NCBI GenBank assembly: GCA_021166685.1
Contig: JAJPEU010000013.1
Coordinates: 62,001 to 126,000, forward strand
DNA: 64,000 nucleotides
Reading direction: 5' to 3'
From: Sulfurovum sp.
GTDB taxonomy: Bacteria; Campylobacterota; Campylobacteria; Campylobacterales; Sulfurovaceae
This document shows, piece after piece, positions 1 through 64,000 of the stretch (positions are counted from its first letter, which is position 1; each line of letters begins with the position of its first letter). Both the position numbers and the translations under genes were made by a program. The notes beneath the pieces are model-generated. The model saw only the letters and a list, made by a program, of their open reading frames with translations. It made no database searches and was not told the DNA's origin.

Positions 1-489
1 AAAAAAGATAATCCCAAGAGAAAGTAGCAAGAGCGCATATGAACCAATTTCTCTTTCTATAGTGCCTCCTGTCCACATTGGATCCATGCCTACATAGTGG
101 TTGATTGTATTCATTTCATGCACTTCTCCGCTGTATCCGTCAAAGTGAAAATAAACTGGAATGCCTTCCGGAAATGCATCTTTCGGATAGTTTGGCGCTT
201 CAAGAGAAACAGCCCACAATGGAGTAGACGCAGGTCCGATTTCTGAAGATGTCTTAATCATCTGTTCTAAGTTGTCATGTGCTTCTTTTGGTGTAGTTAC
301 ACTCTTGTATCTGCCCTCATTGTAAAAATTCCAAACTGTTTTAGCTATAGGTGCAACCTCTTCGCCTTTGCCTTCATTTATCTTATTGAGTGTTCCATGA
401 AAAGCGACCATTGGCAACGTAAAGGCGACTGTAAGCAACACCAACGCAATTCCTGCAAATATTCTTGCTTTTAGCAAACTTTTATTCAT
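1..489 (-). CDS. nosB: NosB-like membrane protein, 3' end outside window
   Basis: Partial gene: about 163 codons from ATG at 489 run off the left edge. The product begins with a hydrophobic segment (MNKSLLKARIFAGIALVLLT) and then a soluble, presumably periplasmic stretch. A second hydrophobic stretch (YALLLLSLGIIFF) starts at the window edge. It lies directly downstream of nosZ on the same strand, which is the place of nosB in Campylobacterota nos clusters (order nosZ-nosB-nosD known from Wolinella). NosB is a polytopic membrane protein restricted to clade II clusters; its role is unsettled but it is thought to support N2O reduction. A hairpin with a T-tract separates it from nosZ, so expression may depend on read-through or on its own promoter. 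The assignment rests on position and topology. Confidence 0.7.
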   Translation of the reverse strand, partial: MNKSLLKARIFAGIALVLLTVAFTLPMVAFHGTLNKINEGKGEEVAPIAKTVWNFYNEGRYKSVTTPKEAHDNLEQMIKTSSEIGPASTPLWAVSLEAPNYPKDAFPEGIPVYFHFDGYSGEVHEMNTINHYVGMDPMWTGGTIEREIGSYALLLLSLGIIFF

Positions 490-570
490 TTTGATTCCTT
501 GTGTATTAAAGTCTTGGGTATAATCCAACATTATTTTTATTATAACTAAAACTTTATTTAATTTAAATTG

Positions 571-607
571 AAAAAAAAAAGACAAGAAGAGCGATGCTCT
601 CCTTGTC
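571..607 (-). terminator. Rho-independent terminator after nosZ
   Basis: On the minus strand a stem (GACAAG...CTTGTC outer arms with AGAGC/GCTCT inner arms, 581-607) is followed by ten T residues (571-580 as A on the plus strand). It lies 19 bases past the nosZ stop and before nosB, so it probably limits how much of the nosZ transcript reaches the downstream nos genes. Confidence 0.8.
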
Positions 608-625
608 TGATATTATACCGTAAGA

Positions 626-3217
626 TTAGAAAAGATTAGCGTTTGCTTCTACCCATTTGAGGTATTCAACAATATTCTTAGTCTCTTCAGGACTCATGTT
701 TTGGTTTGGCATTCTTAGATTGAAGTAGTCAATCATAGATTTTACATAAGGCTCAGCAAAGTGTTTTTCTGGATTTTGAATAAAGCTTGTAACCCATTTT
801 TCACCATCTTCATGTCTTTGTAAAACACCTGTCAAGTCTGGACCTGAACTTACTTTACCAATTACGTGACATCCGTTACATCCGCCTTCAGCAAATGCTT
901 TTTCACCTGCTACAGCTTCAGTAGATTGCGGTGTTGCAATAAGTCTTACCAATGCATCTTTTGCACGGATACCAACGTCAGCTGTCTTAACCATATATTG
1001 CCAGATCATGTTTTCGAATAGAATCGCTTTTTCCATATCACCGGCTGCTACAGCTTCATCAGATTTTTTCTTCTCTTCTGCAATTTTACCATACTGATCA
1101 AGCGCATCCACTACTAGGTTTTTAACCACTTCATGTTTGTCATAATTATTCTCTTTCAAGAATTTCACAACACTTTGAATAACGGCATCAGTTGCTGCGT
1201 TTACAGATACTGTTTTATCATACTCGGCTTTCAATTGCTCAGGAGACATTGTAGCCATTTTCAATTTTTGTGCACTTGTATATTTTTTATTAGGATCTTT
1301 AACCATCAAATAACCCATCATTTCCAAGTGAAGCGCAGAACAGAATTCTGTACAGTAATAAGGGAATACACCTTCAATATCAGCTGTAAATTTAACACTT
1401 GCTGTTTTACCCGGCTCTAGTGATGCATGGACATTGAAATGATCCACTGTAAATCCGTGAGTCTCATCTTGTGCTCTTTCAAGGTTTGTCAAGTAAATAG
1501 TAACTTCATCACCTTTGTTAACAGTAATTCTCTCAGGATTGATGTGAGATCTAACAAGTGTCGCATATACTTTCACTTTGTTTCCGTCTCTTTCAACTCT
1601 TTCTTGGCCTGCAAGTGTTTTACCCTCATGGATTTCACCTGTTCTAGCATTTGTACCCATCTCATATCTTACATGCGGATGAAGTCTTTTAGCTTGGATT
1701 GCAACAGCATTATGCGGCTCACCTAGCGGAATCGGCATATCTACCAAAAGATCCATTGTTTTACCGCTGATATCAATCAACTGGTGGTTTTGTGGATGTA
1801 ATGGTCCAACATTTTGGAATCTATCAATCGCAAGTTTGTTAAGAGAAACAATATATTTTCCTTGAGGAGTAACAGTTTCACTTTCCATACCCATAAGGTG
1901 ACCTACGTTATAGTGTACGTTTTCTTTGTCAAGTACTTTTAGCTCTTTATAGTTCCATTTTACAATTTGGCTATCCACATATAGAGATGTATAAATTTCA
2001 CCGTCTACATTTGAATATTGGTTATGTAATGGCCCCAAGCCTAGTTCCACTTGTCCGTGAAGTGATTTTTTCATATCAAGAATCGGTATACCATATGGAT
2101 CTTTACCTGCATACTCTTTGTTTTTGATCAATTTTTGAATTTTTTCAAAATCGTAAACAGAAGTGTGTGTATCAAGTTTACCGCACACTACGATATATTT
2201 CCCGTCAGGAGATACGTCAACACCGTGTGGTGATTTTGGCTCTGGAATCAAGAATAGTGCATCATTAGCAACAGCTACTTCCATTGGAATAACTTTATGA
2301 TCGTTAATAATTTTAACATTTTTAGGATCTTTTGCTAATTCAGCCAATTTCTGCCAATTGTACACATGTAAGAAGTCTGTGTCATTTCTACTACATCCTG
2401 CTTCAAATGGCGGCAGACCAACTTCTATACCCCCTGTATACATCTCAGAGTTAAATGAGTTTGTGAAACCCCATCCAAAAGACATATTTTTACCTGCATC
2501 AGACAAATCCTGCATATAAGGCGGAAGCTCTAGCGTGAAAGATTCTTTTTCTTGAATTCTTCCAATTTTAGGGTCAAATTTCCATAGCGTTACACCGCCA
2601 CGGTAAGTCTCTTTATACTCTTCAATCGGATGGTATTCATTGTCAAACGGTGCTGCGTATTGACACGCTTCAATAATATACTCAGAGTTTGGAGTAAAGA
2701 AAGATCCGCCATGTTCTGATTTCAATACTGGGTTTACAACGATTTGTTTTGTCTCAAAGTCTGCAAGATCAATTACGGCAACTCTTGGATTTGCTTTATC
2801 GTTAATAACAAGCCATTTTCCATCATATTCACCCTTTGTTTCTGAAAGGCCTGGATGGTGAGTATCACCCCAATTGATTTCTCTTCCTCTGATATTTCCT
2901 TGTCTTAGCACTTTTTTGGATTCTTCGTCAAATCCGTACCCTTGCCAAGGCTCCGGCGTAAATACACCGATATACTTCAATAATCTCATTGACGGCACAC
3001 CGTAAACCATCATTTGTCCGCTTTGTCCGCCTGAACTGAATGCCACAAACTCATCTCTTCCACCTGATGGATTGTAAGTTTTAGCAGCTCTTACGACATC
3101 TTGCTCTGTTAAGCCTCTGTCTTTCATAACTTTCTCAAGCTCAGCACTAGCATATGACATACTAGAAGCCATACCCAGCCCGAGAGTTACACCTATAAGT
3201 TTTTTTGTTAAACTCAT
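626..3217 (-). CDS. nosZ: Nitrous oxide reductase, clade II, with C-terminal cytochrome c domain
   Basis: Reduces N2O to N2 in the periplasm; last step of denitrification. The 863-residue protein starts with a Sec signal peptide (about residues 1-25, ending SYASA), not a Tat one, which is the clade II trait. The body is the seven-bladed propeller that holds the CuZ cluster, rich in conserved His (for example DTHHPG, SPHGVD, HNQYSN, EPHNA). The cupredoxin domain has the CuA ligand set C622-x3-C626-x3-H630-x2-M633. A c-type heme motif CNGCH at 780-784 lies in a C-terminal cytochrome domain, as in Wolinella and other Campylobacterota. ATG at 3217 is preceded by a strong AAAGGAGG. It is the last gene of the accessory block at 3.3-9.5 kb, but has its own promoter in the gap before it. 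All key residues are present, so it should be functional. Confidence 0.97.
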   Translation of the reverse strand: MSLTKKLIGVTLGLGMASSMSYASAELEKVMKDRGLTEQDVVRAAKTYNPSGGRDEFVAFSSGGQSGQMMVYGVPSMRLLKYIGVFTPEPWQGYGFDEESKKVLRQGNIRGREINWGDTHHPGLSETKGEYDGKWLVINDKANPRVAVIDLADFETKQIVVNPVLKSEHGGSFFTPNSEYIIEACQYAAPFDNEYHPIEEYKETYRGGVTLWKFDPKIGRIQEKESFTLELPPYMQDLSDAGKNMSFGWGFTNSFNSEMYTGGIEVGLPPFEAGCSRNDTDFLHVYNWQKLAELAKDPKNVKIINDHKVIPMEVAVANDALFLIPEPKSPHGVDVSPDGKYIVVCGKLDTHTSVYDFEKIQKLIKNKEYAGKDPYGIPILDMKKSLHGQVELGLGPLHNQYSNVDGEIYTSLYVDSQIVKWNYKELKVLDKENVHYNVGHLMGMESETVTPQGKYIVSLNKLAIDRFQNVGPLHPQNHQLIDISGKTMDLLVDMPIPLGEPHNAVAIQAKRLHPHVRYEMGTNARTGEIHEGKTLAGQERVERDGNKVKVYATLVRSHINPERITVNKGDEVTIYLTNLERAQDETHGFTVDHFNVHASLEPGKTASVKFTADIEGVFPYYCTEFCSALHLEMMGYLMVKDPNKKYTSAQKLKMATMSPEQLKAEYDKTVSVNAATDAVIQSVVKFLKENNYDKHEVVKNLVVDALDQYGKIAEEKKKSDEAVAAGDMEKAILFENMIWQYMVKTADVGIRAKDALVRLIATPQSTEAVAGEKAFAEGGCNGCHVIGKVSSGPDLTGVLQRHEDGEKWVTSFIQNPEKHFAEPYVKSMIDYFNLRMPNQNMSPEETKNIVEYLKWVEANANLF

Positions 3218-3242
3218 CTTATTACCTCCTTTAATTTTCTTA

Positions 3243-3271
3243 ATGTTAACACAAAATTAACACATTGTCAA
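3243..3271 (-). promoter_or_regulatory. nosZ promoter with a direct-repeat operator
   Basis: On the minus strand TTGACA (3266-3271) and TAACAT (3243-3248) are separated by 17 bases, a good sigma-70 promoter about 25 bases before the nosZ ribosome site. Between and overlapping them lie two direct copies of TTAACACA (plus-strand 3246-3253 and 3257-3264), 11 bases apart start to start. That is the spacing used by OmpR-family regulators, and one is encoded at 10420-11076. The link is inference. Confidence 0.6.
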
Positions 3272-3324
3272 GAGAAAATGATAAATTAAACAAATAAGTT
3301 CAAAAAGTTTAACTTATGACTTTA

Positions 3325-4032
3325 TCAATGGCAATTTAAGATAGATGCTTCAGGGTTGAAGATAAAATCGTAGCCGCGATAAAGCGTATATAGACCAAAA
3401 ACAATGACCGCAATAGAAGCGAGCCGCAACATAACACGTCTTACAGAAGTATTATTGAAAATGCCGACGAAAAAAGAAAGTGAAAACATAGCGGGTATTG
3501 TAGAGATCCCAAATATAAACATCACCGCTGCACCCCAAAAAGCGCTGGCGGTGCTCGCAGCCGTTATGGCAAAGAAATAGACAAAGCCGCACGGAAGCAA
3601 TCCGTTTAGCAATCCGAGGAGATAGAAGCTAAAAAGGGACTTTGCTCCTAAAAGTTTGGCGAACCGCTCCTGATACCAACTGCTTTTGGATACCGAGCAT
3701 TCAATGAGAGACAAAAATTTGATTTTTCCAATCAACGAAAGTCCGGTCAGCACCATCGCAGTTCCTGCAACAAGCAAAAGAATCCCGTTGGTGGTATTCG
3801 AAAAAGTAGCAACCCCCCCTGCAAATCCAAAAACAGCCCCTAAAACCGTATAGGTTGTAACCCGTCCCAAAGAATATAGCAGATGAGATAATGCCTGGAT
3901 TTTTCTAGGAGTATGGCTGTCTATTTTTGTACTGGCATAGGCGATCGCTATGCCTCCGCACATCCCTATGCAATGGCCAAAGCTTCCTAAAAAAGCAATG
4001 GTAATAATCGACAATATAGATGTGATATCCAT
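3325..4032 (-). CDS. TauE/SafE (DsbD_2-like) integral membrane protein
   Basis: 235 residues with about six hydrophobic helices. A conserved motif in the first helix, H20-C-I-G-M-C-G-G27, is typical of the cytochrome-biogenesis/sulfite-exporter-like family (DsbD_2, also annotated TauE/SafE or UreH-like) found near cbb3 oxidase and copper-handling genes. The second half carries LLNGLLPCGFVYFF, the matching half-repeat motif. The start overlaps the stop of the NosL-like gene by one base, so the two are cotranscribed, and nosZ follows. The Cys/Met/His pattern and the setting suggest copper or thiol transport for NosZ maturation. The family is usually annotated only generically, so the substrate is not known. 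Confidence 0.75.
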   Translation of the reverse strand: MDITSILSIITIAFLGSFGHCIGMCGGIAIAYASTKIDSHTPRKIQALSHLLYSLGRVTTYTVLGAVFGFAGGVATFSNTTNGILLLVAGTAMVLTGLSLIGKIKFLSLIECSVSKSSWYQERFAKLLGAKSLFSFYLLGLLNGLLPCGFVYFFAITAASTASAFWGAAVMFIFGISTIPAMFSLSFFVGIFNNTSVRRVMLRLASIAVIVFGLYTLYRGYDFIFNPEASILNCH

Positions 4033-4538
4033 TAATATCCCAGTGCTTTTTTTCTAAGCTTTGGATTTTGCAGAGTTTCCCCGCGAAGCACTCGCAAATT
4101 CATCTCTTCATATGTTATATAATCATCGTTTTTGTTTTTATACGCACCAAATCCGTAACTCATTGGAGTTATCTCATCAGTTGAATACCAGGCTGCTTTA
4201 CCGTCTATCCATTCATTGGTGTCTTTGGTGTAGACCCAGATCACCGCTTCATTTTTAAATGATTTGTCTTTGAGATAGTTTGCCATTCCCCCAATATCAT
4301 GAAAAAATCTTGTTTTACCATCATTCGTTACAATTTGAGATGCAAATTCTAAAGACTCCACTACCATGCCGCAGTCGCTGTCTTGATATTTACCCAAAAT
4401 GATTTCAAGAGGCTTTTTTTCCATATTGCCCTCTTTTACGGTAACCATCTTCTCTGATGTGACCATGGAGGTAAAAACTGTGGCGATGATGCCTACTATT
4501 ATTACAGCCACAAGAGCCGGTACTAAAAATTTTTTCAT
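4032..4538 (-). CDS. NosL-like copper-binding accessory protein (short form)
   Basis: 168 residues. An N-terminal hydrophobic anchor (residues 4-27) leads into a periplasmic domain with C56-G-M58 followed by FFHDIGGMANYL. This is the C-G-M plus F-D-G/S-I pattern of NosL, the Cu(I) chaperone for nitrous oxide reductase. The usual C-x-x-C-G-M is reduced to a single Cys (DSDCGM), as in lipoprotein NosL of other bacteria. It overlaps the upstream membrane protein by four bases and the downstream TauE-like gene by one. It is the third NosL-type gene in this block. Function in copper delivery to NosZ is by family and context. Confidence 0.75.
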   Translation of the reverse strand: MKKFLVPALVAVIIVGIIATVFTSMVTSEKMVTVKEGNMEKKPLEIILGKYQDSDCGMVVESLEFASQIVTNDGKTRFFHDIGGMANYLKDKSFKNEAVIWVYTKDTNEWIDGKAAWYSTDEITPMSYGFGAYKNKNDDYITYEEMNLRVLRGETLQNPKLRKKALGY

Positions 4539-5494
4539 AAAAACACTCCATTTTTCAAATAATAAGCCACAACATATAAAGTGCAGACCAAAATAAATAT
4601 TGTATCTAAAACAAGAGAATTTCTATACAAATAATCTGTTTTAAACCGTGTAAGTTTGGAAACAACCAATCCCGCGATTGCATAAAAAGAGCCTCCGATT
4701 AGTGATCCCCAAAGAAGATACCCTATATAATGATATTCTTTCTGAAAAAGACAATACGGACACTTATGTGTTGGCAGTTCATAAACATACGTTGAAAAAA
4801 AGTATGTGAGCGCATAAAATGAGAGCACGAGATACATAATGTTTGCTGCGGTGTTGATAAACCAATACTTTTTAATATACGTCAAAAACAACAAAACCCA
4901 TGTCGCATAAAAAAGATATAAAATGCCAACAATATCTAGTCCCAACGGGAGTGTCAAGCCGCCTGAATTGGCACCATAAATTGCACTGCAGCACAAAACA
5001 ACTTCTTCTGTACTGATATTTGTAAAATATAAGTATTCTACAAACAGCTCAAGAATAATAAGAAAAAAAAGTGCCAAATAGAGATAGTATCTAGACTTAA
5101 TATACGGCAGGTTAACCTCTAGTTTATCTTTTGCATTCAAGATCAGCCAGGTACCGCTGACAAAAATAATCACCACTTTTAAAATAAGTAAAATTTGTCC
5201 GTATTCGTTGGCGCTTACCACGCCGGCCGCACACATGGCACCGGGTAATTTTTCTGACAAAGAATTGAGAAGATTGATAAAAAATGGGAGCAGAATAACT
5301 TTTGAAGTTAATGCAAAATAGAGTATCAAAGAAACAAAATAGTCTCTTTTTTCCAGGGTATACTGCAACTTTGAAGGTGAATTAAAATTCCAGCGGGTTA
5401 AAATCATATACGCAAAATAAAAAGAGAAAATAAAAAGCAAGCCTATCGTGCCTTCTACAAACAAGAAAGCAACCAATGATTTGGAAAATATCAT
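4535..5494 (-). CDS. Polytopic membrane protein with paired cysteines, nos accessory
   Basis: 319 residues with eight or so hydrophobic helices. I do not recognise the family. Cysteines sit in loops next to membrane segments: C88 (GAMCAAG), C168-C169 (VVLCCSAIYG) and C245-x2-C248 in HKCPYCLFQKE. The last resembles the CPxC-x-x-Q motif of DsbB-type quinone-linked thiol oxidoreductases. The two motifs CAAGVVSANEYG and CCSAIYGANSGG look like an internal repeat. It overlaps the ABC ATPase upstream by four bases and the NosL-like gene downstream by four, so it belongs to the same transcript. A thiol-redox or copper-handling role is plausible but unproven. Confidence 0.55.
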   Translation of the reverse strand: MIFSKSLVAFLFVEGTIGLLFIFSFYFAYMILTRWNFNSPSKLQYTLEKRDYFVSLILYFALTSKVILLPFFINLLNSLSEKLPGAMCAAGVVSANEYGQILLILKVVIIFVSGTWLILNAKDKLEVNLPYIKSRYYLYLALFFLIILELFVEYLYFTNISTEEVVLCCSAIYGANSGGLTLPLGLDIVGILYLFYATWVLLFLTYIKKYWFINTAANIMYLVLSFYALTYFFSTYVYELPTHKCPYCLFQKEYHYIGYLLWGSLIGGSFYAIAGLVVSKLTRFKTDYLYRNSLVLDTIFILVCTLYVVAYYLKNGVFL

Positions 5495-6168
5495 AATAGC
5501 ATGCCCTCTTTAATATGAATAACTTTTAGGTTTGGCACCATTTGTTCAAAAATCTCATCATGGGTTGCCACCAAGACAGTTGTTCCGTTTTGATTGAGTT
5601 TTGTTAAAATTTCTATTACATTTTCTGAATTTTTTCTGTCTAAATTTGCAGTCGGCTCATCAGCCAAAATAAGCTTTGGATTATTAATCAGCGCTCGTGC
5701 GATAGCGCATCGTTGTTTTTCGCCGCCGGAAAGATTTCTTGCAAAAGTATTTTTCTTTGTCTCAAGATTTACCAAAGAAAGGAGTTCCAGCGCTCTTGTT
5801 TTCATTTGAGCTACAGGCGTATTTGTAGGGACAAGAGCGGTTTGCACATTTTCCAACACTGTAAATTCATCAAAAAGATTAAAGTTTTGAAAAATAAATC
5901 CAAGATGCTCTCTTCTAAACGTAGAGGCATGAAAATCAGGCATTTTTGACACAGGATTGGAGAACACTTCCAGCTTGCCGCTTGTGGGCTTTAAGAGTGC
6001 CCCCATAACTGAAAGAAGCGTACTCTTTCCGCTTCCGCTTACACCCTTGAGTATACAAAACTCGCGTTCTTTAACCTGCATAGAAATATTTTTCAAGGCA
6101 TGAAATTCTCTTGGGGTGTGTGCTGAAAAAACAAGATTCAGATTTTCTATTTCGATTACATTTGTCAT
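5491..6168 (-). CDS. ABC transporter ATP-binding protein (LolD/MacB type)
   Basis: 225 residues. Walker A GVSGSGKSTL, signature LSGGEKQR and Walker B LILADEP with the following TANLD are all intact, and the subfamily is that of LolD/MacB ATPases. I chose ATG at 6168 over an in-frame ATG at 6207. The later start has GGAGG at good spacing and forms an ATGA overlap with the stop of the permease gene, whereas the earlier one lies inside it. It pairs with the FtsX-type permease. In other nos clusters the ABC transporter is NosF/NosY; this pair has a different permease type, so it may be a functional substitute. The cargo is unknown. Confidence 0.85.
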   Translation of the reverse strand: MTNVIEIENLNLVFSAHTPREFHALKNISMQVKEREFCILKGVSGSGKSTLLSVMGALLKPTSGKLEVFSNPVSKMPDFHASTFRREHLGFIFQNFNLFDEFTVLENVQTALVPTNTPVAQMKTRALELLSLVNLETKKNTFARNLSGGEKQRCAIARALINNPKLILADEPTANLDRKNSENVIEILTKLNQNGTTVLVATHDEIFEQMVPNLKVIHIKEGMLL

Positions 6169-7334
6169 TTGACTGCCTCCGTCGGATCTGCGATTGAACT
6201 TTTCCATGCAGGATGCAGCGTACTGGCAAGGTAAGGAACAATAGTTATAAAAAAGAGTATGGCGAACGAATTGATATCAAAAAACGGCTCAAGGCTTATA
6301 TCTTTGTATACATTGTCGCTTCCTAAAAAAATGGAAACAAAAATATTGTTTTTAAATAAAAAGATATAAAAATACGAAAGCAAAATACCGCTCAAGAAAG
6401 AGACGAAGGAAACAATCATCGCTTCGCTCATTTTCCATTTAATGATGTCATTAATACTCCATCCTATCGCTCTTAGTATACCAATTTGCTTTTTGCCCGG
6501 CCCGCTAATTGAGCTGGCCTGCGAATAAAATATGACCAAAAAACCCAAAAAAGAAGTGATAAACAAGGAGAGAAATATACCGCCTTTATAATCATACAGT
6601 TCATGGGAGTATTTATACATATTGTTTTTAGTGATGATTTTTGATGTGGGTGTGATTACGAGCAATTTCTGAACAATATTGTCTATTTCAAGTTTATTGG
6701 GGACGACAATACCAATCTCGCTTGCTTCATTTTCTTCATATCCCAAAATATCTTTGGCAATGGCTATATCCATTATGACAGCGTCATTTAAAAAAAGGTT
6801 GACTCTTTTATCAAATACCCCGGAAATATAGACTTTTTTTGGCTCCTCATCTTCCACAATAAAGTTAAAAAATTTATCATAATAATATTGCTCAAACAGT
6901 TTTTTTACAGCACTTGAAATAAGCATATTGTCTTTTTGCATAAAAACCTTCAAATCAAAATTTTCATACAGATGTTTGATCTGTTTTTCTTGGTCTTCAT
7001 CCAAAAAATCAATACCGATCACATTGATATACCGGTTTGCCGTATCGAAAAAATAATAGCCAAAAACCCTTTCATATGCTTTTTCTACTCCGGGAATTTC
7101 ATTTATCTCATCCACAATGCTGTTGTCGATGGGATGATTTCTGGAGGCTTTCTTATGTTGAATGATGATATCAGGCTGTCCTTTCAGTTCCGCATCAAGC
7201 GAATTTTGAAGCGATGATGAAGTAAAAATAAAAGAAGAGGCTATAAAAATGAATAGCGTAAAAAAAATAAAAATTACAATATTTTTCGATAAATTTCTTA
7301 TTAGGGTCAAAGATGCAAATTTAAAAAAATTCAT
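6165..7334 (-). CDS. FtsX/MacB-type ABC transporter permease
   Basis: 389 residues. One N-terminal membrane helix (about 14-40), a large periplasmic domain (about 45-250) and three C-terminal helices are followed by LHPAWKSSIADPTEAVK, the conserved FtsX/MacB family end motif (P-A-x-x-x-A-x-x-D-P-x-x-x-L/V). Such permeases usually act as mechanotransmission devices or lipoprotein extractors, not as channels. The start overlaps the small upstream gene, and the stop overlaps the ATPase start (ATGA). In this block it probably drives an extracytoplasmic step of NosZ maturation, for example handling the anchored NosL-type proteins. That is inference. Confidence 0.8.
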   Translation of the reverse strand: MNFFKFASLTLIRNLSKNIVIFIFFTLFIFIASSFIFTSSSLQNSLDAELKGQPDIIIQHKKASRNHPIDNSIVDEINEIPGVEKAYERVFGYYFFDTANRYINVIGIDFLDEDQEKQIKHLYENFDLKVFMQKDNMLISSAVKKLFEQYYYDKFFNFIVEDEEPKKVYISGVFDKRVNLFLNDAVIMDIAIAKDILGYEENEASEIGIVVPNKLEIDNIVQKLLVITPTSKIITKNNMYKYSHELYDYKGGIFLSLFITSFLGFLVIFYSQASSISGPGKKQIGILRAIGWSINDIIKWKMSEAMIVSFVSFLSGILLSYFYIFLFKNNIFVSIFLGSDNVYKDISLEPFFDINSFAILFFITIVPYLASTLHPAWKSSIADPTEAVK

Positions 7335-7563
7335 GGGCGGTTACCTTATTTTTATATACAAAAGAGTTCTTTTCTGTTTTTTCAATTCCAAACCGGTCGT
7401 ACCCAAATCTAATCTCTGCCTCTTTGGATGAAAAAGCGAAGACAGAAGGAACGTTTAGGCTCGGAATTGCACCGGTCGGTTTGGTCTTGTTTGCAGCCAC
7501 GGCAAAAAATCCTGCCAACAATACGATAAAAACGGTTATAAAATATTTATAAAATTTATTCAT
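7321..7563 (-). CDS. Small membrane-anchored or exported protein in nos accessory operon
   Basis: 80 residues: an N-terminal hydrophobic segment (residues 7-24, ITVFIVLLAGFFAVAA) and a short hydrophilic tail without Cys or recognisable motif. The stop overlaps the permease start by 14 bases, and the upstream NosL-type gene ends six bases before its ATG. I do not recognise it; tight packing supports a real gene in the same transcript, possibly an accessory subunit of the ABC transporter. Confidence 0.6.
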   Translation of the reverse strand: MNKFYKYFITVFIVLLAGFFAVAANKTKPTGAIPSLNVPSVFAFSSKEAEIRFGYDRFGIEKTEKNSFVYKNKVTAHEFF

Positions 7564-7569
7564 TATGCT

Positions 7570-8688
7570 TCAATTGTCCAGTTCGTATACTTTTGCTTCT
7601 GTAATTTCATTAAATCTCAATACTGCTTTACCGTTATGTTCTTTAAGAAATACGTTGGCATCCTTTTCATTTTCAAACGGAATCAACTCATTTCCCATAG
7701 GACCAAATACATTTGAGTGTGCTACATAAAAAGCTTTTTTGCCGTCAATCTCATTTTGCGTATAATAATCGGTGACTCTTATCTCTTCAAACTCTTCGGT
7801 TGTGTGCGAAGAACCGAATTTTGAAGGGGCAAAATAAAATTTCATTAAATCTTTTACGCCGTCAAAATAGTGCGTATGCCCTTTTGTGACAATTTTTGCT
7901 GCCCATTTTGGATATTTTGACACAAACATGCCGCATACCGGACATTTCGCCTTATCCGGAACCTGCATAATATTTTTGTTTTGTACGAGATCGCCGAATC
8001 TTTTTACTTCCCACAAATATACAGAAACTGTATGCAAATTATCTGCACTCAATCTTCCGCATCGTTTCTTTTTGTCTATATCCATTTTTAAATCAAGCAA
8101 AGAGCCGTATTGGTTTGGATCAAACTTTTCACACAATTTTTCAAAGATTTTTTCGCCTTTTTTGTAAAGTTTTTCTTGTTTTGTCTTAAAAAATTCTCTA
8201 TCTAAATCCAAATCCTTTATCGCAAGATACAAAGTAAAATCAAAATCCCTTATATCCCCTCCAAACTCTTTTACAAAATCTTTGGCATCAGCTTCATTTT
8301 CAAATGCTATTTTTGAAAATTTTGAATAGGTTGTTTTTGCTTTTGAATTGACGACATAATGGGCCGTCAAGGCATTTACAAATTTTTCATGTTTTGCATC
8401 AACCACCAAAAGTTCTTTTATTCTTGTTTTGATGGCATCGTAATCTTCTGCCAAAAACCGTAACGCAGCGTATTGTTTTGTTTGGCCGTCCGTCAGTTTT
8501 GCCATATAGTTCGTTTTATACGTGTCGGCCAACTCTTCTGCGCTGACAGAACACCATTTTTGAACCAGCACAGGACTTTTACCGGTCACTCTTTCTTTAA
8601 ACGTTTTAGCCCCTAAAGAAAGAGTGAACAAAAGAGTAGCTGCAGTAAAAACTGCGGCTACTTTGAAAGAAAAATTATTTATTGCCAT
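7570..8688 (-). CDS. Tandem NosL-domain protein with heme-less cytochrome-like centre
   Basis: 372 residues, N-terminal signal/anchor (about 8-27). The C-terminal domain (about 245-370) is a clear NosL fold with C249-P-V-C-G-M254 followed by THYFDGVKDLMKF. The N-terminal domain (about 40-160) resembles it (TDGQTKQYAALRFL, then AxxFVKEFGG) but has lost the metal site, with only C46 left. Between them, residues 177-230 (KKGEKIFEKLCEKF...CGRLSADNLHTVSVYLW) look like a class I cytochrome c without CxxCH. It overlaps the upstream NosL-type gene by 14 bases and shares its middle architecture. NosL binds Cu(I) for NosZ; the role of the degenerate segments is unknown. Confidence 0.75.
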   Translation of the reverse strand: MAINNFSFKVAAVFTAATLLFTLSLGAKTFKERVTGKSPVLVQKWCSVSAEELADTYKTNYMAKLTDGQTKQYAALRFLAEDYDAIKTRIKELLVVDAKHEKFVNALTAHYVVNSKAKTTYSKFSKIAFENEADAKDFVKEFGGDIRDFDFTLYLAIKDLDLDREFFKTKQEKLYKKGEKIFEKLCEKFDPNQYGSLLDLKMDIDKKKRCGRLSADNLHTVSVYLWEVKRFGDLVQNKNIMQVPDKAKCPVCGMFVSKYPKWAAKIVTKGHTHYFDGVKDLMKFYFAPSKFGSSHTTEEFEEIRVTDYYTQNEIDGKKAFYVAHSNVFGPMGNELIPFENEKDANVFLKEHNGKAVLRFNEITEAKVYELDN

Positions 8689-9478
8689 TTTGTTCCATCA
8701 TTTTTTTCTTAAACATTTCAGCATTTGCTTTTATCTCTTTATTTTCTCCGTATTGCTTTTCAAAATTTCCAAGTTTCTGATCCCAAATATGAAGAGAAAT
8801 TGCCTGGAGCTGCATATCGTCAAGCTCTCCGCATGCTTTTGAATCCCTAATCATGGTTTTCATTGTTCCTATATTATGCGCATGAAATGTGTCTATCTTG
8901 GCTTTATCACACTTTTCATTGTAGAGTTTTTCTCCCATCTTCCACATTTTCGAACTTTTCATTGCCAAAAGCATTCCCATGTCTTTTGTGAAATCATTAA
9001 CGGCCGCTTTGTATGTTTCATTAAAATCCATCACGGTTCCGCCATTTTTAGCAGCAAAATCTTCTGCTTGAGCTTTTTGTCTAAAAGCATATTTGCTGGT
9101 CATTGTCATGGTTCCGGGTTTGCTGCTGCCTACCACATAGAAAGCTTTTTTTGCATCTACAAATTGATTGGATGAGATGTCAACCACTTTAATGGATTTT
9201 ATGTTCTCTTTTTTATCTCTTAGGTATCCCATTTCCATCTCTTCTGTCAAGCAGTGTATCGAACAATACTGTCGATGTGTCCCGTCTGTCAGCTCAACAG
9301 CATGAGAAGTTTTATAATACTTTGGAAGATTCATTCCACAATTTGGACAGTAGAGCTTATCTTCTCCTTTTTGGAGCAAAGTCGCTTCTTTTTCCGGAAC
9401 CGACTGGAACATTTCCTGCGCATACGCACCTGTAAGTGTAAATACCATTGCAACCATTGCCATTTTAAACAACTTCAT
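8675..9478 (-). CDS. NosL-family protein with heme-less cytochrome-like C-terminus
   Basis: 267 residues. The ATG at 9478 follows AAAGGAG and gives a clean Sec signal (MKLFKMAMVAMVFTLTGAYA); a longer reading to 9565 would run through the upstream palindromic operator and has no signal. The NosL domain has C44-P-N-C-G-M49, TDGTHRQYCSIHCL (C72, H75, C76) and the typical AEDFAAKNGG end. Residues about 178-234 (MGEKLYNEKC...ACGELDDMQLQAISLHIW) look like a cytochrome c fold with the CxxCH replaced by lone C190 and C216. It is the first gene of the nos accessory operon, behind a twin palindrome, and probably serves copper delivery to NosZ. Confidence 0.8.
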   Translation of the reverse strand: MKLFKMAMVAMVFTLTGAYAQEMFQSVPEKEATLLQKGEDKLYCPNCGMNLPKYYKTSHAVELTDGTHRQYCSIHCLTEEMEMGYLRDKKENIKSIKVVDISSNQFVDAKKAFYVVGSSKPGTMTMTSKYAFRQKAQAEDFAAKNGGTVMDFNETYKAAVNDFTKDMGMLLAMKSSKMWKMGEKLYNEKCDKAKIDTFHAHNIGTMKTMIRDSKACGELDDMQLQAISLHIWDQKLGNFEKQYGENKEIKANAEMFKKKMMEQNGNK

Positions 9479-9544
9479 GAAACTCCTTTGATAGTTTAAG
9501 AATCTTATATATGCTATAAATTCCAACACTTCTGTTTTATTTTG

Positions 9545-9566
9545 TGCACATATGTGCATATGCACA
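9545..9566 (-). promoter_or_regulatory. Overlapping twin palindrome upstream of NosL-type operon
   Basis: Two perfect 14-base palindromes overlap: TGCACATATGTGCA (9545-9558) and TGTGCATATGCACA (9553-9566), with centres 8 bases apart. They lie 67-88 bases before the ATG at 9478 and downstream of the kinase gene. This is the right place for an activator or repressor site of the accessory operon. The cognate regulator is unknown. The sequence differs from FNR boxes and from the direct repeat at nosZ. Confidence 0.6.
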
Positions 9567-9593
9567 AAGCTATACTACCATACAGAATATTAA

Positions 9594-10406
9594 TTAAGTG
9601 TTAATTTTTTTAAGATCCAAACATATTTTTGTGCCTTCATCTTTTTTTGAAGTGATCTTTATTTCTATTTTGTTATTGTCGCAAAACTCTTTGACAATAT
9701 TCAGTCCTATACCATGGCCAAAAACATTGCTGTCTTCTCTGTAATATCTTTCAAATATGCTAAAAAGATTTTGATTTTCTATTCCTATGCCGCTGTCTTC
9801 AATGCAAAGCTTATCGTCTTTAAATTCTATACGTATAAACCCGTCTTTTTTGTTAAATTTAATGGCATTTGAAATAAGATTTTCTACCGCTTTGGCAAAA
9901 CCCCTTTTGTCGCATTTTATATACTGTACAGGACAATTCGCGGTTATGCTAATTTCTTTTTTTACATCATCAAACTTTTTAACCGTTTGATCTAAAAACT
10001 CTTTGAGTTCAAACTCTTCTGTCTCTATGCAGCCGTTTTCTTTTCGTAAAAGATACTCAAGTTCGTTGTATAGGTCTTGAAGATTCGCGGATGAACTGGA
10101 AATTCTCTGCAACCGTTTTAAATTTTTTTCATCTTTGAGTGTGTTCGAAAGCAGCTTTACGTTTGCATCTATCGTTGCAATAGGAATATTTAATTCATGC
10201 AGTGTATTTTTTATATACTTTTCCATAGCTGCTTGGGAATCGAATAACGGTTTTGCTACAGCTTTTGCCAGATAATATCCCAAAACGGCTATCAAAATGA
10301 TATTTCCGACAAAAAAAACAATTTCATTAAAATGGAAAACTTCCCGCAATATTTCCAAACATATATATGAAAATAGCACCAAAAATAAAAATGTTAATGT
10401 CTGCAA
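9594..10406 (-). CDS. Sensor histidine kinase
   Basis: 270 residues, short for the family. Two N-terminal helices (about 2-20 and 28-48) enclose almost no periplasmic loop. They are followed by a dimerisation segment with phosphoacceptor H70 (NTLHELNIPI) and an ATPase domain with N box (ENLISNAIKFNK), G1 (EDSGIGIE), F box (FERYYRE) and G2 (GHGIGLNIV). It follows the response regulator after 13 bases, so the two are an operon pair. With no sensing loop, the signal is likely within the membrane, cytosolic or relayed by a partner. The position at the head of the nos block suggests control of nosZ or copper genes. Confidence 0.85.
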   Translation of the reverse strand: MQTLTFLFLVLFSYICLEILREVFHFNEIVFFVGNIILIAVLGYYLAKAVAKPLFDSQAAMEKYIKNTLHELNIPIATIDANVKLLSNTLKDEKNLKRLQRISSSSANLQDLYNELEYLLRKENGCIETEEFELKEFLDQTVKKFDDVKKEISITANCPVQYIKCDKRGFAKAVENLISNAIKFNKKDGFIRIEFKDDKLCIEDSGIGIENQNLFSIFERYYREDSNVFGHGIGLNIVKEFCDNNKIEIKITSKKDEGTKICLDLKKINT

Positions 10407-10419
10407 AAGGGCATATGAA

Positions 10420-11076
10420 TTAAAGTTTGAGTTTATATCCTACTCCTTTTATGTTTTCTATCATATCTTTGCCAATAAGATTTTTAAGCTTTGTTATATA
10501 CACTCTCAGCGATCCGCTGCTAAAGGCATCATCCCCCCAAACATTTTCTATAATATGCTCTTTTGAAACCACTTGATTTTTATTTTTTATAAAAATCTCC
10601 AAAAGCTTTGCCAGCTTTTGAGGAAGTTTTGTGCTCCCTTTTGGGGTCAACAAAGTACACTCTTTAATGTCATAAGATATGTCCTGAGTTAATTTAATTT
10701 CCGTATTGTAAGCGGCGGTTCTTTTTAGCACGGCTTCTACCCTGTGAATCAATTCATCATTGTCAAACGGTTTTTTGATAAAATCATCACACCCGCTTGA
10801 AAAAGCCTCGTTTAATACCTCTTTTTCTTTGTGGGAAGTTAAAAAAATGGCCGGCTTGTATGTATTGTTTACTCTTAATTCTTCTAACAACTTTATGCCG
10901 CTTGAACTCGGTAAATTTATATCTAAAAGATAAAGATCAAATGCTTCGGTACAATCCAGCTCAATTGCTTCCTCATAATTATTTGCAATTTTACTGCTAA
11001 AACCATTTACCTCCAAGACATCCTCTAATGTTTGTGCAAGAAGTTTATCGTCTTCCACGATTAATATATGATTCAC
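10420..11076 (-). CDS. OmpR/PhoB-family response regulator
   Basis: 218 residues. The receiver domain (1-118) has the acidic pair E8/D9/D10, phosphoacceptor D52, T80 and K102. The C-terminal winged helix (about 125-218) has the family signature SLRVYITKLKNLIG...GVGYKL. First gene of the pair with the kinase. OmpR-family proteins bind direct repeats spaced one helical turn, and such a repeat overlaps the nosZ promoter (3246-3264). Autoregulation cannot be read from the 292-base gap upstream. Confidence 0.9.
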   Translation of the reverse strand: MNHILIVEDDKLLAQTLEDVLEVNGFSSKIANNYEEAIELDCTEAFDLYLLDINLPSSSGIKLLEELRVNNTYKPAIFLTSHKEKEVLNEAFSSGCDDFIKKPFDNDELIHRVEAVLKRTAAYNTEIKLTQDISYDIKECTLLTPKGSTKLPQKLAKLLEIFIKNKNQVVSKEHIIENVWGDDAFSSGSLRVYITKLKNLIGKDMIENIKGVGYKLKL

Positions 11077-11262
11077 GACAAAACCTCTTTTAAAAAATCT
11101 TTGCTCATTCCAGACCCTTCTTCTTCCTTTGTGTCTTGCTTAAGATAATTAAAACATATAATTATAATAACCGTTTTTGAATTAGCGGAAAATTAATTAT
11201 ACAATGAAGTTAGACAAAAATTATCTTAAAATGCCGAATATTTGTTAAAAAATAGTTAACAT

Positions 11263-11292
11263 TTGCATTATCTTGGCTTCAAAAGATATAAT
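11263..11292 (+). promoter_or_regulatory. Promoter for methyltransferase gene
   Basis: TTGCAT (11263-11268) and TATAAT (11287-11292) are 18 bases apart and about 75 bases before the ATG at 11369. The rest of the 292-base gap between the divergent regulator and methyltransferase genes is AT-rich, with no gene seen. Confidence 0.5.
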
Positions 11293-11368
11293 AATTGCAT
11301 TTTATAGGCTATTTAACCCAAAAATGATCGAATAAAAATCGAATAAAAAAAGAAGGGCTATCACATCA

Positions 11369-11965
11369 ATGGCAAAAACAAAGAGCTTTGAACACTATGC
11401 AGAAAACTATGACATATGGTTTGAAAAACATAAAACAATCTATGACGATGAAGTGCGAACGGCAAAAAAACTGATAGGCTCGGCCTCTAACGGCTTTGAA
11501 ATAGGCATAGGCAGCGGAAAATTTGCACTTCCCCTAGGCATAAAGATCGGCATCGAGCCTTCAAGGAGAATGAGAGAAATTGCACAGGCAAAAGGACTTG
11601 ACGTCATTGACGGCGTTGCCGAAGATCTTCCTTTTGAAAATGAAAAATTTGATTTTGCGGCTATGATCACAACGATTTGTTTTGTGGACGATCTGTTTCA
11701 AGCCCTATCAGAAGCCTACCGCGTGATCATACCAGGCGGATTTCTTCTTGTCGGCATGGTTGACAAAAATTCGCCGATGGGAAAAGAGTACCAAATGAAA
11801 AAAGCCAAAAGCAAATTCTACGGAGAGGCTTCTTTCTATTCGAGCGAGGAAGTTACGTCGCTGGCTCAAAAAGCAGGTTTTGTTTATGATGCTTCTTTGG
11901 GGGTTGAAAGCACACACAATGATTTCATCTTTATCAAATACATCAAACCGAAAACACTGTCATAA
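11369..11965 (+). CDS. Class I SAM-dependent methyltransferase
   Basis: 198 residues. Motif I FEIGIGSGKFA (about 43-53), the acidic loop IEPSRRM and a motif IV-like region CFVDDLFQALSEAYRVIIPGGFLLVGMVD place it in the UbiE/Methyltransf_11 superfamily. The substrate cannot be told. It stands alone, divergent from the two-component genes, with its own promoter. Confidence 0.85.
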   Translation: MAKTKSFEHYAENYDIWFEKHKTIYDDEVRTAKKLIGSASNGFEIGIGSGKFALPLGIKIGIEPSRRMREIAQAKGLDVIDGVAEDLPFENEKFDFAAMITTICFVDDLFQALSEAYRVIIPGGFLLVGMVDKNSPMGKEYQMKKAKSKFYGEASFYSSEEVTSLAQKAGFVYDASLGVESTHNDFIFIKYIKPKTLS

Positions 11966-12060
11966 TACGACAAAATAAGAATTGCAGCATGGCACAAACG
12001 ATCCATTGAAAAAATTTTTAAGTTTATTAAAACCTTTTGACATTTTTTTCGAATTAATTT

Positions 12061-12069
12061 TGGTACAAT
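12061..12069 (+). promoter_or_regulatory. Extended -10 promoter for host-attachment-like gene
   Basis: TGGTACAAT is an extended -10 (TGn plus TACAAT), 62 bases before the start at 12131. The same nonamer occurs on the other strand before the acyl-CoA synthetase operon (21790-21798). The only TTGACA upstream is 21 bases away, too far for a standard -35. Confidence 0.45.
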
Positions 12070-12130
12070 AAATCAGCTGATATTGAAATATACTGTTTCA
12101 ACACTAAGCTATCAAATCAGAGGAGTCTAC

Positions 12131-12568
12131 ATGTCAACAAGACTTATTATTATTACTGATCTACAACGCTTTAAACTTTTTAGCAGTAAAATTGATCCGA
12201 TGGAAAGAGAATCTCTTGAATTGCTTCAAAGCATAGACAGCCTTGAAACGCATCTGAGAATCAGAGAAAAAGTTTCCGATCGCCAAGGGAACTTTCATGG
12301 CATAGGCGGAAGCGGATCGGGAGAAGACCACAATCTCGGCCTCGAAGAAGAACGACGACGAATCAAAGAGATAGCGCAGGAAATCTCAAATGCACTTGCA
12401 GAACATACATACGAAGAATGGTATTTGGCGGCACCAAAAGCTATCAACAATCAAATCGTAGAACATTTAAGCACTGAGGCGAAAAGCAAAATGACCATTA
12501 ACCTTCATTCGGATTTAACTAAAATTCCTGATGACCAACTGTTAAAACATTTTGCCAAAGAGGCATAA
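12131..12568 (+). CDS. Host-attachment-protein-like (baeRF superfamily) protein
   Basis: 145 residues from ATG at 12131, chosen because AGGAG precedes it and MSTRLIIITDLQRFKLF matches the usual start of the family; an upstream in-frame ATG at 12083 has no ribosome site. The family (annotated host attachment protein, after AtsE/Rhi) is related to archaeo-eukaryotic release factor 1 domains and is widespread, with no settled function. The centre is Gly/charged (HGIGGSGSGEDHNLG). It ends inside the upstream leader of amrS and is probably cotranscribed with it. Confidence 0.7.
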   Translation: MSTRLIIITDLQRFKLFSSKIDPMERESLELLQSIDSLETHLRIREKVSDRQGNFHGIGGSGSGEDHNLGLEEERRRIKEIAQEISNALAEHTYEEWYLAAPKAINNQIVEHLSTEAKSKMTINLHSDLTKIPDDQLLKHFAKEA

Positions 12569-12593
12569 AAAAACTTTTTTAAAAGGAGATGCA

Positions 12594-13619
12594 ATGTCGC
12601 ATTTAGCATGGCTTTCCAAAAAACTGGAAGACGGAAGGATTGCATGTGAAGCATGCAATCAGCATTGCAAACTCAAAGAAGGCGAATACGGCATCTGCGG
12701 CATTCGCAAAGTCGAAAATGGGCAGTTGCGTCTTCTTACCTACGGTTTGGCTGCGGCAATGAATGTCGATCCGATTGAAAAAAAACCAATGTTTCATTTT
12801 TTGCCGGGATCAAAGGCTTTTTCCTTTGGAACGGTCGGATGCAATTTTTCGTGTAAATTCTGCCAAAATTTCGACATCTCCCAATACCCAAAAGAACACA
12901 ATCATGAAGTTTTCGGGCGCTCCCTGTCTCCCCAGGCTGCGGTAGATTTGGCACTTCAAAATGGGTGCCAAAGCATCGCCTATACCTATAACGAACCGGT
13001 AGTTTTTTTTGAATATACTTATGATACCGCTAAACTTGCCCATGAAGCAGGCTTGAAAAACGTCTATGTAACAAGCGGCTATGAAACCCATAAAGCAATC
13101 GATACGATCGCTCCTTTTTTGGATGGAATGAATATCGACATTAAATCATATAGCCAGTCTTTCTATAAAAATATCTGCGGTGCATCGCTTAAACCGGTGC
13201 TTGATACCATTGAGTATGCATATAAAAAAGGAATATGGATAGAAACAACCACTCTGCTGATCCCTGGCCATAACGATTCGGAAGAGGAAATCCGCGCAAT
13301 CGCGAAATTCCAAGCAGATCTTGATGTGTCGATGCCATGGCATATCAGCGGTTTTTATCCGATGTACAAGATGAAAGATGTTCCCCCTACTCCGTTTCAA
13401 ACGCTTCGCCGTGCCTATGAGATCGGCAAAGAGATGGGGTTAAAATATGTTTATGTGGGTAACATCGAGGATAAAACCCGGGAATCAACCTATTGTCCTG
13501 GGTGCAATCATTTGGTGATTGAGAGACACGGCCAGATAGGCCAATATGTAACCAACCGGTTGGTTAATACAAACGAATGCCCCCACTGCGGAACCAAAAT
13601 TGAAGGGGTATGGCGCTAG
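12594..13619 (+). CDS. amrS: AmmeMemoRadiSam system radical SAM enzyme
   Basis: 341 residues from ATG at 12594, behind AAAAGGAG. The radical SAM cluster motif is C83-N-F-S-C87-K-F-C90. An N-terminal Cys set (C18, C21, C25, C35) and a C-terminal zinc-ribbon-like tail (CPGCNH...CPHCG) complete the AmrS (pyruvate-formate-lyase-activase-like) architecture. Typical sequence marks include TYNEPVVFFEY and GYETHKAI. The system normally also has AMMECR1 and Memo proteins, which are not in this window. The gene ends convergently with the E3 gene and overlaps it by four bases. Confidence 0.9.
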   Translation: MSHLAWLSKKLEDGRIACEACNQHCKLKEGEYGICGIRKVENGQLRLLTYGLAAAMNVDPIEKKPMFHFLPGSKAFSFGTVGCNFSCKFCQNFDISQYPKEHNHEVFGRSLSPQAAVDLALQNGCQSIAYTYNEPVVFFEYTYDTAKLAHEAGLKNVYVTSGYETHKAIDTIAPFLDGMNIDIKSYSQSFYKNICGASLKPVLDTIEYAYKKGIWIETTTLLIPGHNDSEEEIRAIAKFQADLDVSMPWHISGFYPMYKMKDVPPTPFQTLRRAYEIGKEMGLKYVYVGNIEDKTRESTYCPGCNHLVIERHGQIGQYVTNRLVNTNECPHCGTKIEGVWR

Positions 13620-14962
13620 AGCTGAGACATAAACTCTGAGAGCGTAGGATGCACGCAAATAAGTGTGGAGAGCTCTTGGATCGTCAGTTTTTTCTCAATT
13701 GCCAGCAGCAGCGGATGAATGAGTTCCGTTGCTTGCATTCCAACAACGCAGGCTCCCAGGACTGTGCCTGTTTGAGGACAGACAATCAGTTTTATAAATC
13801 CTGAATCATCCCCTGCTATTTTTGCTTTCGCGTTTGCTTTAAAAAAAACTTTTTTCACTTCATAGGCACGGCCTTGTTCTTTGGCTTCTTTTTCGTTGAG
13901 GCCGCAAGAAGCAATCTGCGGATCTGAAAAAATCGCAGAGGGGGTCATATGGATATTGGCAACAGCTTGGCCTGTAATGATATTGTGTGCGGCAATCTTG
14001 CCTTCGGCATAGGCTGTATGGGCATAGCCCGGCGTATTGATGCAATCTCCGACGGCATAAATATGTTTTTGGCTTGTTTGAAATGCCTCATTCACTTCGA
14101 CAAATCCTTTCTCGTCTTGCCCGATAGCGGCATTTTCAAGTTTCAAATCCTTGGTGCGGGGCACCCTTCCGATCGCACACAGTACTATTTCGCAGGTTAT
14201 CTGCTCTTTGTTTTCTGCTTTTATCAGCAATTCAACCTCTTTCTCGTTTACCTGAACCTCCGAAACAGCTGCCGAAAAAAATACTTTGATGGAACGTTTT
14301 TTAAATGAACGCAAAAGCGCTTTTGATGCGTCTTCATCTTCCCCGGAGAGCAGTTTGGACCCACGCACGATTATCGTTACTTCTGTGCCAAAAGTACTAA
14401 AAAATGAAGCAAACTCGCATCCGATCGGCCCTCCTCCGACTATCGCTATAGAGAAAGGAAGCGCACGCAATCCGAAGACTTCCCGGCTTGAAATAATGCG
14501 TTTGCCGTCCAAGGGCAGATCCTGTACTTCCCTAGATTGCGAACCCGTTGCAATAATGCACTGTTCAAAACTTATCGTTTCTCCCGAAACATCGATATGG
14601 TTGGCATCTCTAAAAGAAGCCTGGCCGTAACACATTTCTACGCCGGCTTGTTCAAGCAGCCACACTACGCCCGAGCGAAGCTCGTCTTTTAATGATTCGG
14701 TTTTATTGAAAAGTTGGTTTATATCAAAACCTTCATAGGGCATTTGCAAGCCGTAACTGCTAAAAAGCGGGGCTTTTGCGGCAAACTCTGCGCATTGCAG
14801 ATAGCTTTTTGTCGGGATGCATCCTTCATTCAAGCATACGCCGCCGACTTGTTCTTTGTTTTGCTCTATCAAAATGGTTTTTACACCCGCTTTGGCAAGC
14901 TGCAGCGCTGCCTCATAACCTGCCGGCCCAGCTCCGATCACAACGGTTTGAATATGTTTCAT
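13616..14962 (-). CDS. lpdA: Dihydrolipoyl dehydrogenase (E3)
   Basis: 448 residues. Reoxidises dihydrolipoamide of the E2 subunit, passing electrons to NAD+. FAD-binding GAGPAGYEAA, redox disulfide G-G-V-C43-L-N-E-G-C48-I-P, NAD-binding GGGPIGCEFA, FAD motif AVGDC and the C-terminal active-site His-Pro-Thr-x-x-E (HPTLSE) are intact. Last gene of the overlapping operon that begins at 21688; its start overlaps the lipA stop by four bases. It converges with amrS. Confidence 0.93.
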   Translation of the reverse strand: MKHIQTVVIGAGPAGYEAALQLAKAGVKTILIEQNKEQVGGVCLNEGCIPTKSYLQCAEFAAKAPLFSSYGLQMPYEGFDINQLFNKTESLKDELRSGVVWLLEQAGVEMCYGQASFRDANHIDVSGETISFEQCIIATGSQSREVQDLPLDGKRIISSREVFGLRALPFSIAIVGGGPIGCEFASFFSTFGTEVTIIVRGSKLLSGEDEDASKALLRSFKKRSIKVFFSAAVSEVQVNEKEVELLIKAENKEQITCEIVLCAIGRVPRTKDLKLENAAIGQDEKGFVEVNEAFQTSQKHIYAVGDCINTPGYAHTAYAEGKIAAHNIITGQAVANIHMTPSAIFSDPQIASCGLNEKEAKEQGRAYEVKKVFFKANAKAKIAGDDSGFIKLIVCPQTGTVLGACVVGMQATELIHPLLLAIEKKLTIQELSTLICVHPTLSEFMSQL

Positions 14963-15813
14963 GTTTCCTCCAAATACTCATGTGCCATATAGCTGCTTCG
15001 GGTATACGGCGAGCTTTTAATATAGTCAAACCCCATCTGCATGCCTGCTTTGCGAAACATCTCAAATCGTTCCGGATTTACATATTCCAAAACAGGCTCG
15101 TGGCGCGATGAGGGGGAAAGATACTGTCCGATACTCAGAAAACGGCATCCGACCTTTAAAAGGTCTTCCATCACCCTAAACACTTCCTCCTCCCTCTCCC
15201 CAAGGCCAAGCATAATACCGCTTTTGGTTGCGCACGAAGGATTAAAAGACAAAAGTTTTTGCAGCACATCCAGCGAACTTTGATAGGCCGCGCCTTTGCG
15301 TATGCGATACAATCGCGGTACCGTTTCAAGGTTATGGCCGATTATTTCAGCGCCGCTCTTTGCTGCACGACGGAGTGCATCATCGTTGTTTTGCAAATCG
15401 GGGATAAGAATTTCCACAACAACCGAACGATCCAGCGCTTTAATCGCATGCACGGTTTTGCAAAAATGCTCTGCGCCGCCATCACCAAGATCATCTCTTG
15501 TAGGCGAAGTGATCACGGCATGTTTTAGCCCCAGCTTCAAAACAGCCAAAGCCACGTTTTCAGGCTCTGAAGGATCAAGGAGGGCAGGTTTTGCCCTGCT
15601 TACGGCACAAAAACTGCACGCACGGGTACAATGCGTTCCCATGATCATAAACGTTGCTACTTTTTGCCGATAGCATTCGCTGATATTGGGACATAATGCC
15701 TCTTCGCAAATGGTATGAATGCTTCTTTCCCCCAGCAGCTCTTTCATCGCCTGATGCGCACTGGGTATAATTTTTTTGCGGAGCCACTGCGGCTTAGGCG
15801 TGAAATTTGCCAT
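14959..15813 (-). CDS. lipA: Lipoyl synthase
   Basis: 284 residues. Inserts two sulfurs into protein-bound octanoate. Auxiliary cluster ligands C36-x4-C41-x5-C47 and radical SAM C62-x3-C66-x2-C69 (HCTRACSFC) are present, as is the C-terminal RSSY (SPYTRSSY), which ligates the auxiliary cluster. It overlaps the octanoyltransferase/ligase gene upstream by 20 bases and lpdA downstream by four, so lipoyl synthesis is coupled to the dehydrogenase operon. Confidence 0.95.
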   Translation of the reverse strand: MANFTPKPQWLRKKIIPSAHQAMKELLGERSIHTICEEALCPNISECYRQKVATFMIMGTHCTRACSFCAVSRAKPALLDPSEPENVALAVLKLGLKHAVITSPTRDDLGDGGAEHFCKTVHAIKALDRSVVVEILIPDLQNNDDALRRAAKSGAEIIGHNLETVPRLYRIRKGAAYQSSLDVLQKLLSFNPSCATKSGIMLGLGEREEEVFRVMEDLLKVGCRFLSIGQYLSPSSRHEPVLEYVNPERFEMFRKAGMQMGFDYIKSSPYTRSSYMAHEYLEET

Positions 15814-16585
15814 AAAGATTCCAGTCTTCTTGAGTGTATTTGTTTTCTAAAAGCTCTTTTGCGGTTTGTTCTTCCGATACACTGAGCAGATCGGGCACTA
15901 TCGCTGCATCAAACGTTTCGCAAAATGCTTCGATCAGCATCTTTGAAAGCTCCTCATAGGATAACGCGATGCCAAACTTCTGAAGTGTTGCTGCTTTGCT
16001 TAGGCCTGATTCTTCGAAAAACAAATCCTCAAACAGCGTCTCATCGATACCTATGGGTATGCTTCCATGCTGCAAAAATGCATGTTTTGCATATCGCTGG
16101 GCATTGCCCCCCATTTTTTTTCCTTCTATGGTCAGATCATACGGTTCCCGGCCTGCCAAGCATACGTTTGAAGGCCGGCTTTGGATGTCTGTTTCGCATG
16201 CGAATTCTGCCTTGAGGCCTATCTTTTTATAGAAACAAATCAAAAATCGGCACAAAAAGCGGTAATTTTCTTTAACGCTTCTCTCTCCTGCAAAAGAGCG
16301 GGGAAAAATAAGCGAATAGGAAAGAGCATTGCCGTGTGCCAAAATACCCCCTCCGCTCAAGCGTCGGACCAAAGCGATCTTCTTGTGAGCAGCGCTTTGC
16401 ACATCAATATCCTCCCCAAGCTTGCAAAACCGACCTATACTTAAAGCATTGTGCCATCCATAAAGGCGAAGTATCGGAAAGCCGCTTTCATTGTATTGGC
16501 TTAACAATGCCTCATCTACGGCCATATTCCACGGTGCCGTACCTGTTTTTGTATCAATGATTCTCCAGCGTTTTTTGGAAAACAT
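15794..16585 (-). CDS. Octanoyltransferase/lipoate ligase family protein (LipM/LplA)
   Basis: 263 residues of the biotin/lipoate A/B ligase fold. Visible are the binding loop RRLSGGGILAHGNALSY (75-90) and EGKKMGGNAQRYAKHAFLQHGSI (154-176). C142, in VCLAGREPYDL, sits just before the EGKK segment, where LipM octanoyltransferases carry their nucleophilic Cys; classic LplA ligases do not need it. With an acyl carrier protein gene immediately upstream and lipA downstream, transfer of octanoate from ACP to E2 (LipM activity) is the more likely role than lipoate salvage. The alignment of C142 is by eye. Confidence 0.8.
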   Translation of the reverse strand: MFSKKRWRIIDTKTGTAPWNMAVDEALLSQYNESGFPILRLYGWHNALSIGRFCKLGEDIDVQSAAHKKIALVRRLSGGGILAHGNALSYSLIFPRSFAGERSVKENYRFLCRFLICFYKKIGLKAEFACETDIQSRPSNVCLAGREPYDLTIEGKKMGGNAQRYAKHAFLQHGSIPIGIDETLFEDLFFEESGLSKAATLQKFGIALSYEELSKMLIEAFCETFDAAIVPDLLSVSEEQTAKELLENKYTQEDWNLYGKFHA

Positions 16586-16590
16586 TGCTT

Positions 16591-16839
16591 TTAGGATACA
16601 ATCCGTTTGGCAAAATACGCGATCATGTGGTTAAGCGTATCTACTTGGCCGTAATCGGCTTCGGGTACCGCTACGCCGAGTTCTACGTCCAGTGCAGTCA
16701 GCATTTTTAAAAAATCAAACGAATCAATTTCCAAGGAACGCTGAATGTTTTTATCCGGTAAAATTTCATCAGGATCTATGTCTGGAGCTATAAGCACAAT
16801 TTGATTGATAATGCTTTCTTTGATCTGCTCTTCACTCAT
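16591..16839 (-). CDS. Acyl carrier protein
   Basis: 82 residues. Ser40 in LEIDSFDFLKM is the phosphopantetheine site of the ACP family (D-S-x-D/E-x). ATG at 16839 overlaps the E2 stop (ATGA) and has GAGGAG upstream, so a longer in-frame reading to 16980 inside E2 is rejected. A dedicated ACP inside a 2-oxoacid dehydrogenase operon, just before an octanoyltransferase-like gene, suggests it carries the octanoate used for E2 lipoylation. Other acyl roles remain possible. Confidence 0.85.
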   Translation of the reverse strand: MSEEQIKESIINQIVLIAPDIDPDEILPDKNIQRSLEIDSFDFLKMLTALDVELGVAVPEADYGQVDTLNHMIAYFAKRIVS

Positions 16840-17966
16840 AATAACTCCTCGGGTGTTTGTAAAATTTGATTCAGCCTGTCTAAAAATTTGCCTCCGGTAC
16901 GGCCGTCTGTTGCCCGGTGATCTCCTGCAAGCGTTGCCTGCATCACTTTGCGTACACACAGCGTATCCCCTTGCGCCCACGGGGCATCCATGATCCGTCC
17001 AAATCCTACAAGCGCTACCTGCGGCGGGTAAATCACACCATAAACATTTTCGACCCCTAAATCGCCTAAATTGGTAATAGTAATCGTCTGCTGAGTGATC
17101 TCTGTATTACGAAGTTTTCCTGAGCGTGTACGAGTAATCAGATCACCGAGCGCTTGCATCGTTGCATCCAAATCCATCTGCCCGGCCTCCAAAATCGCCG
17201 GGGTAATAAGCCCCTCTTTGCGCAATGCAATAGCGATGCCCGGATTGATCTGCATGCTCATTTGCAATCCGTCATCCTTCCAAAAACCGTTAAGTTCTGG
17301 GACTTCTTTGAGGACATACACCACTGCGCGTATCAAAAGGGCGGTAGGCAGAATGCGATCTTGAATGCTTCTGTTTTTGTTGTATTCTTCAAGCCAATGC
17401 AATGCCGGCGTCATATTGACGGAGGCGCTGAGATAATAATGGGGTATTTCTGCATTGGAGCGGCTCATCGCTTTGGCAATCGCTTGACGCATACCGCTTG
17501 GCTGCGGTATTTTGGCCGTGATTTCAGATTCGATTTGGGCAAGATGTATCGCTTCTTTGTCTGCCCCAAGACTTGCAAGCTCTATACCCAGCTCTTGGGC
17601 TCTTTTTCGTGCAGCGGGCGAGGCTTTGATCCTTTCGGCGGCGAGCATGATTTCATGTTCAGGCTCTTTGAGAATTTCCGAAGGGGATTTTGGCAAATCC
17701 TGAGTAGTTGGTTTTGTATTTACCGCTTCATCTTTGCTGCGAATAAGCGCCAAAGGTGTTCCTACCGTACAGTCAGTTTCCTCTTCTACCAACAGCTTCT
17801 CTATAATGCCGTCCTCAAATACCTCGATCTCAATAACTCCTTTGCTTGTCTCCACTTCAGCAATCACCATTCCTTTGGTCACAGGATCGCCTTCTTTCAC
17901 CTTCCATTCCATCAAAACGGCTGACTTCATATCTGCGCCCAAGCTGGGCATCACAAACGTACTCAT
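16836..17966 (-). CDS. 2-oxoacid dehydrogenase E2 (dihydrolipoamide acyltransferase)
   Basis: 376 residues. One lipoyl domain (1-80) with lipoylated K42 in [11 protein letters not shown], a peripheral-subunit-binding domain (about 113-150, [16 protein letters not shown]), and a catalytic domain ending in D-H350-R-A-T-D354-G, the active-site motif of E2 acyltransferases. Pyruvate, acetoin or branched-chain oxoacid E2 cannot be told apart from motifs; gene order and the acetyl-CoA-type synthetase favour pyruvate. Overlaps E1b upstream and the ACP downstream by four bases each. Confidence 0.92.
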
Positions 17967-18946
17967 ATCCCCTCCATAAGTTTTTTCGCCGCAGCAACGA
18001 TCTTTTCAGGCTGCGGCAGTGCTGCCTGCTCAAGATGATGGGCATAAGGGAAAGGTACTTCAGCCGAACAAACCCGCATCATCGGTGCATCAAGCTCATA
18101 AAAGGCCTGCTCATTGATGCGCGCCATGATCTCTGCGGAGATGCTGCCTGATTTCCATCCCTCATCTACGATCAGCACGCGATGCGTTTTGCGAACAGAA
18201 CGGATCATTGTCTCATCATCCAAAGGACGCAAAGAGCGCAGATCGATCACTTCTGCCCCTATTCCTTCTTTTGAGAGTATTTCCGCCGCTTCAAGCGATT
18301 TAAAAAGACTAATGCCGTATGTAAAGATACTGAGGTCTTTTCCTTCCCGATGCACAAGCGCTTTGCCTATCTTGAGAGGTTCGGCTTGCCTTTCTAACGC
18401 CCCTTTGGCATTGTAAAGCAGAGAATTTTCAAAAATCAATACCGGATCAGGATCGGCAAGCGCAAGCCCCACCATATCGTATGCATCCTGTACGGTTGCG
18501 GGCGTGAGCACTTTGAGCCCCGGGATATGGGCATACCATCCCTCTAAAGAATGCGAATGCTGTGCGCCGAGCTGTTTGCCCCCGCCTGTTGCCATACGGA
18601 TCACAAGCGGCACATGAAATTGCCCGCCGGACATATGGAGTATGGTGGCTGCATTGTTCATAATCTGATCAAGCGCTAAAAGACTAAAGTTGACCGTCAT
18701 GATCTCTACGATAGGACGCATGCCGTTTAGCGCAGCGCCGATCCCCGCACCGGTAAAAGCCGACTCGCTAAGCGGGGTATCGATGATGCGTTCGCTTCCA
18801 AACTGCTCCAGCAATCCCATGCTTACGGCAAAACTGCCGCCATAACGCCCCACATCCTCCCCCATCAAAAAGACCCGCTCGTCCTTTTGCATCGCTTCGC
18901 TCATCGCTACCCTGAGCGCTTCGCGGTATGTAATAATTTCGCTCAT
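17963..18946 (-). CDS. 2-oxoacid (pyruvate-type) dehydrogenase E1 beta subunit
   Basis: 327 residues. Transketolase-like pyrimidine-binding domain with EDVGRYGG and ThDP-activating Glu in [23 protein letters not shown], then the C-terminal transketolase domain ([24 protein letters not shown]). Family marks [30 protein letters not shown] fit PdhB/AcoB. Partner E1a is immediately upstream with a four-base overlap, so the complex is of the heterotetrameric E1 type. Confidence 0.92.
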
Positions 18947-19917
18947 TGATCCGCCCCCGAAGAATAAACAAATTTTTCCAAATCCTCAAGAGGTTCCAGC
19001 GTACCTTGCTCGGCATACGCCACCGCTTCGTCTATAATGGCGGCAACCTCCTTTTCGATTTCGTCTTTTTTCGTATTTGTCCAAGAACTCTCGGACTCAA
19101 GTTTGCTTTGCAGCGCCAGAAGCGGATCTTTTTTCTTCCACTCCTCGACTTCGGCTTTGTTTCGGTAAAGTTCTGCATCAAACATCGAATGTCCCCGAAA
19201 ACGATAAGCAAGACACTCCAAAAAAACGGGCCCGCCGACTTCTTTGATCTGCAATACTGCATGTTTTGCCGCTTTTGCAACCTCTAACACATCCATGCCG
19301 TCAACTTGGCTGGCCGTTATCCGGTAAGACAGAGCTTTTTGGGCAAGGTTCGGTTCTGACTGGGACAATTCCAGCGCCGTTCCCATTCCATAACGGTTAT
19401 TTTCGCAAACAAAGAGAATCGGCAGCTGCCACAATGCCGCCAAATTGAGCGATTCATGAAACTCTCCTTCCGCAACGGCACCGTCACCGAAAAAACAAAC
19501 TGTAACACGGCCGCGCTTCATCATCTTGTCCGCAAGCGCCATGCCTACTGCCAACGGCAAGCCCGCTGCGACAATAGCGCTTCCCCCGTAAAAACGTGTT
19601 GCCGCATCAAAAAGATGCATCGAGCCGCCCCGACCAAGACAGCACCCCTCGGCTTTGCCAAACATTTCAGCCATAATTGTTTTAGGCAAAATGCCACGCG
19701 CTATCGCATGGCCATGCTCACGATAGGTAGCCAGAATGTTATCCTCGGGGCCCACTGCATCCATCACGCCGACTGCGATAGCCTCTTCGCCGATATACAG
19801 ATGCAAAAACCCTCTGATTTTTTCATGGCTGTACATTTCAACGCATTTTTCTTCAAACCGCCGTATCAGAAGCATTTGGCGATAGTAGTGTTCTAAAAGC
19901 TCATACTCTATTTCCAT
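18943..19917 (-). CDS. 2-oxoacid (pyruvate-type) dehydrogenase E1 alpha subunit
   Basis: 324 residues. ThDP/Mg2+ motif [20 protein letters not shown]...CENN, the substrate loop [11 protein letters not shown] and the regulatory loop RFRGHSMFD are intact. I prefer ATG at 19917 ([15 protein letters not shown]); GGAG lies 7 bases before it, while the ATG two codons earlier abuts the ribosome site. Sequence type is that of PdhA and acetoin dehydrogenase AcoA. Most Campylobacterota oxidise pyruvate with a ferredoxin oxidoreductase, so this gene set looks accessory. Follows the acyl-CoA synthetase by 19 bases. Confidence 0.9.
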
Positions 19918-19936
19918 TGCCATCTCCTTTTTGCTT

Positions 19937-21688
19937 TTATGCTTCCAAAGTAGAAATATCGCCTTCGGGAAGGCCCATTTCTCGCGCTTTCAAAAGACGG
20001 CGCATGATCTTTCCGCTTCGTGTTTTTGGAAGATTTATTTCAAATTCGATCTCTTTGGGAGCAATCGCTACGCCAAGCTTTTTGCGCCCAAAACCTATCA
20101 GTTCTCGTCGGAGCTCTTCGCTGGGCTCATATCCTTCTTTTAGGGATACAAATGCCTTTACTACTTGTCCAGCAACAGGATCAGATTTCCCGATAACGCC
20201 TGCTTCAGCGACTGAAGGATGCTCCATTAATACACTTTCAACCTCAAAAGGCCCCACCATATGTCCGGAGGTTTTAATAATATCATCAGCACGCCCCACA
20301 AACCAAAAATAACCTTCTTTGTCTTTATAAGCCAAATCTCCTGTCAGGTACCATCCCCCGACAAAACATTTTGCATAACGCTCTTCATCATGCAAATAAG
20401 TCCGAAACATTGAAGGCCAACCGGGCTTAAGCGCCAACTCCCCCTCTTTGCACAGCTCAGTAATTTCGTTTACGCTTCCATCATCATTTTTATGCACAAC
20501 CGCCGCCTCTATCCCAGGGAGAGGCCGGCCCATAGAGCCTGGGAAAATAGGTTGGGAAATTAAATTGGCAATCATAATCCCTCCTGTTTCCGTCTGCCAC
20601 CAATTGTCATGAATGGGCAGTTTCAATTTTTCCATCCCCCAGACAACAGCTTCGGGATTGAGAGGCTCTCCGACACTCTGTATAAGCCGCAACTTCGAAA
20701 GATCATATTCTTTTAACGGATCAAAATCCAGACGCATCAGACGCCGTATCGCCGTAGGGGCCGTATACCAAATGCTCACTTTTTCGTTTTGCAAAATTCT
20801 ATACCACCGCTGTGCATCAAATTCTGCTTCATCCACAACATTTGTAATCCCATGGAGCCAAGGAGCAATGATCCCATAAGAGGTTCCTGTCACCCAACCG
20901 GGATCTGCAGTGCACCAAAAAATATCATCAGGATGAAAATCCAAGACATATTTGCCGCTCATCCAATGCATATAAATTGCTTTATGCACATGCACCACGC
21001 CTTTGGGCATCCCGGTAGTACCGCTTGTAAAATGAAGGATGGACATATCCTCTGGACCTGTGGGGGGAATCTCAAAAACATCCGAAGATTTTTCCATCAA
21101 GCACGCCAAAGAGCGCACTTTGTCGCTCTCATCTTCTTGCGCATCAATAAGAAGCACTGCCTCCAATTGGGGCAGCCGATCAAGCAAAGGACGCACTTTC
21201 TTTTCAAAAAGAGACTTTGTCGTCAAAAGCGCCTTGGCATCTCCCCTCACCATCCGCTGCAATATAGGCTCTGGGCCAAACTGTGAAAAAAGTGGGCACA
21301 AAACACTGCGATTTTTAAAAATTCCCATCACAGCAATGTAAAGTTCAGGAAGGCGGGTTGACAGTGTAAAGACACGATCCCCTTTAGAAAGGCCGAGCGA
21401 ATGGAGCACATTGGCAAACCTGGCGCTCTCTTTTTTCATCTGCTCAAACGTAAACTCTCGCCTTTGGCCATCCTCTCCCAGCCATACCAGAGCAGTTTTT
21501 TGAGCCAATGGACCGTTGGCATGCCTATCTATCGCTTCATGCGCAATATTTAAACCTCCTGATGGCAATCCTTCGAACTGCGATGCCACCTCTTTCCACT
21601 GAAACTCTTTATAGGTTTTTTCATAATCTATTAAATGCGGACAAACTTTCAGATCTTCTAACCGCTTTTCAATCCACTGCTTTTTCAT
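19937..21688 (-). CDS. acsA: AMP-forming acyl-CoA (acetyl-CoA-type) synthetase
   Basis: 583 residues. P-loop-like [16 protein letters not shown], adenylate-binding WWQTETGG, hinge [23 protein letters not shown] and catalytic Lys in [14 protein letters not shown] place it with AcsA-type synthetases; the length matches the short Bacillus AcsA form better than 650-residue Acs. First gene of the operon that continues with the dehydrogenase complex, so acetate activation and pyruvate oxidation would feed one acetyl-CoA pool. Propionate or another short acid is possible. Confidence 0.88.
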
Positions 21689-21789
21689 TCTATATCCTTC
21701 GATATATTGTTTTCTTCTCTTACTCTTTCAATCACTGCCTTTTTGCAACTCAAACGACCATTTTTTCTAACTTTTACGGCAATCAATAA

Positions 21790-21798
21790 ATTGTACCA
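21790..21798 (-). promoter_or_regulatory. Extended -10 promoter of acyl-CoA synthetase/dehydrogenase operon
   Basis: On the minus strand TGGTACAAT (TGn plus TACAAT) lies about 100 bases before the ATG at 21688. It is the only promoter-like element I see before the eight-gene operon. Confidence 0.45.
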
Positions 21799-21817
21799 AA
21801 AATTTATGCTGCAAGCA

Positions 21818-23728
21818 TTAATCATCCGTCTGCTTTAAAAAAACAACACCAAGAGCAGGGAGCGTTACAAGCAGCCTATGTTTTCTCCCATGCTGTTCTT
21901 TTGCAATCGTTTTTAACGGTTTTGTATTGGTTGCAGCCCATCCCTCAAACTCTTTTGATTGGGAGTTGAAAATTTCTTTATATGTGCCTTTTTTCGAAAC
22001 GCCAATGGGATAATTCTCCCTTTGGCAATCTGAAAAATTGCAGATAACAACAATGGACTCATTCCTATCGCTTTTTCGAATAAAAGCGATAATATTGGAT
22101 TCATAATCCCTCTCGTCTATCCACTCAAATCCGTTGGCATCGTTGTCGAACCTATACAGCGACGGCTCTTCTTTATAGAGTCGGTTAAGCTCTTTGAGAA
22201 GCTTTTGCATGCCGCTGTGCATAGGAAAATCCAAAACTTCCCAATCAAGGCTTTTTTGGTAGTTCCATTCGCTAAACTGGGCGATTTCTCCGCCCATAAA
22301 GAGGAGTTTTTTTCCCGGATGTGCAAACATAAACCCATACAAGGCTCTTAAGTTGGCAAACTTTTGGTTGTAGTCTCCCGCCATTTTGTTGATAAGCGAA
22401 CCTTTCATATGCACCACTTCATCATGACTAAGCGGTAGAATGTAATTTTCGTTGTACATATAGACAAAGCTAAATGTCAGTTCATGGTGGTGGTGTTTGC
22501 GCACAACGGGGTCATTTTTCATGTATTTTAGCGTGTCATGCATCCACCCCATGTTCCATTTGTAGCCAAATCCAAGACCTCCGGCATCGACTGGTGCGCT
22601 TACCATCGGGTACGCCGTTGCCTCTTCTGCAAACATCATAATATCTTCATGTGCGGCGTAAACAGAGCTGTTTAAATCCTGCAAAAATTGGATTGCGCCT
22701 AAGTTTTCATTGCCGCCAAATTTGTTTGGTATCCACTCGCCCTCTTCTCTTGCATAGTTGAGATAGAGCATCGATGAGACGGCGTCAACTCGGATACCGT
22801 CTATGTGGTACATCTCCAGCCAAAACATCGCCGAGCTGATAAGAAATGAACGCACTTCTTCTCTCTCATAGTTAAAGATGGCACTGCCCCACTGCGGATG
22901 ATATCCCAGCCGTGGGTCTTTGTGTTCATAGAGGCAAGTGCCGTCAAAATTCATAAGCCCATGCCCGTCCATCACAAAGTGAGAAGGTACCCAGTCCAAA
23001 ATAACCCCGATATCTGCTTGATGCATGATGTTTACAAACTCCATAAACTCACTCGGAGTGCCATATCGTGAAGTCGGAGCAAAATAGCCGCTTACCTGAT
23101 ATCCCCATGAGCCCTCAAAAGGGTACTCTGTGATGGGAAGCAGCTCCACATGGGTGAAATTCATCTCAGCTAAATATTTCGAAAGTTCACGTGCGGCTTC
23201 TGCATATGTTAAAAATGTACCATCTTTTGCCCTTTTCCAAGAACCTAAATGAACTTCATAAACAGAAATCGGCGCATGACGGGAGTTTGCATTTTTACGC
23301 TTATGCATCCACTCTTTATCATTCCATTCATATCCAGTTAAAGAGTAAATCTTTGAAGCAGATGCGGGTGCAACTTCGGCATAAAATGCAAAAGGATCGG
23401 CTTTATCTGGGTTTGCGTTAGACTCTTGTGTGTGGATATGATATTTGTAGGTACTCATCATCTCCACGCCTTCGACAAAACCCTCCCAAATACCCGAATC
23501 ATCCTCTCTTTTTTGAAGCTGGTGCGAATGGGTGCTGTAGTTGTTAAAATCCCCACGCACACTTACACCCTCGGCATTTGGAGCCCAAAGAGCAAAATAG
23601 ACACCGCCCTTGCCCTCTCTGTGCATCAAGTGTGCGCCAAAATGGTTGTAAAGTTTCGCATGTTTGCCCTCTCTAAAGAGGTAAACATCGTACTCGCTAA
23701 ACCTGCTTACATCGTAAAAAACGCTCAT
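21818..23728 (-). CDS. glgB: 1,4-alpha-glucan branching enzyme (GH13)
   Basis: 636 residues. N-terminal CBM48-like domain (GVYFALWAPNAEGVSVRGDFNNY), GH13 barrel with YEVHLGSW, DWVPSHF, DGIRVDAVSSMLYLNY (catalytic Asp), FAEEATAYP (acid/base Glu) and LPLSHDEVVH (third Asp). Introduces alpha-1,6 branches in glycogen. Last gene of the glucan operon; its start overlaps the glycogen synthase stop by four bases. Confidence 0.95.
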   Translation of the reverse strand: MSVFYDVSRFSEYDVYLFREGKHAKLYNHFGAHLMHREGKGGVYFALWAPNAEGVSVRGDFNNYSTHSHQLQKREDDSGIWEGFVEGVEMMSTYKYHIHTQESNANPDKADPFAFYAEVAPASASKIYSLTGYEWNDKEWMHKRKNANSRHAPISVYEVHLGSWKRAKDGTFLTYAEAARELSKYLAEMNFTHVELLPITEYPFEGSWGYQVSGYFAPTSRYGTPSEFMEFVNIMHQADIGVILDWVPSHFVMDGHGLMNFDGTCLYEHKDPRLGYHPQWGSAIFNYEREEVRSFLISSAMFWLEMYHIDGIRVDAVSSMLYLNYAREEGEWIPNKFGGNENLGAIQFLQDLNSSVYAAHEDIMMFAEEATAYPMVSAPVDAGGLGFGYKWNMGWMHDTLKYMKNDPVVRKHHHHELTFSFVYMYNENYILPLSHDEVVHMKGSLINKMAGDYNQKFANLRALYGFMFAHPGKKLLFMGGEIAQFSEWNYQKSLDWEVLDFPMHSGMQKLLKELNRLYKEEPSLYRFDNDANGFEWIDERDYESNIIAFIRKSDRNESIVVICNFSDCQRENYPIGVSKKGTYKEIFNSQSKEFEGWAATNTKPLKTIAKEQHGRKHRLLVTLPALGVVFLKQTDD

Positions 23729-25191
23729 TTTTGCAACCTCTCAAGCGCATATCTATAAACCCCGTCATACTCTTTTGCCGCATCACCCCATCCAAAATGC
23801 TGCTGCATCGCCCTTTTTTGCATCGCCACAAACGCCTCTTTGTTGTTCGTGTAGGTATCTAACGCCCACATGATGGTGTTGTAGAGTGCGTGCGGTGCGG
23901 CATCTTCAAACTTAAAGCCCACGCCGCTGTTTGTGAGGGCATCAAAGTTTTCTATGGTATCATCAAGTCCGCCTGTTTTGCGTACGATGGGAAGTGTTCC
24001 GTAGCTTAGGGAGTAGATTTGGTTTAGTCCGCACGGCTCAAAGAGTGAGGGCATCAAAAAGAGATCAGCCCCAGCTTCTATCTTATGTGCTAAGTCGTCG
24101 CTGTAGCCTACATGAATGGCAAATTTGGAGTTGTAACGATGTGCGATATGGCTAAAATAGCCCTCCGCCCACTTCTCGCCTGCTCCCAGCATCACTATCT
24201 GCACATCATGACCCAGCACCCACTCGATGATCTCGGCAATGAGCTCTATGCCTTTTTGTTTGGCAAATCGCCCCACAAAACCTATAAGCGGCACATCTTC
24301 TCTCTGCTCTAAGTTAAAATGTCTTTGAAGATCATTTTTGCAAATAAGTTTTCCCTCCAGCGTATCTGCGCTAAAGTTTGCGGCGATTCTTTTGTCATAT
24401 TTTGGACTCCACTCCATGTAATCGACACCGTTTACTATCCCAAAGAGTTTATGTGCATGTGCGTTTATGTGCTGCTGCAAGCCAAAGCCAAATTCTGGCG
24501 TTTGAATCTCCCACGCATAGCGTTTTGAGACCGTTGTCACCGCATCGGCGTAGGCGATGCCCCCTTTTAGGAGGTTCACAAAGTCCATACTCTCAAACGC
24601 TTCAGGCGAAAATGCCTCCCATCCGCACTCCAAAAGCTCCATCACGCTCTTGTGAAAAACACCTTGATGCTCTAGGTTGTGAAGTGTCAAAACTGTTGCG
24701 GCATCTCCAAAATCATGCACAAACCGTCTCTTTGCCAAAAGCGGCACTGCGACGGTGTGCCAGTCGTTTGCGTGGATGATATCGGGATGAAAATCTATCA
24801 TTTTGGCGAGTGAAAAAACCGCTTTGCTAAAGAAGATAAAACGCACGGCGTTGTCATCGTACGCCCTGCCCCCATGGTCATAAAGCCCGCTTCTTCCAAA
24901 AAACAGCTCATAATCGATAAAATAGATAGGCACGCTGCTCTTTGGAAGCGTTGTACGGTAAACCCCTGCCCAAAACTCGCCCATTACACCCATCGGCACG
25001 CCCAAAACTCCCTCAACATGGGTAAGTTTGGATCTATCGATAGCGTAATATCTAGGCATAACCACCACTACATTGTGTCCCATTTCGCCAAGTGCTTTTG
25101 GAAGCGAGAGTGCAACATCCGCCAAGCCGCCTGTTTTTGCAAAAGAGGCAACCTCGGAGGCTACAAATAAAATATTTAACGCTTTATCCAT
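23725..25191 (-). CDS. glgA: Glycogen synthase, copy 1 (GT5)
   Basis: 488 residues, usual length. N-terminal nucleotide-sugar loop KTGGLADVALSLPKALGEMGH, IHANDWHT, and C-terminal GFVGRFAKQKGIELI and MPSLFEPCGLNQIYSLSYGTLPIV are all GT5 signatures with the retaining Glu present. Its start overlaps the ROK kinase stop by eight bases. A second, shorter GlgA lies two genes upstream; the two differ clearly in sequence, so this is not a recent duplication. Confidence 0.93.
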   Translation of the reverse strand: MDKALNILFVASEVASFAKTGGLADVALSLPKALGEMGHNVVVVMPRYYAIDRSKLTHVEGVLGVPMGVMGEFWAGVYRTTLPKSSVPIYFIDYELFFGRSGLYDHGGRAYDDNAVRFIFFSKAVFSLAKMIDFHPDIIHANDWHTVAVPLLAKRRFVHDFGDAATVLTLHNLEHQGVFHKSVMELLECGWEAFSPEAFESMDFVNLLKGGIAYADAVTTVSKRYAWEIQTPEFGFGLQQHINAHAHKLFGIVNGVDYMEWSPKYDKRIAANFSADTLEGKLICKNDLQRHFNLEQREDVPLIGFVGRFAKQKGIELIAEIIEWVLGHDVQIVMLGAGEKWAEGYFSHIAHRYNSKFAIHVGYSDDLAHKIEAGADLFLMPSLFEPCGLNQIYSLSYGTLPIVRKTGGLDDTIENFDALTNSGVGFKFEDAAPHALYNTIMWALDTYTNNKEAFVAMQKRAMQQHFGWGDAAKEYDGVYRYALERLQK

Positions 25192-26017
25192 GATAATCCT
25201 TTAGAAGAAGTGCGCCCGCAAGAGAAGCATTTGTAAGTCTGCTTTTGCAGATTGTTACGCCATCAAGACTGTTTGAAAGAGCATAATCTTTAATATTTTT
25301 TATAATAAACTTTTCCAGATAGGGATTGGCTTCTATAATTCCGCCTCCCAACACCAAAACTTGCGGATTAAAAAGAGTGAGCGTTGTTCCTGAGGCAACC
25401 AAGAGTGCCTCTTCAAACATTGTTGCAATTTCATTTTCTCCTGCATCTCTAAGCTCTTCTAAAGTAGTGCCGCACGACCTCCCTTTATGTTTTACCTGTT
25501 TTGCAATGCCGGAGCCTGAAGCATAAAGCTCCAAGCAGTTATCTCGTCCGCATCCGCATCGCAGGGAAGTTTTTTTATAGGGAATATGCCCTATTTCGGT
25601 TGCGACATTTTTAAAGCCCTTGATCACTCTTCCGCTCTCCATTGCTCCAAGCCCAAGTCCGGTTCCCACATAGAGCGCGCAGATATTTTGCACTTCCAAC
25701 GCTTTTGCTTCAGCCAAGACGGCGCAATCGAGATCATTTTCTATTTTAAGTCTCACGCCATATTTTGATTCTACTTTTTCTTTTATATGATGCTCATCAA
25801 TCAGGATATTGGGTGCTGAAATGATTCTGCCGTCCTCTACTTGCCCCGCAAAAGAGATACCGATGGTTTTTATCTGTCTATATTGGCACAATAGTGTCTC
25901 TATCCACGCATAAAGTCCAATACTCCTGCTCTTTGCCTCTACGGCGGCAATGAAATTGTCACTATGCCAAATTTGCGCTCTCAAATTTGTTCCGCCTGCA
26001 TCTATTACGAGATTCAC
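25184..26017 (-). CDS. ROK-family sugar kinase (glucokinase-like)
   Basis: 277 residues. ATP-binding DAGGTNLRAQ at the N-terminus, catalytic loop IENDLDCAVLAEA, GTGLGLGA, and the ROK zinc motif CGCGRDNCLE preceded by GHIPY (His ligand). Probably phosphorylates free glucose released by glucan breakdown. Sandwiched between two glycogen synthase genes, with overlaps on both sides. Start ATG at 26017. Confidence 0.88.
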   Translation of the reverse strand: MNLVIDAGGTNLRAQIWHSDNFIAAVEAKSRSIGLYAWIETLLCQYRQIKTIGISFAGQVEDGRIISAPNILIDEHHIKEKVESKYGVRLKIENDLDCAVLAEAKALEVQNICALYVGTGLGLGAMESGRVIKGFKNVATEIGHIPYKKTSLRCGCGRDNCLELYASGSGIAKQVKHKGRSCGTTLEELRDAGENEIATMFEEALLVASGTTLTLFNPQVLVLGGGIIEANPYLEKFIIKNIKDYALSNSLDGVTICKSRLTNASLAGALLLKDYHG

Positions 26018-27411
26018 AAGAGAACCTTTCTGTAAAGTTCATCGTAGGCAACGGCGCTCTTGCTGAAGGAAAAATCGCATTTCATATTGAAAGTGATAAA
26101 TTCATTAAATCTCTTCTCGTCTTTTTTAAGTTTTAAGGCTCTTTTTATAGCCAAAAGAAATGCTTTTTTGGTCGGCTGGGAAAAAACGATACCTCTTGCA
26201 CATTTCATCTTTTTCTCATGTACACTGTCTTTTAGACCGCCAACCCCATGCACGATAGGGATTGTCCCGTATCTTGCGGCTATCATCTGGTTTAATCCGC
26301 ATGGCTCAAAAAGGGACGGCATCAGCAAAAAGTCACCCGCTGCATAGATGCGGTGGGAGAGTGCCTCCTCATATCCGGAAAGAAACTTAAAATTTTTATA
26401 TTTTTTTGCATAAGTACTCAAGATTTTTTTGTAGCTCTTCTCGCCGTTTGCAAGAAGTATGAAGTTTATATCTTGCGCCAAAAAAGTATCAAGTGACTCC
26501 ATAAGGACATCAAACCCTTTTTGGTGCACTAGCCGACTGATCATGATAAAAAGCGGCCTCTTGTCATCTCTTAACCCAATCGCTTTTTGAAACGCTTTTC
26601 TGTTCTCATGCTTTTTTTGGAGTGTTTCGCAGCTATATGGGAGATAGAGAGCCGTATCGTTTTGCGGATCAAAAACACTCTCGTCTATGCCGTTTAAAAT
26701 ACCGACAAGCTTCTCTTTATAGGCTTCCAAAAGCCCCTCTAGCCCACAGCCGAACTTTTGGGTTAATATTTCTTTGGCGTACGTAGGGCTTACCGTACTT
26801 AAAGCATCGCTGTAGATAATCCCCGCTTTTAAAAAGTTCACTTTCCCATAAAATTCTAAAGCATCCATATGAAAATAACTTTCTTCTAGCCCGATTCTGG
26901 CAAGCGAACTTTTGCCAAAAACCCCCTGATAGGCTAGATTATGAATGGTAAAGAGTGTTTTTATATTCAATTTTGCTCTTTTTACAAAAAGCGGCACAAG
27001 CGCACTGTGCCAATCATTGGCGTGAATAATTTCTGCATGAATGATCTGCGCAAGTTCTACCACGGAAGCACTAAAAAGTGCAAAACGGATATCGTTGCTT
27101 GCATACTCCGCATTTCCGTCGCCGTACATCTGCTCTGTCGTACTTAGCAGCGGTGCATCGACAAAGTATGTTTTGATACCCTCATTGAGCGTCTCATAGA
27201 TAGCTATCTGATAAAAAACACCGCCCAGCTTAACGTTAAAGTTAATATTTGATTTTCGAAAAAGTTTTTTACTCATAAAACCGTAAAACGGCATAACACT
27301 GCAAATATCGACATATTTATCCAATTCCTTGACAAGGGAATGTGCCACATCTGCAAGTCCCCCGCTCTTTGCATAAGGGAAAATCTCGCTTGCGCAAAAA
27401 AGAACTCTCAT
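26014..27411 (-). CDS. glgA: Glycogen synthase, copy 2 (GT5)
   Basis: 465 residues. KSGGLADVAHSLVKELD, HANDWHSALVPLF, ISRLVHQKGFDVL and MPSLFEPCGLNQMIAARYGTIPIV give the complete GT5 set. The protein is Lys-rich and about 20 residues shorter than copy 1. Overlaps galT upstream and the ROK kinase downstream by four bases. Having two GlgA in one operon suggests different glucan primers or donors (ADP- versus UDP-glucose), which is inference. Confidence 0.92.
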   Translation of the reverse strand: MRVLFCASEIFPYAKSGGLADVAHSLVKELDKYVDICSVMPFYGFMSKKLFRKSNINFNVKLGGVFYQIAIYETLNEGIKTYFVDAPLLSTTEQMYGDGNAEYASNDIRFALFSASVVELAQIIHAEIIHANDWHSALVPLFVKRAKLNIKTLFTIHNLAYQGVFGKSSLARIGLEESYFHMDALEFYGKVNFLKAGIIYSDALSTVSPTYAKEILTQKFGCGLEGLLEAYKEKLVGILNGIDESVFDPQNDTALYLPYSCETLQKKHENRKAFQKAIGLRDDKRPLFIMISRLVHQKGFDVLMESLDTFLAQDINFILLANGEKSYKKILSTYAKKYKNFKFLSGYEEALSHRIYAAGDFLLMPSLFEPCGLNQMIAARYGTIPIVHGVGGLKDSVHEKKMKCARGIVFSQPTKKAFLLAIKRALKLKKDEKRFNEFITFNMKCDFSFSKSAVAYDELYRKVLL

Positions 27412-28433
27412 CTGCTATCCTTTGCATTGAGCAGAGCCGCACATTCTTCTGGCGCCACAGGGTTGATAGCCATGCCGGTTGCTATCTCAAAGCCGCCTAA
27501 TCCATAGATGCGGGGGGTGATGCGAACAGTAAAACGGTAGTTTTTCTCCAAGTGCGGCATATAAACCTCGCTTTCAAAGTTTGCATTAAGCGGTGCGAGC
27601 ATAAAGTGTATATTATAGTCAAAATCATCAAGTTGTATGGCAAGTTTTTCAAAAACACTTCTAATGCAGCATGCAAGTGCCGTAACATCGTCTCTTGAAC
27701 ATCGCTCAAGGCTTGGGATGTTTTTTTTGGGTGCTATCATCACTTCAAAAGGGTATGCGCTTGCAAAAGGACAAAAAGCTGCAAAATTCTCCTCATTGTA
27801 GATGACTCTTTTTTTTGCCTCTAGCTCGTTGTGTAAAATATCTTCTACTATCCCTCTTCCGTGTCGGCGGTAATAGCGCATATTTTGCTCTAAGAAGTTT
27901 TGTTGGCTTTGGGGCGTTATGGGCAAAGCAAGCAGCTGCGTATGCGGATGATCTTGCGTTGCTCCGGCATTTGCTCCGCTATTTTTGAAGATACTAAGAT
28001 GAATCAGCCTTCTGTCTTTTTTCAAATCATCAATGCGAACTATCATACTTCGCAGCCAATTTTCAATATCTAAGACTTCGAGCTCTTGCATTTTGCATTC
28101 ATGGCACGGAGTGTCTATCAGTATCTCATGTGCGCCGACTCCGGGAATATACTCAAAAAGACCGTCTCTTTGAGAAATGTCTTTAAGTTCGACCTGCACG
28201 GCTTTGTAGAGATTGGGAATAACTCTTGTTCTCCAGCCTCTCGTATTTGACTCATTTTCTCGTATGGCAAAAAGCTCTTTGGGGGTAAGAAACTCGCTGC
28301 CTTCACAAAATGGGCATTTTGCATTTGAGATCTTTTCTTTAGAATGTTTTGCATGCAGACTAGGACGATAAAGCCTCTCGGGGGCAATAATGACATACTG
28401 GTTATGGATGCGGTCTCGTCGTATCTCAGACAT
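27408..28433 (-). CDS. galT: Galactose-1-phosphate uridylyltransferase-type HIT enzyme
   Basis: 341 residues. Zinc-ligand pair C40-P-F-C43 and nucleophile motif H162-P-H164-T-Q166 (canonical H-P-H-G-Q, here Thr for Gly). Transfers a nucleotidyl group between hexose-1-phosphates. No galE or galK is near, so in this glucan operon it may act on glucose-1-phosphate as a nucleotidyl- or phosphorylase-like enzyme; several GalT-like proteins do. Overlaps the GH57 gene upstream by eight bases and glgA by four. Confidence 0.85.
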   Translation of the reverse strand: MSEIRRDRIHNQYVIIAPERLYRPSLHAKHSKEKISNAKCPFCEGSEFLTPKELFAIRENESNTRGWRTRVIPNLYKAVQVELKDISQRDGLFEYIPGVGAHEILIDTPCHECKMQELEVLDIENWLRSMIVRIDDLKKDRRLIHLSIFKNSGANAGATQDHPHTQLLALPITPQSQQNFLEQNMRYYRRHGRGIVEDILHNELEAKKRVIYNEENFAAFCPFASAYPFEVMIAPKKNIPSLERCSRDDVTALACCIRSVFEKLAIQLDDFDYNIHFMLAPLNANFESEVYMPHLEKNYRFTVRITPRIYGLGGFEIATGMAINPVAPEECAALLNAKDSR

Positions 28434-30453
28434 CGCAAACCTCCATCTGTGTTAAAAGTTCAAGGTGTGATGTAAAAGAGAGACCAAGCAGCAGCGATAT
28501 CTGCTGTGCGGTGCGCTCAAAACTGCTCTCGCTTTGTGAAATCGTGTTTAAGATGTAGGCGTGGAGCATGCACTTTTTGTCCAAAGAGATGCGGAGTGCT
28601 TTTTGAGTATAGCTATCTTCCAAAACAAGCGTATCCACCCCGACCAAAGAGAGTCCATCGCCCACTTTTTGCCCGTTTAGAAGCACTTTGTCAGGGTGTG
28701 CAAAGTGAAAGTTAAACTCCATGCCGTAGTGAAGTTCATGTGCGTATTCGCTCTGCAACTCTAGTGCGAGTGAGAAACTTTTTGCCTCAAAACTGTATTT
28801 TTTCACACAAAGAGTATCGTACTTTTTATCCAGATAAACGCCGCCCTCTCGCCTAAATGCTGTGCGCCCTTCATCAAAAACAAAAGGTCTGTTTGCAAAA
28901 TCGCCTACTTCATGATACGAGGCTCTCTTAAACGCCTCAAACGAAAACGCCTCTGTGCTGATATGGTCGATAAAGGAGTATTTTGGGTGCCAGTCATAAA
29001 CAAGGTCGCCTTTAAGCGTTGCATCAAGCACCGCCGCATCGCTGTGAATACTCTCAATACCCTCTTCATGCATCTTTGGCACAACCTCTTTTGGATGTAA
29101 AATCTTCTCATGATAAGCTTCATGACGGCGCATCAGAGTGTTTTGCCAGTTAAATAGCTTTTCAAGTGAGCCAAATTCCATAAGCTGACCGCCGTAACGG
29201 GAGCTGAAAAGCAGACTCAGCTCGCTTGTCAAAACCTTAAACTCCTCATATCCATCCATATCAACATCCAAAAATGAGGTGGCGGTTTTTTTCTTTGCAA
29301 GTGAGTTTTCTATCTCCAAAAGGTATCTGTAAGCGTTGTCTCTAAGGTTTGGCAGATAAAGCCCGCCAAAGACGCCATGCCATAAAACATCGTTGGTTTG
29401 GAGCTTGTAGAGTGCTTCTAAAGCTCCTTTTTTCAATTGGGCTTGATTTTTTGAGTGATGCATCATGCGCTTGTGGATATAGTTGCTCTCATGGTATTTG
29501 ATAAAGAAATTTTTCCAAATCCCGCCTTTGATGAACGCAACGCCATGTTTTTGAAAGTACTCATCGCCAAGACGCTCTTTGAGTGCTTCAAGAGCCAAAC
29601 CTTGATGGCTTTTAAGACTCCACTCGCCCATCTCAAAGTAGGATGTGTTGTTAAGATACGCCAAACCTTTAGAGCGGTGGGTCGTAAGGTACTCTTTGTA
29701 GTGCATCGTCTCTATCTGCTCATTTGCCAAAACCGCCTCCACAAAGCCCCTTAGCCACCCTTTTTCATAAACCCACGCATGCGTCTTTGGCCAAAGCCCA
29801 AACTTCTCCAAATCATCAAAGATGATAGCCGCACTATCATCATCCTTTGCACACTTCAAAATCGCCTCAACCGACCTCTCCACACCAAAAAACGGCAACG
29901 CATAGCGAAGAGATGCAGAGATAGGAAAGAGTGCGATTTTCTCGCCCCCTGCCTCGCTCTCATAGTAGCCATCCATTGATGCGCCATCAAAACCGCTGCT
30001 TAAAAAATGGTAATCATCCACAACCACATACTCCAAACCGCACGCTCTAAGATCTGGGATAACCGAACTCTCCCAAACCCTCTCAGTCAGCCACGCCCCC
30101 TTTGGCGAACTTTTGAGATTTTTTTCAAGATAGTTACTTAGTTTGTTTATCTGTGCTTGTGCATCAAGAGAGCTTACGGCACTCAAAATCGGCTCATAAT
30201 ACCCTGCCCCAACCCACTCAATAGCACCTTTTTTGGCAAGATAGAGCATATCTTCAAACACTTTTGGATGTTTAGTCTTTATCTCATTTAAGAGCCACCC
30301 GCTAGAATGCACCGCAAAACGAAACTCAGGATACTCTCTCATCGTCGCAAAAAAAGGAGCGTAACAAAGCTCTATAGCCTCCTCAACCGCACCACCGAAA
30401 TTGTCCACAGGCTGGTGCATATGCACCCCAAAGAGTAGTTTTACTTTTTTCAT
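28426..30453 (-). CDS. GH57 4-alpha-glucanotransferase/alpha-amylase
   Basis: 675 residues from ATG at 30453, chosen because AGGAG lies six bases before it. N-terminal HMHQP, nucleophile region WLTERVWES (Glu) and VVVDDYHF (Asp) are the GH57 motifs of the Thermococcus 4-alpha-glucanotransferase/alpha-amylase group, and the C-terminal half matches the beta-sandwich domains of that group (FAFEAF..., LALELQSEYAHELHYGMEFNF). Eight bases after the second GH57 gene; overlaps galT. Likely remodels linear maltodextrins. Confidence 0.88.
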   Translation of the reverse strand: MKKVKLLFGVHMHQPVDNFGGAVEEAIELCYAPFFATMREYPEFRFAVHSSGWLLNEIKTKHPKVFEDMLYLAKKGAIEWVGAGYYEPILSAVSSLDAQAQINKLSNYLEKNLKSSPKGAWLTERVWESSVIPDLRACGLEYVVVDDYHFLSSGFDGASMDGYYESEAGGEKIALFPISASLRYALPFFGVERSVEAILKCAKDDDSAAIIFDDLEKFGLWPKTHAWVYEKGWLRGFVEAVLANEQIETMHYKEYLTTHRSKGLAYLNNTSYFEMGEWSLKSHQGLALEALKERLGDEYFQKHGVAFIKGGIWKNFFIKYHESNYIHKRMMHHSKNQAQLKKGALEALYKLQTNDVLWHGVFGGLYLPNLRDNAYRYLLEIENSLAKKKTATSFLDVDMDGYEEFKVLTSELSLLFSSRYGGQLMEFGSLEKLFNWQNTLMRRHEAYHEKILHPKEVVPKMHEEGIESIHSDAAVLDATLKGDLVYDWHPKYSFIDHISTEAFSFEAFKRASYHEVGDFANRPFVFDEGRTAFRREGGVYLDKKYDTLCVKKYSFEAKSFSLALELQSEYAHELHYGMEFNFHFAHPDKVLLNGQKVGDGLSLVGVDTLVLEDSYTQKALRISLDKKCMLHAYILNTISQSESSFERTAQQISLLLGLSFTSHLELLTQMEVCDV

Positions 30454-30461
30454 CTCATCTC

Positions 30462-32492
30462 CTACGCAAACCATCTTTCGCTAAAATCACACTCCATGTC
30501 TATTTCAAGCATCCCAAATCCGGGAAGTGTCTGGACTACCGCATCGTCTTTTAGAATCTCAAAACGAAAAAAAAGTTTTTTTGCCTTGACAGCATACCTC
30601 TCTATCCTCACTTCAATCCATGTATCATACGCCGCTTCATAGAGAATATCTCCGCTTTTTGCACGTGTACGGCTTTTTTGATCCAGGACTATCTCCTGGC
30701 TAAAGGCTATAGGATCTATGATAATGCGCAGTTTTTGGCATTCTTGTATCGCTTTTTCGTGCGGCACAAAGGCAAAATAGAGATTTTGCACATCATAGCC
30801 GTAAAGTATCTTTTTGATAGGAGTTTTTGGCAAATCCATAACGGATGCACTACTATACTCATTGATAACACCGCTGCCAATCCACTCAAAAAACGAGGAA
30901 TGCCTGCCGCTTATGCGAGGGGATATGAAAGATTGGGGCTGGAGTAAAAAATCGCTGCTGCTTCTGTTTTGGATGATTGGTTTTAAAAAATCTTGTGGCG
31001 GTGCAACCTGCATCAGACTATAGACGGCGAGCAGATGAGAGCGAAAAAGAGTGTCAAACTCTAAGCCAAACTCCGTAAAATGGTCATCTCCATACCACCA
31101 AAACCAATCAGAACACTCAGCGGCTAAAAAATGTTCCGTAATCTTTTCTTGTGTTGCACGATCAAGCAGCTCTTTATGGTGACCGTAATCTCTTTTAGCC
31201 ATATAAAGAAACTCCCATGCGCGTGTTTTTTCCTTGTGTCCTACCCATGTATTAAAATCCCCATTGATCCAGCTCCCTGCGGCAAGATTCTCAAGCTTCT
31301 TTTTCGGAAGCGCTGCTATCTCTTGCATAGTAAGTGTTTTTACAAAAGAGGCGGATTTAATCGAACTATAGAGAGCATCAAAAAAATCAAAAGCGTTGTT
31401 TTTATAAAATTCCCATGCGTTTTCACCATCAAGAATGATAAAAACGGTTGCCCCCTCATTGTTCTTATGGATGCTTTGCAGATGAGCAATAAAATCATCG
31501 GCAGCTTTATGCGGCTCTAAAAACCTGTAGTCAAACCCGATAAAATTGCTCAGCCTATGATTTCGAAAAACGATGCCTAAGGAATTATACTCATAAGGCG
31601 TATAGAGCAATGCTCTTTCCCTTATGCCGCTTGATCGAAAAAGTATCTCCTCATCTGTCGCTATCCATGCCGCACCGCACTTTTTGAAAAGCTCGGCACT
31701 TTTTGCATCTACTGCACCCTCTGCCGGCCAAAAACCGTCAGGCTCAAATCCAAAAGTATCCATAAAAAGCTCTTTTGCTCTTATAATTTGCAAAAGTGCA
31801 TCCTCTTCTAGACCCATGGCATATTGCGGAACACTGGTAGTTTCGTTTGCAATTTTAGCATTTTGCATATCAAGCAAAAGCGGCAAAATGGGGTGATTAA
31901 GCGGTGTGGTGGAAAGCGAGATCATGCCTGTATGTTTTAGTTTTATATAGTAATCAAAAATCCCTTTTATAAAAAGAGCAAGATTGTCGAGCAAGGCATA
32001 TTTGTCCTCAACGGTAAACCCCTTTTCTCTTTGGAGCATTTCTTTTACAGCACTGTTGTTTTGCCGAAGATAAGCTCCGCACCATGAAAGCAAAAACAAA
32101 ACCTGCAAATCAAAAAAATCCTGATTTGTATAGCTCTCCTGTTTATAAAGCTTCTCATACCATCCGATATTTGCAACCATCGTCTCATAATGGGCACTTT
32201 TGCAAATCTTAAGCATCCATTGATATTCGGCTTCATTTAAAGAGTCCGTCTCTCTAAGCCAAAGTGCCAAAAATTTATCATTTGATTGGGGGTTTTCATA
32301 GTAGAGCTTCAGTTGTGCGATGAGAGGGGGCGTGATGTTAAATGCTGCTTTGAGTGTTCCGTGTCTCTCTAGCATCCATGGCATATCGTAGTAATCCTTT
32401 ATGGCATGCAAAAAGACCCATGGCATCTGCATAACGCCCTGCGTATCTCGATAGTCGGGCTGATGCATATGCCATAAAAAAGCGAGATTCAT
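30462..32492 (-). CDS. GH57 family glucan hydrolase (amylopullulanase-like)
   Basis: 676 residues. WHMHQPDY at the start, FWPAEGAVD (nucleophile Glu region), IATDEE and FIILDGENAWE (acid Asp) fit the second GH57 group, which includes amylopullulanases. A C-terminal beta-domain follows (about 520-670). No signal peptide, so it acts on cytoplasmic glucan. Start overlaps the stop of the nucleotidyltransferase/phosphomutase fusion by four bases. Confidence 0.85.
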   Translation of the reverse strand: MNLAFLWHMHQPDYRDTQGVMQMPWVFLHAIKDYYDMPWMLERHGTLKAAFNITPPLIAQLKLYYENPQSNDKFLALWLRETDSLNEAEYQWMLKICKSAHYETMVANIGWYEKLYKQESYTNQDFFDLQVLFLLSWCGAYLRQNNSAVKEMLQREKGFTVEDKYALLDNLALFIKGIFDYYIKLKHTGMISLSTTPLNHPILPLLLDMQNAKIANETTSVPQYAMGLEEDALLQIIRAKELFMDTFGFEPDGFWPAEGAVDAKSAELFKKCGAAWIATDEEILFRSSGIRERALLYTPYEYNSLGIVFRNHRLSNFIGFDYRFLEPHKAADDFIAHLQSIHKNNEGATVFIILDGENAWEFYKNNAFDFFDALYSSIKSASFVKTLTMQEIAALPKKKLENLAAGSWINGDFNTWVGHKEKTRAWEFLYMAKRDYGHHKELLDRATQEKITEHFLAAECSDWFWWYGDDHFTEFGLEFDTLFRSHLLAVYSLMQVAPPQDFLKPIIQNRSSSDFLLQPQSFISPRISGRHSSFFEWIGSGVINEYSSASVMDLPKTPIKKILYGYDVQNLYFAFVPHEKAIQECQKLRIIIDPIAFSQEIVLDQKSRTRAKSGDILYEAAYDTWIEVRIERYAVKAKKLFFRFEILKDDAVVQTLPGFGMLEIDMECDFSERWFA

Positions 32493-34996
32493 TCTCTCTC
32501 ATTTGCATAATTTTGGATTTTTTGCGTATAGCTTTCCAATAATGCTTCGCCGGCTGCTTCACTGTCCGCCTGGACGTAAAGATTCAGATGATCTTCATAT
32601 TGATCGGGAATCATTAAAACCCAATCTGTATTATTTTCCCAAATCTTCACACCGTCTTCAGATGATGATTTTTTCCCTTTGGCAGCTTCTAAAAATTTGC
32701 GCATCATCTTTCCTTTAAGCGACTGGGTACATGCAATCTTTGCCTGCTTATAGTAAAAATGGATAATCTTTTTTGAGATTTCCGAGAGTTTAAGATGACT
32801 GCAACTGAGCATCTCCATGATTCGAAGACTTGCAAACATCGCATCTCTGTAAACGCCAAAATCGCTAAAAGCAAAGTTTCCATCGACTGTCGCTATGAGC
32901 GAATATTCTTGCAAATGCAAAGTTTTAAGGCTGGTATATTTGCCCCTTTGAATCTCAAGATTTTCAAAAGAGACGATATCAGGTGCCCAGGTAGGCAAAA
33001 ATACCTTTTTCTTTGTATCTGCGGAGTGCCTGTCAAGAAGATGAAGAACCGCCAAAAGCCCCTTGACTCTATCAAGTACTTCCCCCTCGTCAGTTACCAA
33101 AGAAATACTCTGTGCATTTGGATAAATCATTACTCCCATGTTGTGTTCAAGGCTGGAGACAATTTTGGAGATGTTCTCTTCTGAACGTTTTTTAAGAGCC
33201 TGAAAATTCGAGAGCTTATGCTGATCATGATACGCATTGAGAATAATATTTTCCACTCCGATATCATTAAGTATGCTCGGAAAGATATCCGCGGTGGATC
33301 CATGCATCAAATCCACTGCTACTTTAAATGCCGAGCATTTTATAATATTATTGTCAATCTTGTTCTCGATAGCAGCTTTATAGCTGTGGCATTCATTGTA
33401 GTGTTCCGTCTCCTGGATCTCCCCGATGTGAGAAAAATCAACCCTGCGAAACTTCTCCGTAAAAAAGGTTTTTTCAATATTTTTTGCATTATTTGAATCG
33501 ATACGAATCGCTTCATCATTAAAAAGGGTAATCTCTGATTCGGTAGGATCGTAGATACTCTGCTTGAAATGTGCACCCCCTGCATAGTGAGTGGAATTGG
33601 CTATAGTGTATCTTAAAACCGCCGGAGGCACACTTTTAAGATCCAAAACATCAATTCCGGCAGACAGCAGTCCTCCCAAAAAAGCACGCTTTAGCATTCT
33701 TGAACTTTTGTTATGGTCTCTTCCTACAACCACTTTCGAGCCCACAGGCAGCTGTGCGGCAAAAGCTTCGGCTAGTTTGGTCGCCATCTCGCATGAGAGC
33801 TCGACATTGCTTTTGCCGCTTACTGTTCCGTTTTGAAAGATGGAATTTTTATATCTGCTTCCCCAGACAATATTATTGCTGATGATTGAGGCAGGTTCTA
33901 TCTTTTTGTCCGGCCAAATAATAACGTCTTGTTTAAAAGACGTCAGTTCCCCGATTTCGCATCCCTCAGAGAGAATAATTCCGACTTTTGCAGTAACATT
34001 TTTTTCTATTATATTGTTATTGCAGATAACGGCATCGTCCAACTTGACATTTTTTTTAATTTTAACATCTTCCCAAATAACGCTGTTTGAAATACTACAT
34101 CCCGTCCCAATGGAAACATTGTCTCCGATAACGACATTGCTTAGCTTTGTTCCCTCTTTTATCTTGATATTTTTGCCAAGAACTACTGTGCCTACGATTT
34201 TAACAGAATGAGCAAGAGAGTACTCCTCATCGCTGTAGAGAATTCCATCAGGATAATGCTTTTCAAAACCGCTGAATTTAAAGCCAACCCTCGCATTTAA
34301 AATATCGTCATATACTTCGCGGTAGCTCTCTGGATTGCCTACATCTCTCCAGTACCCCTCAAGATTGTAGCCCATAAGAGGAATACCCTTGCTCATAAGC
34401 AGCGGAAAAAGATTTTTTGCAAAATCAAAATTTTCGCCATGCGGAATATACTTAAGGATCTCGGGCTCTATGATGTAAATTCCCGTATTGATTGTATCGC
34501 TGAAAACTTCTCCCCAGCTTGGCTTTTCTAAAAATTTCTCTATCACATGCTCTTCGTTGGCAATAACCACGCCAAACTGAAGCGGATCCTCGACTGATGT
34601 CAGACCAATAGTGAGTTTAGCATCCTTTTGTGCATGAAAATCGAAAATTTTTTGAAAATCAAAGTCGGTCACCAGGTCGCCGCTGATAACGATAAAATTT
34701 TCCTCCCCGATATGCTCGGCAGCAAGCTTCACTGCACCCGCTGTACCGTAGTCATCATCAGGAACAATATAGGTTATCTTGATACCAAATGCACTCCCGT
34801 CACCAAAGTAGTTTTGGATAATCTCAGGTTTGAAGTAGAGCAAAACGATAAACTCCGTAATGCCTAACTCTTTAAGCATCATCATTGTGTGCTCCATCAT
34901 CGGCCGATTGACGATTGGCAACATCGGTTTTGGTCTTGAATGTGTTAAAGGCTGAATTCTTGTCCCAAACCCGCCTGCCATAACCACAGCTTTCAT
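32489..34996 (-). CDS. Sugar nucleotidyltransferase / left-handed helix / phosphomutase-like fusion
   Basis: 835 residues. Domain 1 (1-230) is an NTP-transferase (AGGFGTRIQPLTHSRPKPM, signature and Lys). Domain 2 (about 250-380) is a hexapeptide left-handed beta-helix (GTKLSNVVIGDNVSIGTG). Domain 3 (about 390-830) follows phosphoglucomutase/phosphomannomutase, but the catalytic Ser loop (T-x-S-H-N-P) reads AGGAHFKQSIYDP, without the phosphoserine. This fusion type is known in cyanobacteria and others as mannose-1-phosphate guanylyltransferase/PMM-like. Here it probably makes NDP-glucose for GlgA, which is inference since no glgC is in the window. Confidence 0.82.
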   Translation of the reverse strand: MKAVVMAGGFGTRIQPLTHSRPKPMLPIVNRPMMEHTMMMLKELGITEFIVLLYFKPEIIQNYFGDGSAFGIKITYIVPDDDYGTAGAVKLAAEHIGEENFIVISGDLVTDFDFQKIFDFHAQKDAKLTIGLTSVEDPLQFGVVIANEEHVIEKFLEKPSWGEVFSDTINTGIYIIEPEILKYIPHGENFDFAKNLFPLLMSKGIPLMGYNLEGYWRDVGNPESYREVYDDILNARVGFKFSGFEKHYPDGILYSDEEYSLAHSVKIVGTVVLGKNIKIKEGTKLSNVVIGDNVSIGTGCSISNSVIWEDVKIKKNVKLDDAVICNNNIIEKNVTAKVGIILSEGCEIGELTSFKQDVIIWPDKKIEPASIISNNIVWGSRYKNSIFQNGTVSGKSNVELSCEMATKLAEAFAAQLPVGSKVVVGRDHNKSSRMLKRAFLGGLLSAGIDVLDLKSVPPAVLRYTIANSTHYAGGAHFKQSIYDPTESEITLFNDEAIRIDSNNAKNIEKTFFTEKFRRVDFSHIGEIQETEHYNECHSYKAAIENKIDNNIIKCSAFKVAVDLMHGSTADIFPSILNDIGVENIILNAYHDQHKLSNFQALKKRSEENISKIVSSLEHNMGVMIYPNAQSISLVTDEGEVLDRVKGLLAVLHLLDRHSADTKKKVFLPTWAPDIVSFENLEIQRGKYTSLKTLHLQEYSLIATVDGNFAFSDFGVYRDAMFASLRIMEMLSCSHLKLSEISKKIIHFYYKQAKIACTQSLKGKMMRKFLEAAKGKKSSSEDGVKIWENNTDWVLMIPDQYEDHLNLYVQADSEAAGEALLESYTQKIQNYANERE

Positions 34997-35106
34997 TTTT
35001 TACTCTTCCTTTTTTATTATTATTTTTTCGCAAAACTTCTTACAAAATTTTAAATAGCCTACTCATTTTACAGTATAACAAAAGATCAACGGCCAAAACA
35101 ACAAAA

Positions 35107-36750
35107 TCAAATGTCGAACATTTTCTCATAATACTCTATTGCCATACGCCCAGAATCAAACTCAATCTCCACATCCGTCATCGCATTTTTCATAATCGCT
35201 ACCCATTCTTTTGGATTGTCGTAATAGGTTGAAATAATAGTGTTTTCTAAAATATCCATCATATTTTGATTATCAATTCTATCTTGCTCCTTATTTGAAA
35301 GCTTATAGTCAAGCGGAGGAATGGTAAATGCATTTTTACCATGTTTTGCAAATTCGGGATTCCAGCCATCATCTGTAGAAAAATGGATAGAGCCATTCAT
35401 ACTTGCCGTCATGCCGCTTGTTCCGCTTGCTTCACGGGTGATACGCGGAGTATTAAGCCAGACATCGCTTCCCTGTTTGAGAAGTTTGGACAAAGCGAGC
35501 TCATACCCGATAAGCACCGCCATATTTTTAAAATGATGACTCATCTGGATAAGTTCATTGAACATCTCTATCGCCCCATAATCGGTAGGGTATGGTTTGC
35601 CGGCCCAGATAACCTGGACGGGTCTGCCAGTATCGGTTATGAGCTTGACAAAACGTTCTAAATCATATTTAAGCAATCCCGGCCTTTTATATTCTGCAAA
35701 TCTTCTTGCCCACACGATAGTAAGCACCTCCGGATCAAACATCTTGCCTGTCTGATCTGCCACCACCTCAAAAAGTATCTTTTTGAGGTGTTTTTTGCGT
35801 GCTAAAAGTTCGTATCCTTCATGTTCATCCAGTGCACGGATAAGCGTTTTGTCTGTCCAATACTTTTTATTTTGCGCATTGGTAATGGAGACAATCTCAC
35901 ATCGTCCCTCCACGCCCGACCACATCTCATTGGCAATAATTCCATGTATTTTTGAAACAGCATTGGCTATCTTTGTACTTTTGAGTGCGCCCACAGTAAG
36001 GCTGAAACGGTCATCATATTCATACCCATTCAAGACTCTAACATGGTGCAGATCCAAACCGTTGAAAAACCCCATCTCATGCAAGAAGTGGATATCGTGA
36101 ATCTCATTTCCTGCCGCTTCTGGCGTATGCGTCGTAAAAACGACATGTTTGCGCACCTCGTTCATATCGCCAAGTCTGCCATAAAGCTCATAAACAAGCG
36201 GCAGCGCATGCCCCTCATTCATATGGTAGATATCAACGTGGTGATTGATAGCCTCAAGCATTTTCGTTCCGCCGATACCCAAAACTATCTCCTGCGCCAC
36301 TCGCGTACGTTCATTGCCGTCGTAAAGTTTATGGGTAATGGTTCGCGAGAGATAATCGTTTTCATCGGTATCGGTGGACAGCAAGATAATGGGAGCTGTT
36401 CCAAAAACGTCACAGCGAAGCAAAAATCCCTTGACTGTCACATTTATATCATTAATTTTGACCACCACTTTTTGTTCAAGCTCTTCTAAAAAATAATAGA
36501 ACTTTCTTGTATACTCCGGTTTAAGCGTTCTATCTTCATTGCGTGATTGGTCGTAGTAGCCAAAACTCCACAACAGCCCTACTCCCACAATATTTTGTTT
36601 AAGGTCATAGGCACTGCGCATATGAGAGCCCGCCAAGAAACCAAGGCCGCCTGCGTAAATTTTAAGAGATTGCTCGATTGCAAATTCCATCGAGAAGTAT
36701 GCAACACTCTTCTCGTATTTTTGACTTATATCATACGAAAACAAGTTCAT
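35107..36750 (-). CDS. glgP: Alpha-glucan phosphorylase, short GT35 form
   Basis: 547 residues, the short form (classical enzymes about 800). Typical marks are YFSMEFAIEQSLKIYAGGLG, HMNEGHA, FTTHTPEAAGNE, ARRFAEYKRP and WLNTPRITREASGTSGM. At the position of the PLP lysine in classical phosphorylases (E-A-S-G-T-x-x-M-K) residue 448 is Thr (SGMTASMNG). I believe the same substitution exists in some short-form homologues but cannot check it. Releases glucose-1-phosphate from glycogen. Eight bases after pgi. About 110 bases separate it from the next gene, in which I see nothing. Confidence 0.85.
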   Translation of the reverse strand: MNLFSYDISQKYEKSVAYFSMEFAIEQSLKIYAGGLGFLAGSHMRSAYDLKQNIVGVGLLWSFGYYDQSRNEDRTLKPEYTRKFYYFLEELEQKVVVKINDINVTVKGFLLRCDVFGTAPIILLSTDTDENDYLSRTITHKLYDGNERTRVAQEIVLGIGGTKMLEAINHHVDIYHMNEGHALPLVYELYGRLGDMNEVRKHVVFTTHTPEAAGNEIHDIHFLHEMGFFNGLDLHHVRVLNGYEYDDRFSLTVGALKSTKIANAVSKIHGIIANEMWSGVEGRCEIVSITNAQNKKYWTDKTLIRALDEHEGYELLARKKHLKKILFEVVADQTGKMFDPEVLTIVWARRFAEYKRPGLLKYDLERFVKLITDTGRPVQVIWAGKPYPTDYGAIEMFNELIQMSHHFKNMAVLIGYELALSKLLKQGSDVWLNTPRITREASGTSGMTASMNGSIHFSTDDGWNPEFAKHGKNAFTIPPLDYKLSNKEQDRIDNQNMMDILENTIISTYYDNPKEWVAIMKNAMTDVEIEFDSGRMAIEYYEKMFDI

Positions 36751-36758
36751 TATTATCC

Positions 36759-37994
36759 CTATTGTTTTGATAGACTATTATAGAGTATTTTTTTTCCTAG
36801 TTCAACCCCGTTTTGATTGTAGGTATCCACTCCCGACATAAAACCGACAAGCGACGCAAGAAGCTGAAAGTAAACAATGAGCTTCCCGACATTCTGTTCG
36901 CTCAAAGTATCAAGTGTGATAGCGTCTACCATAATACCGGACTCAGAAACACTCTGCATCACTGCTTTGCTCTGTTCATTGATAAGGTGTGCAAAGGTTT
37001 TGTTGTTGACAAAATTGGTTTGTTCCAGATGTTTAAGCGAAACATCTGCGATACGTAAATCATTGCCGAAATCCTCTACCCTTACAAAGGTTACCGTCTT
37101 ATCTCTCGGCCCTTCAACGATAAGCTGCAAAAAGGAATGCTGATCCACCGCCCCGATGATCCCAATGGGAGTAAACCCGGTATTTCTCTTGTGCGCATCG
37201 ATCTTCCCCAAGGATTCTCCCCATAACTGTACAAACCATTTGTTGAACTGTTCCATGGAATCTGCATACGAAAAGAGAACGGTGATGCTCGTTGTCTGTG
37301 CATTTTTATAATAAAAGAGGGCTTTTCCCAGAAGATGATTCTCTTTGTGTGCAAAAAATCGCTCAACAAATCCCAAAGCCCCCTTTAGAATAGGTAAGAC
37401 ATTATAGCCAGCAAATGCAAGCGGCACAACGCCAACGGCACTCAAAACAGAGAAGCGGCCACCCACATTGTGCGGGATATGAAACGCTCTAAGCACATAG
37501 TGCTTGGCAAACTTATCCAGATCTGACCCTTCATCGGTAATGACAAAAACTCTTTTGTTGTCTTTTGCATCAAGTTCAAGACGGAAATGCGCAATAACTG
37601 TTTTAAAAATAGAGGTAGTTTCTATGGTAGAGCCGGATTTGGAAATAACAAAAAATGCCGCCTCTTCAGGACGCACTCTTTGCATCAATGAAGAAATGGT
37701 GACAGGATCGGAGTTTTCAAAAAAGAGTATCTCTTTTGCTTCTTTGTTTGCCGGGCGCAACATGGAATCTATTGCCTTGATACCTAAAGATGACCCCCCT
37801 ATCCCAATAACTACTATCTGTGTAAAAGTATCCGTTTTGATACTCTTTACCTCTTCCAAAAGAGGAATGCCAATTTCCGGAAGTGTATAGTAGCCGATTG
37901 CCCCGCTCTCCATCTCTTCCCTGAGAGATTCGAATGCCTTTTGTGCCAAATCGTTCTTTGACAATTTTTCGAAATTATTTTCAAAAGCGATCAT
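36759..37994 (-). CDS. pgi: Glucose-6-phosphate isomerase
   Basis: 411 residues, shorter than the 540-residue enterobacterial enzyme and close to the compact Campylobacterota/Thermotoga form. IGIGGSSLGIKAI, SKSGSTIETTSIF and NVGGRFSVLSAVG are the family motifs; QLWGESLGK carries the catalytic Glu and the C-terminal GVELGKKILY is conserved. Connects glucan-derived sugar phosphates with glycolysis. First gene of the glucan block proper, 142 bases after pyk; nothing seen in that gap. Confidence 0.93.
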   Translation of the reverse strand: MIAFENNFEKLSKNDLAQKAFESLREEMESGAIGYYTLPEIGIPLLEEVKSIKTDTFTQIVVIGIGGSSLGIKAIDSMLRPANKEAKEILFFENSDPVTISSLMQRVRPEEAAFFVISKSGSTIETTSIFKTVIAHFRLELDAKDNKRVFVITDEGSDLDKFAKHYVLRAFHIPHNVGGRFSVLSAVGVVPLAFAGYNVLPILKGALGFVERFFAHKENHLLGKALFYYKNAQTTSITVLFSYADSMEQFNKWFVQLWGESLGKIDAHKRNTGFTPIGIIGAVDQHSFLQLIVEGPRDKTVTFVRVEDFGNDLRIADVSLKHLEQTNFVNNKTFAHLINEQSKAVMQSVSESGIMVDAITLDTLSEQNVGKLIVYFQLLASLVGFMSGVDTYNQNGVELGKKILYNSLSKQ

Positions 37995-38136
37995 TTTCTT
38001 TTTCCTGCATTTGTCATCAAATTGCTCCTCTGCTCATACCCGTTTGCCAAATCTTCACGCTGTGTGCACTAAATTTCGGTCTATAAAATTTTGTTCTTGC
38101 GTCTTAAAAAAAGTCTATCTTACTGCACCTAAAACC

Positions 38137-39600
38137 TTACTTCCATTCACAGCTGGCTTTGTAGAGAAGTTTATTTTTGCGAAATATCAGATCCATTTGT
38201 CTAAAAATAGTCTTTAAAATCTTTACTGTCTCAAGCGCATAAGCCCCTTTATTAAGCATTACGCACTCGGCTTTGTGGGCAAAGATAACATCGGAAATCT
38301 CGGAACGGCTTGGGATGTTCGTCTTCATCTTGCTCTCTAAAACCTGCGTTGCCAAGATAACGGGCATATGGGCAGAGGCACAGAGATCTAAAATTTCCTC
38401 TTGCATATAGGCAAGATTTTCAAAACCTATCTCTATCGCCAAATCCCCACGGGCTATCATGATGCCTGCATTTCCGTACTCCAAAAGCGCTTCAAGAATA
38501 TAGGGGAGATTTTGCACTCCTTTTTTTGTTTCAATCTTTGCAACGATTCCGATTAACTTTTTTTTGCCTAACTTCTCTAATTCCCCGATGAGATCATATA
38601 TATCTGCAGCCGACTGCACAAAGGAGATGCCTATAATATCGGCATACTCGCAAATAGCGGGAAGGACTTCTTTGTCCCGCTCGCTTATAGCCGCCAAGGC
38701 AAGTTCGCTGTTTGGAAAGTTGATCCCTTTTTCATTTTTGATTTTGCTTCCCTTGTCATTTTTTGTTATTACCGAGCAGACGATATCTTCGTCAATAATT
38801 TCTTCCACCCGAAGCTGCACTTTTCCATCATCGATATAGACAGGATCTCCGACTTTGGTCAGGCTTCCCATCTTCTCAAGCGTACATCCCACAATCGCGC
38901 TGCAGCCCATCCGGTTTTCTTTTAGCGAAGCTGAAGCAAAAGACCGGATGAGAATTTTTTCTCCATGGAATACTTTTAGTTTTTTTGGTTTTCCCCCCTC
39001 TGCCTCTTTAACCAGAGAAGTTCTTATTTTCGGCCCTGCAAGGTCTACATAGATTTTAGGCGATGCGTTTTGCACCTCTTTGATACGCTTTGCCATATCC
39101 GCCCATACAGCAACACTATCATGCGCGGTGTTAATACGAAAAAGATGCACTCCCTGACTGCAAAGTGTACCAAACCAATCCTCATGCTCATTATAGTCTG
39201 AGGGTGCAGTTATCATAATCTTTGTTTTGTCACTTGATGTTCCAAAGATCTTGGCATTGTTTTGCATAATGGCATGCGACTTCTCGTAACTCAACCGCGG
39301 AGAATCGATGGCAAGAGTCTTATCAAGAGCAAGCGAGAGCATCCTAAGCGTCACAACTACACTTGCTTCTATATGCGATTGGGAACGTCCAAAAGAGGAA
39401 AGCCCCTCTCTTGTCAAGTCATCTTGAAGCAGCGCATAATCATGTTTTCTAAGATTGAGGTACTGTTTCATATTTAAAAGCGAATCATTTGGCAATTTTG
39501 GGTCTATATCACTCCAAAGAGTGTTTCGAAGACCAAGAAGTCTCTCCAAGAGCTCTAGCAAAAACTCTTTATCTTCAACTCCCTCACTATTTTTTTTCAT
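38137..39600 (-). CDS. pyk: Pyruvate kinase, atypical N-extended form
   Basis: 487 residues. The first about 125 residues are an extension without a pyruvate kinase match. The barrel follows with KTKIMIT (canonical T-K-I-x-x-T), FRINTAHDS (canonical R-x-N-x-S-H), DLAGPKIRTS, VYIDDGKVQL, IVAKIETKKGVQN, IMIARGDLAIEIGFE and ILATQVLESKM. The allosteric C-terminal domain is missing; the chain ends about 60 residues after the barrel. Such forms are seen in plants/cyanobacteria-related groups. Overlaps the upstream flavoenzyme by four bases. Activity is likely but regulation must differ. Confidence 0.82.
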   Translation of the reverse strand: MKKNSEGVEDKEFLLELLERLLGLRNTLWSDIDPKLPNDSLLNMKQYLNLRKHDYALLQDDLTREGLSSFGRSQSHIEASVVVTLRMLSLALDKTLAIDSPRLSYEKSHAIMQNNAKIFGTSSDKTKIMITAPSDYNEHEDWFGTLCSQGVHLFRINTAHDSVAVWADMAKRIKEVQNASPKIYVDLAGPKIRTSLVKEAEGGKPKKLKVFHGEKILIRSFASASLKENRMGCSAIVGCTLEKMGSLTKVGDPVYIDDGKVQLRVEEIIDEDIVCSVITKNDKGSKIKNEKGINFPNSELALAAISERDKEVLPAICEYADIIGISFVQSAADIYDLIGELEKLGKKKLIGIVAKIETKKGVQNLPYILEALLEYGNAGIMIARGDLAIEIGFENLAYMQEEILDLCASAHMPVILATQVLESKMKTNIPSRSEISDVIFAHKAECVMLNKGAYALETVKILKTIFRQMDLIFRKNKLLYKASCEWK

Positions 39601-40967
39601 TTTAAACTCGCTTTCACAATCTGCTCTGCCGCTTTTATAATGGGATAGGCTGTTGGTGCTGCCGTGAGGAGCGGCTGGGTTGCTACTTGCAGCGAAAGAA
39701 TCTTGTATGCAGTTAATTCTGTTTCAATGGCTAAGCCAATAATATTGATTACCTCTCCCGCCTCTTTGTCTCCTACAACCTGCCCTCCTATAATCTGTCC
39801 GCTGCTCTTGAGCGCGATGAGCTTCACAGACTGTTTGGAGGCATCAGGGATAGCCGCCGGATGGCGATTAAGCCCCTCATAAAAACCAACAACACAATCG
39901 ATATTCTCCTCTTTTGCTCTTTGCTCGCTTACACCGGCACTTGCAAACGTACGCCCGCCTATGATTGTAGAGAAAATAGCAATGGTTCCGTTGAAACCCT
40001 TGAGCTGCTTAAGCCCATAAAGAGAGCTTCCCGCCACTCTTGCCTCTGAAGCAGATGTTGAAGCAAGCATCACCTTCGAAGGGGCGCGCGTTATAAAATC
40101 ACGGCGGCCGCAACAATCACCCACCGCAAAAATATCTTTATTTTTTGTACGCATATATTCATCCACCCAAATCCCCTCATAACGGGCAAGTTTTAACCCT
40201 GCCTCTTTGGCTATTTTGGTGTTTGGACGATACCCTGTTGCCAGAATGATCAGTTCACCCTCTATAATACTCCCATCGCAAAGTTCTGCACCCTGGGCGA
40301 TATCTCCCGCAGGTATGATTCTTGATGCATGTTGGCCCAGTACAAGCCTAATTCCCATCTCTTTCATAATGCTCTCGGCAGCAACTGCCATATCGAGATC
40401 AAAAGCATCTGCTAAAATATGTTTACCGCCAATAATTGCTACATCTTTGCCAGCAGAGCACAACTCTGTTGCCATCTCCACCCCGATAAATCCTGTTCCT
40501 ATAATAATTATTTTTTCTTTTGTATCAATGGCAGCGACAAGCGCATCAATCTTCTCTTTATGCTTTTCTATAGTAAAAACATTTTTAAGATGCAAAGCAT
40601 CCTCAAAACTCTTGTGGACAAAAGGAACGGAACCCGTTGCAAAAACAAGCTTCTCAAATGTAATGGTATGTTCTTTGGCATAAAGCGTTTTTGTCTCAAT
40701 ATCCACGGACATTGCCGTATCAACAACGATGTTGATCTTCTGTTCCATAGCTCCGCACGGCATAATATCTTTTTGGCTGCTGCCTAAAGTTTTGCCAAAG
40801 ATATAAGGGATCCCGCATGGAACCAATGCGTACTTATCTTCTTTGACAAGAGTGATTTTTTTGCCAGTAAAATGCTCTAGCGCAGTGGAGGCACTGACGA
40901 GTGCTGCCGGTCCTCCCCCTAAAATCAAAATATCGGTATGCTCTTTGCTCACAACGCTGTCCTTCAT
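39597..40967 (-). CDS. CoA-disulfide reductase/NADH oxidase-like flavoenzyme
   Basis: 456 residues from ATG at 40967; GTG 15 bases later has a better ribosome site, so the start is uncertain. FAD motif LGGGPAALVSA, single redox Cys C51 in LVPCGIPY, NAD motif IIGTGFIGVEMA and AVGDCC place it in the single-cysteine CoADR/NADH oxidase/Nox family. The C-terminal dimerisation domain is present (HPAAIPDASKQSVKLIA). Overlaps pyk. Possible roles are thiol redox, polysulfide/CoA-persulfide reduction or NADH oxidation. Confidence 0.8.
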   Translation of the reverse strand: MKDSVVSKEHTDILILGGGPAALVSASTALEHFTGKKITLVKEDKYALVPCGIPYIFGKTLGSSQKDIMPCGAMEQKINIVVDTAMSVDIETKTLYAKEHTITFEKLVFATGSVPFVHKSFEDALHLKNVFTIEKHKEKIDALVAAIDTKEKIIIIGTGFIGVEMATELCSAGKDVAIIGGKHILADAFDLDMAVAAESIMKEMGIRLVLGQHASRIIPAGDIAQGAELCDGSIIEGELIILATGYRPNTKIAKEAGLKLARYEGIWVDEYMRTKNKDIFAVGDCCGRRDFITRAPSKVMLASTSASEARVAGSSLYGLKQLKGFNGTIAIFSTIIGGRTFASAGVSEQRAKEENIDCVVGFYEGLNRHPAAIPDASKQSVKLIALKSSGQIIGGQVVGDKEAGEVINIIGLAIETELTAYKILSLQVATQPLLTAAPTAYPIIKAAEQIVKASLK

Positions 40968-41075
40968 TTTATGCGAACCATACCAAAAAATCATTACAAT
41001 TTGATTTCAAATTTTGTATTGAAGGCATATGAAAATTTTTCCAAACATGCCAAAAAATAGAGAAAAAAATAGACC

Positions 41076-42218
41076 TTACTTGTCAGGCAGAGTGTCAACC
41101 AAGACAAGCTCCACTTCCATTTTGTTTTGGTTTCTAATAATTCCAAGCGTCACTTTATCGCCGACTTGATGTTCGTCCAAGATGGCAAAAAGATTGGAAA
41201 GCGAACGAACTTTTTTCCCGTCAACGGACACAACAACGTCGCCAAGAACAACATGATCGTTCCTATCAATCCGGCTTCCGACAATGCCGGCATGGAAAGC
41301 GGGCGAATCCTTTTGTACATCCAATACCGCTACGCCTTCAATGCCAAACCTCTCGATAATAAAATTATTTAAGCCTTCATCAACAATAATGCCCATCGAC
41401 GGACGTATGTATTTGCCGCTTGAAATGATTGGAGGAACGACACGGTTGATCGTATCTACCGGCACAGCAAAACCGATGCCCGCATAAGCACCCGACGGAC
41501 TGTAAATCGCCGTAGTGATGCCGATCAACCGTCCCGAACTGTCGAGCAAAGGCCCGCCTGAATTTCCTGGATTAATGGCTGCGTCCGTTTGTATCAAATG
41601 CTCGATAGCCAAACCGCCATCGAGGTCCAACGTGCGGTCAAGCGCCGAAACGATGCCGCTTGTAAGCGTATAGTCCAATCCGAAGGGATTGCCGATAGCA
41701 AAAACTTTTTGCCCTACTTTTAGATCATGACTGGAACCTATTTTTACCGGGGGAGGCGAACTGAAAGCCACAAATATTTTTAAGACTGCAAGATCATGCT
41801 CAGGGCTTGCGCCGACAAGGGAAGCCTTATAGCTTTGTCCGTTATTGAGCCAAACAGTAGCTTCTGAAGCCCCTTCGATCACATGAAAATTGGTTACGAT
41901 ATGGCCGTGCACATCCCATACAAACCCTGATCCGGCACCTTTTGGTACGCTAAAGATGTTTCTGTTCCAAAAATCTCTAACCCTTTGGCTTGTAGCAATA
42001 TAGACGACCGAAGGACTTGTCTGCTCGAAAACAGAGATCGTTCTTTGTTCGTCATCACACAAATGTTCTTTTGGCGCCACTTCCCTTGGAGAAACAGAAA
42101 GAATGATAAAATTTTTATAAACAATCATCGAGAAATAGGCAATAACCGAACCTATGACCAGAAAAAAAACTGCCGTTTTTATTTTGGATGTGTTTTTCTT
42201 TTTGTATTCATTATCCAT
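41076..42218 (-). CDS. Membrane-anchored HtrA/DegS-like serine protease
   Basis: 380 residues. One N-terminal membrane helix (13-40), trypsin-like domain with catalytic triad H112 (TNFHVIEG), D142 (EHDLAVLK) and S220 (NPGNSGGPL), then one PDZ domain (about 275-370, GVAVLDVQKDSPAFHAGI). One PDZ and an anchor match DegS or plant Deg1-like proteins rather than soluble DegP. Periplasmic quality control or regulated proteolysis. Stands between the flavoenzyme and the exchanger, with no overlap. Confidence 0.9.
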   Translation of the reverse strand: MDNEYKKKNTSKIKTAVFFLVIGSVIAYFSMIVYKNFIILSVSPREVAPKEHLCDDEQRTISVFEQTSPSVVYIATSQRVRDFWNRNIFSVPKGAGSGFVWDVHGHIVTNFHVIEGASEATVWLNNGQSYKASLVGASPEHDLAVLKIFVAFSSPPPVKIGSSHDLKVGQKVFAIGNPFGLDYTLTSGIVSALDRTLDLDGGLAIEHLIQTDAAINPGNSGGPLLDSSGRLIGITTAIYSPSGAYAGIGFAVPVDTINRVVPPIISSGKYIRPSMGIIVDEGLNNFIIERFGIEGVAVLDVQKDSPAFHAGIVGSRIDRNDHVVLGDVVVSVDGKKVRSLSNLFAILDEHQVGDKVTLGIIRNQNKMEVELVLVDTLPDK

Positions 42219-42240
42219 GCTGCATAATCCTACTACGAAA

Positions 42241-43215
42241 TTAAACTTCCAAATTCATTCCCAAATAAATATTATACGCTATATAACAAAAAATCAAACC
42301 CATCCCTTTTGACCTTGTTATATTTCCGTTTTCTCCGTTCGCTCTATACGCCATTGCCAAAAGAGCTACAGTCAGAACAAACATCACTGTCCAATCTCTG
42401 TATAAAACCTCGGATGCTATTGTATCCATAGGAGAAATTATCGTAGATATTCCCACAACGGCTAAAATATTGAACATATTGGATCCTACGATATTGCCTA
42501 TAGCGATATCATGTTCGCCTTTTTTCGCAGCGATAACCGAAGCAGCAAGTTCAGGCAGCGAAGTGCCAAGCGCAACAATGGTAAGGCCGATAATCAAATC
42601 GCTTACGCCAAACTCTCGCGCCGTTCCGACGGCACCCCACACCAGCACTCTGGAGCTTAGTATCAAAAGAATCAAGCCAAAAACAAGCCATACAATACCG
42701 GCTTTTAAAGTCATTGCATGCGCTTTAAGCTCGGCTTGCATTTCGTCTTCCAAAAGATCGCCTTTGCTTTTTACGGCAGCAAAAACAGACCAGATTATCA
42801 GTGCAAAGAATCCGATTAAAAGCAATATGCCCTCAGTCAGTGTCAAACGATAATCCAACAATACATATCCGCATACAAGCATAATTAAAAGCAAAAGCGG
42901 AATCTCTTTTTTGACTATCTTGGAATGAACAGATATGGAGGCAATGACAGCTGTAACACCCAATATGAGTGCAATATTGACGATGTTGGATCCCAGAGCA
43001 TTGCCTAATGCGAGTGAGGGATTTCCTTCATATGCAGCAATCGCAGACACCACCATTTCGGGCGCACTCGTGCCAAACCCGATAATCAAAATACCGATCA
43101 AAAGAGTCGGCACCCCTAAATGCCTGGCCGTTGCCGCTGCCCCTTCAACAAACTTATCCGCACTCCAAACCAAAAGTACAAAACCCGCAAGTACGGCTAA
43201 CAAATAGACTAACAT
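42241..43215 (-). CDS. Calcium/sodium exchanger (YrbG/CaCA family)
   Basis: 324 residues with ten hydrophobic helices in two inverted halves. Each half has its alpha repeat: GFGTSAPEMVVSAIAAYEG...NALGSNIVNI and ALGTSLPELAASVIAAKKGEHD...NIVGSNMFNI. Ends 23 bases before the HtrA gene start, so they could be cotranscribed. Confidence 0.92.
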   Translation of the reverse strand: MLVYLLAVLAGFVLLVWSADKFVEGAAATARHLGVPTLLIGILIIGFGTSAPEMVVSAIAAYEGNPSLALGNALGSNIVNIALILGVTAVIASISVHSKIVKKEIPLLLLIMLVCGYVLLDYRLTLTEGILLLIGFFALIIWSVFAAVKSKGDLLEDEMQAELKAHAMTLKAGIVWLVFGLILLILSSRVLVWGAVGTAREFGVSDLIIGLTIVALGTSLPELAASVIAAKKGEHDIAIGNIVGSNMFNILAVVGISTIISPMDTIASEVLYRDWTVMFVLTVALLAMAYRANGENGNITRSKGMGLIFCYIAYNIYLGMNLEV

Positions 43216-43399
43216 TCAACCTCTTTTTTCCAAAATCGCAATCATTCATTTCCACTCCGCAGTTTTTGACCTTAAACGCTGCGCAGTCAAAACATCAACA
43301 CTAAAGGCAATCTCTGCTTTTTAATTTTGTTATTTTAGCCAAATTACATAGATAGCAGAGGCATCCGCATCAAACAATTTTTAATTGGCGCATTGCAGA

Positions 43400-43416
43400 G
43401 GAAGTAATTTTAGAGG
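43400..43416 (+). repeat. Lone iteron-like sequence
   Basis: GGAAGTAATTTTAGAGG differs at one position from the iteron core GGAAGTAATATTAGAGG repeated at 58.5-58.9 kb. It lies in the 273-base gap between the exchanger and the DksA-like gene; nothing else was found in that gap. Confidence 0.5.
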
Positions 43417-43488
43417 CTAAACCGTTTGAAAATGGAAAATGCATACTGCACCGTCTATACCACGGCATGCAAAAAAGATGACATAAAG

Positions 43489-43839
43489 CTACCTATTAAG
43501 TTTTTTTGCATCTTTGACACAATAGCGTGCATGCGGCATGGCACGCAATCGTTCAAGCGAAATAGTATCGCCGCTTTCTTCACAAATCCCGTATGTTCCT
43601 TGATCTATCTTGGAAAGTGCATGAATGACTTCTGAAAGTTCGCGCTGCTGCTGTGCCAAAAGAGTGTTGTCATGGATGCTTTCTCTCTCCAACGATGCCA
43701 AATCTTCCATATCGTTGATTCCATCTTCACTGCCTGTGACCAGCTCAAGCTCGTTTCTTAAGCCTCGGATCGTGTTTTGCAGTTTTATTTTCATTTGTGT
43801 TAATTGTGCTCTAAATTCTTCAAGTTCTTTTTTTGTCAT
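43489..43839 (-). CDS. TraR/DksA-family protein with disrupted zinc finger
   Basis: 116 residues. Coiled-coil N-terminus (1-70, KKELEEFRAQLTQMKIKLQNTIRGLRNEL) and C-terminal globule YGICEESGDTISLERLRAMPHARYCVKDAKK. The usual C-x2-C...C-x2-C is C-x2-S and C-x2-D, so at most two Cys remain; zinc-independent DksA2-like proteins are known. The acidic pair at the coiled-coil tip is replaced by VTGSEDGINDMED, which keeps acidic residues. Likely binds the RNA polymerase secondary channel. Confidence 0.8.
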   Translation of the reverse strand: MTKKELEEFRAQLTQMKIKLQNTIRGLRNELELVTGSEDGINDMEDLASLERESIHDNTLLAQQQRELSEVIHALSKIDQGTYGICEESGDTISLERLRAMPHARYCVKDAKKLNR

Positions 43840-44043
43840 TCTGTATCTCCGTTTTTTATATCATAATGCCAATTTGTTAAAATTATGATTAATCATGATA
43901 CCCGTCTAAACCAAAAAGATCGGCCGATTTCATTTTTCTGCTTGTGCGGCAGCACGTAAAACCGAAATCATAAAAAAATTAGAAATTGTGCTAAAATAAA
44001 AATTGTTTCAGAGCAAAGTCTCAAAAGAGAAAAGGGATAAATA

Positions 44044-45093
44044 ATGCTAAAAAAAATTTTATCTGTAGTGATGATTTGCGCATTGCATGCCAACAGCAGC
44101 CAAACCGATACCAACCAATCCTCTTACGTTGATGAACTTTATACCGATTTTTCAGGCAAAATACTGGAATGGTCCGAGCGTATAGATACCAAGCTGAGTG
44201 ATTGGCTTGAAGATCCGCACTATGACACACCCGATACTACTGCACCCGATGATGCTCTCAGCAATGACATCAAAAAAATGGATTCTTTTTTTCAAAACCA
44301 AAAATTTCTTGAAGAATCGGAAAAAACATATCTTCGCCTCAGGCTTGAAAGCGATTTTCACTCAAAAGAATCAAACAATTTTAATGCAACCCTCAATGCA
44401 CAGCTGCCTTTAAGCAGAAGCAAAAAACATTTAAAAATTTTTATCGATAACATTACAGATGAAAACGCTAACGATCTTTTTCATGAAAATCTAGACAAAG
44501 AAGAGCCGTCTTCAGGTATCGGTATTCACTATTTTGCTCCCCAAACATACGGTATTGCCTCCAGATACTCGTTAGGAATGACGGGCATAACCCCCTTTGT
44601 GCGCGCCAGATACAACATGCCCCTCAAAACTGATGGCTGGCTGATAGACCCGATCCAATTGTTCCAATACTCTGCCGAAAATGAGTTTATTGAACAAACC
44701 AATATCTACTTTGATAAAAAACTTGAAAATTCCGCATTTTTCAGACTGCTCCTGCACAGAAAAACCGAATCAGAAATAAACGGCATGGATTATGCTCTTG
44801 CCTTACAATACTTCAAAAATCCAAAAAAAGATAAAGGCTATAGTGTCTCCCAATCGTTTGAAGGAAATACCGAGTATCCGGATATTTCACAAAACAACCC
44901 CGACCCAAAGCAAGCTAAAACCTACAGCGGCATCAACAACTACACCACTTCATTCAGATGGAGAGAAAGCATCTGGCGAAAATGGTTCTTTTACGAGATA
45001 GGGCCCTCTGTAAATTTTCATAAAAAATTCGACTACAAGCCAAACTACAGTTTAAATTTCATGATCGATTTTTATTTTGGAAACTACCGATAA
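44044..45093 (+). CDS. Exported protein, possible outer-membrane beta-barrel
   Basis: 349 residues. Short signal-like start (MLKKILSVVMICALHANSS), an acidic N-terminal third, then alternating amphipathic strands (YLRLRLESDF, FRLLLHRKTE, YSLNFMIDFYFG) and a terminal aromatic residue region NYR. This pattern suggests an outer-membrane barrel; I do not recognise a family. The 204-base gap before it contains an AT-rich promoter region and an imperfect inverted repeat (GATTTC...GAAATC, about 43926-43970) with no evident gene. Confidence 0.65.
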   Translation: MLKKILSVVMICALHANSSQTDTNQSSYVDELYTDFSGKILEWSERIDTKLSDWLEDPHYDTPDTTAPDDALSNDIKKMDSFFQNQKFLEESEKTYLRLRLESDFHSKESNNFNATLNAQLPLSRSKKHLKIFIDNITDENANDLFHENLDKEEPSSGIGIHYFAPQTYGIASRYSLGMTGITPFVRARYNMPLKTDGWLIDPIQLFQYSAENEFIEQTNIYFDKKLENSAFFRLLLHRKTESEINGMDYALALQYFKNPKKDKGYSVSQSFEGNTEYPDISQNNPDPKQAKTYSGINNYTTSFRWRESIWRKWFFYEIGPSVNFHKKFDYKPNYSLNFMIDFYFGNYR

Positions 45094-45190
45094 CCTAAGA
45101 AATATTGGCATTGACACACATCAGGATAAAAGCTAAAATAAAAAGATGCCAAAATATCACAACCGATAAAATTACTGCCAAAGGCTTACT

Positions 45191-45715
45191 ATGAAAAGCA
45201 GTTATATTCAAAACCTGATGATTGTATGGATCTTGCTCTCTTTTTTTGCATATGCGGAAAACCGTTCCGCTAAAACATACGATCCCTGCCAATTCTTGGC
45301 TGCAGAAGATATACAAGCCGTATTTCCCGATACAAACATTACTATAACCGTACACGATAAAATAGCTGCAAATCCACTGGGGACAAGAAGATGTTTTTGG
45401 GATGCAGGTGAAACGAATATGCAGTTTGTCCAGATTTCCATCACGTCAGATGCCGAAACAAAAACGATGCAAACAGCCCAACAGTTTGAAAACAACAAGC
45501 AATATATAGAACATGTTCAATCTGTACCGAATATAGGCGATGCAGCCTACTACGGAGGCAGCGGGCTTAAAGCAGGTTCAGGGCTTCATGTCCTAGTAAG
45601 AAACAAAGGGGTACTTCTCCATGTCGTCATAGGGCTTGGATTTGGGAACAAAGATGAACAAAAACATTTAGAGATTGAAACATCTATCGCAAAAAAAGTA
45701 ATTGAAAAACTATAG
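45191..45715 (+). CDS. Exported protein of unknown function
   Basis: 174 residues with a signal peptide (about 1-22, MIVWILLSFFAYA). Two Cys, C34 (DPCQFLAAEDI) and C70 (RRCFWDAGET), are likely disulfide-bonded in the periplasm. DPCxLL...DI..., later GIGDAAYYGG and LHVLVRNKGVLLHVVIG, resemble the DUF3558-like lipoprotein/periplasmic pattern, but the match is loose. Nine bases upstream of the OmpA-family gene, so cotranscribed. Confidence 0.65.
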   Translation: MKSSYIQNLMIVWILLSFFAYAENRSAKTYDPCQFLAAEDIQAVFPDTNITITVHDKIAANPLGTRRCFWDAGETNMQFVQISITSDAETKTMQTAQQFENNKQYIEHVQSVPNIGDAAYYGGSGLKAGSGLHVLVRNKGVLLHVVIGLGFGNKDEQKHLEIETSIAKKVIEKL

Positions 45716-45723
45716 GAAAAACC

Positions 45724-46710
45724 ATGCATAAGATATCAATACTGTTAACCATACTCTGTTTGAATTTTCTCATAGCGCAAACCGGCCAAAAAGACATTCC
45801 CGGCAGCCAAAATCATCCTATGATATCCAAATACAAAGATTCGGTGATCGTCGGATATGCATTTCAAGAATACGGGGAACTGGCGCTGCCGCTTGGAAAA
45901 GCCGTTCTCAACAACAATGCAACCTACCTTAACAGCCAAAAGGAAGAAGGGAAGCTTACGCGCCTTCTTTATCTGATCCCACCTGAACGCTCCACGCTTG
46001 AAGTATATAAAAACTATGCGTTGGAACTTGAAAAAGCGGGTTTTGAGATTTTGTTTGCCTGTGCGGGAGATGATGAGTGCGGTACACTTTTCCATCAAGC
46101 TATATGGTCGCCCCAAAGAGCGCTGAAAAATTCACGCGATCTTTCAACGATTTTTTCAATGCCTTCCGAACAGCGTCTGCTGGTGGCCAAACTGGCCCGC
46201 CCCGAAGGCGATGTTTTCGTATCGCTTTATGTTGCATCCAATGACCAGAGCGAACCAAAATGGGCATCCAAAAGAGTCACGGCACTGCTTGAAGTCCTTG
46301 AGACAACCCCAATGCAAGAAGCGATGGTAAATGTCAATGCCGAAACCATGTCAAAAGAAATAAATACAGCAGGGCATATCGCACTCTATGGAATATACTT
46401 CGATGTAGACAAAACAGATATCAAACCCCAATCAAAACCGGTTCTGGACGAAATAGCAAAACTCTTAAACAGCGATTCATCCTTGTCGCTTTATATCGTG
46501 GGCCATACCGACAACACAGGGGCGCTCTCCTACAATATGAATCTGTCAAAAAAAAGGGCTAAGTCCGTAGTTGCATTTCTTGTTTCAAACTATAAGATTT
46601 CATCTAAAAGGCTTGAAGGGTTTGGGGTAGGGCCGCTTGCACCTGTAGCAACCAACGATACTGCCGAAGGAAAAGCCAAAAACAGAAGAGTTGAGCTCAT
46701 TAAGAAATGA
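45724..46710 (+). CDS. OmpA-family peptidoglycan-binding protein with DUF4892-like N-terminus
   Basis: 328 residues. Signal peptide (MHKISILLTILCLNFLIAQT), an N-terminal domain (about 30-195) typical of DUF4892 (IPGSQNHPMISKYKDSVI...LAKAGFEILFACAGDDECG), and a C-terminal OmpA domain (about 215-328, GIYFDVDKTDIKPQS, GHTDNTGALSYNMNLSKKRA, NRRVELI). Tethers the envelope to peptidoglycan. Partner of the 174-residue exported protein. Confidence 0.88.
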   Translation: MHKISILLTILCLNFLIAQTGQKDIPGSQNHPMISKYKDSVIVGYAFQEYGELALPLGKAVLNNNATYLNSQKEEGKLTRLLYLIPPERSTLEVYKNYALELEKAGFEILFACAGDDECGTLFHQAIWSPQRALKNSRDLSTIFSMPSEQRLLVAKLARPEGDVFVSLYVASNDQSEPKWASKRVTALLEVLETTPMQEAMVNVNAETMSKEINTAGHIALYGIYFDVDKTDIKPQSKPVLDEIAKLLNSDSSLSLYIVGHTDNTGALSYNMNLSKKRAKSVVAFLVSNYKISSKRLEGFGVGPLAPVATNDTAEGKAKNRRVELIKK

Positions 46711-46740
46711 GTTCTCAGTATCTAAAACAACCGCTTTGAC

Positions 46741-47322
46741 TTATACCGGAAACTCATCGCGTTTTGGCATTTCATACAAATCCTCGAGGATATTCAAAAG
46801 AGGAAGATAAACCATCTCTACTTCCGAAATATCAAAGCGTGCCATATTGGAAAAAAAGAAATGGCTGTTTCTGTTTCTCCTGGTGCGTATAATAAGGTAA
46901 AATGCCTTGGTGATAAATTGAAACTTTTCTTTTTCTATAGACAATTTCCCAAAAGCTGCTTCTGCCGCCTTTAGTGTGCTGGCTGCGGTTCCCGTATTGA
47001 TTTGTGAGATATAATCAATAGTAAGCTCTTTGAGGTTGGCCGCTAGCCATTTGTTTGTTAACGCAATGACTTTTTCTCCGTATTCGCAATTTTCGCGGCG
47101 CTTGAAAAAGTTAATGTGGTGCTTAAGCAGCGCTGCTTTTAAAAGCAATTCGCATGCCAATGCTGTGTTTCTATAGAAATCCACTACAAAATGAGGTTCT
47201 TCCAGCACATAGTTTTCAAGCGAAAAGAAACCGTTTTTATATGCTATAACCTTTTCGCGGGTTGCCAAATGAATCGCATAGCGATGGTTCTCTTGGGCTA
47301 AATTGCTGATATCGATCGCCAT
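46741..47322 (-). CDS. HEPN-domain-like protein
   Basis: 193 residues, all helical in appearance. Early NTALACELLLKAALLKH (52-68) and late R149-N-R-N-S-H154 give the two-part pattern of HEPN domains, whose Rx4-6H motif is the RNase active site. No MNT nucleotidyltransferase partner is adjacent; the gene lies divergent from marR across a perfect 22-base palindrome. It could be a stand-alone HEPN RNase or a structural HEPN. The call rests on two short motifs seen by eye. Confidence 0.55.
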   Translation of the reverse strand: MAIDISNLAQENHRYAIHLATREKVIAYKNGFFSLENYVLEEPHFVVDFYRNTALACELLLKAALLKHHINFFKRRENCEYGEKVIALTNKWLAANLKELTIDYISQINTGTAASTLKAAEAAFGKLSIEKEKFQFITKAFYLIIRTRRNRNSHFFFSNMARFDISEVEMVYLPLLNILEDLYEMPKRDEFPV

Positions 47323-47387
47323 GCCGTTTTCTCCTCTTTATTGCTGCATTTTGCTTTTGTCATTGTAGCATATTTATTTTTTGCAAA

Positions 47388-47409
47388 AATAGTTGTTATA
47401 ACAACTATT
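47388..47409 (+). promoter_or_regulatory. 22-base perfect palindrome, probable MarR operator
   Basis: Each half is AATAGTTGTTA and its exact complement follows. It ends four bases before the -35 of the marR promoter and is 66 bases from the divergent HEPN-like start, so one bound dimer could control both directions. Confidence 0.7.
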
Positions 47410-47412
47410 GTA

Positions 47413-47441
47413 TTGACAATTAATTTAATTTTTTTTATAAT
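47413..47441 (+). promoter_or_regulatory. Sigma-70 promoter of marR-SDR pair
   Basis: TTGACA (47413-47418) and TATAAT (47436-47441) with exactly 17 bases between; the marR ribosome site AGGAG follows at 47451. Confidence 0.85.
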
Positions 47442-47459
47442 GTCTTTATAGGAGTTACA

Positions 47460-47912
47460 ATGAAATTCGACATGGATCATTCACTGGGATTTGTCTTAAA
47501 TAAAACATCGCTGTTTTCAAAAGCAAGCTTCAACCGGCAAATCAAAAAATTCGATATCTCCCCTGAGCAGTGGGGCTTGATTTTTAGGGTGGCAGAAAAA
47601 AACGGGCTTACTCAAAAAGAACTGTCCGATTCAACCTATAAAGATCAGGCAAACATTACAAGAAGTATCGACAGGCTGGAAAAAAAAGGGCTTCTCAAAA
47701 GAATTGCAAACGAATCAGACAGAAGGATTATCAATCTTTATCCGACTGATGAAGCAATCCGCTTGGTAGAAAAAATCATTCCCGTATCCATACTCTTTAA
47801 CAAACGTTTAACTAAAGGTTTTACGCAAGAGGAACATGAAATGCTTCTTGCGTTATTAAAAAAAGTATATACCAATTTGGAAGAAAAGGACATCAATGAA
47901 TCTAAAAAATAA
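47460..47912 (+). CDS. MarR-family transcriptional regulator
   Basis: 150 residues. Winged helix with ISPEQWGLIFRVAEKNGLTQKELSDSTYKDQANITRSIDRLEKKGLLKR (recognition helix) and wing ANESDRRIINLYPTDEA, the DxRxxxV/I motif of MarR. Upstream palindrome suggests autoregulation, and the SDR gene overlaps its 3' end by 17 bases. Confidence 0.92.
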   Translation: MKFDMDHSLGFVLNKTSLFSKASFNRQIKKFDISPEQWGLIFRVAEKNGLTQKELSDSTYKDQANITRSIDRLEKKGLLKRIANESDRRIINLYPTDEAIRLVEKIIPVSILFNKRLTKGFTQEEHEMLLALLKKVYTNLEEKDINESKK

Positions 47913-48606
47913 AACTATCTTGATTACCGGAGCAAGCGGCGGTCTTGGAAAAGCGTTTGTAGCGTATGCCATCAAACATCATGCAAAAAAAATCTACTGC
48001 TGCGCAAAAAATACTGCATTGCTAAACAACTTAGAAAATGGCGACACGGCTGTCGAACTGTGCAGTTTGGATATTACCGACAAAGAACAGGTAAAGCACC
48101 TGGCTTCAAAGATAGGAGAGATTGATATTTTGATCAACAATGCCGGAGTCAACAGTACCAAAAGAGTCTTTGAAGATACGGCGATTGATTTTGAGATCAA
48201 CGTGTTAGGCACGCTTAATGTCTGTCGGGAACTGAACCATAAACTAACGAAACAAGGTGCGATCATCAATATTACTTCGATTCTGGCACTGACAAATCTG
48301 CCCATTAACGGTTTGTATTCCGCCTCAAAAAGTGCCCTTCACTCCTTAACCCAAGCCATGCGCGCCGAACTTGCCCCAAAAGAGATTGAGGTATATGAAA
48401 TACTGCCCGGCCCGATCGATACAAAAATGACAGAAGGCCAGCCTATGGAAAAATCAAAACCCGAAGAGATCGTGAATGCGGTATTTGAAGGGTATGAAAA
48501 CAGAAAGTATGAAATCTATCCCGACCCATTTTCAAAAATGATCAAAGAAGCGCTTACAAAAGATCCGCTCTCTGTAGAAAAAAATTTCGCGCAGTCTGTG
48601 CAATAA
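47896..48606 (+). CDS. Short-chain dehydrogenase/reductase
   Basis: 236 residues. Cofactor loop TGASGGLGKAF, NNAGV, active-site Ser in NITSIL and Y-S-A-S-K at about 140. Substrate unknown. Overlaps marR and is probably its regulated partner; the ligand that releases MarR may be a related carbonyl or phenolic compound (inference). Confidence 0.9.
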   Translation: MNLKNKTILITGASGGLGKAFVAYAIKHHAKKIYCCAKNTALLNNLENGDTAVELCSLDITDKEQVKHLASKIGEIDILINNAGVNSTKRVFEDTAIDFEINVLGTLNVCRELNHKLTKQGAIINITSILALTNLPINGLYSASKSALHSLTQAMRAELAPKEIEVYEILPGPIDTKMTEGQPMEKSKPEEIVNAVFEGYENRKYEIYPDPFSKMIKEALTKDPLSVEKNFAQSVQ

Positions 48607-48612
48607 AACTGC

Positions 48613-48638
48613 CCAATTGCCTGTATGCAGGCAATTGG
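48613..48638 (+). terminator. Perfect hairpin after the SDR gene
   Basis: CCAATTGCCTG, loop TATG, CAGGCAATTGG: an 11-pair stem seven bases past the SDR stop, between convergent genes. No T-run follows on either strand, so it is a weak terminator or a 3'-end stabiliser. Confidence 0.55.
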
Positions 48639-48678
48639 AAACCTATAAATTAGACACCGAACAACTTTTTTGTCTCGT

Positions 48679-49476
48679 CTATTCTTGTGCTTTTGTCTCT
48701 TTTAGTTTTTTACTCCATTCACACCCTTCGGCATTCCCGCTTTCGCAGGCCTTATCAAAAAGTTCTGTCGCCTTATTTTTATCCTGCTCTACCCCTTCTC
48801 CGTACCGATACATCAATCCCAAAAGCACACACCACTCTGCGTCTCCCTTTTTGCAAGCTTTGGTATAAAGCGCTGCTGCTTTTTGCTTATCCTGCCTGAC
48901 ACTTTCTCCCCACGCATACATATTGCCAAGCTTGCCGCACCCGAAAGCATCCCCTCCTTCGCAGGCTTTGGCAAAGTATTCTGCAGCTTTGGCTCTGTCT
49001 TGTTTCGCATTCTCTCCCGTATCATACATAGTGCCAAGCCTTGCGCACCCGAAAGCATCTCCTCCTTCGCAGGCTTTGGCGTAGAGTTCTTTGGCTTTTT
49101 GTTTGTCCTGCTCTTTACCCTGTGCCGACTCATAGAACCTGCCAAGCCTTGCACACCCGAAAGCATCCCCTCCTTCACAGGCTTTGGTATAGAGCTCTTT
49201 GGCTTTTTGTTTGTCCTGTGTAACCCCTTCTGCATTCTCATACATCAAACCGAGCTTGCTGCATCCGCGCATATCTGCTTCTTCGCAGGCTTTGGCGAAA
49301 AATTCTACGGCGCTTTGATACTCTTTGTTTTCATACGTCTTCATCCCTTTGTCAAAATCACTGGTTAGAAGACTGATCCCCAGCACAATGCCGCCCGCTG
49401 CTATTATAAGTCCTGCTGCAATCAATATTATTTTTTTCACTGTTTTCCTCTTTTGCACCTTTAAACCCTTTCTCAT
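48679..49476 (-). CDS. Sel1-repeat (HcpA-like) protein
   Basis: 265 residues from ATG at 49476 (an in-frame GTG with AGAGG at about 49440 is an alternative). N-terminal membrane helix, then six Sel1 repeats of 36 residues, KACEGGDAFGCARLGxMY, each with a Cys pair seven residues apart. This is the disulfide-clamped type of Helicobacter cysteine-rich proteins, which are exported. Repeats 2-4 are almost identical in DNA too (about 48938, 49044, 49152). Likely a periplasmic or inner-membrane scaffold; the partner is unknown. Confidence 0.88.
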   Translation of the reverse strand: MRKGLKVQKRKTVKKIILIAAGLIIAAGGIVLGISLLTSDFDKGMKTYENKEYQSAVEFFAKACEEADMRGCSKLGLMYENAEGVTQDKQKAKELYTKACEGGDAFGCARLGRFYESAQGKEQDKQKAKELYAKACEGGDAFGCARLGTMYDTGENAKQDRAKAAEYFAKACEGGDAFGCGKLGNMYAWGESVRQDKQKAAALYTKACKKGDAEWCVLLGLMYRYGEGVEQDKNKATELFDKACESGNAEGCEWSKKLKETKAQE

Positions 49477-49497
49477 TAAAGTGAAAGGCCACACCGT

Positions 49498-50172
49498 TTA
49501 TATAAGCGAAACTTTTCCGATCACCCGGCCGACAAGATGCAGCTCCAAAAGCTCTTCGCTGCCTATCCGTTCACTGTTGTAGTTTTTGTTATCGCTTATC
49601 AATTCGATACTGCCGTCGATCTTGAGGGCTATTCTTTTTACAAAAAGTCCGGCATCGGTAAAAACCACAAACACGCCGCCTTTGGAGATATCGCAAGCCG
49701 CCGTATCAAAAAGAATGATTTCCCTGTCATGCAGCGTAGGCTCCATCGAGTCCCCTGTTACATTAAGTGCTGCCACATGAGAAGGGTTCGACTGCTTTGT
49801 TTTATAGAGAGAATCCAAAAAAACTTTGTCAATGCTAAGCATCTCATAATTTTCTTCAAAATTAAAAGCCCCTCCTCCTGCGCTTGCATTTATATTTGAA
49901 AAATACTTAATCTTTGCATATTTTTCGGTTTCCTCTTCAAGCAATTGGGGAAACTGATCAAAAAGCATCCAGTTGATCGATATTTTTCTCTTTGCACAAA
50001 AAACAGCTATCTGCTCGTAAGGAATTGCGCCTCTTTTTTTGAGATGACTTAATGATTCTTTGGACAACCCCAAAACTGCTGCCACATCTTTATCAAATAC
50101 CTTTTTGTTGGGCAACTCAGAACTGATAACATCTTTTATTTTTTCTATAATAGCTTCTACTTCAGCACCCAT
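49498..50172 (-). CDS. HTH-S24 phage-repressor-like/LexA-like autoprotease
   Basis: 224 residues from ATG at 50172; a longer in-frame reading to 50238 crosses the operator region. The N-terminal domain (about 20-70) is a Bet_v/CI-like HTH (KDVAAVLGLSKESLSHLKKRGAIPYEQI). The C-terminal S24 domain (about 90-224) has cleavage site A98-G99 in INASAGGG, nucleophile S142 (GDSMEP) and Lys179 (GLFVKRI). Stands divergent from the Y-family polymerase gene with a palindrome between, so it likely represses it and is inactivated in the SOS response. Confidence 0.85.
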   Translation of the reverse strand: MGAEVEAIIEKIKDVISSELPNKKVFDKDVAAVLGLSKESLSHLKKRGAIPYEQIAVFCAKRKISINWMLFDQFPQLLEEETEKYAKIKYFSNINASAGGGAFNFEENYEMLSIDKVFLDSLYKTKQSNPSHVAALNVTGDSMEPTLHDREIILFDTAACDISKGGVFVVFTDAGLFVKRIALKIDGSIELISDNKNYNSERIGSEELLELHLVGRVIGKVSLI

Positions 50173-50236
50173 ATTATATTTTAAAACCTCATAATTATCT
50201 TTTTCTCTGTTTCCTGCACATAATTGACATTGTATC

Positions 50237-50255
50237 AACTATTTTATAAATAGTT
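50237..50255 (+). promoter_or_regulatory. Operator between S24 repressor and polymerase genes
   Basis: AACTATTT-TAT-AAATAGTT: perfect 8-base arms and a 3-base spacer, 55 bases before the polymerase start and 65 before the repressor start. It fits a repressor dimer site serving both. Confidence 0.7.
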
Positions 50256-50309
50256 TCTACTTTAGTTATAGTTTTGTTCATTCAATAAAATACAAAGAAG
50301 GAGGTTTTG

Positions 50310-51605
50310 ATGAAAATTCACTTGGATTTGGATTGTTATTTTGTATCGGCAGAGAGAACAAGACATCCTTTCTTGAAAAATCGATGTGTTGCCATAGCCA
50401 AAGGAGGTGACAAAAAAATATTTTCAAACAGAAAAAAAGATGGTGTTTTTTTAAATAAAACAGGGGCTTTTAACGCAATGTTGGAATTTAAAAATGATTT
50501 TTTTCATCACGCTCCTGTATCTGTCTGGAAAAATGAATTTATTGATGAGGGCGGAACCATTCACGGCATTATTATTGCCAAAAGCTATGAAACAAAACCT
50601 TGCGGAATCAAAACAGGAATGCCTCTTAAAGAAGCGCTCCTGAGGTGTCCCTGGCTCATAGTGCTGCCAAGTGATCATCTATTTTATCAAGAGCTGTCTT
50701 GCAGATTGAAATCATTTTTGGAATTTAAAATTCCCCTGCTCGAACAATATTCCATTGATGAATTTTTTGGCGATTTGGACGGCTGGATAAAAGATGAAGA
50801 CACGGAAGTGTTTATCAAAAATCTCAAAAACGAAATACTGCAAAAGTTTGATTTGCCTATCACCATAGGCGCAAGCCAATCAAAATGGATTGCCAAACTG
50901 ATCACAGATAAAATAAAACCGTTTGGAGCCAAAGCATTGTCACAAAATGATGTCGATACGTTTATAGAACATATCGACATCAATGATTTTCCCGGTATCG
51001 GAAAGGCTGTATCAAAAAAACTGTTTTCCTATGGCGTTAAAACACTCGGCGAAGCCAAAACCAAGCCGCAACTTTTTGAATCCTACGGCAAAACAGGAAG
51101 AGATCTCTACAAAAGAATTTGCGGCATTGACAATGAAAAAGTAGTACCCTGCAGTGACAGACAGAGTATAGGAATCAGCAGAAATTTCAAGGCCATATCC
51201 GATAGACAAGAAGTTCACAGAAGAACGATGATTCTTGCTAGATACCTAAGCCATACCATACAAAAACTCAAACTCAACCCAACGACATTTTATTTTAAAA
51301 TCAGATACGAATATGGCCTGAAAAATACTCAATCCATTACCTGTAACAGGTTCTTTAATGAAAAATTTTTGGTCGATTTGGCTATCGAGACAATCTCGAA
51401 ACTGGATAATCATTTGGGATACAAAATTCACTATATTGCTATCAGTGCTTCAAATTTTTCTACCAAATACCGCCCTAAAACATTTTCTCTCTTGGACCTC
51501 GAACAGGACATAAAATCGGCAAACCTTTCAGCACAAATGCTTAAAATACGAGATAGATACGGCGTGGATATTATTCGGTACGCAAGCGAACACTCTGCAA
51601 TTTAA
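50310..51605 (+). CDS. Y-family DNA polymerase (DinB/UmuC-like)
   Basis: 431 residues from ATG at 50310, AAGGAGG ahead. Catalytic D6/D8 (HLDLDCYF) and YSID150-E151-FF are intact. Instead of the usual finger turn, residues about 32-86 are an insertion (KKIFSNRKKDGVFLNK...FFHHAP), after which SYETKPCGIKTGMP resumes the family sequence. HhH motif FPGIGKAVSKKL and the little-finger domain (about 260-420) follow. Translesion polymerase; gene pair with the S24 repressor resembles umuDC logic. Confidence 0.9.
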   Translation: MKIHLDLDCYFVSAERTRHPFLKNRCVAIAKGGDKKIFSNRKKDGVFLNKTGAFNAMLEFKNDFFHHAPVSVWKNEFIDEGGTIHGIIIAKSYETKPCGIKTGMPLKEALLRCPWLIVLPSDHLFYQELSCRLKSFLEFKIPLLEQYSIDEFFGDLDGWIKDEDTEVFIKNLKNEILQKFDLPITIGASQSKWIAKLITDKIKPFGAKALSQNDVDTFIEHIDINDFPGIGKAVSKKLFSYGVKTLGEAKTKPQLFESYGKTGRDLYKRICGIDNEKVVPCSDRQSIGISRNFKAISDRQEVHRRTMILARYLSHTIQKLKLNPTTFYFKIRYEYGLKNTQSITCNRFFNEKFLVDLAIETISKLDNHLGYKIHYIAISASNFSTKYRPKTFSLLDLEQDIKSANLSAQMLKIRDRYGVDIIRYASEHSAI

Positions 51606-51684
51606 TGCCTCTTTTCTTTATAGTTTAAAACGGTTCACATTGAGTCTATATTGGCCGGGTATACTCCTGCGCAAAGGAGTCATG

Positions 51685-52976
51685 ATGGTGCGCATAATCT
51701 ATTTTTTTGTGTTAAGTACGTCTTTGTTTGCTGTTACGATGGAGGAACTGATCGATTTGGGCTTAAAACAAAATACTGCCGTAGAAAAAAGCCGGCTACA
51801 GATCCAATCTGCACAACTGCAGCATCAGCAAAGCAAAATTGCACAATACGGCTCTTTGGATTTGGTTGGAGATTACACCCACTACAATACCCCAAGAACC
51901 CTTGCACCGCTTACCCCATCTGCTATAGGCAGCGGAACGCCGATTACGACTTCCAAAGACCTTTTTTCCGGAGGCGCGACTTACAGCGTCCCTTTGTTTA
52001 CAGGATTCGAGCAAACCAGACAAATTCAGATCCAGGCGCTTGGGAAACAAATAGCGCACATCAAATACAAACTCACACAAGAACAGCTGGTTTACAATAT
52101 CAAATCGCTTTATCTGGCGATCTTAACACAACAAGAAATCAAAAACGCGCAGCACTCTTATACGCAAGCTCTTAAAAAACTTAAAGATCAAATTGCCTAC
52201 GAAGTAGAACTGGGAAAAAAGCCAAAATAGATCAGATAAAAGCACAGTCTGATCTGCGCGCATCACAAACCCAAGAAGAGATCTTGCAAAGCACTATCAC
52301 TATCACCAAAGCAACGCTTGCATCGCTTGTGGGCTTAGATCAAATCGGCTCTATTTCTCCTTTGCACATCAACATAAAAAAGCCCAGCTACAATACAGAT
52401 ATGCTTTTAAGCAATGCCTCGTATCTTGCAAAAATAGAGATCAAAGATGTGGAAGTTAAAAAAGCAGACAAAACCATAGAGAGAAACAAATCATCCGCGT
52501 TTCCACAAATCAATCTTTCAAGCTATGTTGGTAAAAACTACGGAAAAGATGAGACCTTTAATGATTGGGACAATGAAACGCTTTGGCAAGTCGGCGTCAA
52601 TGTAAAATGGAATATTATGGATTTTGGAAAACGAAAAATAGAGGTACAAAAAGCCAAAATAGCCAAAATGGAGGCGACATTTGAAAAAGAACAAGCAAGA
52701 CTTGATTTAAAAAAAATGCTGGTCGAGGGTATTGAAAAAATCAATCAGGGCTATGAAGAATATAGGGGCAACAGCGCTCAAATAACACTTTTAAAAGAGA
52801 GTGAAAATATAGAAAACGTCCGCTATCAAAACGGGGTTTCAACACTCAATGATCTTCTTTTAGCAAGAAGCCGAACGTATCTTGCACACGCGCAACTCAT
52901 TCAAAGCAAATTTGAGTATCAAAAAAATATTTATTACTTGGAATATATCATGGAAACAGGGGCAAACAATGAATAA
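51685..52976 (+). pseudogene. TolC-like outer-membrane efflux protein, split by a -1 frameshift
   Basis: The first frame (51685-52230) gives a signal peptide and the N-terminal half of a TolC/OEP repeat (LTQEQLVYNIKSLYLAILTQQEIKNAQ) and stops at 52230. Read one base back from 52221 the sequence continues without a break (AKIDQIKAQSDLRASQTQEEIL...) to 52976 and completes the second OEP half. The junction A-AAA-AAG (52215-52221) is in the zero frame exactly the dnaX-type slippery heptamer, so a programmed -1 shift, a true one-base loss in A6, or a sequencing error are all possible. Overlaps the adaptor start by eight bases. ATG at 51685 follows GGAG. Confidence 0.8.
52215..52221 (+). other. Slippery heptamer at TolC frameshift
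   Basis: A AAA AAG in the reading frame of the upstream half. Simultaneous -1 slip places GCC at 52221 as the next codon, which is exactly the frame of the downstream half. No strong hairpin was recognised immediately downstream. Confidence 0.6.
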
Positions 52977-54051
52977 AAAAACTGTCATAACCATTATCAC
53001 TATTGTTCTCACCGCTGGACTTCTAATAAAAGGAAAAAACTTGCTGGAAGAAAGAAAAGAACAGATCAGCAATGCTTCTTTGCCTCAAAAAGAAGAGATC
53101 GGTATCAATCTTATTAAACCGCGACAAGGAACTCTCCAAGACAAAGCTTCCTATTTGGCGCATATCGAGGCAGACAAAAGCATTACGATTTCTACCAAGC
53201 TGTCAGGATATATCGAGCATATCACAGTAAAAGAATCGCAAAAAATACACAAAGGGGATCTGCTTGTCCGCATCGACGATAAAGAGTTGCGCTCTACGAT
53301 AGACGGATTTGAAGCAACCTATGCCCAGCAAAAGAGCGACGCATTCCTGGCCAAAAGCATCTATGCCCGTAATGTTAAACTGTATAAGGCTGGCGGACTG
53401 GCACGCGAACAGGTTGATATTTCTCATGTTGCCATGCAAAACAAAGAAGCCATTGCTGCCAATACAAAACAAAAAATTATCCAATTAAACCACCAGCTCT
53501 CTTATTTGCAAATTCTTGCCCCTTTTGATGGAGAGATTGATGCGATCATGCTTCACGAGGGAGATTTGGCAACCGCAGGGAAGCCGATTCTTAGTCTGAG
53601 CAACGGAGAAAAAAAGCTGGTATTTTCTTATGCTGCCGGGGATGTTCCTATCAAAGAAAGGCAAAAAGTATTCATCGGCAAAGAAAAAGTAGGTGAAATA
53701 AAAACGATCTATACCATGGCACAAAATGGTTTAATGCGCGCAGAAACAGGAAGCACCCCTTCCCTCCCTCTCCCTCCCGGAAGTACACTCACTGTCGAAG
53801 TGCTTAAAGAAGAATCCGAGGGCTGCATTCTGCCAAACGATACCATTGTACACAACAAAGAGGGCAACTTCATTATGGCCTATGCGGAAGGTAAGTTTAT
53901 AGCCATCCCAATTAAAATTTTGATGCAAGACAACAGCGAATCCCTTATTGAGCCTTGCCCTCATGCACCGGTTGCCCAAGCAAATGAGTCAAAATTAGGA
54001 CAATTGCCTTTTTACGGAAAAATAAATATTTCAGGAACGGTTCATGAGTAG
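52969..54051 (+). CDS. RND/HlyD-family periplasmic adaptor
   Basis: 360 residues from ATG at 52969. N-terminal anchor (4-20), biotinyl-lipoyl-like half domains (KLSGYIEHITVKESQKIHKGDLLVRID and ILAPFDGEIDAIMLHEGDLATAGKPIL) flanking a short helical hairpin, then beta-barrel. Small for the family. Overlaps TolC upstream by eight bases and the RND pump downstream by eight. Confidence 0.88.
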   Translation: MNKKTVITIITIVLTAGLLIKGKNLLEERKEQISNASLPQKEEIGINLIKPRQGTLQDKASYLAHIEADKSITISTKLSGYIEHITVKESQKIHKGDLLVRIDDKELRSTIDGFEATYAQQKSDAFLAKSIYARNVKLYKAGGLAREQVDISHVAMQNKEAIAANTKQKIIQLNHQLSYLQILAPFDGEIDAIMLHEGDLATAGKPILSLSNGEKKLVFSYAAGDVPIKERQKVFIGKEKVGEIKTIYTMAQNGLMRAETGSTPSLPLPPGSTLTVEVLKEESEGCILPNDTIVHNKEGNFIMAYAEGKFIAIPIKILMQDNSESLIEPCPHAPVAQANESKLGQLPFYGKINISGTVHE

Positions 54052-57000
54052 ACCATCAAGCGGCTGGATAGAAAAAATCCTCAAAAAACCTTATATCATT
54101 TTTTCTTTTTTGGCTCTTTTTGTTTTTTCCGGCATGATGGGATACGGAAAGATCCATCGCAACCTTTTTCCTAATTCCAACTATCCCGAAGTAGCCCTGG
54201 TAATTGTAGAACCCGGCGCTTCAGCTAAAAGCATAGCAAGCAATGTTGCCGTCGCGGTAGAAGAAGAGCTTTATGCTCTGGATGAAATTAGGCGTGCCTA
54301 CTCCAATACGATTGACGAAGTAACGGTCATTCGTGCAGAGTTTGAATACAGTAAAAATATCGATACCGCGGTAAACGACGTAGCCAACGCCCTTTCCAAA
54401 ATACGCGCCAAACTTCCTTCAGACATTCAAGAACCGCAAATCATAAAAATCACTGAAGCAACTGCTCCTGTACTCGTGGTTGCCATGTCGCCTAAAAACA
54501 AAAACATAAATCTGTCGGATATCCGTGATTTGGCAAGCGGAGATATCAAGCATGCCCTGCTAAAAACAAAAGGTATTGCCAATGTTGATGTTTTTGGAGG
54601 CTATCAAAAAGAGCTGCAAATCATTATAGACAAAAAGAAACTTGACAGCCTTCATCTCTCTTTAGGGGAAGTTCTTGCTGCCATCCAAAAAAGCGACAAA
54701 GAGTATGCGATTGGATTTATGAGCAATGATGAACATCGCTATCTGATCAAATCTCAAGGTAAAAGAGAACAGGTAGAAAAGCTCAAACTCCTGCCTCTTT
54801 CGTCTGATCTCAAGCTTGCTGATGTGGCAGAGATTTATTTTGGACACTATGAAAACAGCGCTTCCTATTTTGGAAACGGGAAGGAGGCAATAGCCTTATC
54901 GGTGCAACGATCTATTAGCTCGGACGTTATCACTACAATCGAAAAAGCAGAGCAGCTGATTGAAAAATTTAAAACAAAATATCCCCAAATCAATTTTGAG
55001 ATATCAGATACACAAAAAGAAACTATTGCCCAAAGTACACAAAATATGCTAGAGTCTCTCCGTGACGCGATCGTAATGTCCACTCTTGTTGTTTTTTTGT
55101 TTCTTGCTAGTTTTCGTCAAATCTTAGTTGTTTTGGTCACCATTCCGTTAGTTTACACTTCAACCATTGCTTTAATGTGGCTTACCGGAATCGACTTTAA
55201 TGTCATTACGCTAACCGCCATCATTCTTGCCCTAGGACTTTTGCTTGATGACACTGTCGTAGTAGTTGAAAATATAGAGCGCCACTATAAAGAGCTCAAC
55301 AAGTCTATTCACAGTGCTGTTATTGATGGAACCAGAGAGATTATGTTTGCAGATTTGAGCGGCTCTATCACGACGATGATCGCTCTTGCGCCCATGCTTT
55401 TTGTAGGAGGATACCCCCAAACAGTTTTTGCTCCGCTTGTAGGAACGTTGCTTTTGGCACTTTTGGCTTCTTATATTGTTTCAATTATAGCAGTACCTTT
55501 GTTGTCTCTTTATATTTTAACTATCCAAAATAGCTTTATCCTAAAAATAGAAAATGGCTTTCATAAGGTTACAGGTCAAGCCAACCAAATGATCCATACT
55601 TTTTTTTCCTCCATTGTACAAACAGCTGTCAAACATAAAAGTGTAGCAATAGTTTATTTTATCGTCCTCCTTGCACTTTTCTTCACGTCTGTTAAGTTTG
55701 TGATGCCCGTTGTAGGCCAAGAACTCATGCCGCCCATGGATACCGGTGCTGTCAACATCAAAATCATTACCGATGCAAATCTTCCTATAGAAAAAAGTGA
55801 AGCGATCATGAGAGAGACAAACAAAATAATCCAAAAACAAGGCAAACTTTTGCGGGTTTCCGGAAGCATCGGAAGCGAAGCAGGCATACTCAGCATCGGA
55901 AGCGGAAGCGGGACAGACCAACTTTCTATCGTAGCAACCTATATAGACAGGCACCAAAGAGACAAAACCATCTGGCAGATATCTAATGCATTGCGACAAG
56001 AAATCATACAAATCCCGTATGTAAAAGATCTTGATGTCTCTCCTTACGGAGCAACAGGGCTTGCAAGCATACGCGCAAGTGTCAATGCCATGCTGAGCGG
56101 ATCGAATTTTGAAATACTGCACCGCACAGGTGCCAAGGTGGAAGAAGCCTTACAAAAAACACAAGGAATAGTTTCTACTTCCGCAACATGGGATATGGAC
56201 AAAATCGTCTACAATCTTTTTATAGATGAAGCTCAGGCATTAAAATACGAACTAACCTCGTCTGAAATAGCAAACCAAATACAAACTGCCCTCAGAGGTG
56301 CCCTAGTCGCTACTTTTTCAAAAAATAATCATGTGGACTACGGAGTAAGAGTTTGGCTTCCAAAAGAACAAATCAACACCTTTGATAAAGTTCTTTCTTT
56401 ATATATAGACACCCCCAAAGGAAAGATACCTTTGCATAAAGTAGCCGCCCTTGCCAATACCAAAGAACCTACCACTATTACCAGAGAAGGACTTAACTAT
56501 ACGCTTGAAATCTATGGCAACAGAGAAAAAGAAGCTATTTCGCATGTTATGGCAAATTTTGAAAAACAACTAGAAGATGTTGATTTCCCAAAAGATGTAG
56601 AACTTGAACAAATAGGCGATATTAAACACTTTGAGGCTTCTGCACAAAGAATGATTGGGGCAATTTCGGTGGCAATTGTATTGATATTTTTCACTCTTAT
56701 TATCATGTTTAGCAGCATAAAAATCTCTTTAATGATTATCTTTTCTATCCCCCTGACCATCATTGGTGCTTCATGGACAATGCTGGGTATGAATTATCAT
56801 GTCTCCATGCCTTCGATGATGGGATTTATTTTACTTTCTGGAATCATTGTAAATAATGCTATTTTATTGATACATTTTGCACTTGAACAGATGAAAGAGG
56901 GGGTGGATAAAACAAAAGCGATGCTAGAATCCATTAGAATCCGTACCAGGCCGGTTCTAATGACAGCCCTTTCGGTATCGGTAGGAATGCTGCCTATCGC

Positions 57001-57145
57001 TCAGGGTGCAGCCATAGGACTTGAACGGCTTGCACCATTGGGGGCAGTAGCCATTGGGGGCCTTATCATAGGAACGCTCATGACGTTGATTTTTATTCCT
57101 ATTATATTTATTTGGACCGTAAAAAATAAAGAGCCATTATCCTAA
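54044..57145 (+). CDS. RND efflux pump, inner-membrane subunit
   Basis: 1033 residues, usual length. First helix (17-33), porter domains, the four-helix stretch with GLLLDDTVVVVENIERHYKE (helix 4 proton-relay Asp pair DD), the second half with GFILLSGIIVNNAILLIHFALE and final TALSVSVGMLPIAQG. AcrB/CzcA superfamily; substrate not evident, but the D-D relay fits drug/hydrophobe pumps. Third gene of the tolC-adaptor-pump operon. Confidence 0.93.
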   Translation: MSRPSSGWIEKILKKPYIIFSFLALFVFSGMMGYGKIHRNLFPNSNYPEVALVIVEPGASAKSIASNVAVAVEEELYALDEIRRAYSNTIDEVTVIRAEFEYSKNIDTAVNDVANALSKIRAKLPSDIQEPQIIKITEATAPVLVVAMSPKNKNINLSDIRDLASGDIKHALLKTKGIANVDVFGGYQKELQIIIDKKKLDSLHLSLGEVLAAIQKSDKEYAIGFMSNDEHRYLIKSQGKREQVEKLKLLPLSSDLKLADVAEIYFGHYENSASYFGNGKEAIALSVQRSISSDVITTIEKAEQLIEKFKTKYPQINFEISDTQKETIAQSTQNMLESLRDAIVMSTLVVFLFLASFRQILVVLVTIPLVYTSTIALMWLTGIDFNVITLTAIILALGLLLDDTVVVVENIERHYKELNKSIHSAVIDGTREIMFADLSGSITTMIALAPMLFVGGYPQTVFAPLVGTLLLALLASYIVSIIAVPLLSLYILTIQNSFILKIENGFHKVTGQANQMIHTFFSSIVQTAVKHKSVAIVYFIVLLALFFTSVKFVMPVVGQELMPPMDTGAVNIKIITDANLPIEKSEAIMRETNKIIQKQGKLLRVSGSIGSEAGILSIGSGSGTDQLSIVATYIDRHQRDKTIWQISNALRQEIIQIPYVKDLDVSPYGATGLASIRASVNAMLSGSNFEILHRTGAKVEEALQKTQGIVSTSATWDMDKIVYNLFIDEAQALKYELTSSEIANQIQTALRGALVATFSKNNHVDYGVRVWLPKEQINTFDKVLSLYIDTPKGKIPLHKVAALANTKEPTTITREGLNYTLEIYGNREKEAISHVMANFEKQLEDVDFPKDVELEQIGDIKHFEASAQRMIGAISVAIVLIFFTLIIMFSSIKISLMIIFSIPLTIIGASWTMLGMNYHVSMPSMMGFILLSGIIVNNAILLIHFALEQMKEGVDKTKAMLESIRIRTRPVLMTALSVSVGMLPIAQGAAIGLERLAPLGAVAIGGLIIGTLMTLIFIPIIFIWTVKNKEPLS

Positions 57146-57190
57146 AATATAAACCGATTATCTTGGTATGGCAAAGAATATAATCAGAAT

Positions 57191-58414
57191 TTATTCATAT
57201 TCGATCTCTATCATGCTCTTTGTCTTTTTTGAAAATATCTGCCTTTTTACTTTGCCGGCGCCCAAATACTTTTTGGCACCATTATTGTCTTTGTCTAAAA
57301 TAATATATCTATTCTCGTCTTCGCTGATTTCATCTTTATCGTTTTTGATATACTCAACCCGGTAAACCAGCCTTACCGCATCGACAAAGGCACTTGCCCC
57401 TCTGCTCTGAGATGAATTTTTAGTCCCATGATGAATGAAAATGATCGTCTTTTTTTCTTTGGTGGCCCATCTGGTAAACAGATTAATAAACATTCGTGCA
57501 TGGGCATTGTTATTTTCATCTGCACCAAACATTGCTATAAGCGGGTCAAGAATAATTACATCATACGCATTCAGTGCTCTTTTAAACTGATAAAATTTAC
57601 TATTGATAGATATGCTCCCTCTGCTCTCTTCTAAAAAATGTATGGTTTCTGCATCTGCTCCTGCTATATGCAAATCTTTTTCAAAGACAGAAACATCTGT
57701 TTCCAAAATTTGCTTGGCTATCATTTCAAAACGAGATCTGGATAATCCCAAAGGATCTTCGCTCAACCACATAAATACTTTAAGCCTCTCATCTCTCACC
57801 ATTCTCATGGCTGCTTGCAAAAGTAAAAATGATTTCCCTACTCCCCCTCCTGCACTTACCAAAGAAACGGTATCTTTAGGAAATGGCAACCAGCTTTTGC
57901 AAACAAATTCCGCATCTTCTGCTTCTATCTCTCCAAAAGAAACGATCTTAAAAAGCTCTCTGCCTCCCTCTTCTGCTTTTTCTATTTCTCCATGGACAAG
58001 ATGTAAAATTTCATCAAAATTTTTTTCCTCATCTATACTGTACAAAATTTGATGCGCAAGTTGTTTAAACTGCCTTAGTCTGGAGTACTCTTTCATTTTC
58101 TCTATATAAAAACAAATATTCGAAACCGGGAGCGAGGCCAATATTTCCAACATTCCGGATTCATCAAATGCTTTGCCTAAATACTCTTTAATAATACCTT
58201 CTTCTATAATACTGTTTTCATAAAGATGGCCCAATGCATTAAAAAGCACCCGATGAAAAGGAATAAAAAAATCTTCATTTCTTATTCCCGCATCCAGTAC
58301 ATCTTTAAATATCGCAGGCTCATAAATAATTGCACTTAAAACTGCTCTTTCAAAAGCTTCGCTATACATCAATTTTTGCATCTTATCTTCTTCATATAAT
58401 AATCTTTTGCCCAT
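57191..58414 (-). CDS. Replicative helicase-like ATPase (DnaB-N plus RepA/AAA_25)
   Basis: 407 residues from ATG at 58414. The N-terminal 110 residues follow the DnaB N-terminal domain (SEAFERAVLSAIIYEPAIFKDVLDAG...FFIPFHRVLFNAL). The rest is a RecA-fold ATPase of the RSF1010 RepA type with Walker A G190-G-V-G-K-S195, Walker B VIILDPLIAMFG and HHGTKNSSQSRGASAFVDAV. It is the plasmid-type arrangement in which the helicase lies beside the origin. Reads away from the iterons, leftward. Probably the replicon's own helicase. Confidence 0.82.
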   Translation of the reverse strand: MGKRLLYEEDKMQKLMYSEAFERAVLSAIIYEPAIFKDVLDAGIRNEDFFIPFHRVLFNALGHLYENSIIEEGIIKEYLGKAFDESGMLEILASLPVSNICFYIEKMKEYSRLRQFKQLAHQILYSIDEEKNFDEILHLVHGEIEKAEEGGRELFKIVSFGEIEAEDAEFVCKSWLPFPKDTVSLVSAGGGVGKSFLLLQAAMRMVRDERLKVFMWLSEDPLGLSRSRFEMIAKQILETDVSVFEKDLHIAGADAETIHFLEESRGSISINSKFYQFKRALNAYDVIILDPLIAMFGADENNNAHARMFINLFTRWATKEKKTIIFIHHGTKNSSQSRGASAFVDAVRLVYRVEYIKNDKDEISEDENRYIILDKDNNGAKKYLGAGKVKRQIFSKKTKSMIEIEYE

Positions 58415-58475
58415 TCTAACTCTTTTTACATAACATAGCAAGGCCCGAATTTCATAGTATTCTTTTTGTTAAAAG

Positions 58476-58867
58476 AAGTAATATTAGAGTGTAAAGGAAG
58501 TAATATTAGAGGGGTTTACTATTTTTTAGGAAGTAATATTAGAGGGGTCAAAATTGTGCTTGCGGAAGCAATCTTAGAGTAAAAATTATATTTTGGAAGT
58601 AATATTAGGGGGGGGTAAGAGAGTTTTTGATATTTAATGGATATTTTTATCCTTATTATTGAAAATTTTCATATTTTTTTTAAAAACTCTCATATATTTT
58701 TAAACAGATTCATCTGTGATGGAAGTAATATTAGGGGGTTTATATCATTTTTTATAGCAGAAGCGGAACTAATATTAGAGGGTTTTGGAAGTAATATTAG
58801 AGTATGAGGAAGTAATATTAGAGGTAAAAAGTAGCTATATTAGAGGGTTTTGGAAGTAATATTAGGG
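58476..58867 (+). repeat. Iteron array: putative replication origin
   Basis: About eleven direct copies of GGAAGTAATATTAGAGGGG, all in the same orientation: 58476, 58496, 58529, 58564 (degenerate), 58595, 58721, 58765, 58787, 58808, 58830 (degenerate) and 58852. Spacing is irregular, with a 110-base AT-rich gap (58614-58720), the likely unwinding element. They lie between the helicase and rep genes, as iterons do in theta plasmids. The 494-base gap holds no gene otherwise. Positions may be off by one base. Confidence 0.9.
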
Positions 58868-58888
58868 TTTTTCTAAGAATATAAGATT

Positions 58889-58953
58889 CTTTATACAAGA
58901 GCATGAAGACTCTTGTATAAAGAGTGTGATTTTAATCACTCTTTATACAAGAG
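58889..58953 (-). terminator. Three-armed inverted repeat at the 3' end of rep
   Basis: Arm A CTTTATACAAGAG (58889-58901), arm B CTCTTGTATAAAGAGTG (58910-58926) and arm C (58937-58953, exact complement of B). B can pair with A or with C, giving mutually exclusive hairpins. Arm C encodes the last residues of Rep. No T-run follows, so this is an alternative-structure terminator or a copy-control RNA element. Confidence 0.55.
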
Positions 58954-60042
58954 AGACTCTAAGTACAATATAACTTCCATTTCAAATTCTTCTGAATCAA
59001 GTTGATTTTTATTAACGATTCTAAAATTTTTTTGATCATCGGTCTCAACATAAGCTGCACAAACAAATGCACCTTCTGTTTCATAGGAGATGTTTTTTAA
59101 TAAAACCTTATTCCCATCTACCAAAATAGCATCACCAATAAGATCCTTTGTTGTGGTATTAATCGCAGGTTTTTCTGTTTCAATAAGAGAAGCACTTGAA
59201 TAATTAAATAAAGAAGGAATAAAACCAACCCCCGAGTTACCAAGATAATAAAACATTTCATCGTTTGGGCTGTAATCAATTCCAAATGATTGCAACTCCC
59301 CTACTCTGTACCTGAGTTCTCTTTTTGCAACCTGTAATGATTTTGGAGAATCTGTAGGAAACCCAAGCGCATCTAAAACAGTCAATAGTTTAAACCGTGA
59401 TTCTTTTTTATGTGTAAAAAACCAACGTATAATAGCTTTGGTTAAAGCAGAATCAACTTTAAGCAGTTTTGGCAATTCTTTTTTATAGTTAATAGAAAGT
59501 TCTCTTTCATAAAATTTTAAATATCTCTTATCCAGCGTGATTGAGTAAGCCTTGTGCTCTTCAAGATAATCCAAATGAGAAATTAAATTAAAGTCAAAAG
59601 AATCCCCTTTTGTATTTACATAATTGATAGTGATATCACGGATTTCTTTGATTTTATCCCTAAGCCATTTTGTTTGTTTTTCCCAAGAGTTGCTTTTTTC
59701 TTCCCCGCTATACTCTTTAAGTATTTTTGTCTGACTGAAAATAATTACAACCTCTTCAGTAGGCAGAGGAATAATTTTTGCCGCATGTGTGTAGATACAG
59801 TCCAGTAAATCCCTGTGAACCTGAGTTAAGAGTTTTCGCCCTCTTATTTCGACTTTGCCCCAGCTTGTTTGAATAGTTCTGATTCCTCCGTTGTTTTTGA
59901 ATTCTCTGGCGGTCACAGAATTTCCTGAAAGTTTCTGTACGGGAGAAAAAATTGGAATACGCAATTCAGTAATAGTTGATGTACTGCTTTCTATTTTTTC
60001 CACAACATTAAAAAGAGTGAGTTGTTGATTATCTGTTTTCAT
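58936..60042 (-). CDS. Plasmid-type replication initiator (Rep, winged-helix family)
   Basis: 368 residues. No exact family name is evident. Two helical winged-helix-like halves fit a Rep/TrfA-type initiator (SWGKVEIRGRKLLTQVHRDLLDCIYTHAAKI...; ALTKAIIRWFFTHKKESRFKLLTVLDALGFPT). Rich in Lys/Ser, GC-poor. It stands directly next to the iterons, between helicase and parA, which supports initiator function. ATG at 60042 follows AAACAG weakly; the gene reads toward the iterons. Confidence 0.72.
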   Translation of the reverse strand: MKTDNQQLTLFNVVEKIESSTSTITELRIPIFSPVQKLSGNSVTAREFKNNGGIRTIQTSWGKVEIRGRKLLTQVHRDLLDCIYTHAAKIIPLPTEEVVIIFSQTKILKEYSGEEKSNSWEKQTKWLRDKIKEIRDITINYVNTKGDSFDFNLISHLDYLEEHKAYSITLDKRYLKFYERELSINYKKELPKLLKVDSALTKAIIRWFFTHKKESRFKLLTVLDALGFPTDSPKSLQVAKRELRYRVGELQSFGIDYSPNDEMFYYLGNSGVGFIPSLFNYSSASLIETEKPAINTTTKDLIGDAILVDGNKVLLKNISYETEGAFVCAAYVETDDQKNFRIVNKNQLDSEEFEMEVILYLESLLYKE

Positions 60043-60156
60043 GGATATATTGTACTATGCAATATGTGTCAACACCCTTATTTATTTTTATTTTACTTGA
60101 TTGTAATGTAAACAGCCAATAGAACGGCTCTTTTCCGTGTAAATAAAATAAAAAAG

Positions 60157-60170
60157 TTTCGCATGCGAAA
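60157..60170 (+). promoter_or_regulatory. parS/operator-like palindrome 1
   Basis: TTTCGCATGCGAAA, perfect 14-base palindrome between rep and parA. Confidence 0.75.
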
Positions 60171-60212
60171 TAATCTAATTGTAAACCAATTATAGTATTA
60201 TTTGGTAATAAA

Positions 60213-60226
60213 TTTCGCATGCGAAA
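60213..60226 (+). promoter_or_regulatory. parS/operator-like palindrome 2
   Basis: Second perfect TTTCGCATGCGAAA, 15 bases before the parA start, where it could also repress parAB. Confidence 0.8.
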
Positions 60227-60240
60227 CAAAAGGTGAATGT

Positions 60241-60861
60241 ATGATTATTACCATTGCACACTCAAAGGGCGGAGTAGGAAAAAGTTTACTTTCATGGCAT
60301 TTAGCTATAGGGATGAGTGTGCCCATTATAGATTTGGATTTTCAAAAAACATTGGTCTACACAAACAACCTTAGAAAAATAAATGGATACAAATCGTTAA
60401 AAATTATTCAGCCCGAATCCCCGCAATCATTTGTGGAATTTATGGACAATTGGCCCGAAGATAAAAATATTATTATTGATGTGGGAGGGTTTGATTCAAA
60501 CCTTAACAGGGCAGCACTTTACATTTCTGATCTTATCATCACTCCGGCGGTTGATCGTGTAACGGAAATGGCAGGACTTTATAAATTTCATCAGATTTTG
60601 GAAGAACTTTCGCAAAAAATGAAAACACATATCAAAGCAAATATTTTACTCAATGATGTTAATCCGAGTGCAAAAGATTTTTCTGTTATAGAGGATTTGG
60701 TAGATAATCTAAAGCATTTTGACCTTATGGATACGATTATAGCGCATAGAGCAGATTTTTATAGAACCATGGAGGAAGGCAAAGGGGTAACAGAATTAGA
60801 AAAAAGTAAAGCTAAAAAAGAGATAAAACAATTAATCAAAGAAATAAAGAAAAAAGGATAA
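60241..60861 (+). CDS. parA: ParA-type partition ATPase
   Basis: 206 residues from ATG at 60241 (AGGTG ahead; an upstream in-frame start runs through palindrome 2). Deviant Walker A K9-G-G-V-G-K-S15, Walker A' IIDLDFQK and Walker B IIIDVGGFD. No N-terminal HTH, so a small type Ib-like ParA. Two palindromes flank its promoter. Followed after three bases by parB. Confidence 0.9.
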   Translation: MIITIAHSKGGVGKSLLSWHLAIGMSVPIIDLDFQKTLVYTNNLRKINGYKSLKIIQPESPQSFVEFMDNWPEDKNIIIDVGGFDSNLNRAALYISDLIITPAVDRVTEMAGLYKFHQILEELSQKMKTHIKANILLNDVNPSAKDFSVIEDLVDNLKHFDLMDTIIAHRADFYRTMEEGKGVTELEKSKAKKEIKQLIKEIKKKG

Positions 60862-60864
60862 AAG

Positions 60865-61728
60865 ATGGCTAAACGTAAAATAAATGCAGCAATGATATTG
60901 GCCGCAGGCGAAGATGCACATCTTCAAACCAATGATACAAAAGTTTCGCATGCAAAACAAATAGATGGACAAGAATTTTTAGAAATAGATGTTGATAAAA
61001 TTATAAACAACCCTATGCAGCCGCGAATTTCTATCAACAGTCACGAACTTAAAGATCTTATGTCCTCCATAAAAGAACACGGCCTTATACAACCCATAGC
61101 TGTTATCAGAACCTCAAAAGGCGAGTTTATACTTAAAGCAGGACAAAGAAGATGGTTTGCTCATAAAGAACTTGGCCTAGAAAAGATAAAAGCTATTGTG
61201 GAAGATGCAACACATTTTTCTAAAGAAGAAGAAGAAAAAAAACTTTTTGAAGCAGCAATTATGGAAAATACCCATAGAGACAATCTTGATCCATTGGAGC
61301 TTGCTCTTTCTTTAAAACAGGCAATGGATAAAAATTTCTATGCAAATTTAGAGGAACTAAGTCAGGCCTTAAGCAAATCAAAATCGTATATCAGTAAAGT
61401 ATTTAAAGTACTTTCTTTGGAAGAAGAGATTATTCAAGACCTAGAAAAAAACAAATCCATCAATGACATTGAATCTCTTTATGAAATCCAAAAGATTAAA
61501 GATCCGCAGGAGCAGGTGAGAGTATATTTTGATTTTGTAGCTAAAAAATTAGACAGAAAAGCACTTAGAAGTCGCAATAAAACCAAAATTTCGCATGCGA
61601 AACAAGAAGTTTTTTTTATTACCAGGCCCAAATTTATAAAATTGGATCTGGATACTACAAAATTAACCGAATCACAAAAGAAAAATATGATAGAAGAGCT
61701 GGAAAAAGTTTTAAAGAAATATTTTTAA
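60865..61728 (+). CDS. parB: ParB-type partition protein
   Basis: 287 residues. Box I NPMQPR, box II ENTHRDNLDPLE, the CTP-related GQRRWFAHKELG stretch and a HTH (ELSQALSKSKSYISKVFKVL) are present. Two palindrome copies (60944-60957, 61589-61602) lie inside the gene and are translated as KVSHAKQ (residues about 26-32) and KISHAKQ (about 241-247), in linkers between domains. Thus the protein carries its own putative binding sites. Ends the replicon. Confidence 0.9.
   Translation: MAKRKINAAMILAAGEDAHLQTNDTKVSHAKQIDGQEFLEIDVDKIINNPMQPRISINSHELKDLMSSIKEHGLIQPIAVIRTSKGEFILKAGQRRWFAHKELGLEKIKAIVEDATHFSKEEEEKKLFEAAIMENTHRDNLDPLELALSLKQAMDKNFYANLEELSQALSKSKSYISKVFKVLSLEEEIIQDLEKNKSINDIESLYEIQKIKDPQEQVRVYFDFVAKKLDRKALRSRNKTKISHAKQEVFFITRPKFIKLDLDTTKLTESQKKNMIEELEKVLKKYF
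60944..60957 (+). promoter_or_regulatory. parS-like palindrome 3 inside parB
   Basis: TTTCGCATGCAAAA, one mismatch from the palindrome, in the 5' part of parB. Confidence 0.55.
61589..61602 (+). promoter_or_regulatory. parS-like palindrome 4 inside parB
   Basis: Perfect TTTCGCATGCGAAA within the 3' part of parB, encoding the segment ISHAKQ. Confidence 0.7.
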
Positions 61729-61755
61729 AATTAAATTTTTTCCAAAAAAGATTAA

Positions 61756-61944
61756 CTAGGCAAATCGTAAAAAAATACCAACCAAAAGAGAAAGAAAAAC
61801 AGTAAGCAGAAAAGTTAAACCATTATACCATTTTTTAGGAAGTGAGAATTTTTTATTTAACCACTCTGTTATTTTCATGGCAGGAAAGACCATAAAAAGC
61901 AGCATTACGATACTAAAAACTAAGGTTAAAACAAAATCTATCAT
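61756..61944 (-). CDS. Small membrane protein
   Basis: 62 residues: two hydrophobic helices (3-24 and 42-60) with basic loop NKKFSLPKKWYN. No family recognised. It starts two bases after the 127-residue gene ends, so they form a pair. Confidence 0.55.
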   Translation of the reverse strand: MIDFVLTLVFSIVMLLFMVFPAMKITEWLNKKFSLPKKWYNGLTFLLTVFLSLLVGIFLRFA

Positions 61945-61946
61945 TG

Positions 61947-62330
61947 TTAAATCCCATAAAATTGTTGAATAAAATGAAGCTCTTCTTGATTTTGCAGTGG
62001 AATAGTTACTATACTCACATTTTTGTCATCAAGAATATGTAATTGGGAATTTTCTATCTTGAGATGATTTTTCCCCCAATTTTTTTCTAAAATGTCAAGT
62101 TGGCGAAAAATTTCTATATTACTCGGTTTTTCTTTAAAATCCTTGTCGGCTTTGCTTAATATTTGTAGCCCCCCAAAGCGTTTGTCAATATAATAGGGGC
62201 TATATTTTTTTATTTCTGTGTAAATCCGCTTGTTTTTTTGCTCGGGCTGACTTTCAAAATAGGCTGAAATAGCTATGGCAATAAACCCTATGGCCAAAAA
62301 AGCAAATAAATAATTTTTAAAATTTGACAT
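61947..62330 (-). CDS. Membrane-anchored hypothetical protein
   Basis: 127 residues. One N-terminal helix (about 5-22), then a hydrophilic domain with YYIDKRFGGLQILSKADKDFKEKP and LQNQEELHFIQQFYG. I do not recognise it. Divergent from the FNR-box gene at 62470. Confidence 0.6.
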   Translation of the reverse strand: MSNFKNYLFAFLAIGFIAIAISAYFESQPEQKNKRIYTEIKKYSPYYIDKRFGGLQILSKADKDFKEKPSNIEIFRQLDILEKNWGKNHLKIENSQLHILDDKNVSIVTIPLQNQEELHFIQQFYGI

Positions 62331-62395
62331 TAAATTCCTTTATACAGTATACGTTAATATATTTATCAGTATAGATACTTTTAACTAAAAAACGC

Positions 62396-62437
62396 TTGAT
62401 AAACATCAATTTGAACAGACAGAAAGTATGTTACTAT
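62396..62437 (+). promoter_or_regulatory. FNR-type class II promoter of the 121-residue gene
   Basis: TTGATAAACATCAA (62396-62409) is a perfect FNR/CRP-family box. TACTAT at 62432-62437 lies at the -10; a start site at 62444 puts the box at -41.5, the class II position. The gene starts at 62470. Confidence 0.8.
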
Positions 62438-62469
62438 TTTTAATAATTTTTAGAAAATAAGGTGAGAAT

Positions 62470-62835
62470 ATGAAACAATTTTTTATTTTAGAAGGCGGGT
62501 ATTTAATCCTTGCATTATTTGTGATATTGGTTACAGTGTTTGTGGGAACACGTCCGTTTGTATCCAAAAATGCATTAAAAAAAGGTCTTATGGGTGTGGT
62601 ACCAATTTTAGTTTTATTGATTGGAGGGCATTACATTGTGACAACCAACCGCATGACAGAAGTCAAACTTGCTTTTGAAAAAGGACAGCCGATTATTTGT
62701 GAAAGCCGAATGATAAGAAAAGCAGCCCAGTCGGTCACTGTCTTAAAATCACAAGAATGGTCTCTAGAAAAAGATAATTTTGTTTCGCCAGGCTACGATA
62801 GGCCTTTTCATTCTGCAAGATGTATTGTTAAATAA
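62470..62835 (+). CDS. Small two-helix membrane protein under FNR-type control
   Basis: 121 residues. Helices at about 10-26 and 37-57, then a hydrophilic C-terminus with two Cys (C76, C118) and SPGYDRPFHSARC. Family unknown. Preceded by a perfect FNR-type box and followed by the nor operon under the same type of promoter, so it probably belongs to the denitrification/NO response. The 223 bases after it hold the nor promoter. Confidence 0.65.
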   Translation: MKQFFILEGGYLILALFVILVTVFVGTRPFVSKNALKKGLMGVVPILVLLIGGHYIVTTNRMTEVKLAFEKGQPIICESRMIRKAAQSVTVLKSQEWSLEKDNFVSPGYDRPFHSARCIVK

Positions 62836-62956
62836 AGTACATCTTTATCTTATACAACCAGCTTAAAACCTACTATTATAACTATTTCAAATAGATATAG
62901 GCTATATATCAATAATATTTAATAAAATCATTAAATAATCTAATTTATTCCTTTTC

Positions 62957-62998
62957 TTGATATATGTCAATTATTTTATACTTATATGCTGTCATAAT
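62957..62998 (+). promoter_or_regulatory. FNR-type class II promoter of the nor operon
   Basis: TTGATATATGTCAA (62957-62970; one-base deviation from the ideal TTGAT-N4-ATCAA) and CATAAT (62993-62998) give a start at 63005 with the box at -41.5. A 13-base inverted repeat GGCCA-TAT-TGGCC (63012-63024) lies in the leader. Confidence 0.75.
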
Positions 62999-63058
62999 TT
63001 ACCATGCTCGAGGCCATATTGGCCGGACGGTAAACAAATATTTAAAAGGATACATTTG

Positions 63059-63403
63059 ATGGAACCATTAATTGTGCGACCGGAAATAGCGGTGGATCAA
63101 TTCCTCCCTATTTTCATAGAGTCTACTCTTGTATTGGTGTTTGGCGTGGGATATGCAGCATTGATTACTTTAGCAAAAATGGGATTTTTTTCTAAAAAGT
63201 GGATGAATATTGGATATTTGTTTTGGGCATTACAAACTTACTGTTTGTACGATCTTTCTGTATTAATTCAAAGTAGCCACTTTACAACAAAAGTTTTGAT
63301 GGTGACGATGGTAGCATATTTGTTTATTCCTCACTTATATTTTCATCTTATAAGCGAATCAGAAAAACGATATGAAGATACGGAAACACCGATACAACCA
63401 TAA
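63059..63403 (+). CDS. Small membrane protein of the nor operon
   Basis: 114 residues from ATG at 63059 behind AAAAGGA; the longer reading from 62957 would start in the FNR box. Three hydrophobic helices (about 17-38, 48-68, 75-95) and a polar end. No family recognised. Directly before norC (22 bases), so probably an assembly or subunit protein of the nitric oxide reductase. Confidence 0.65.
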   Translation: MEPLIVRPEIAVDQFLPIFIESTLVLVFGVGYAALITLAKMGFFSKKWMNIGYLFWALQTYCLYDLSVLIQSSHFTTKVLMVTMVAYLFIPHLYFHLISESEKRYEDTETPIQP

Positions 63404-63425
63404 AAAAAACAAAAGGAGGAAGTAT

Positions 63426-64000
63426 ATGGATAAGGAAAATTTATCAGTATGGACGAGTATACCATTTTGGCGTCGTTCAGCTGCTTGGGTAACCGGATTT
63501 GCAGTCATGCTGCTCATCTGGCTTAGTTTTGATACGCTAGGACAGATCAGCATGGGAACAGATGAGGATCTCAAAAACGGGATAACCAAGAGAGTACCAG
63601 GACCAACGGTTATCAACTATGAGATTGATTATAAAATGAGCGAAAAAAGAGGCAGTGAAGTACCGGTTATCGGTAAAAAAGAACTATTTTTTGGAAAAGA
63701 GTGGAGTGAGCAGGAGGCTGCTGATTTGTTGCATCTTGGAAAATTGACTTCGCAGGCGAAAAACTGTATGAATTGTCATACGCTTTTGGGTAACGGCGGA
63801 TATTATGCGCCCGATCTTACTAAAGCCTGGCTGGATCCGGCATGGAGAGAGGGCGGTCCTTTGCAGGGTATGACTGGAAAAGATACCAAAGAAGAAGCGA
63901 TGGCTGAATTCTTAATGCATCCTTCACAATATCCTACGCATGCAAGAATGATGCCGGATCTTGGTATTACAGCAGAAGAAGCAAAAGGATTGGTTGCTTT
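63426..64000 (+). CDS. norC: Nitric oxide reductase cytochrome c subunit, 3' end outside window
   Basis: The first about 191 codons. Membrane anchor (about 20-36) then a periplasmic c-type cytochrome with C114-M-N-C-H118 in KNCMNCHTLLGNGGYYAPDLT, the NorC signature. The N-terminal part before the heme is longer than in Pseudomonas NorC (heme at about residue 60), as in some Campylobacterota. AGGAGG precedes ATG at 63426. Gene continues past the right edge, where norB would be expected. Confidence 0.85.
   Translation, partial: MDKENLSVWTSIPFWRRSAAWVTGFAVMLLIWLSFDTLGQISMGTDEDLKNGITKRVPGPTVINYEIDYKMSEKRGSEVPVIGKKELFFGKEWSEQEAADLLHLGKLTSQAKNCMNCHTLLGNGGYYAPDLTKAWLDPAWREGGPLQGMTGKDTKEEAMAEFLMHPSQYPTHARMMPDLGITAEEAKGLVA

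Follow-up and report, generated by a model that had tools for sequence, protein, structure and literature searches.

The region at 57.2-61.7 kb of the stretch of Sulfurovum sp. DNA that we analysed (64,000 nucleotides, hereafter the window) is very probably the working replication and partition core of an independent circular chromid of ~147.5 kb, and a block of denitrification genes beside it has most likely moved there from the chromosome. We also judge it probable on balance that this iteron chromid of a Campylobacterota lineage acquired a nir-nor-nap island that was ancestrally on the chromosome, and carries nos as well, with denitrification now depending on a second replicon. The window corresponds to C15:62,001-126,000, C15 being a 147,846-bp contig of a draft genome (G000; 1.8 Mb, 21 contigs, 94% complete). 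A preliminary description had noticed a helicase, about eleven iterons with an AT-rich gap, an initiator and parAB together in 4.5 kb, all of which the analysis confirmed, and had proposed either that the whole window was part of a megaplasmid or chromid or that a plasmid had been integrated.

The ends of C15 overlap: the first 303 bases align in the same direction, at 90.4% identity, with a 298-base stretch that stops 3 bases short of the contig end. The match (C15:1-303 against 147,546-147,843) is imperfect (90%), as if the ends came from different strains or from uncorrected reads. Colinear contigs were found in two sister species, G035:C4 (105,355 bases) and G034:C14 (105,898 bases), one of them belonging to Sulfurovum sp. 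UBA4779, which bears out the Campylobacterota host that had been suggested. The three contigs are mostly colinear, with ~75-91% nucleotide identity, and the joint of C15 is spanned inside both of the others. Since sequence within the other contigs runs across each of the three end joints, all three are circles as far as their sequences tell, that of C15 measuring ~147.5 kb; for C15 this conclusion is based on the imperfect end overlap and the comparison across species, not on reads. The dnaA gene sits on another contig (C16), and a second, stronger ParB_N match was found on C5. A search for tRNA, rRNA and other Rfam families gave no match on C15.

Replication of the circle appears to be organised around the iterons. 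The cumulative GC skew of C15 has its minimum at C15:120,446 and its maximum at 55,508, and the iterons lie at 120,474-120,865, so that the origin of C15 is located at the iterons, where the bipolar skew turns. The skew minimum is found beside the iterons in the circles of the two sister species too. The observed range of the skew was reached by none of 5,000 block permutations. The replichores of C15 measure 81 and 66 kb, and in the three circles the leading strand carries 77-80% of the coding bases. The iteron tract (58474-58865 of the window, forward strand) has GGAAGTAATATTAG as its core, read as CTAATATTACTTCC on the rep strand. This core or close variants of it start at 58474, 58496, 58529, 58564, 58595, 58721, 58765, 58787, 58808 and 58852, and an eleventh, degenerate unit was read by eye at ~58830. 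The units closest to rep have a pitch of ~21-22 bp, and the iteron search returned 10 units in the tract vs 2 in shuffled copies. The two iteron groups are separated by an AT-rich gap at about 58640-58720 (78-90% AT), a candidate unwinding element. Direct repeats with ~20-22 bp pitch near rep together with an AT-rich region are the arrangement of Rep_3/iteron theta replicons, and the position of the skew supports a start of replication at the iterons. None of the patterns tried for canonical DnaA boxes matched near them. On one side of the tract there is a plasmid-type DnaB-like replicative helicase gene (57191-58441, reverse strand; Pfam DnaB_N and AAA_25, the RecA-like core), whose orthologue adjoins rep in most related replicons.

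The initiator gene, rep (58936-60042, reverse strand), codes for a 368-aa protein that by itself matches no Pfam or NCBIfam family. Eight Campylobacterota plasmids encode unannotated proteins with 33-45% identity to it, and one of its relatives passes the Pfam Rep3_N cut-off (24.1 bits against 22.4). The AlphaFold model of a 287-aa member of the family (pLDDT 86.8) had RepE54 and pi as its top fold matches in the PDB, the best 20 with probability 0.87-1.0 and E values of at least 2.5e-3. These likenesses to the Rep_3 fold hold for the family, the window protein's own sequence and own model falling short of them. The model of the full 368-aa Rep gave no significant fold match, its C-terminal barrel drawing matches to EF-P/eIF5A, and the ferritin-like matches obtained with its sequence against the PDB were discarded as chance. 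From its relatives and the modelled fold, the initiator is best placed with the Rep_3/RepE/pi type, as a Campylobacterota plasmid Rep that had no annotation, and it has a predicted winged-helix structure and a clade-specific C-terminal extension. It shares with RepE of mini-F and pi of R6K the two-winged-helix-like fold (by model comparison), iterons next to rep and, in one family member, a score above the Rep3_N cut-off. Unlike them, it lacks any Pfam or NCBIfam match, has the C-terminal extension that brings it to 368 aa, and is accompanied by iterons downstream of rep and a helicase encoded beside it. The relation to plasmid initiators that the preliminary description suggested looking for is thus present, and the contig is not the single chromosome of its genome.

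We surveyed 31 further loci with relatives of this Rep in public genomes. Most of them have the helicase and parAB beside rep. Where the sequence extends far enough, a tract of repeats comes after rep in nearly all cases, typically including a run with ~21-22 bp pitch; related iteron cores end in CTTCG or CTTCC. The plasmids pHRV44, pCIG1485E, pSULFM1, pSULKU03 and one of S. paralvinellae share a homologous Rep (36-45%) and iterons downstream of its gene, in most cases with the helicase close by and in some with parAB; they differ in being plasmids of 50-103 kb with other iteron sequences. At the nucleotide level the 4.5-kb core had only short matches, to two Campylobacterota plasmids, and no relative of Rep was found in viral contigs. 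An unannotated but widespread family of Campylobacterota plasmid Rep proteins can now be placed. Five Rep-bearing contigs (L024, L026, L041, L042 and L047) are filed under Arcobacter, Desulfurellaceae, Gracilibacteria and Helicobacter pylori MAGs, and some of them are probably plasmid contigs in the wrong bin. A UmuC-like gene (named by eye) at C15:111,498-113,605 recurs near the Rep cassette in L023, L037 and L047, in two of them with an adjacent HTH gene, which is also the arrangement on C15, and is perhaps a shared element of the plasmid backbone.

Partition genes follow rep. The parA gene (60241-60861, forward strand) codes for a short ParA ATPase of 206 aa and parB (60865-61728, forward strand) for a 287-aa protein with ParB_N and HTH domains, both assigned with Pfam/NCBIfam. 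Four parS-like palindromes had been described as identical. All four are present, and three are indeed the same: TTTCGCATGCGAAA at 60157-60170, at 60213-60226 and, inside parB, at 61589-61602. The remaining one, at 60944-60957 and also inside parB, has one mismatch here and is exact in the closest relatives. The exact 14-mer had no copy elsewhere in the 1.8-Mb genome, and most relatives within this Rep clade retain it. A ParA ATPase, a ParB with ParB_N and HTH and conserved palindromic putative parS sites near their genes make up what is known as a ParABS system. The peptide SHAKQ is encoded twice, at the two sites within parB, and several relatives whose parB is only 66-70% identical have these sites unchanged.

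Roughly opposite the iterons there is a putative terminus. Each of the three circles has a tyrosine recombinase gene within ~0.1-1.2 kb of the raw skew maximum, and just upstream of this XerH-like gene a perfect inverted repeat of dif format. The best PDB match of the recombinases of C15 and G035:C4 was XerH, and the G034:C14 recombinase was recognised from its likeness to the G035:C4 protein. An Xer recombinase with an inverted-repeat putative site is thus predicted at the terminus of each circle. The recombinase of C15 is ~28% identical to those of the other two circles and its repeat differs too, the place being the same. In G035:C4 the detrended skew maximum lies ~5.6 kb from the raw one and the terminus is less sharp. 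No pair of half-sites like those of H. pylori difH was found at the terminus. The XerH/difH systems of Helicobacter and Campylobacter (PMC2731167, PMC5241119) are similar in having XerH as best PDB match and a short perfect inverted repeat beside the gene and near the skew maximum; unlike them, the system described here is located on a secondary replicon, and C15 has a different site from the other two circles. It is in the bipolar skew and the terminus with Xer/dif that we see a chromosome-like organisation of this second replicon.

By analogy with RepE and pi, Rep would bind the iterons, open the AT-rich gap and recruit the replicon's own DnaB-like helicase, and theta replication would proceed from the iterons in both directions. 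The forks would meet roughly opposite, where the XerH-like recombinase acting at the dif-like site might resolve dimers. ParB would bind the four palindromes and ParA segregate the copies of the replicon.

Genes for respiration from nitrate to N2 (nap, nir, nor and nos) are present on the circle. The nir set includes a cytochrome c + d1 protein of the nirS type, nirF, nirJ and a nirE-like methyltransferase, and there are also a siroheme decarboxylase (nirDL type), napA with its neighbours, norC and norB; the nor names and some of the nap and nir names rest partly on reading the sequences by eye. In the window the nir-nor-nap block starts at 61756 and runs to the end at 64000, continuing to C15:147,846 and then past the joint to C15:8,731. 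Within it norC (63372-64000, forward strand) runs past the window, with norB next. A Sec-dependent nosZ is found at 626-3217 (reverse strand) within a nos cluster at C15:55,364-72,406. The only full-score NapA of the genome is on C15, and the circle's denitrification genes would be needed for nitrate respiration. Two further d1-domain proteins are encoded elsewhere in the genome. A second nosZ, 68% identical to that of the window, is located at G000:C14:23,409-25,982; it is also found on contigs of G034 and G035 other than the circles, and was not found in G016 or G024. These other d1 proteins and the second NosZ may leave nitrite and N2O reduction not solely dependent on the circle. No NosZ at 60% identity or more was found among the PLSDB plasmids.

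The preliminary description did not go beyond the window; comparison with the sister species showed that the denitrification block is chromosomal in some of them and that its chromosomal site is empty here. In G016 and G024, two single-contig genomes without a Rep of the window type, the orthologues of C15:123,756-joint-8,731 are together in a single region of the chromosome, rearranged and accompanied by additional genes; this region has an aldehyde dehydrogenase gene on one side and ilvE on the other (names given by eye). In the carriers of the circle (G000, G034 and G035) the aldehyde dehydrogenase gene and ilvE are separated by 98-99 bp, the neighbourhood is otherwise conserved, and no tRNA that could have served as attachment site is present at this empty place. 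On C15 the first gene of the block ends 27 bp from parB. An integrated plasmid beside a chromosomal denitrification region, the other option put forward in the preliminary description, would agree with the chromosomal look of the neighbouring genes and with the location of the block in the sister species. However, C15 is circular and colinear with the circles of two sister species, its skew is centred on the iterons, and on the chromosome the place of the block is closed, its flanking genes being 98-99 bp apart. We therefore rejected integration on account of the circle and the closed site, and consider it highly improbable.

As judged from this gene order, the nir-nor-nap block has evidently relocated between chromosome and circle. 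The block proteins of C15 compared with those of G016 (NapA 81%, NorB 87%, NirS-type 77%) have identities comparable to those of the flanking housekeeping proteins, mostly 79-84%, which argues against a recent import from outside. The direction of the move was most likely from the chromosome to the place beside parB, leaving the chromosomal site empty. The reverse, in which the replicon had the block originally and the chromosome of the lineage of G016, G022 and G024 received it from there by insertion, we regard as rather unlikely. In its favour, G029, which an unrooted tree of ten flanking proteins places next to the carriers and which is the nearest non-carrier lineage, has an empty aldehyde dehydrogenase-ilvE site and no nir, which makes the direction less certain. 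On the other hand, other genomes have the same Rep cassette with no such block next to parB, which favours a move from chromosome to replicon; the region of the block on the chromosomes of G016 and G024 showed no remnant of the helicase gene, rep or parAB, and nosZ is far from the nir-nor-nap block in both chromosomes. With the move from the chromosome as the preferred reading, the island is chromosomal in some sister species and on the replicon, with an empty chromosomal site, in others, and the step by which a plasmid becomes a chromid by taking core genes is thus open to study at a single locus.

We followed the chromid criteria as given in PMC6090056, after Harrison 2010. The circle has plasmid-type replication and maintenance (Rep, iterons and parAB at the skew minimum), and its nucleotide composition is near that of the chromosome: GC is 0.395 vs 0.400, and the dinucleotide distance between C15 and the chromosome is 0.007 vs 0.015-0.050 between chromosomal pieces. 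It also carries genes that are chromosomal in other species (nir-nor-nap and nosZ in G016 and G024), which are core only in part, as three other genomes of the genus have no NirS-type or NosZ match. Secondary chromid would be the careful term, covering maintenance, composition and genes that are chromosomal elsewhere. What we say of the dispensability of the circle and of its function in vivo we infer. An accessory megaplasmid, mobile or recently acquired and with the denitrification genes as cargo, is possible and clearly less probable than a chromid. No always-essential single-copy gene was found on the circle, it has neither rRNA nor tRNA, Rep is present in only 4 of 37 genomes of the genus (this one included), and relatives of Rep occur on plasmids with F-type transfer genes. 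The chromosome-like composition and the location of the only full-score NapA stand against such a megaplasmid, as does the failure to recognise by eye any transfer gene in the gene list of C15. Furthermore, gene order is conserved among the circles of three species and their divergence is close to that of the dnaA locus, indicating co-inheritance: the dnaA locus of G000 is 92% identical to that of G035 and 86% to that of G034, and the circles ~88% and ~82%, respectively.

Taken as a chromid, the circle resembles the known iteron chromids, e.g. Vibrio Chr2 (PMC6090056), in its plasmid-type initiator with iterons, its partition genes, its chromosome-like composition and its genes that are chromosomal in relatives. 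Unlike these, it belongs to Campylobacterota, is small (105-148 kb in the three species), has its own DnaB-like helicase and carries a conditionally needed respiration pathway, not genes shown to be essential. Iteron chromids are listed only in beta- and gammaproteobacteria (PMC6090056), and a limited literature search, with most subscription journals outside it, found none in Campylobacterota and none for Sulfurovum. The circle equips a vent- and sediment-type bacterium with genes for the path from nitrate to N2, which sister species keep on the main chromosome, and nitrate respiration may be lost or gained in this lineage with one replicon.

Other genes of C15 include a class III ribonucleotide reductase (nrdD/nrdG). 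Two SAM synthetase genes are present in the genome, a divergent one at C15:47,530-48,732 and the canonical metK at G000:C20:53,685-54,812, and several sister chromosomes hold both; metK as a single essential gene on the circle was rejected, the copy on C15 being a second paralogue. The otherwise colinear circle is interrupted, only in this species, by a ~20-kb block of glycogen and sugar genes (glgB, glgA, alpha-glucan phosphorylase, pgi and others; 21818-40994 of the window, reverse strand). Outside the window, C15:14,020-25,100 (L011, L010) contains a Type I-B CRISPR-Cas system (Cas8b, Cas7, Cas5, Cas3, Cas4 and Cas2) with an array of ~25 repeats, a locus that had no matches in the other two circles and is found only on that of C15 among the three.
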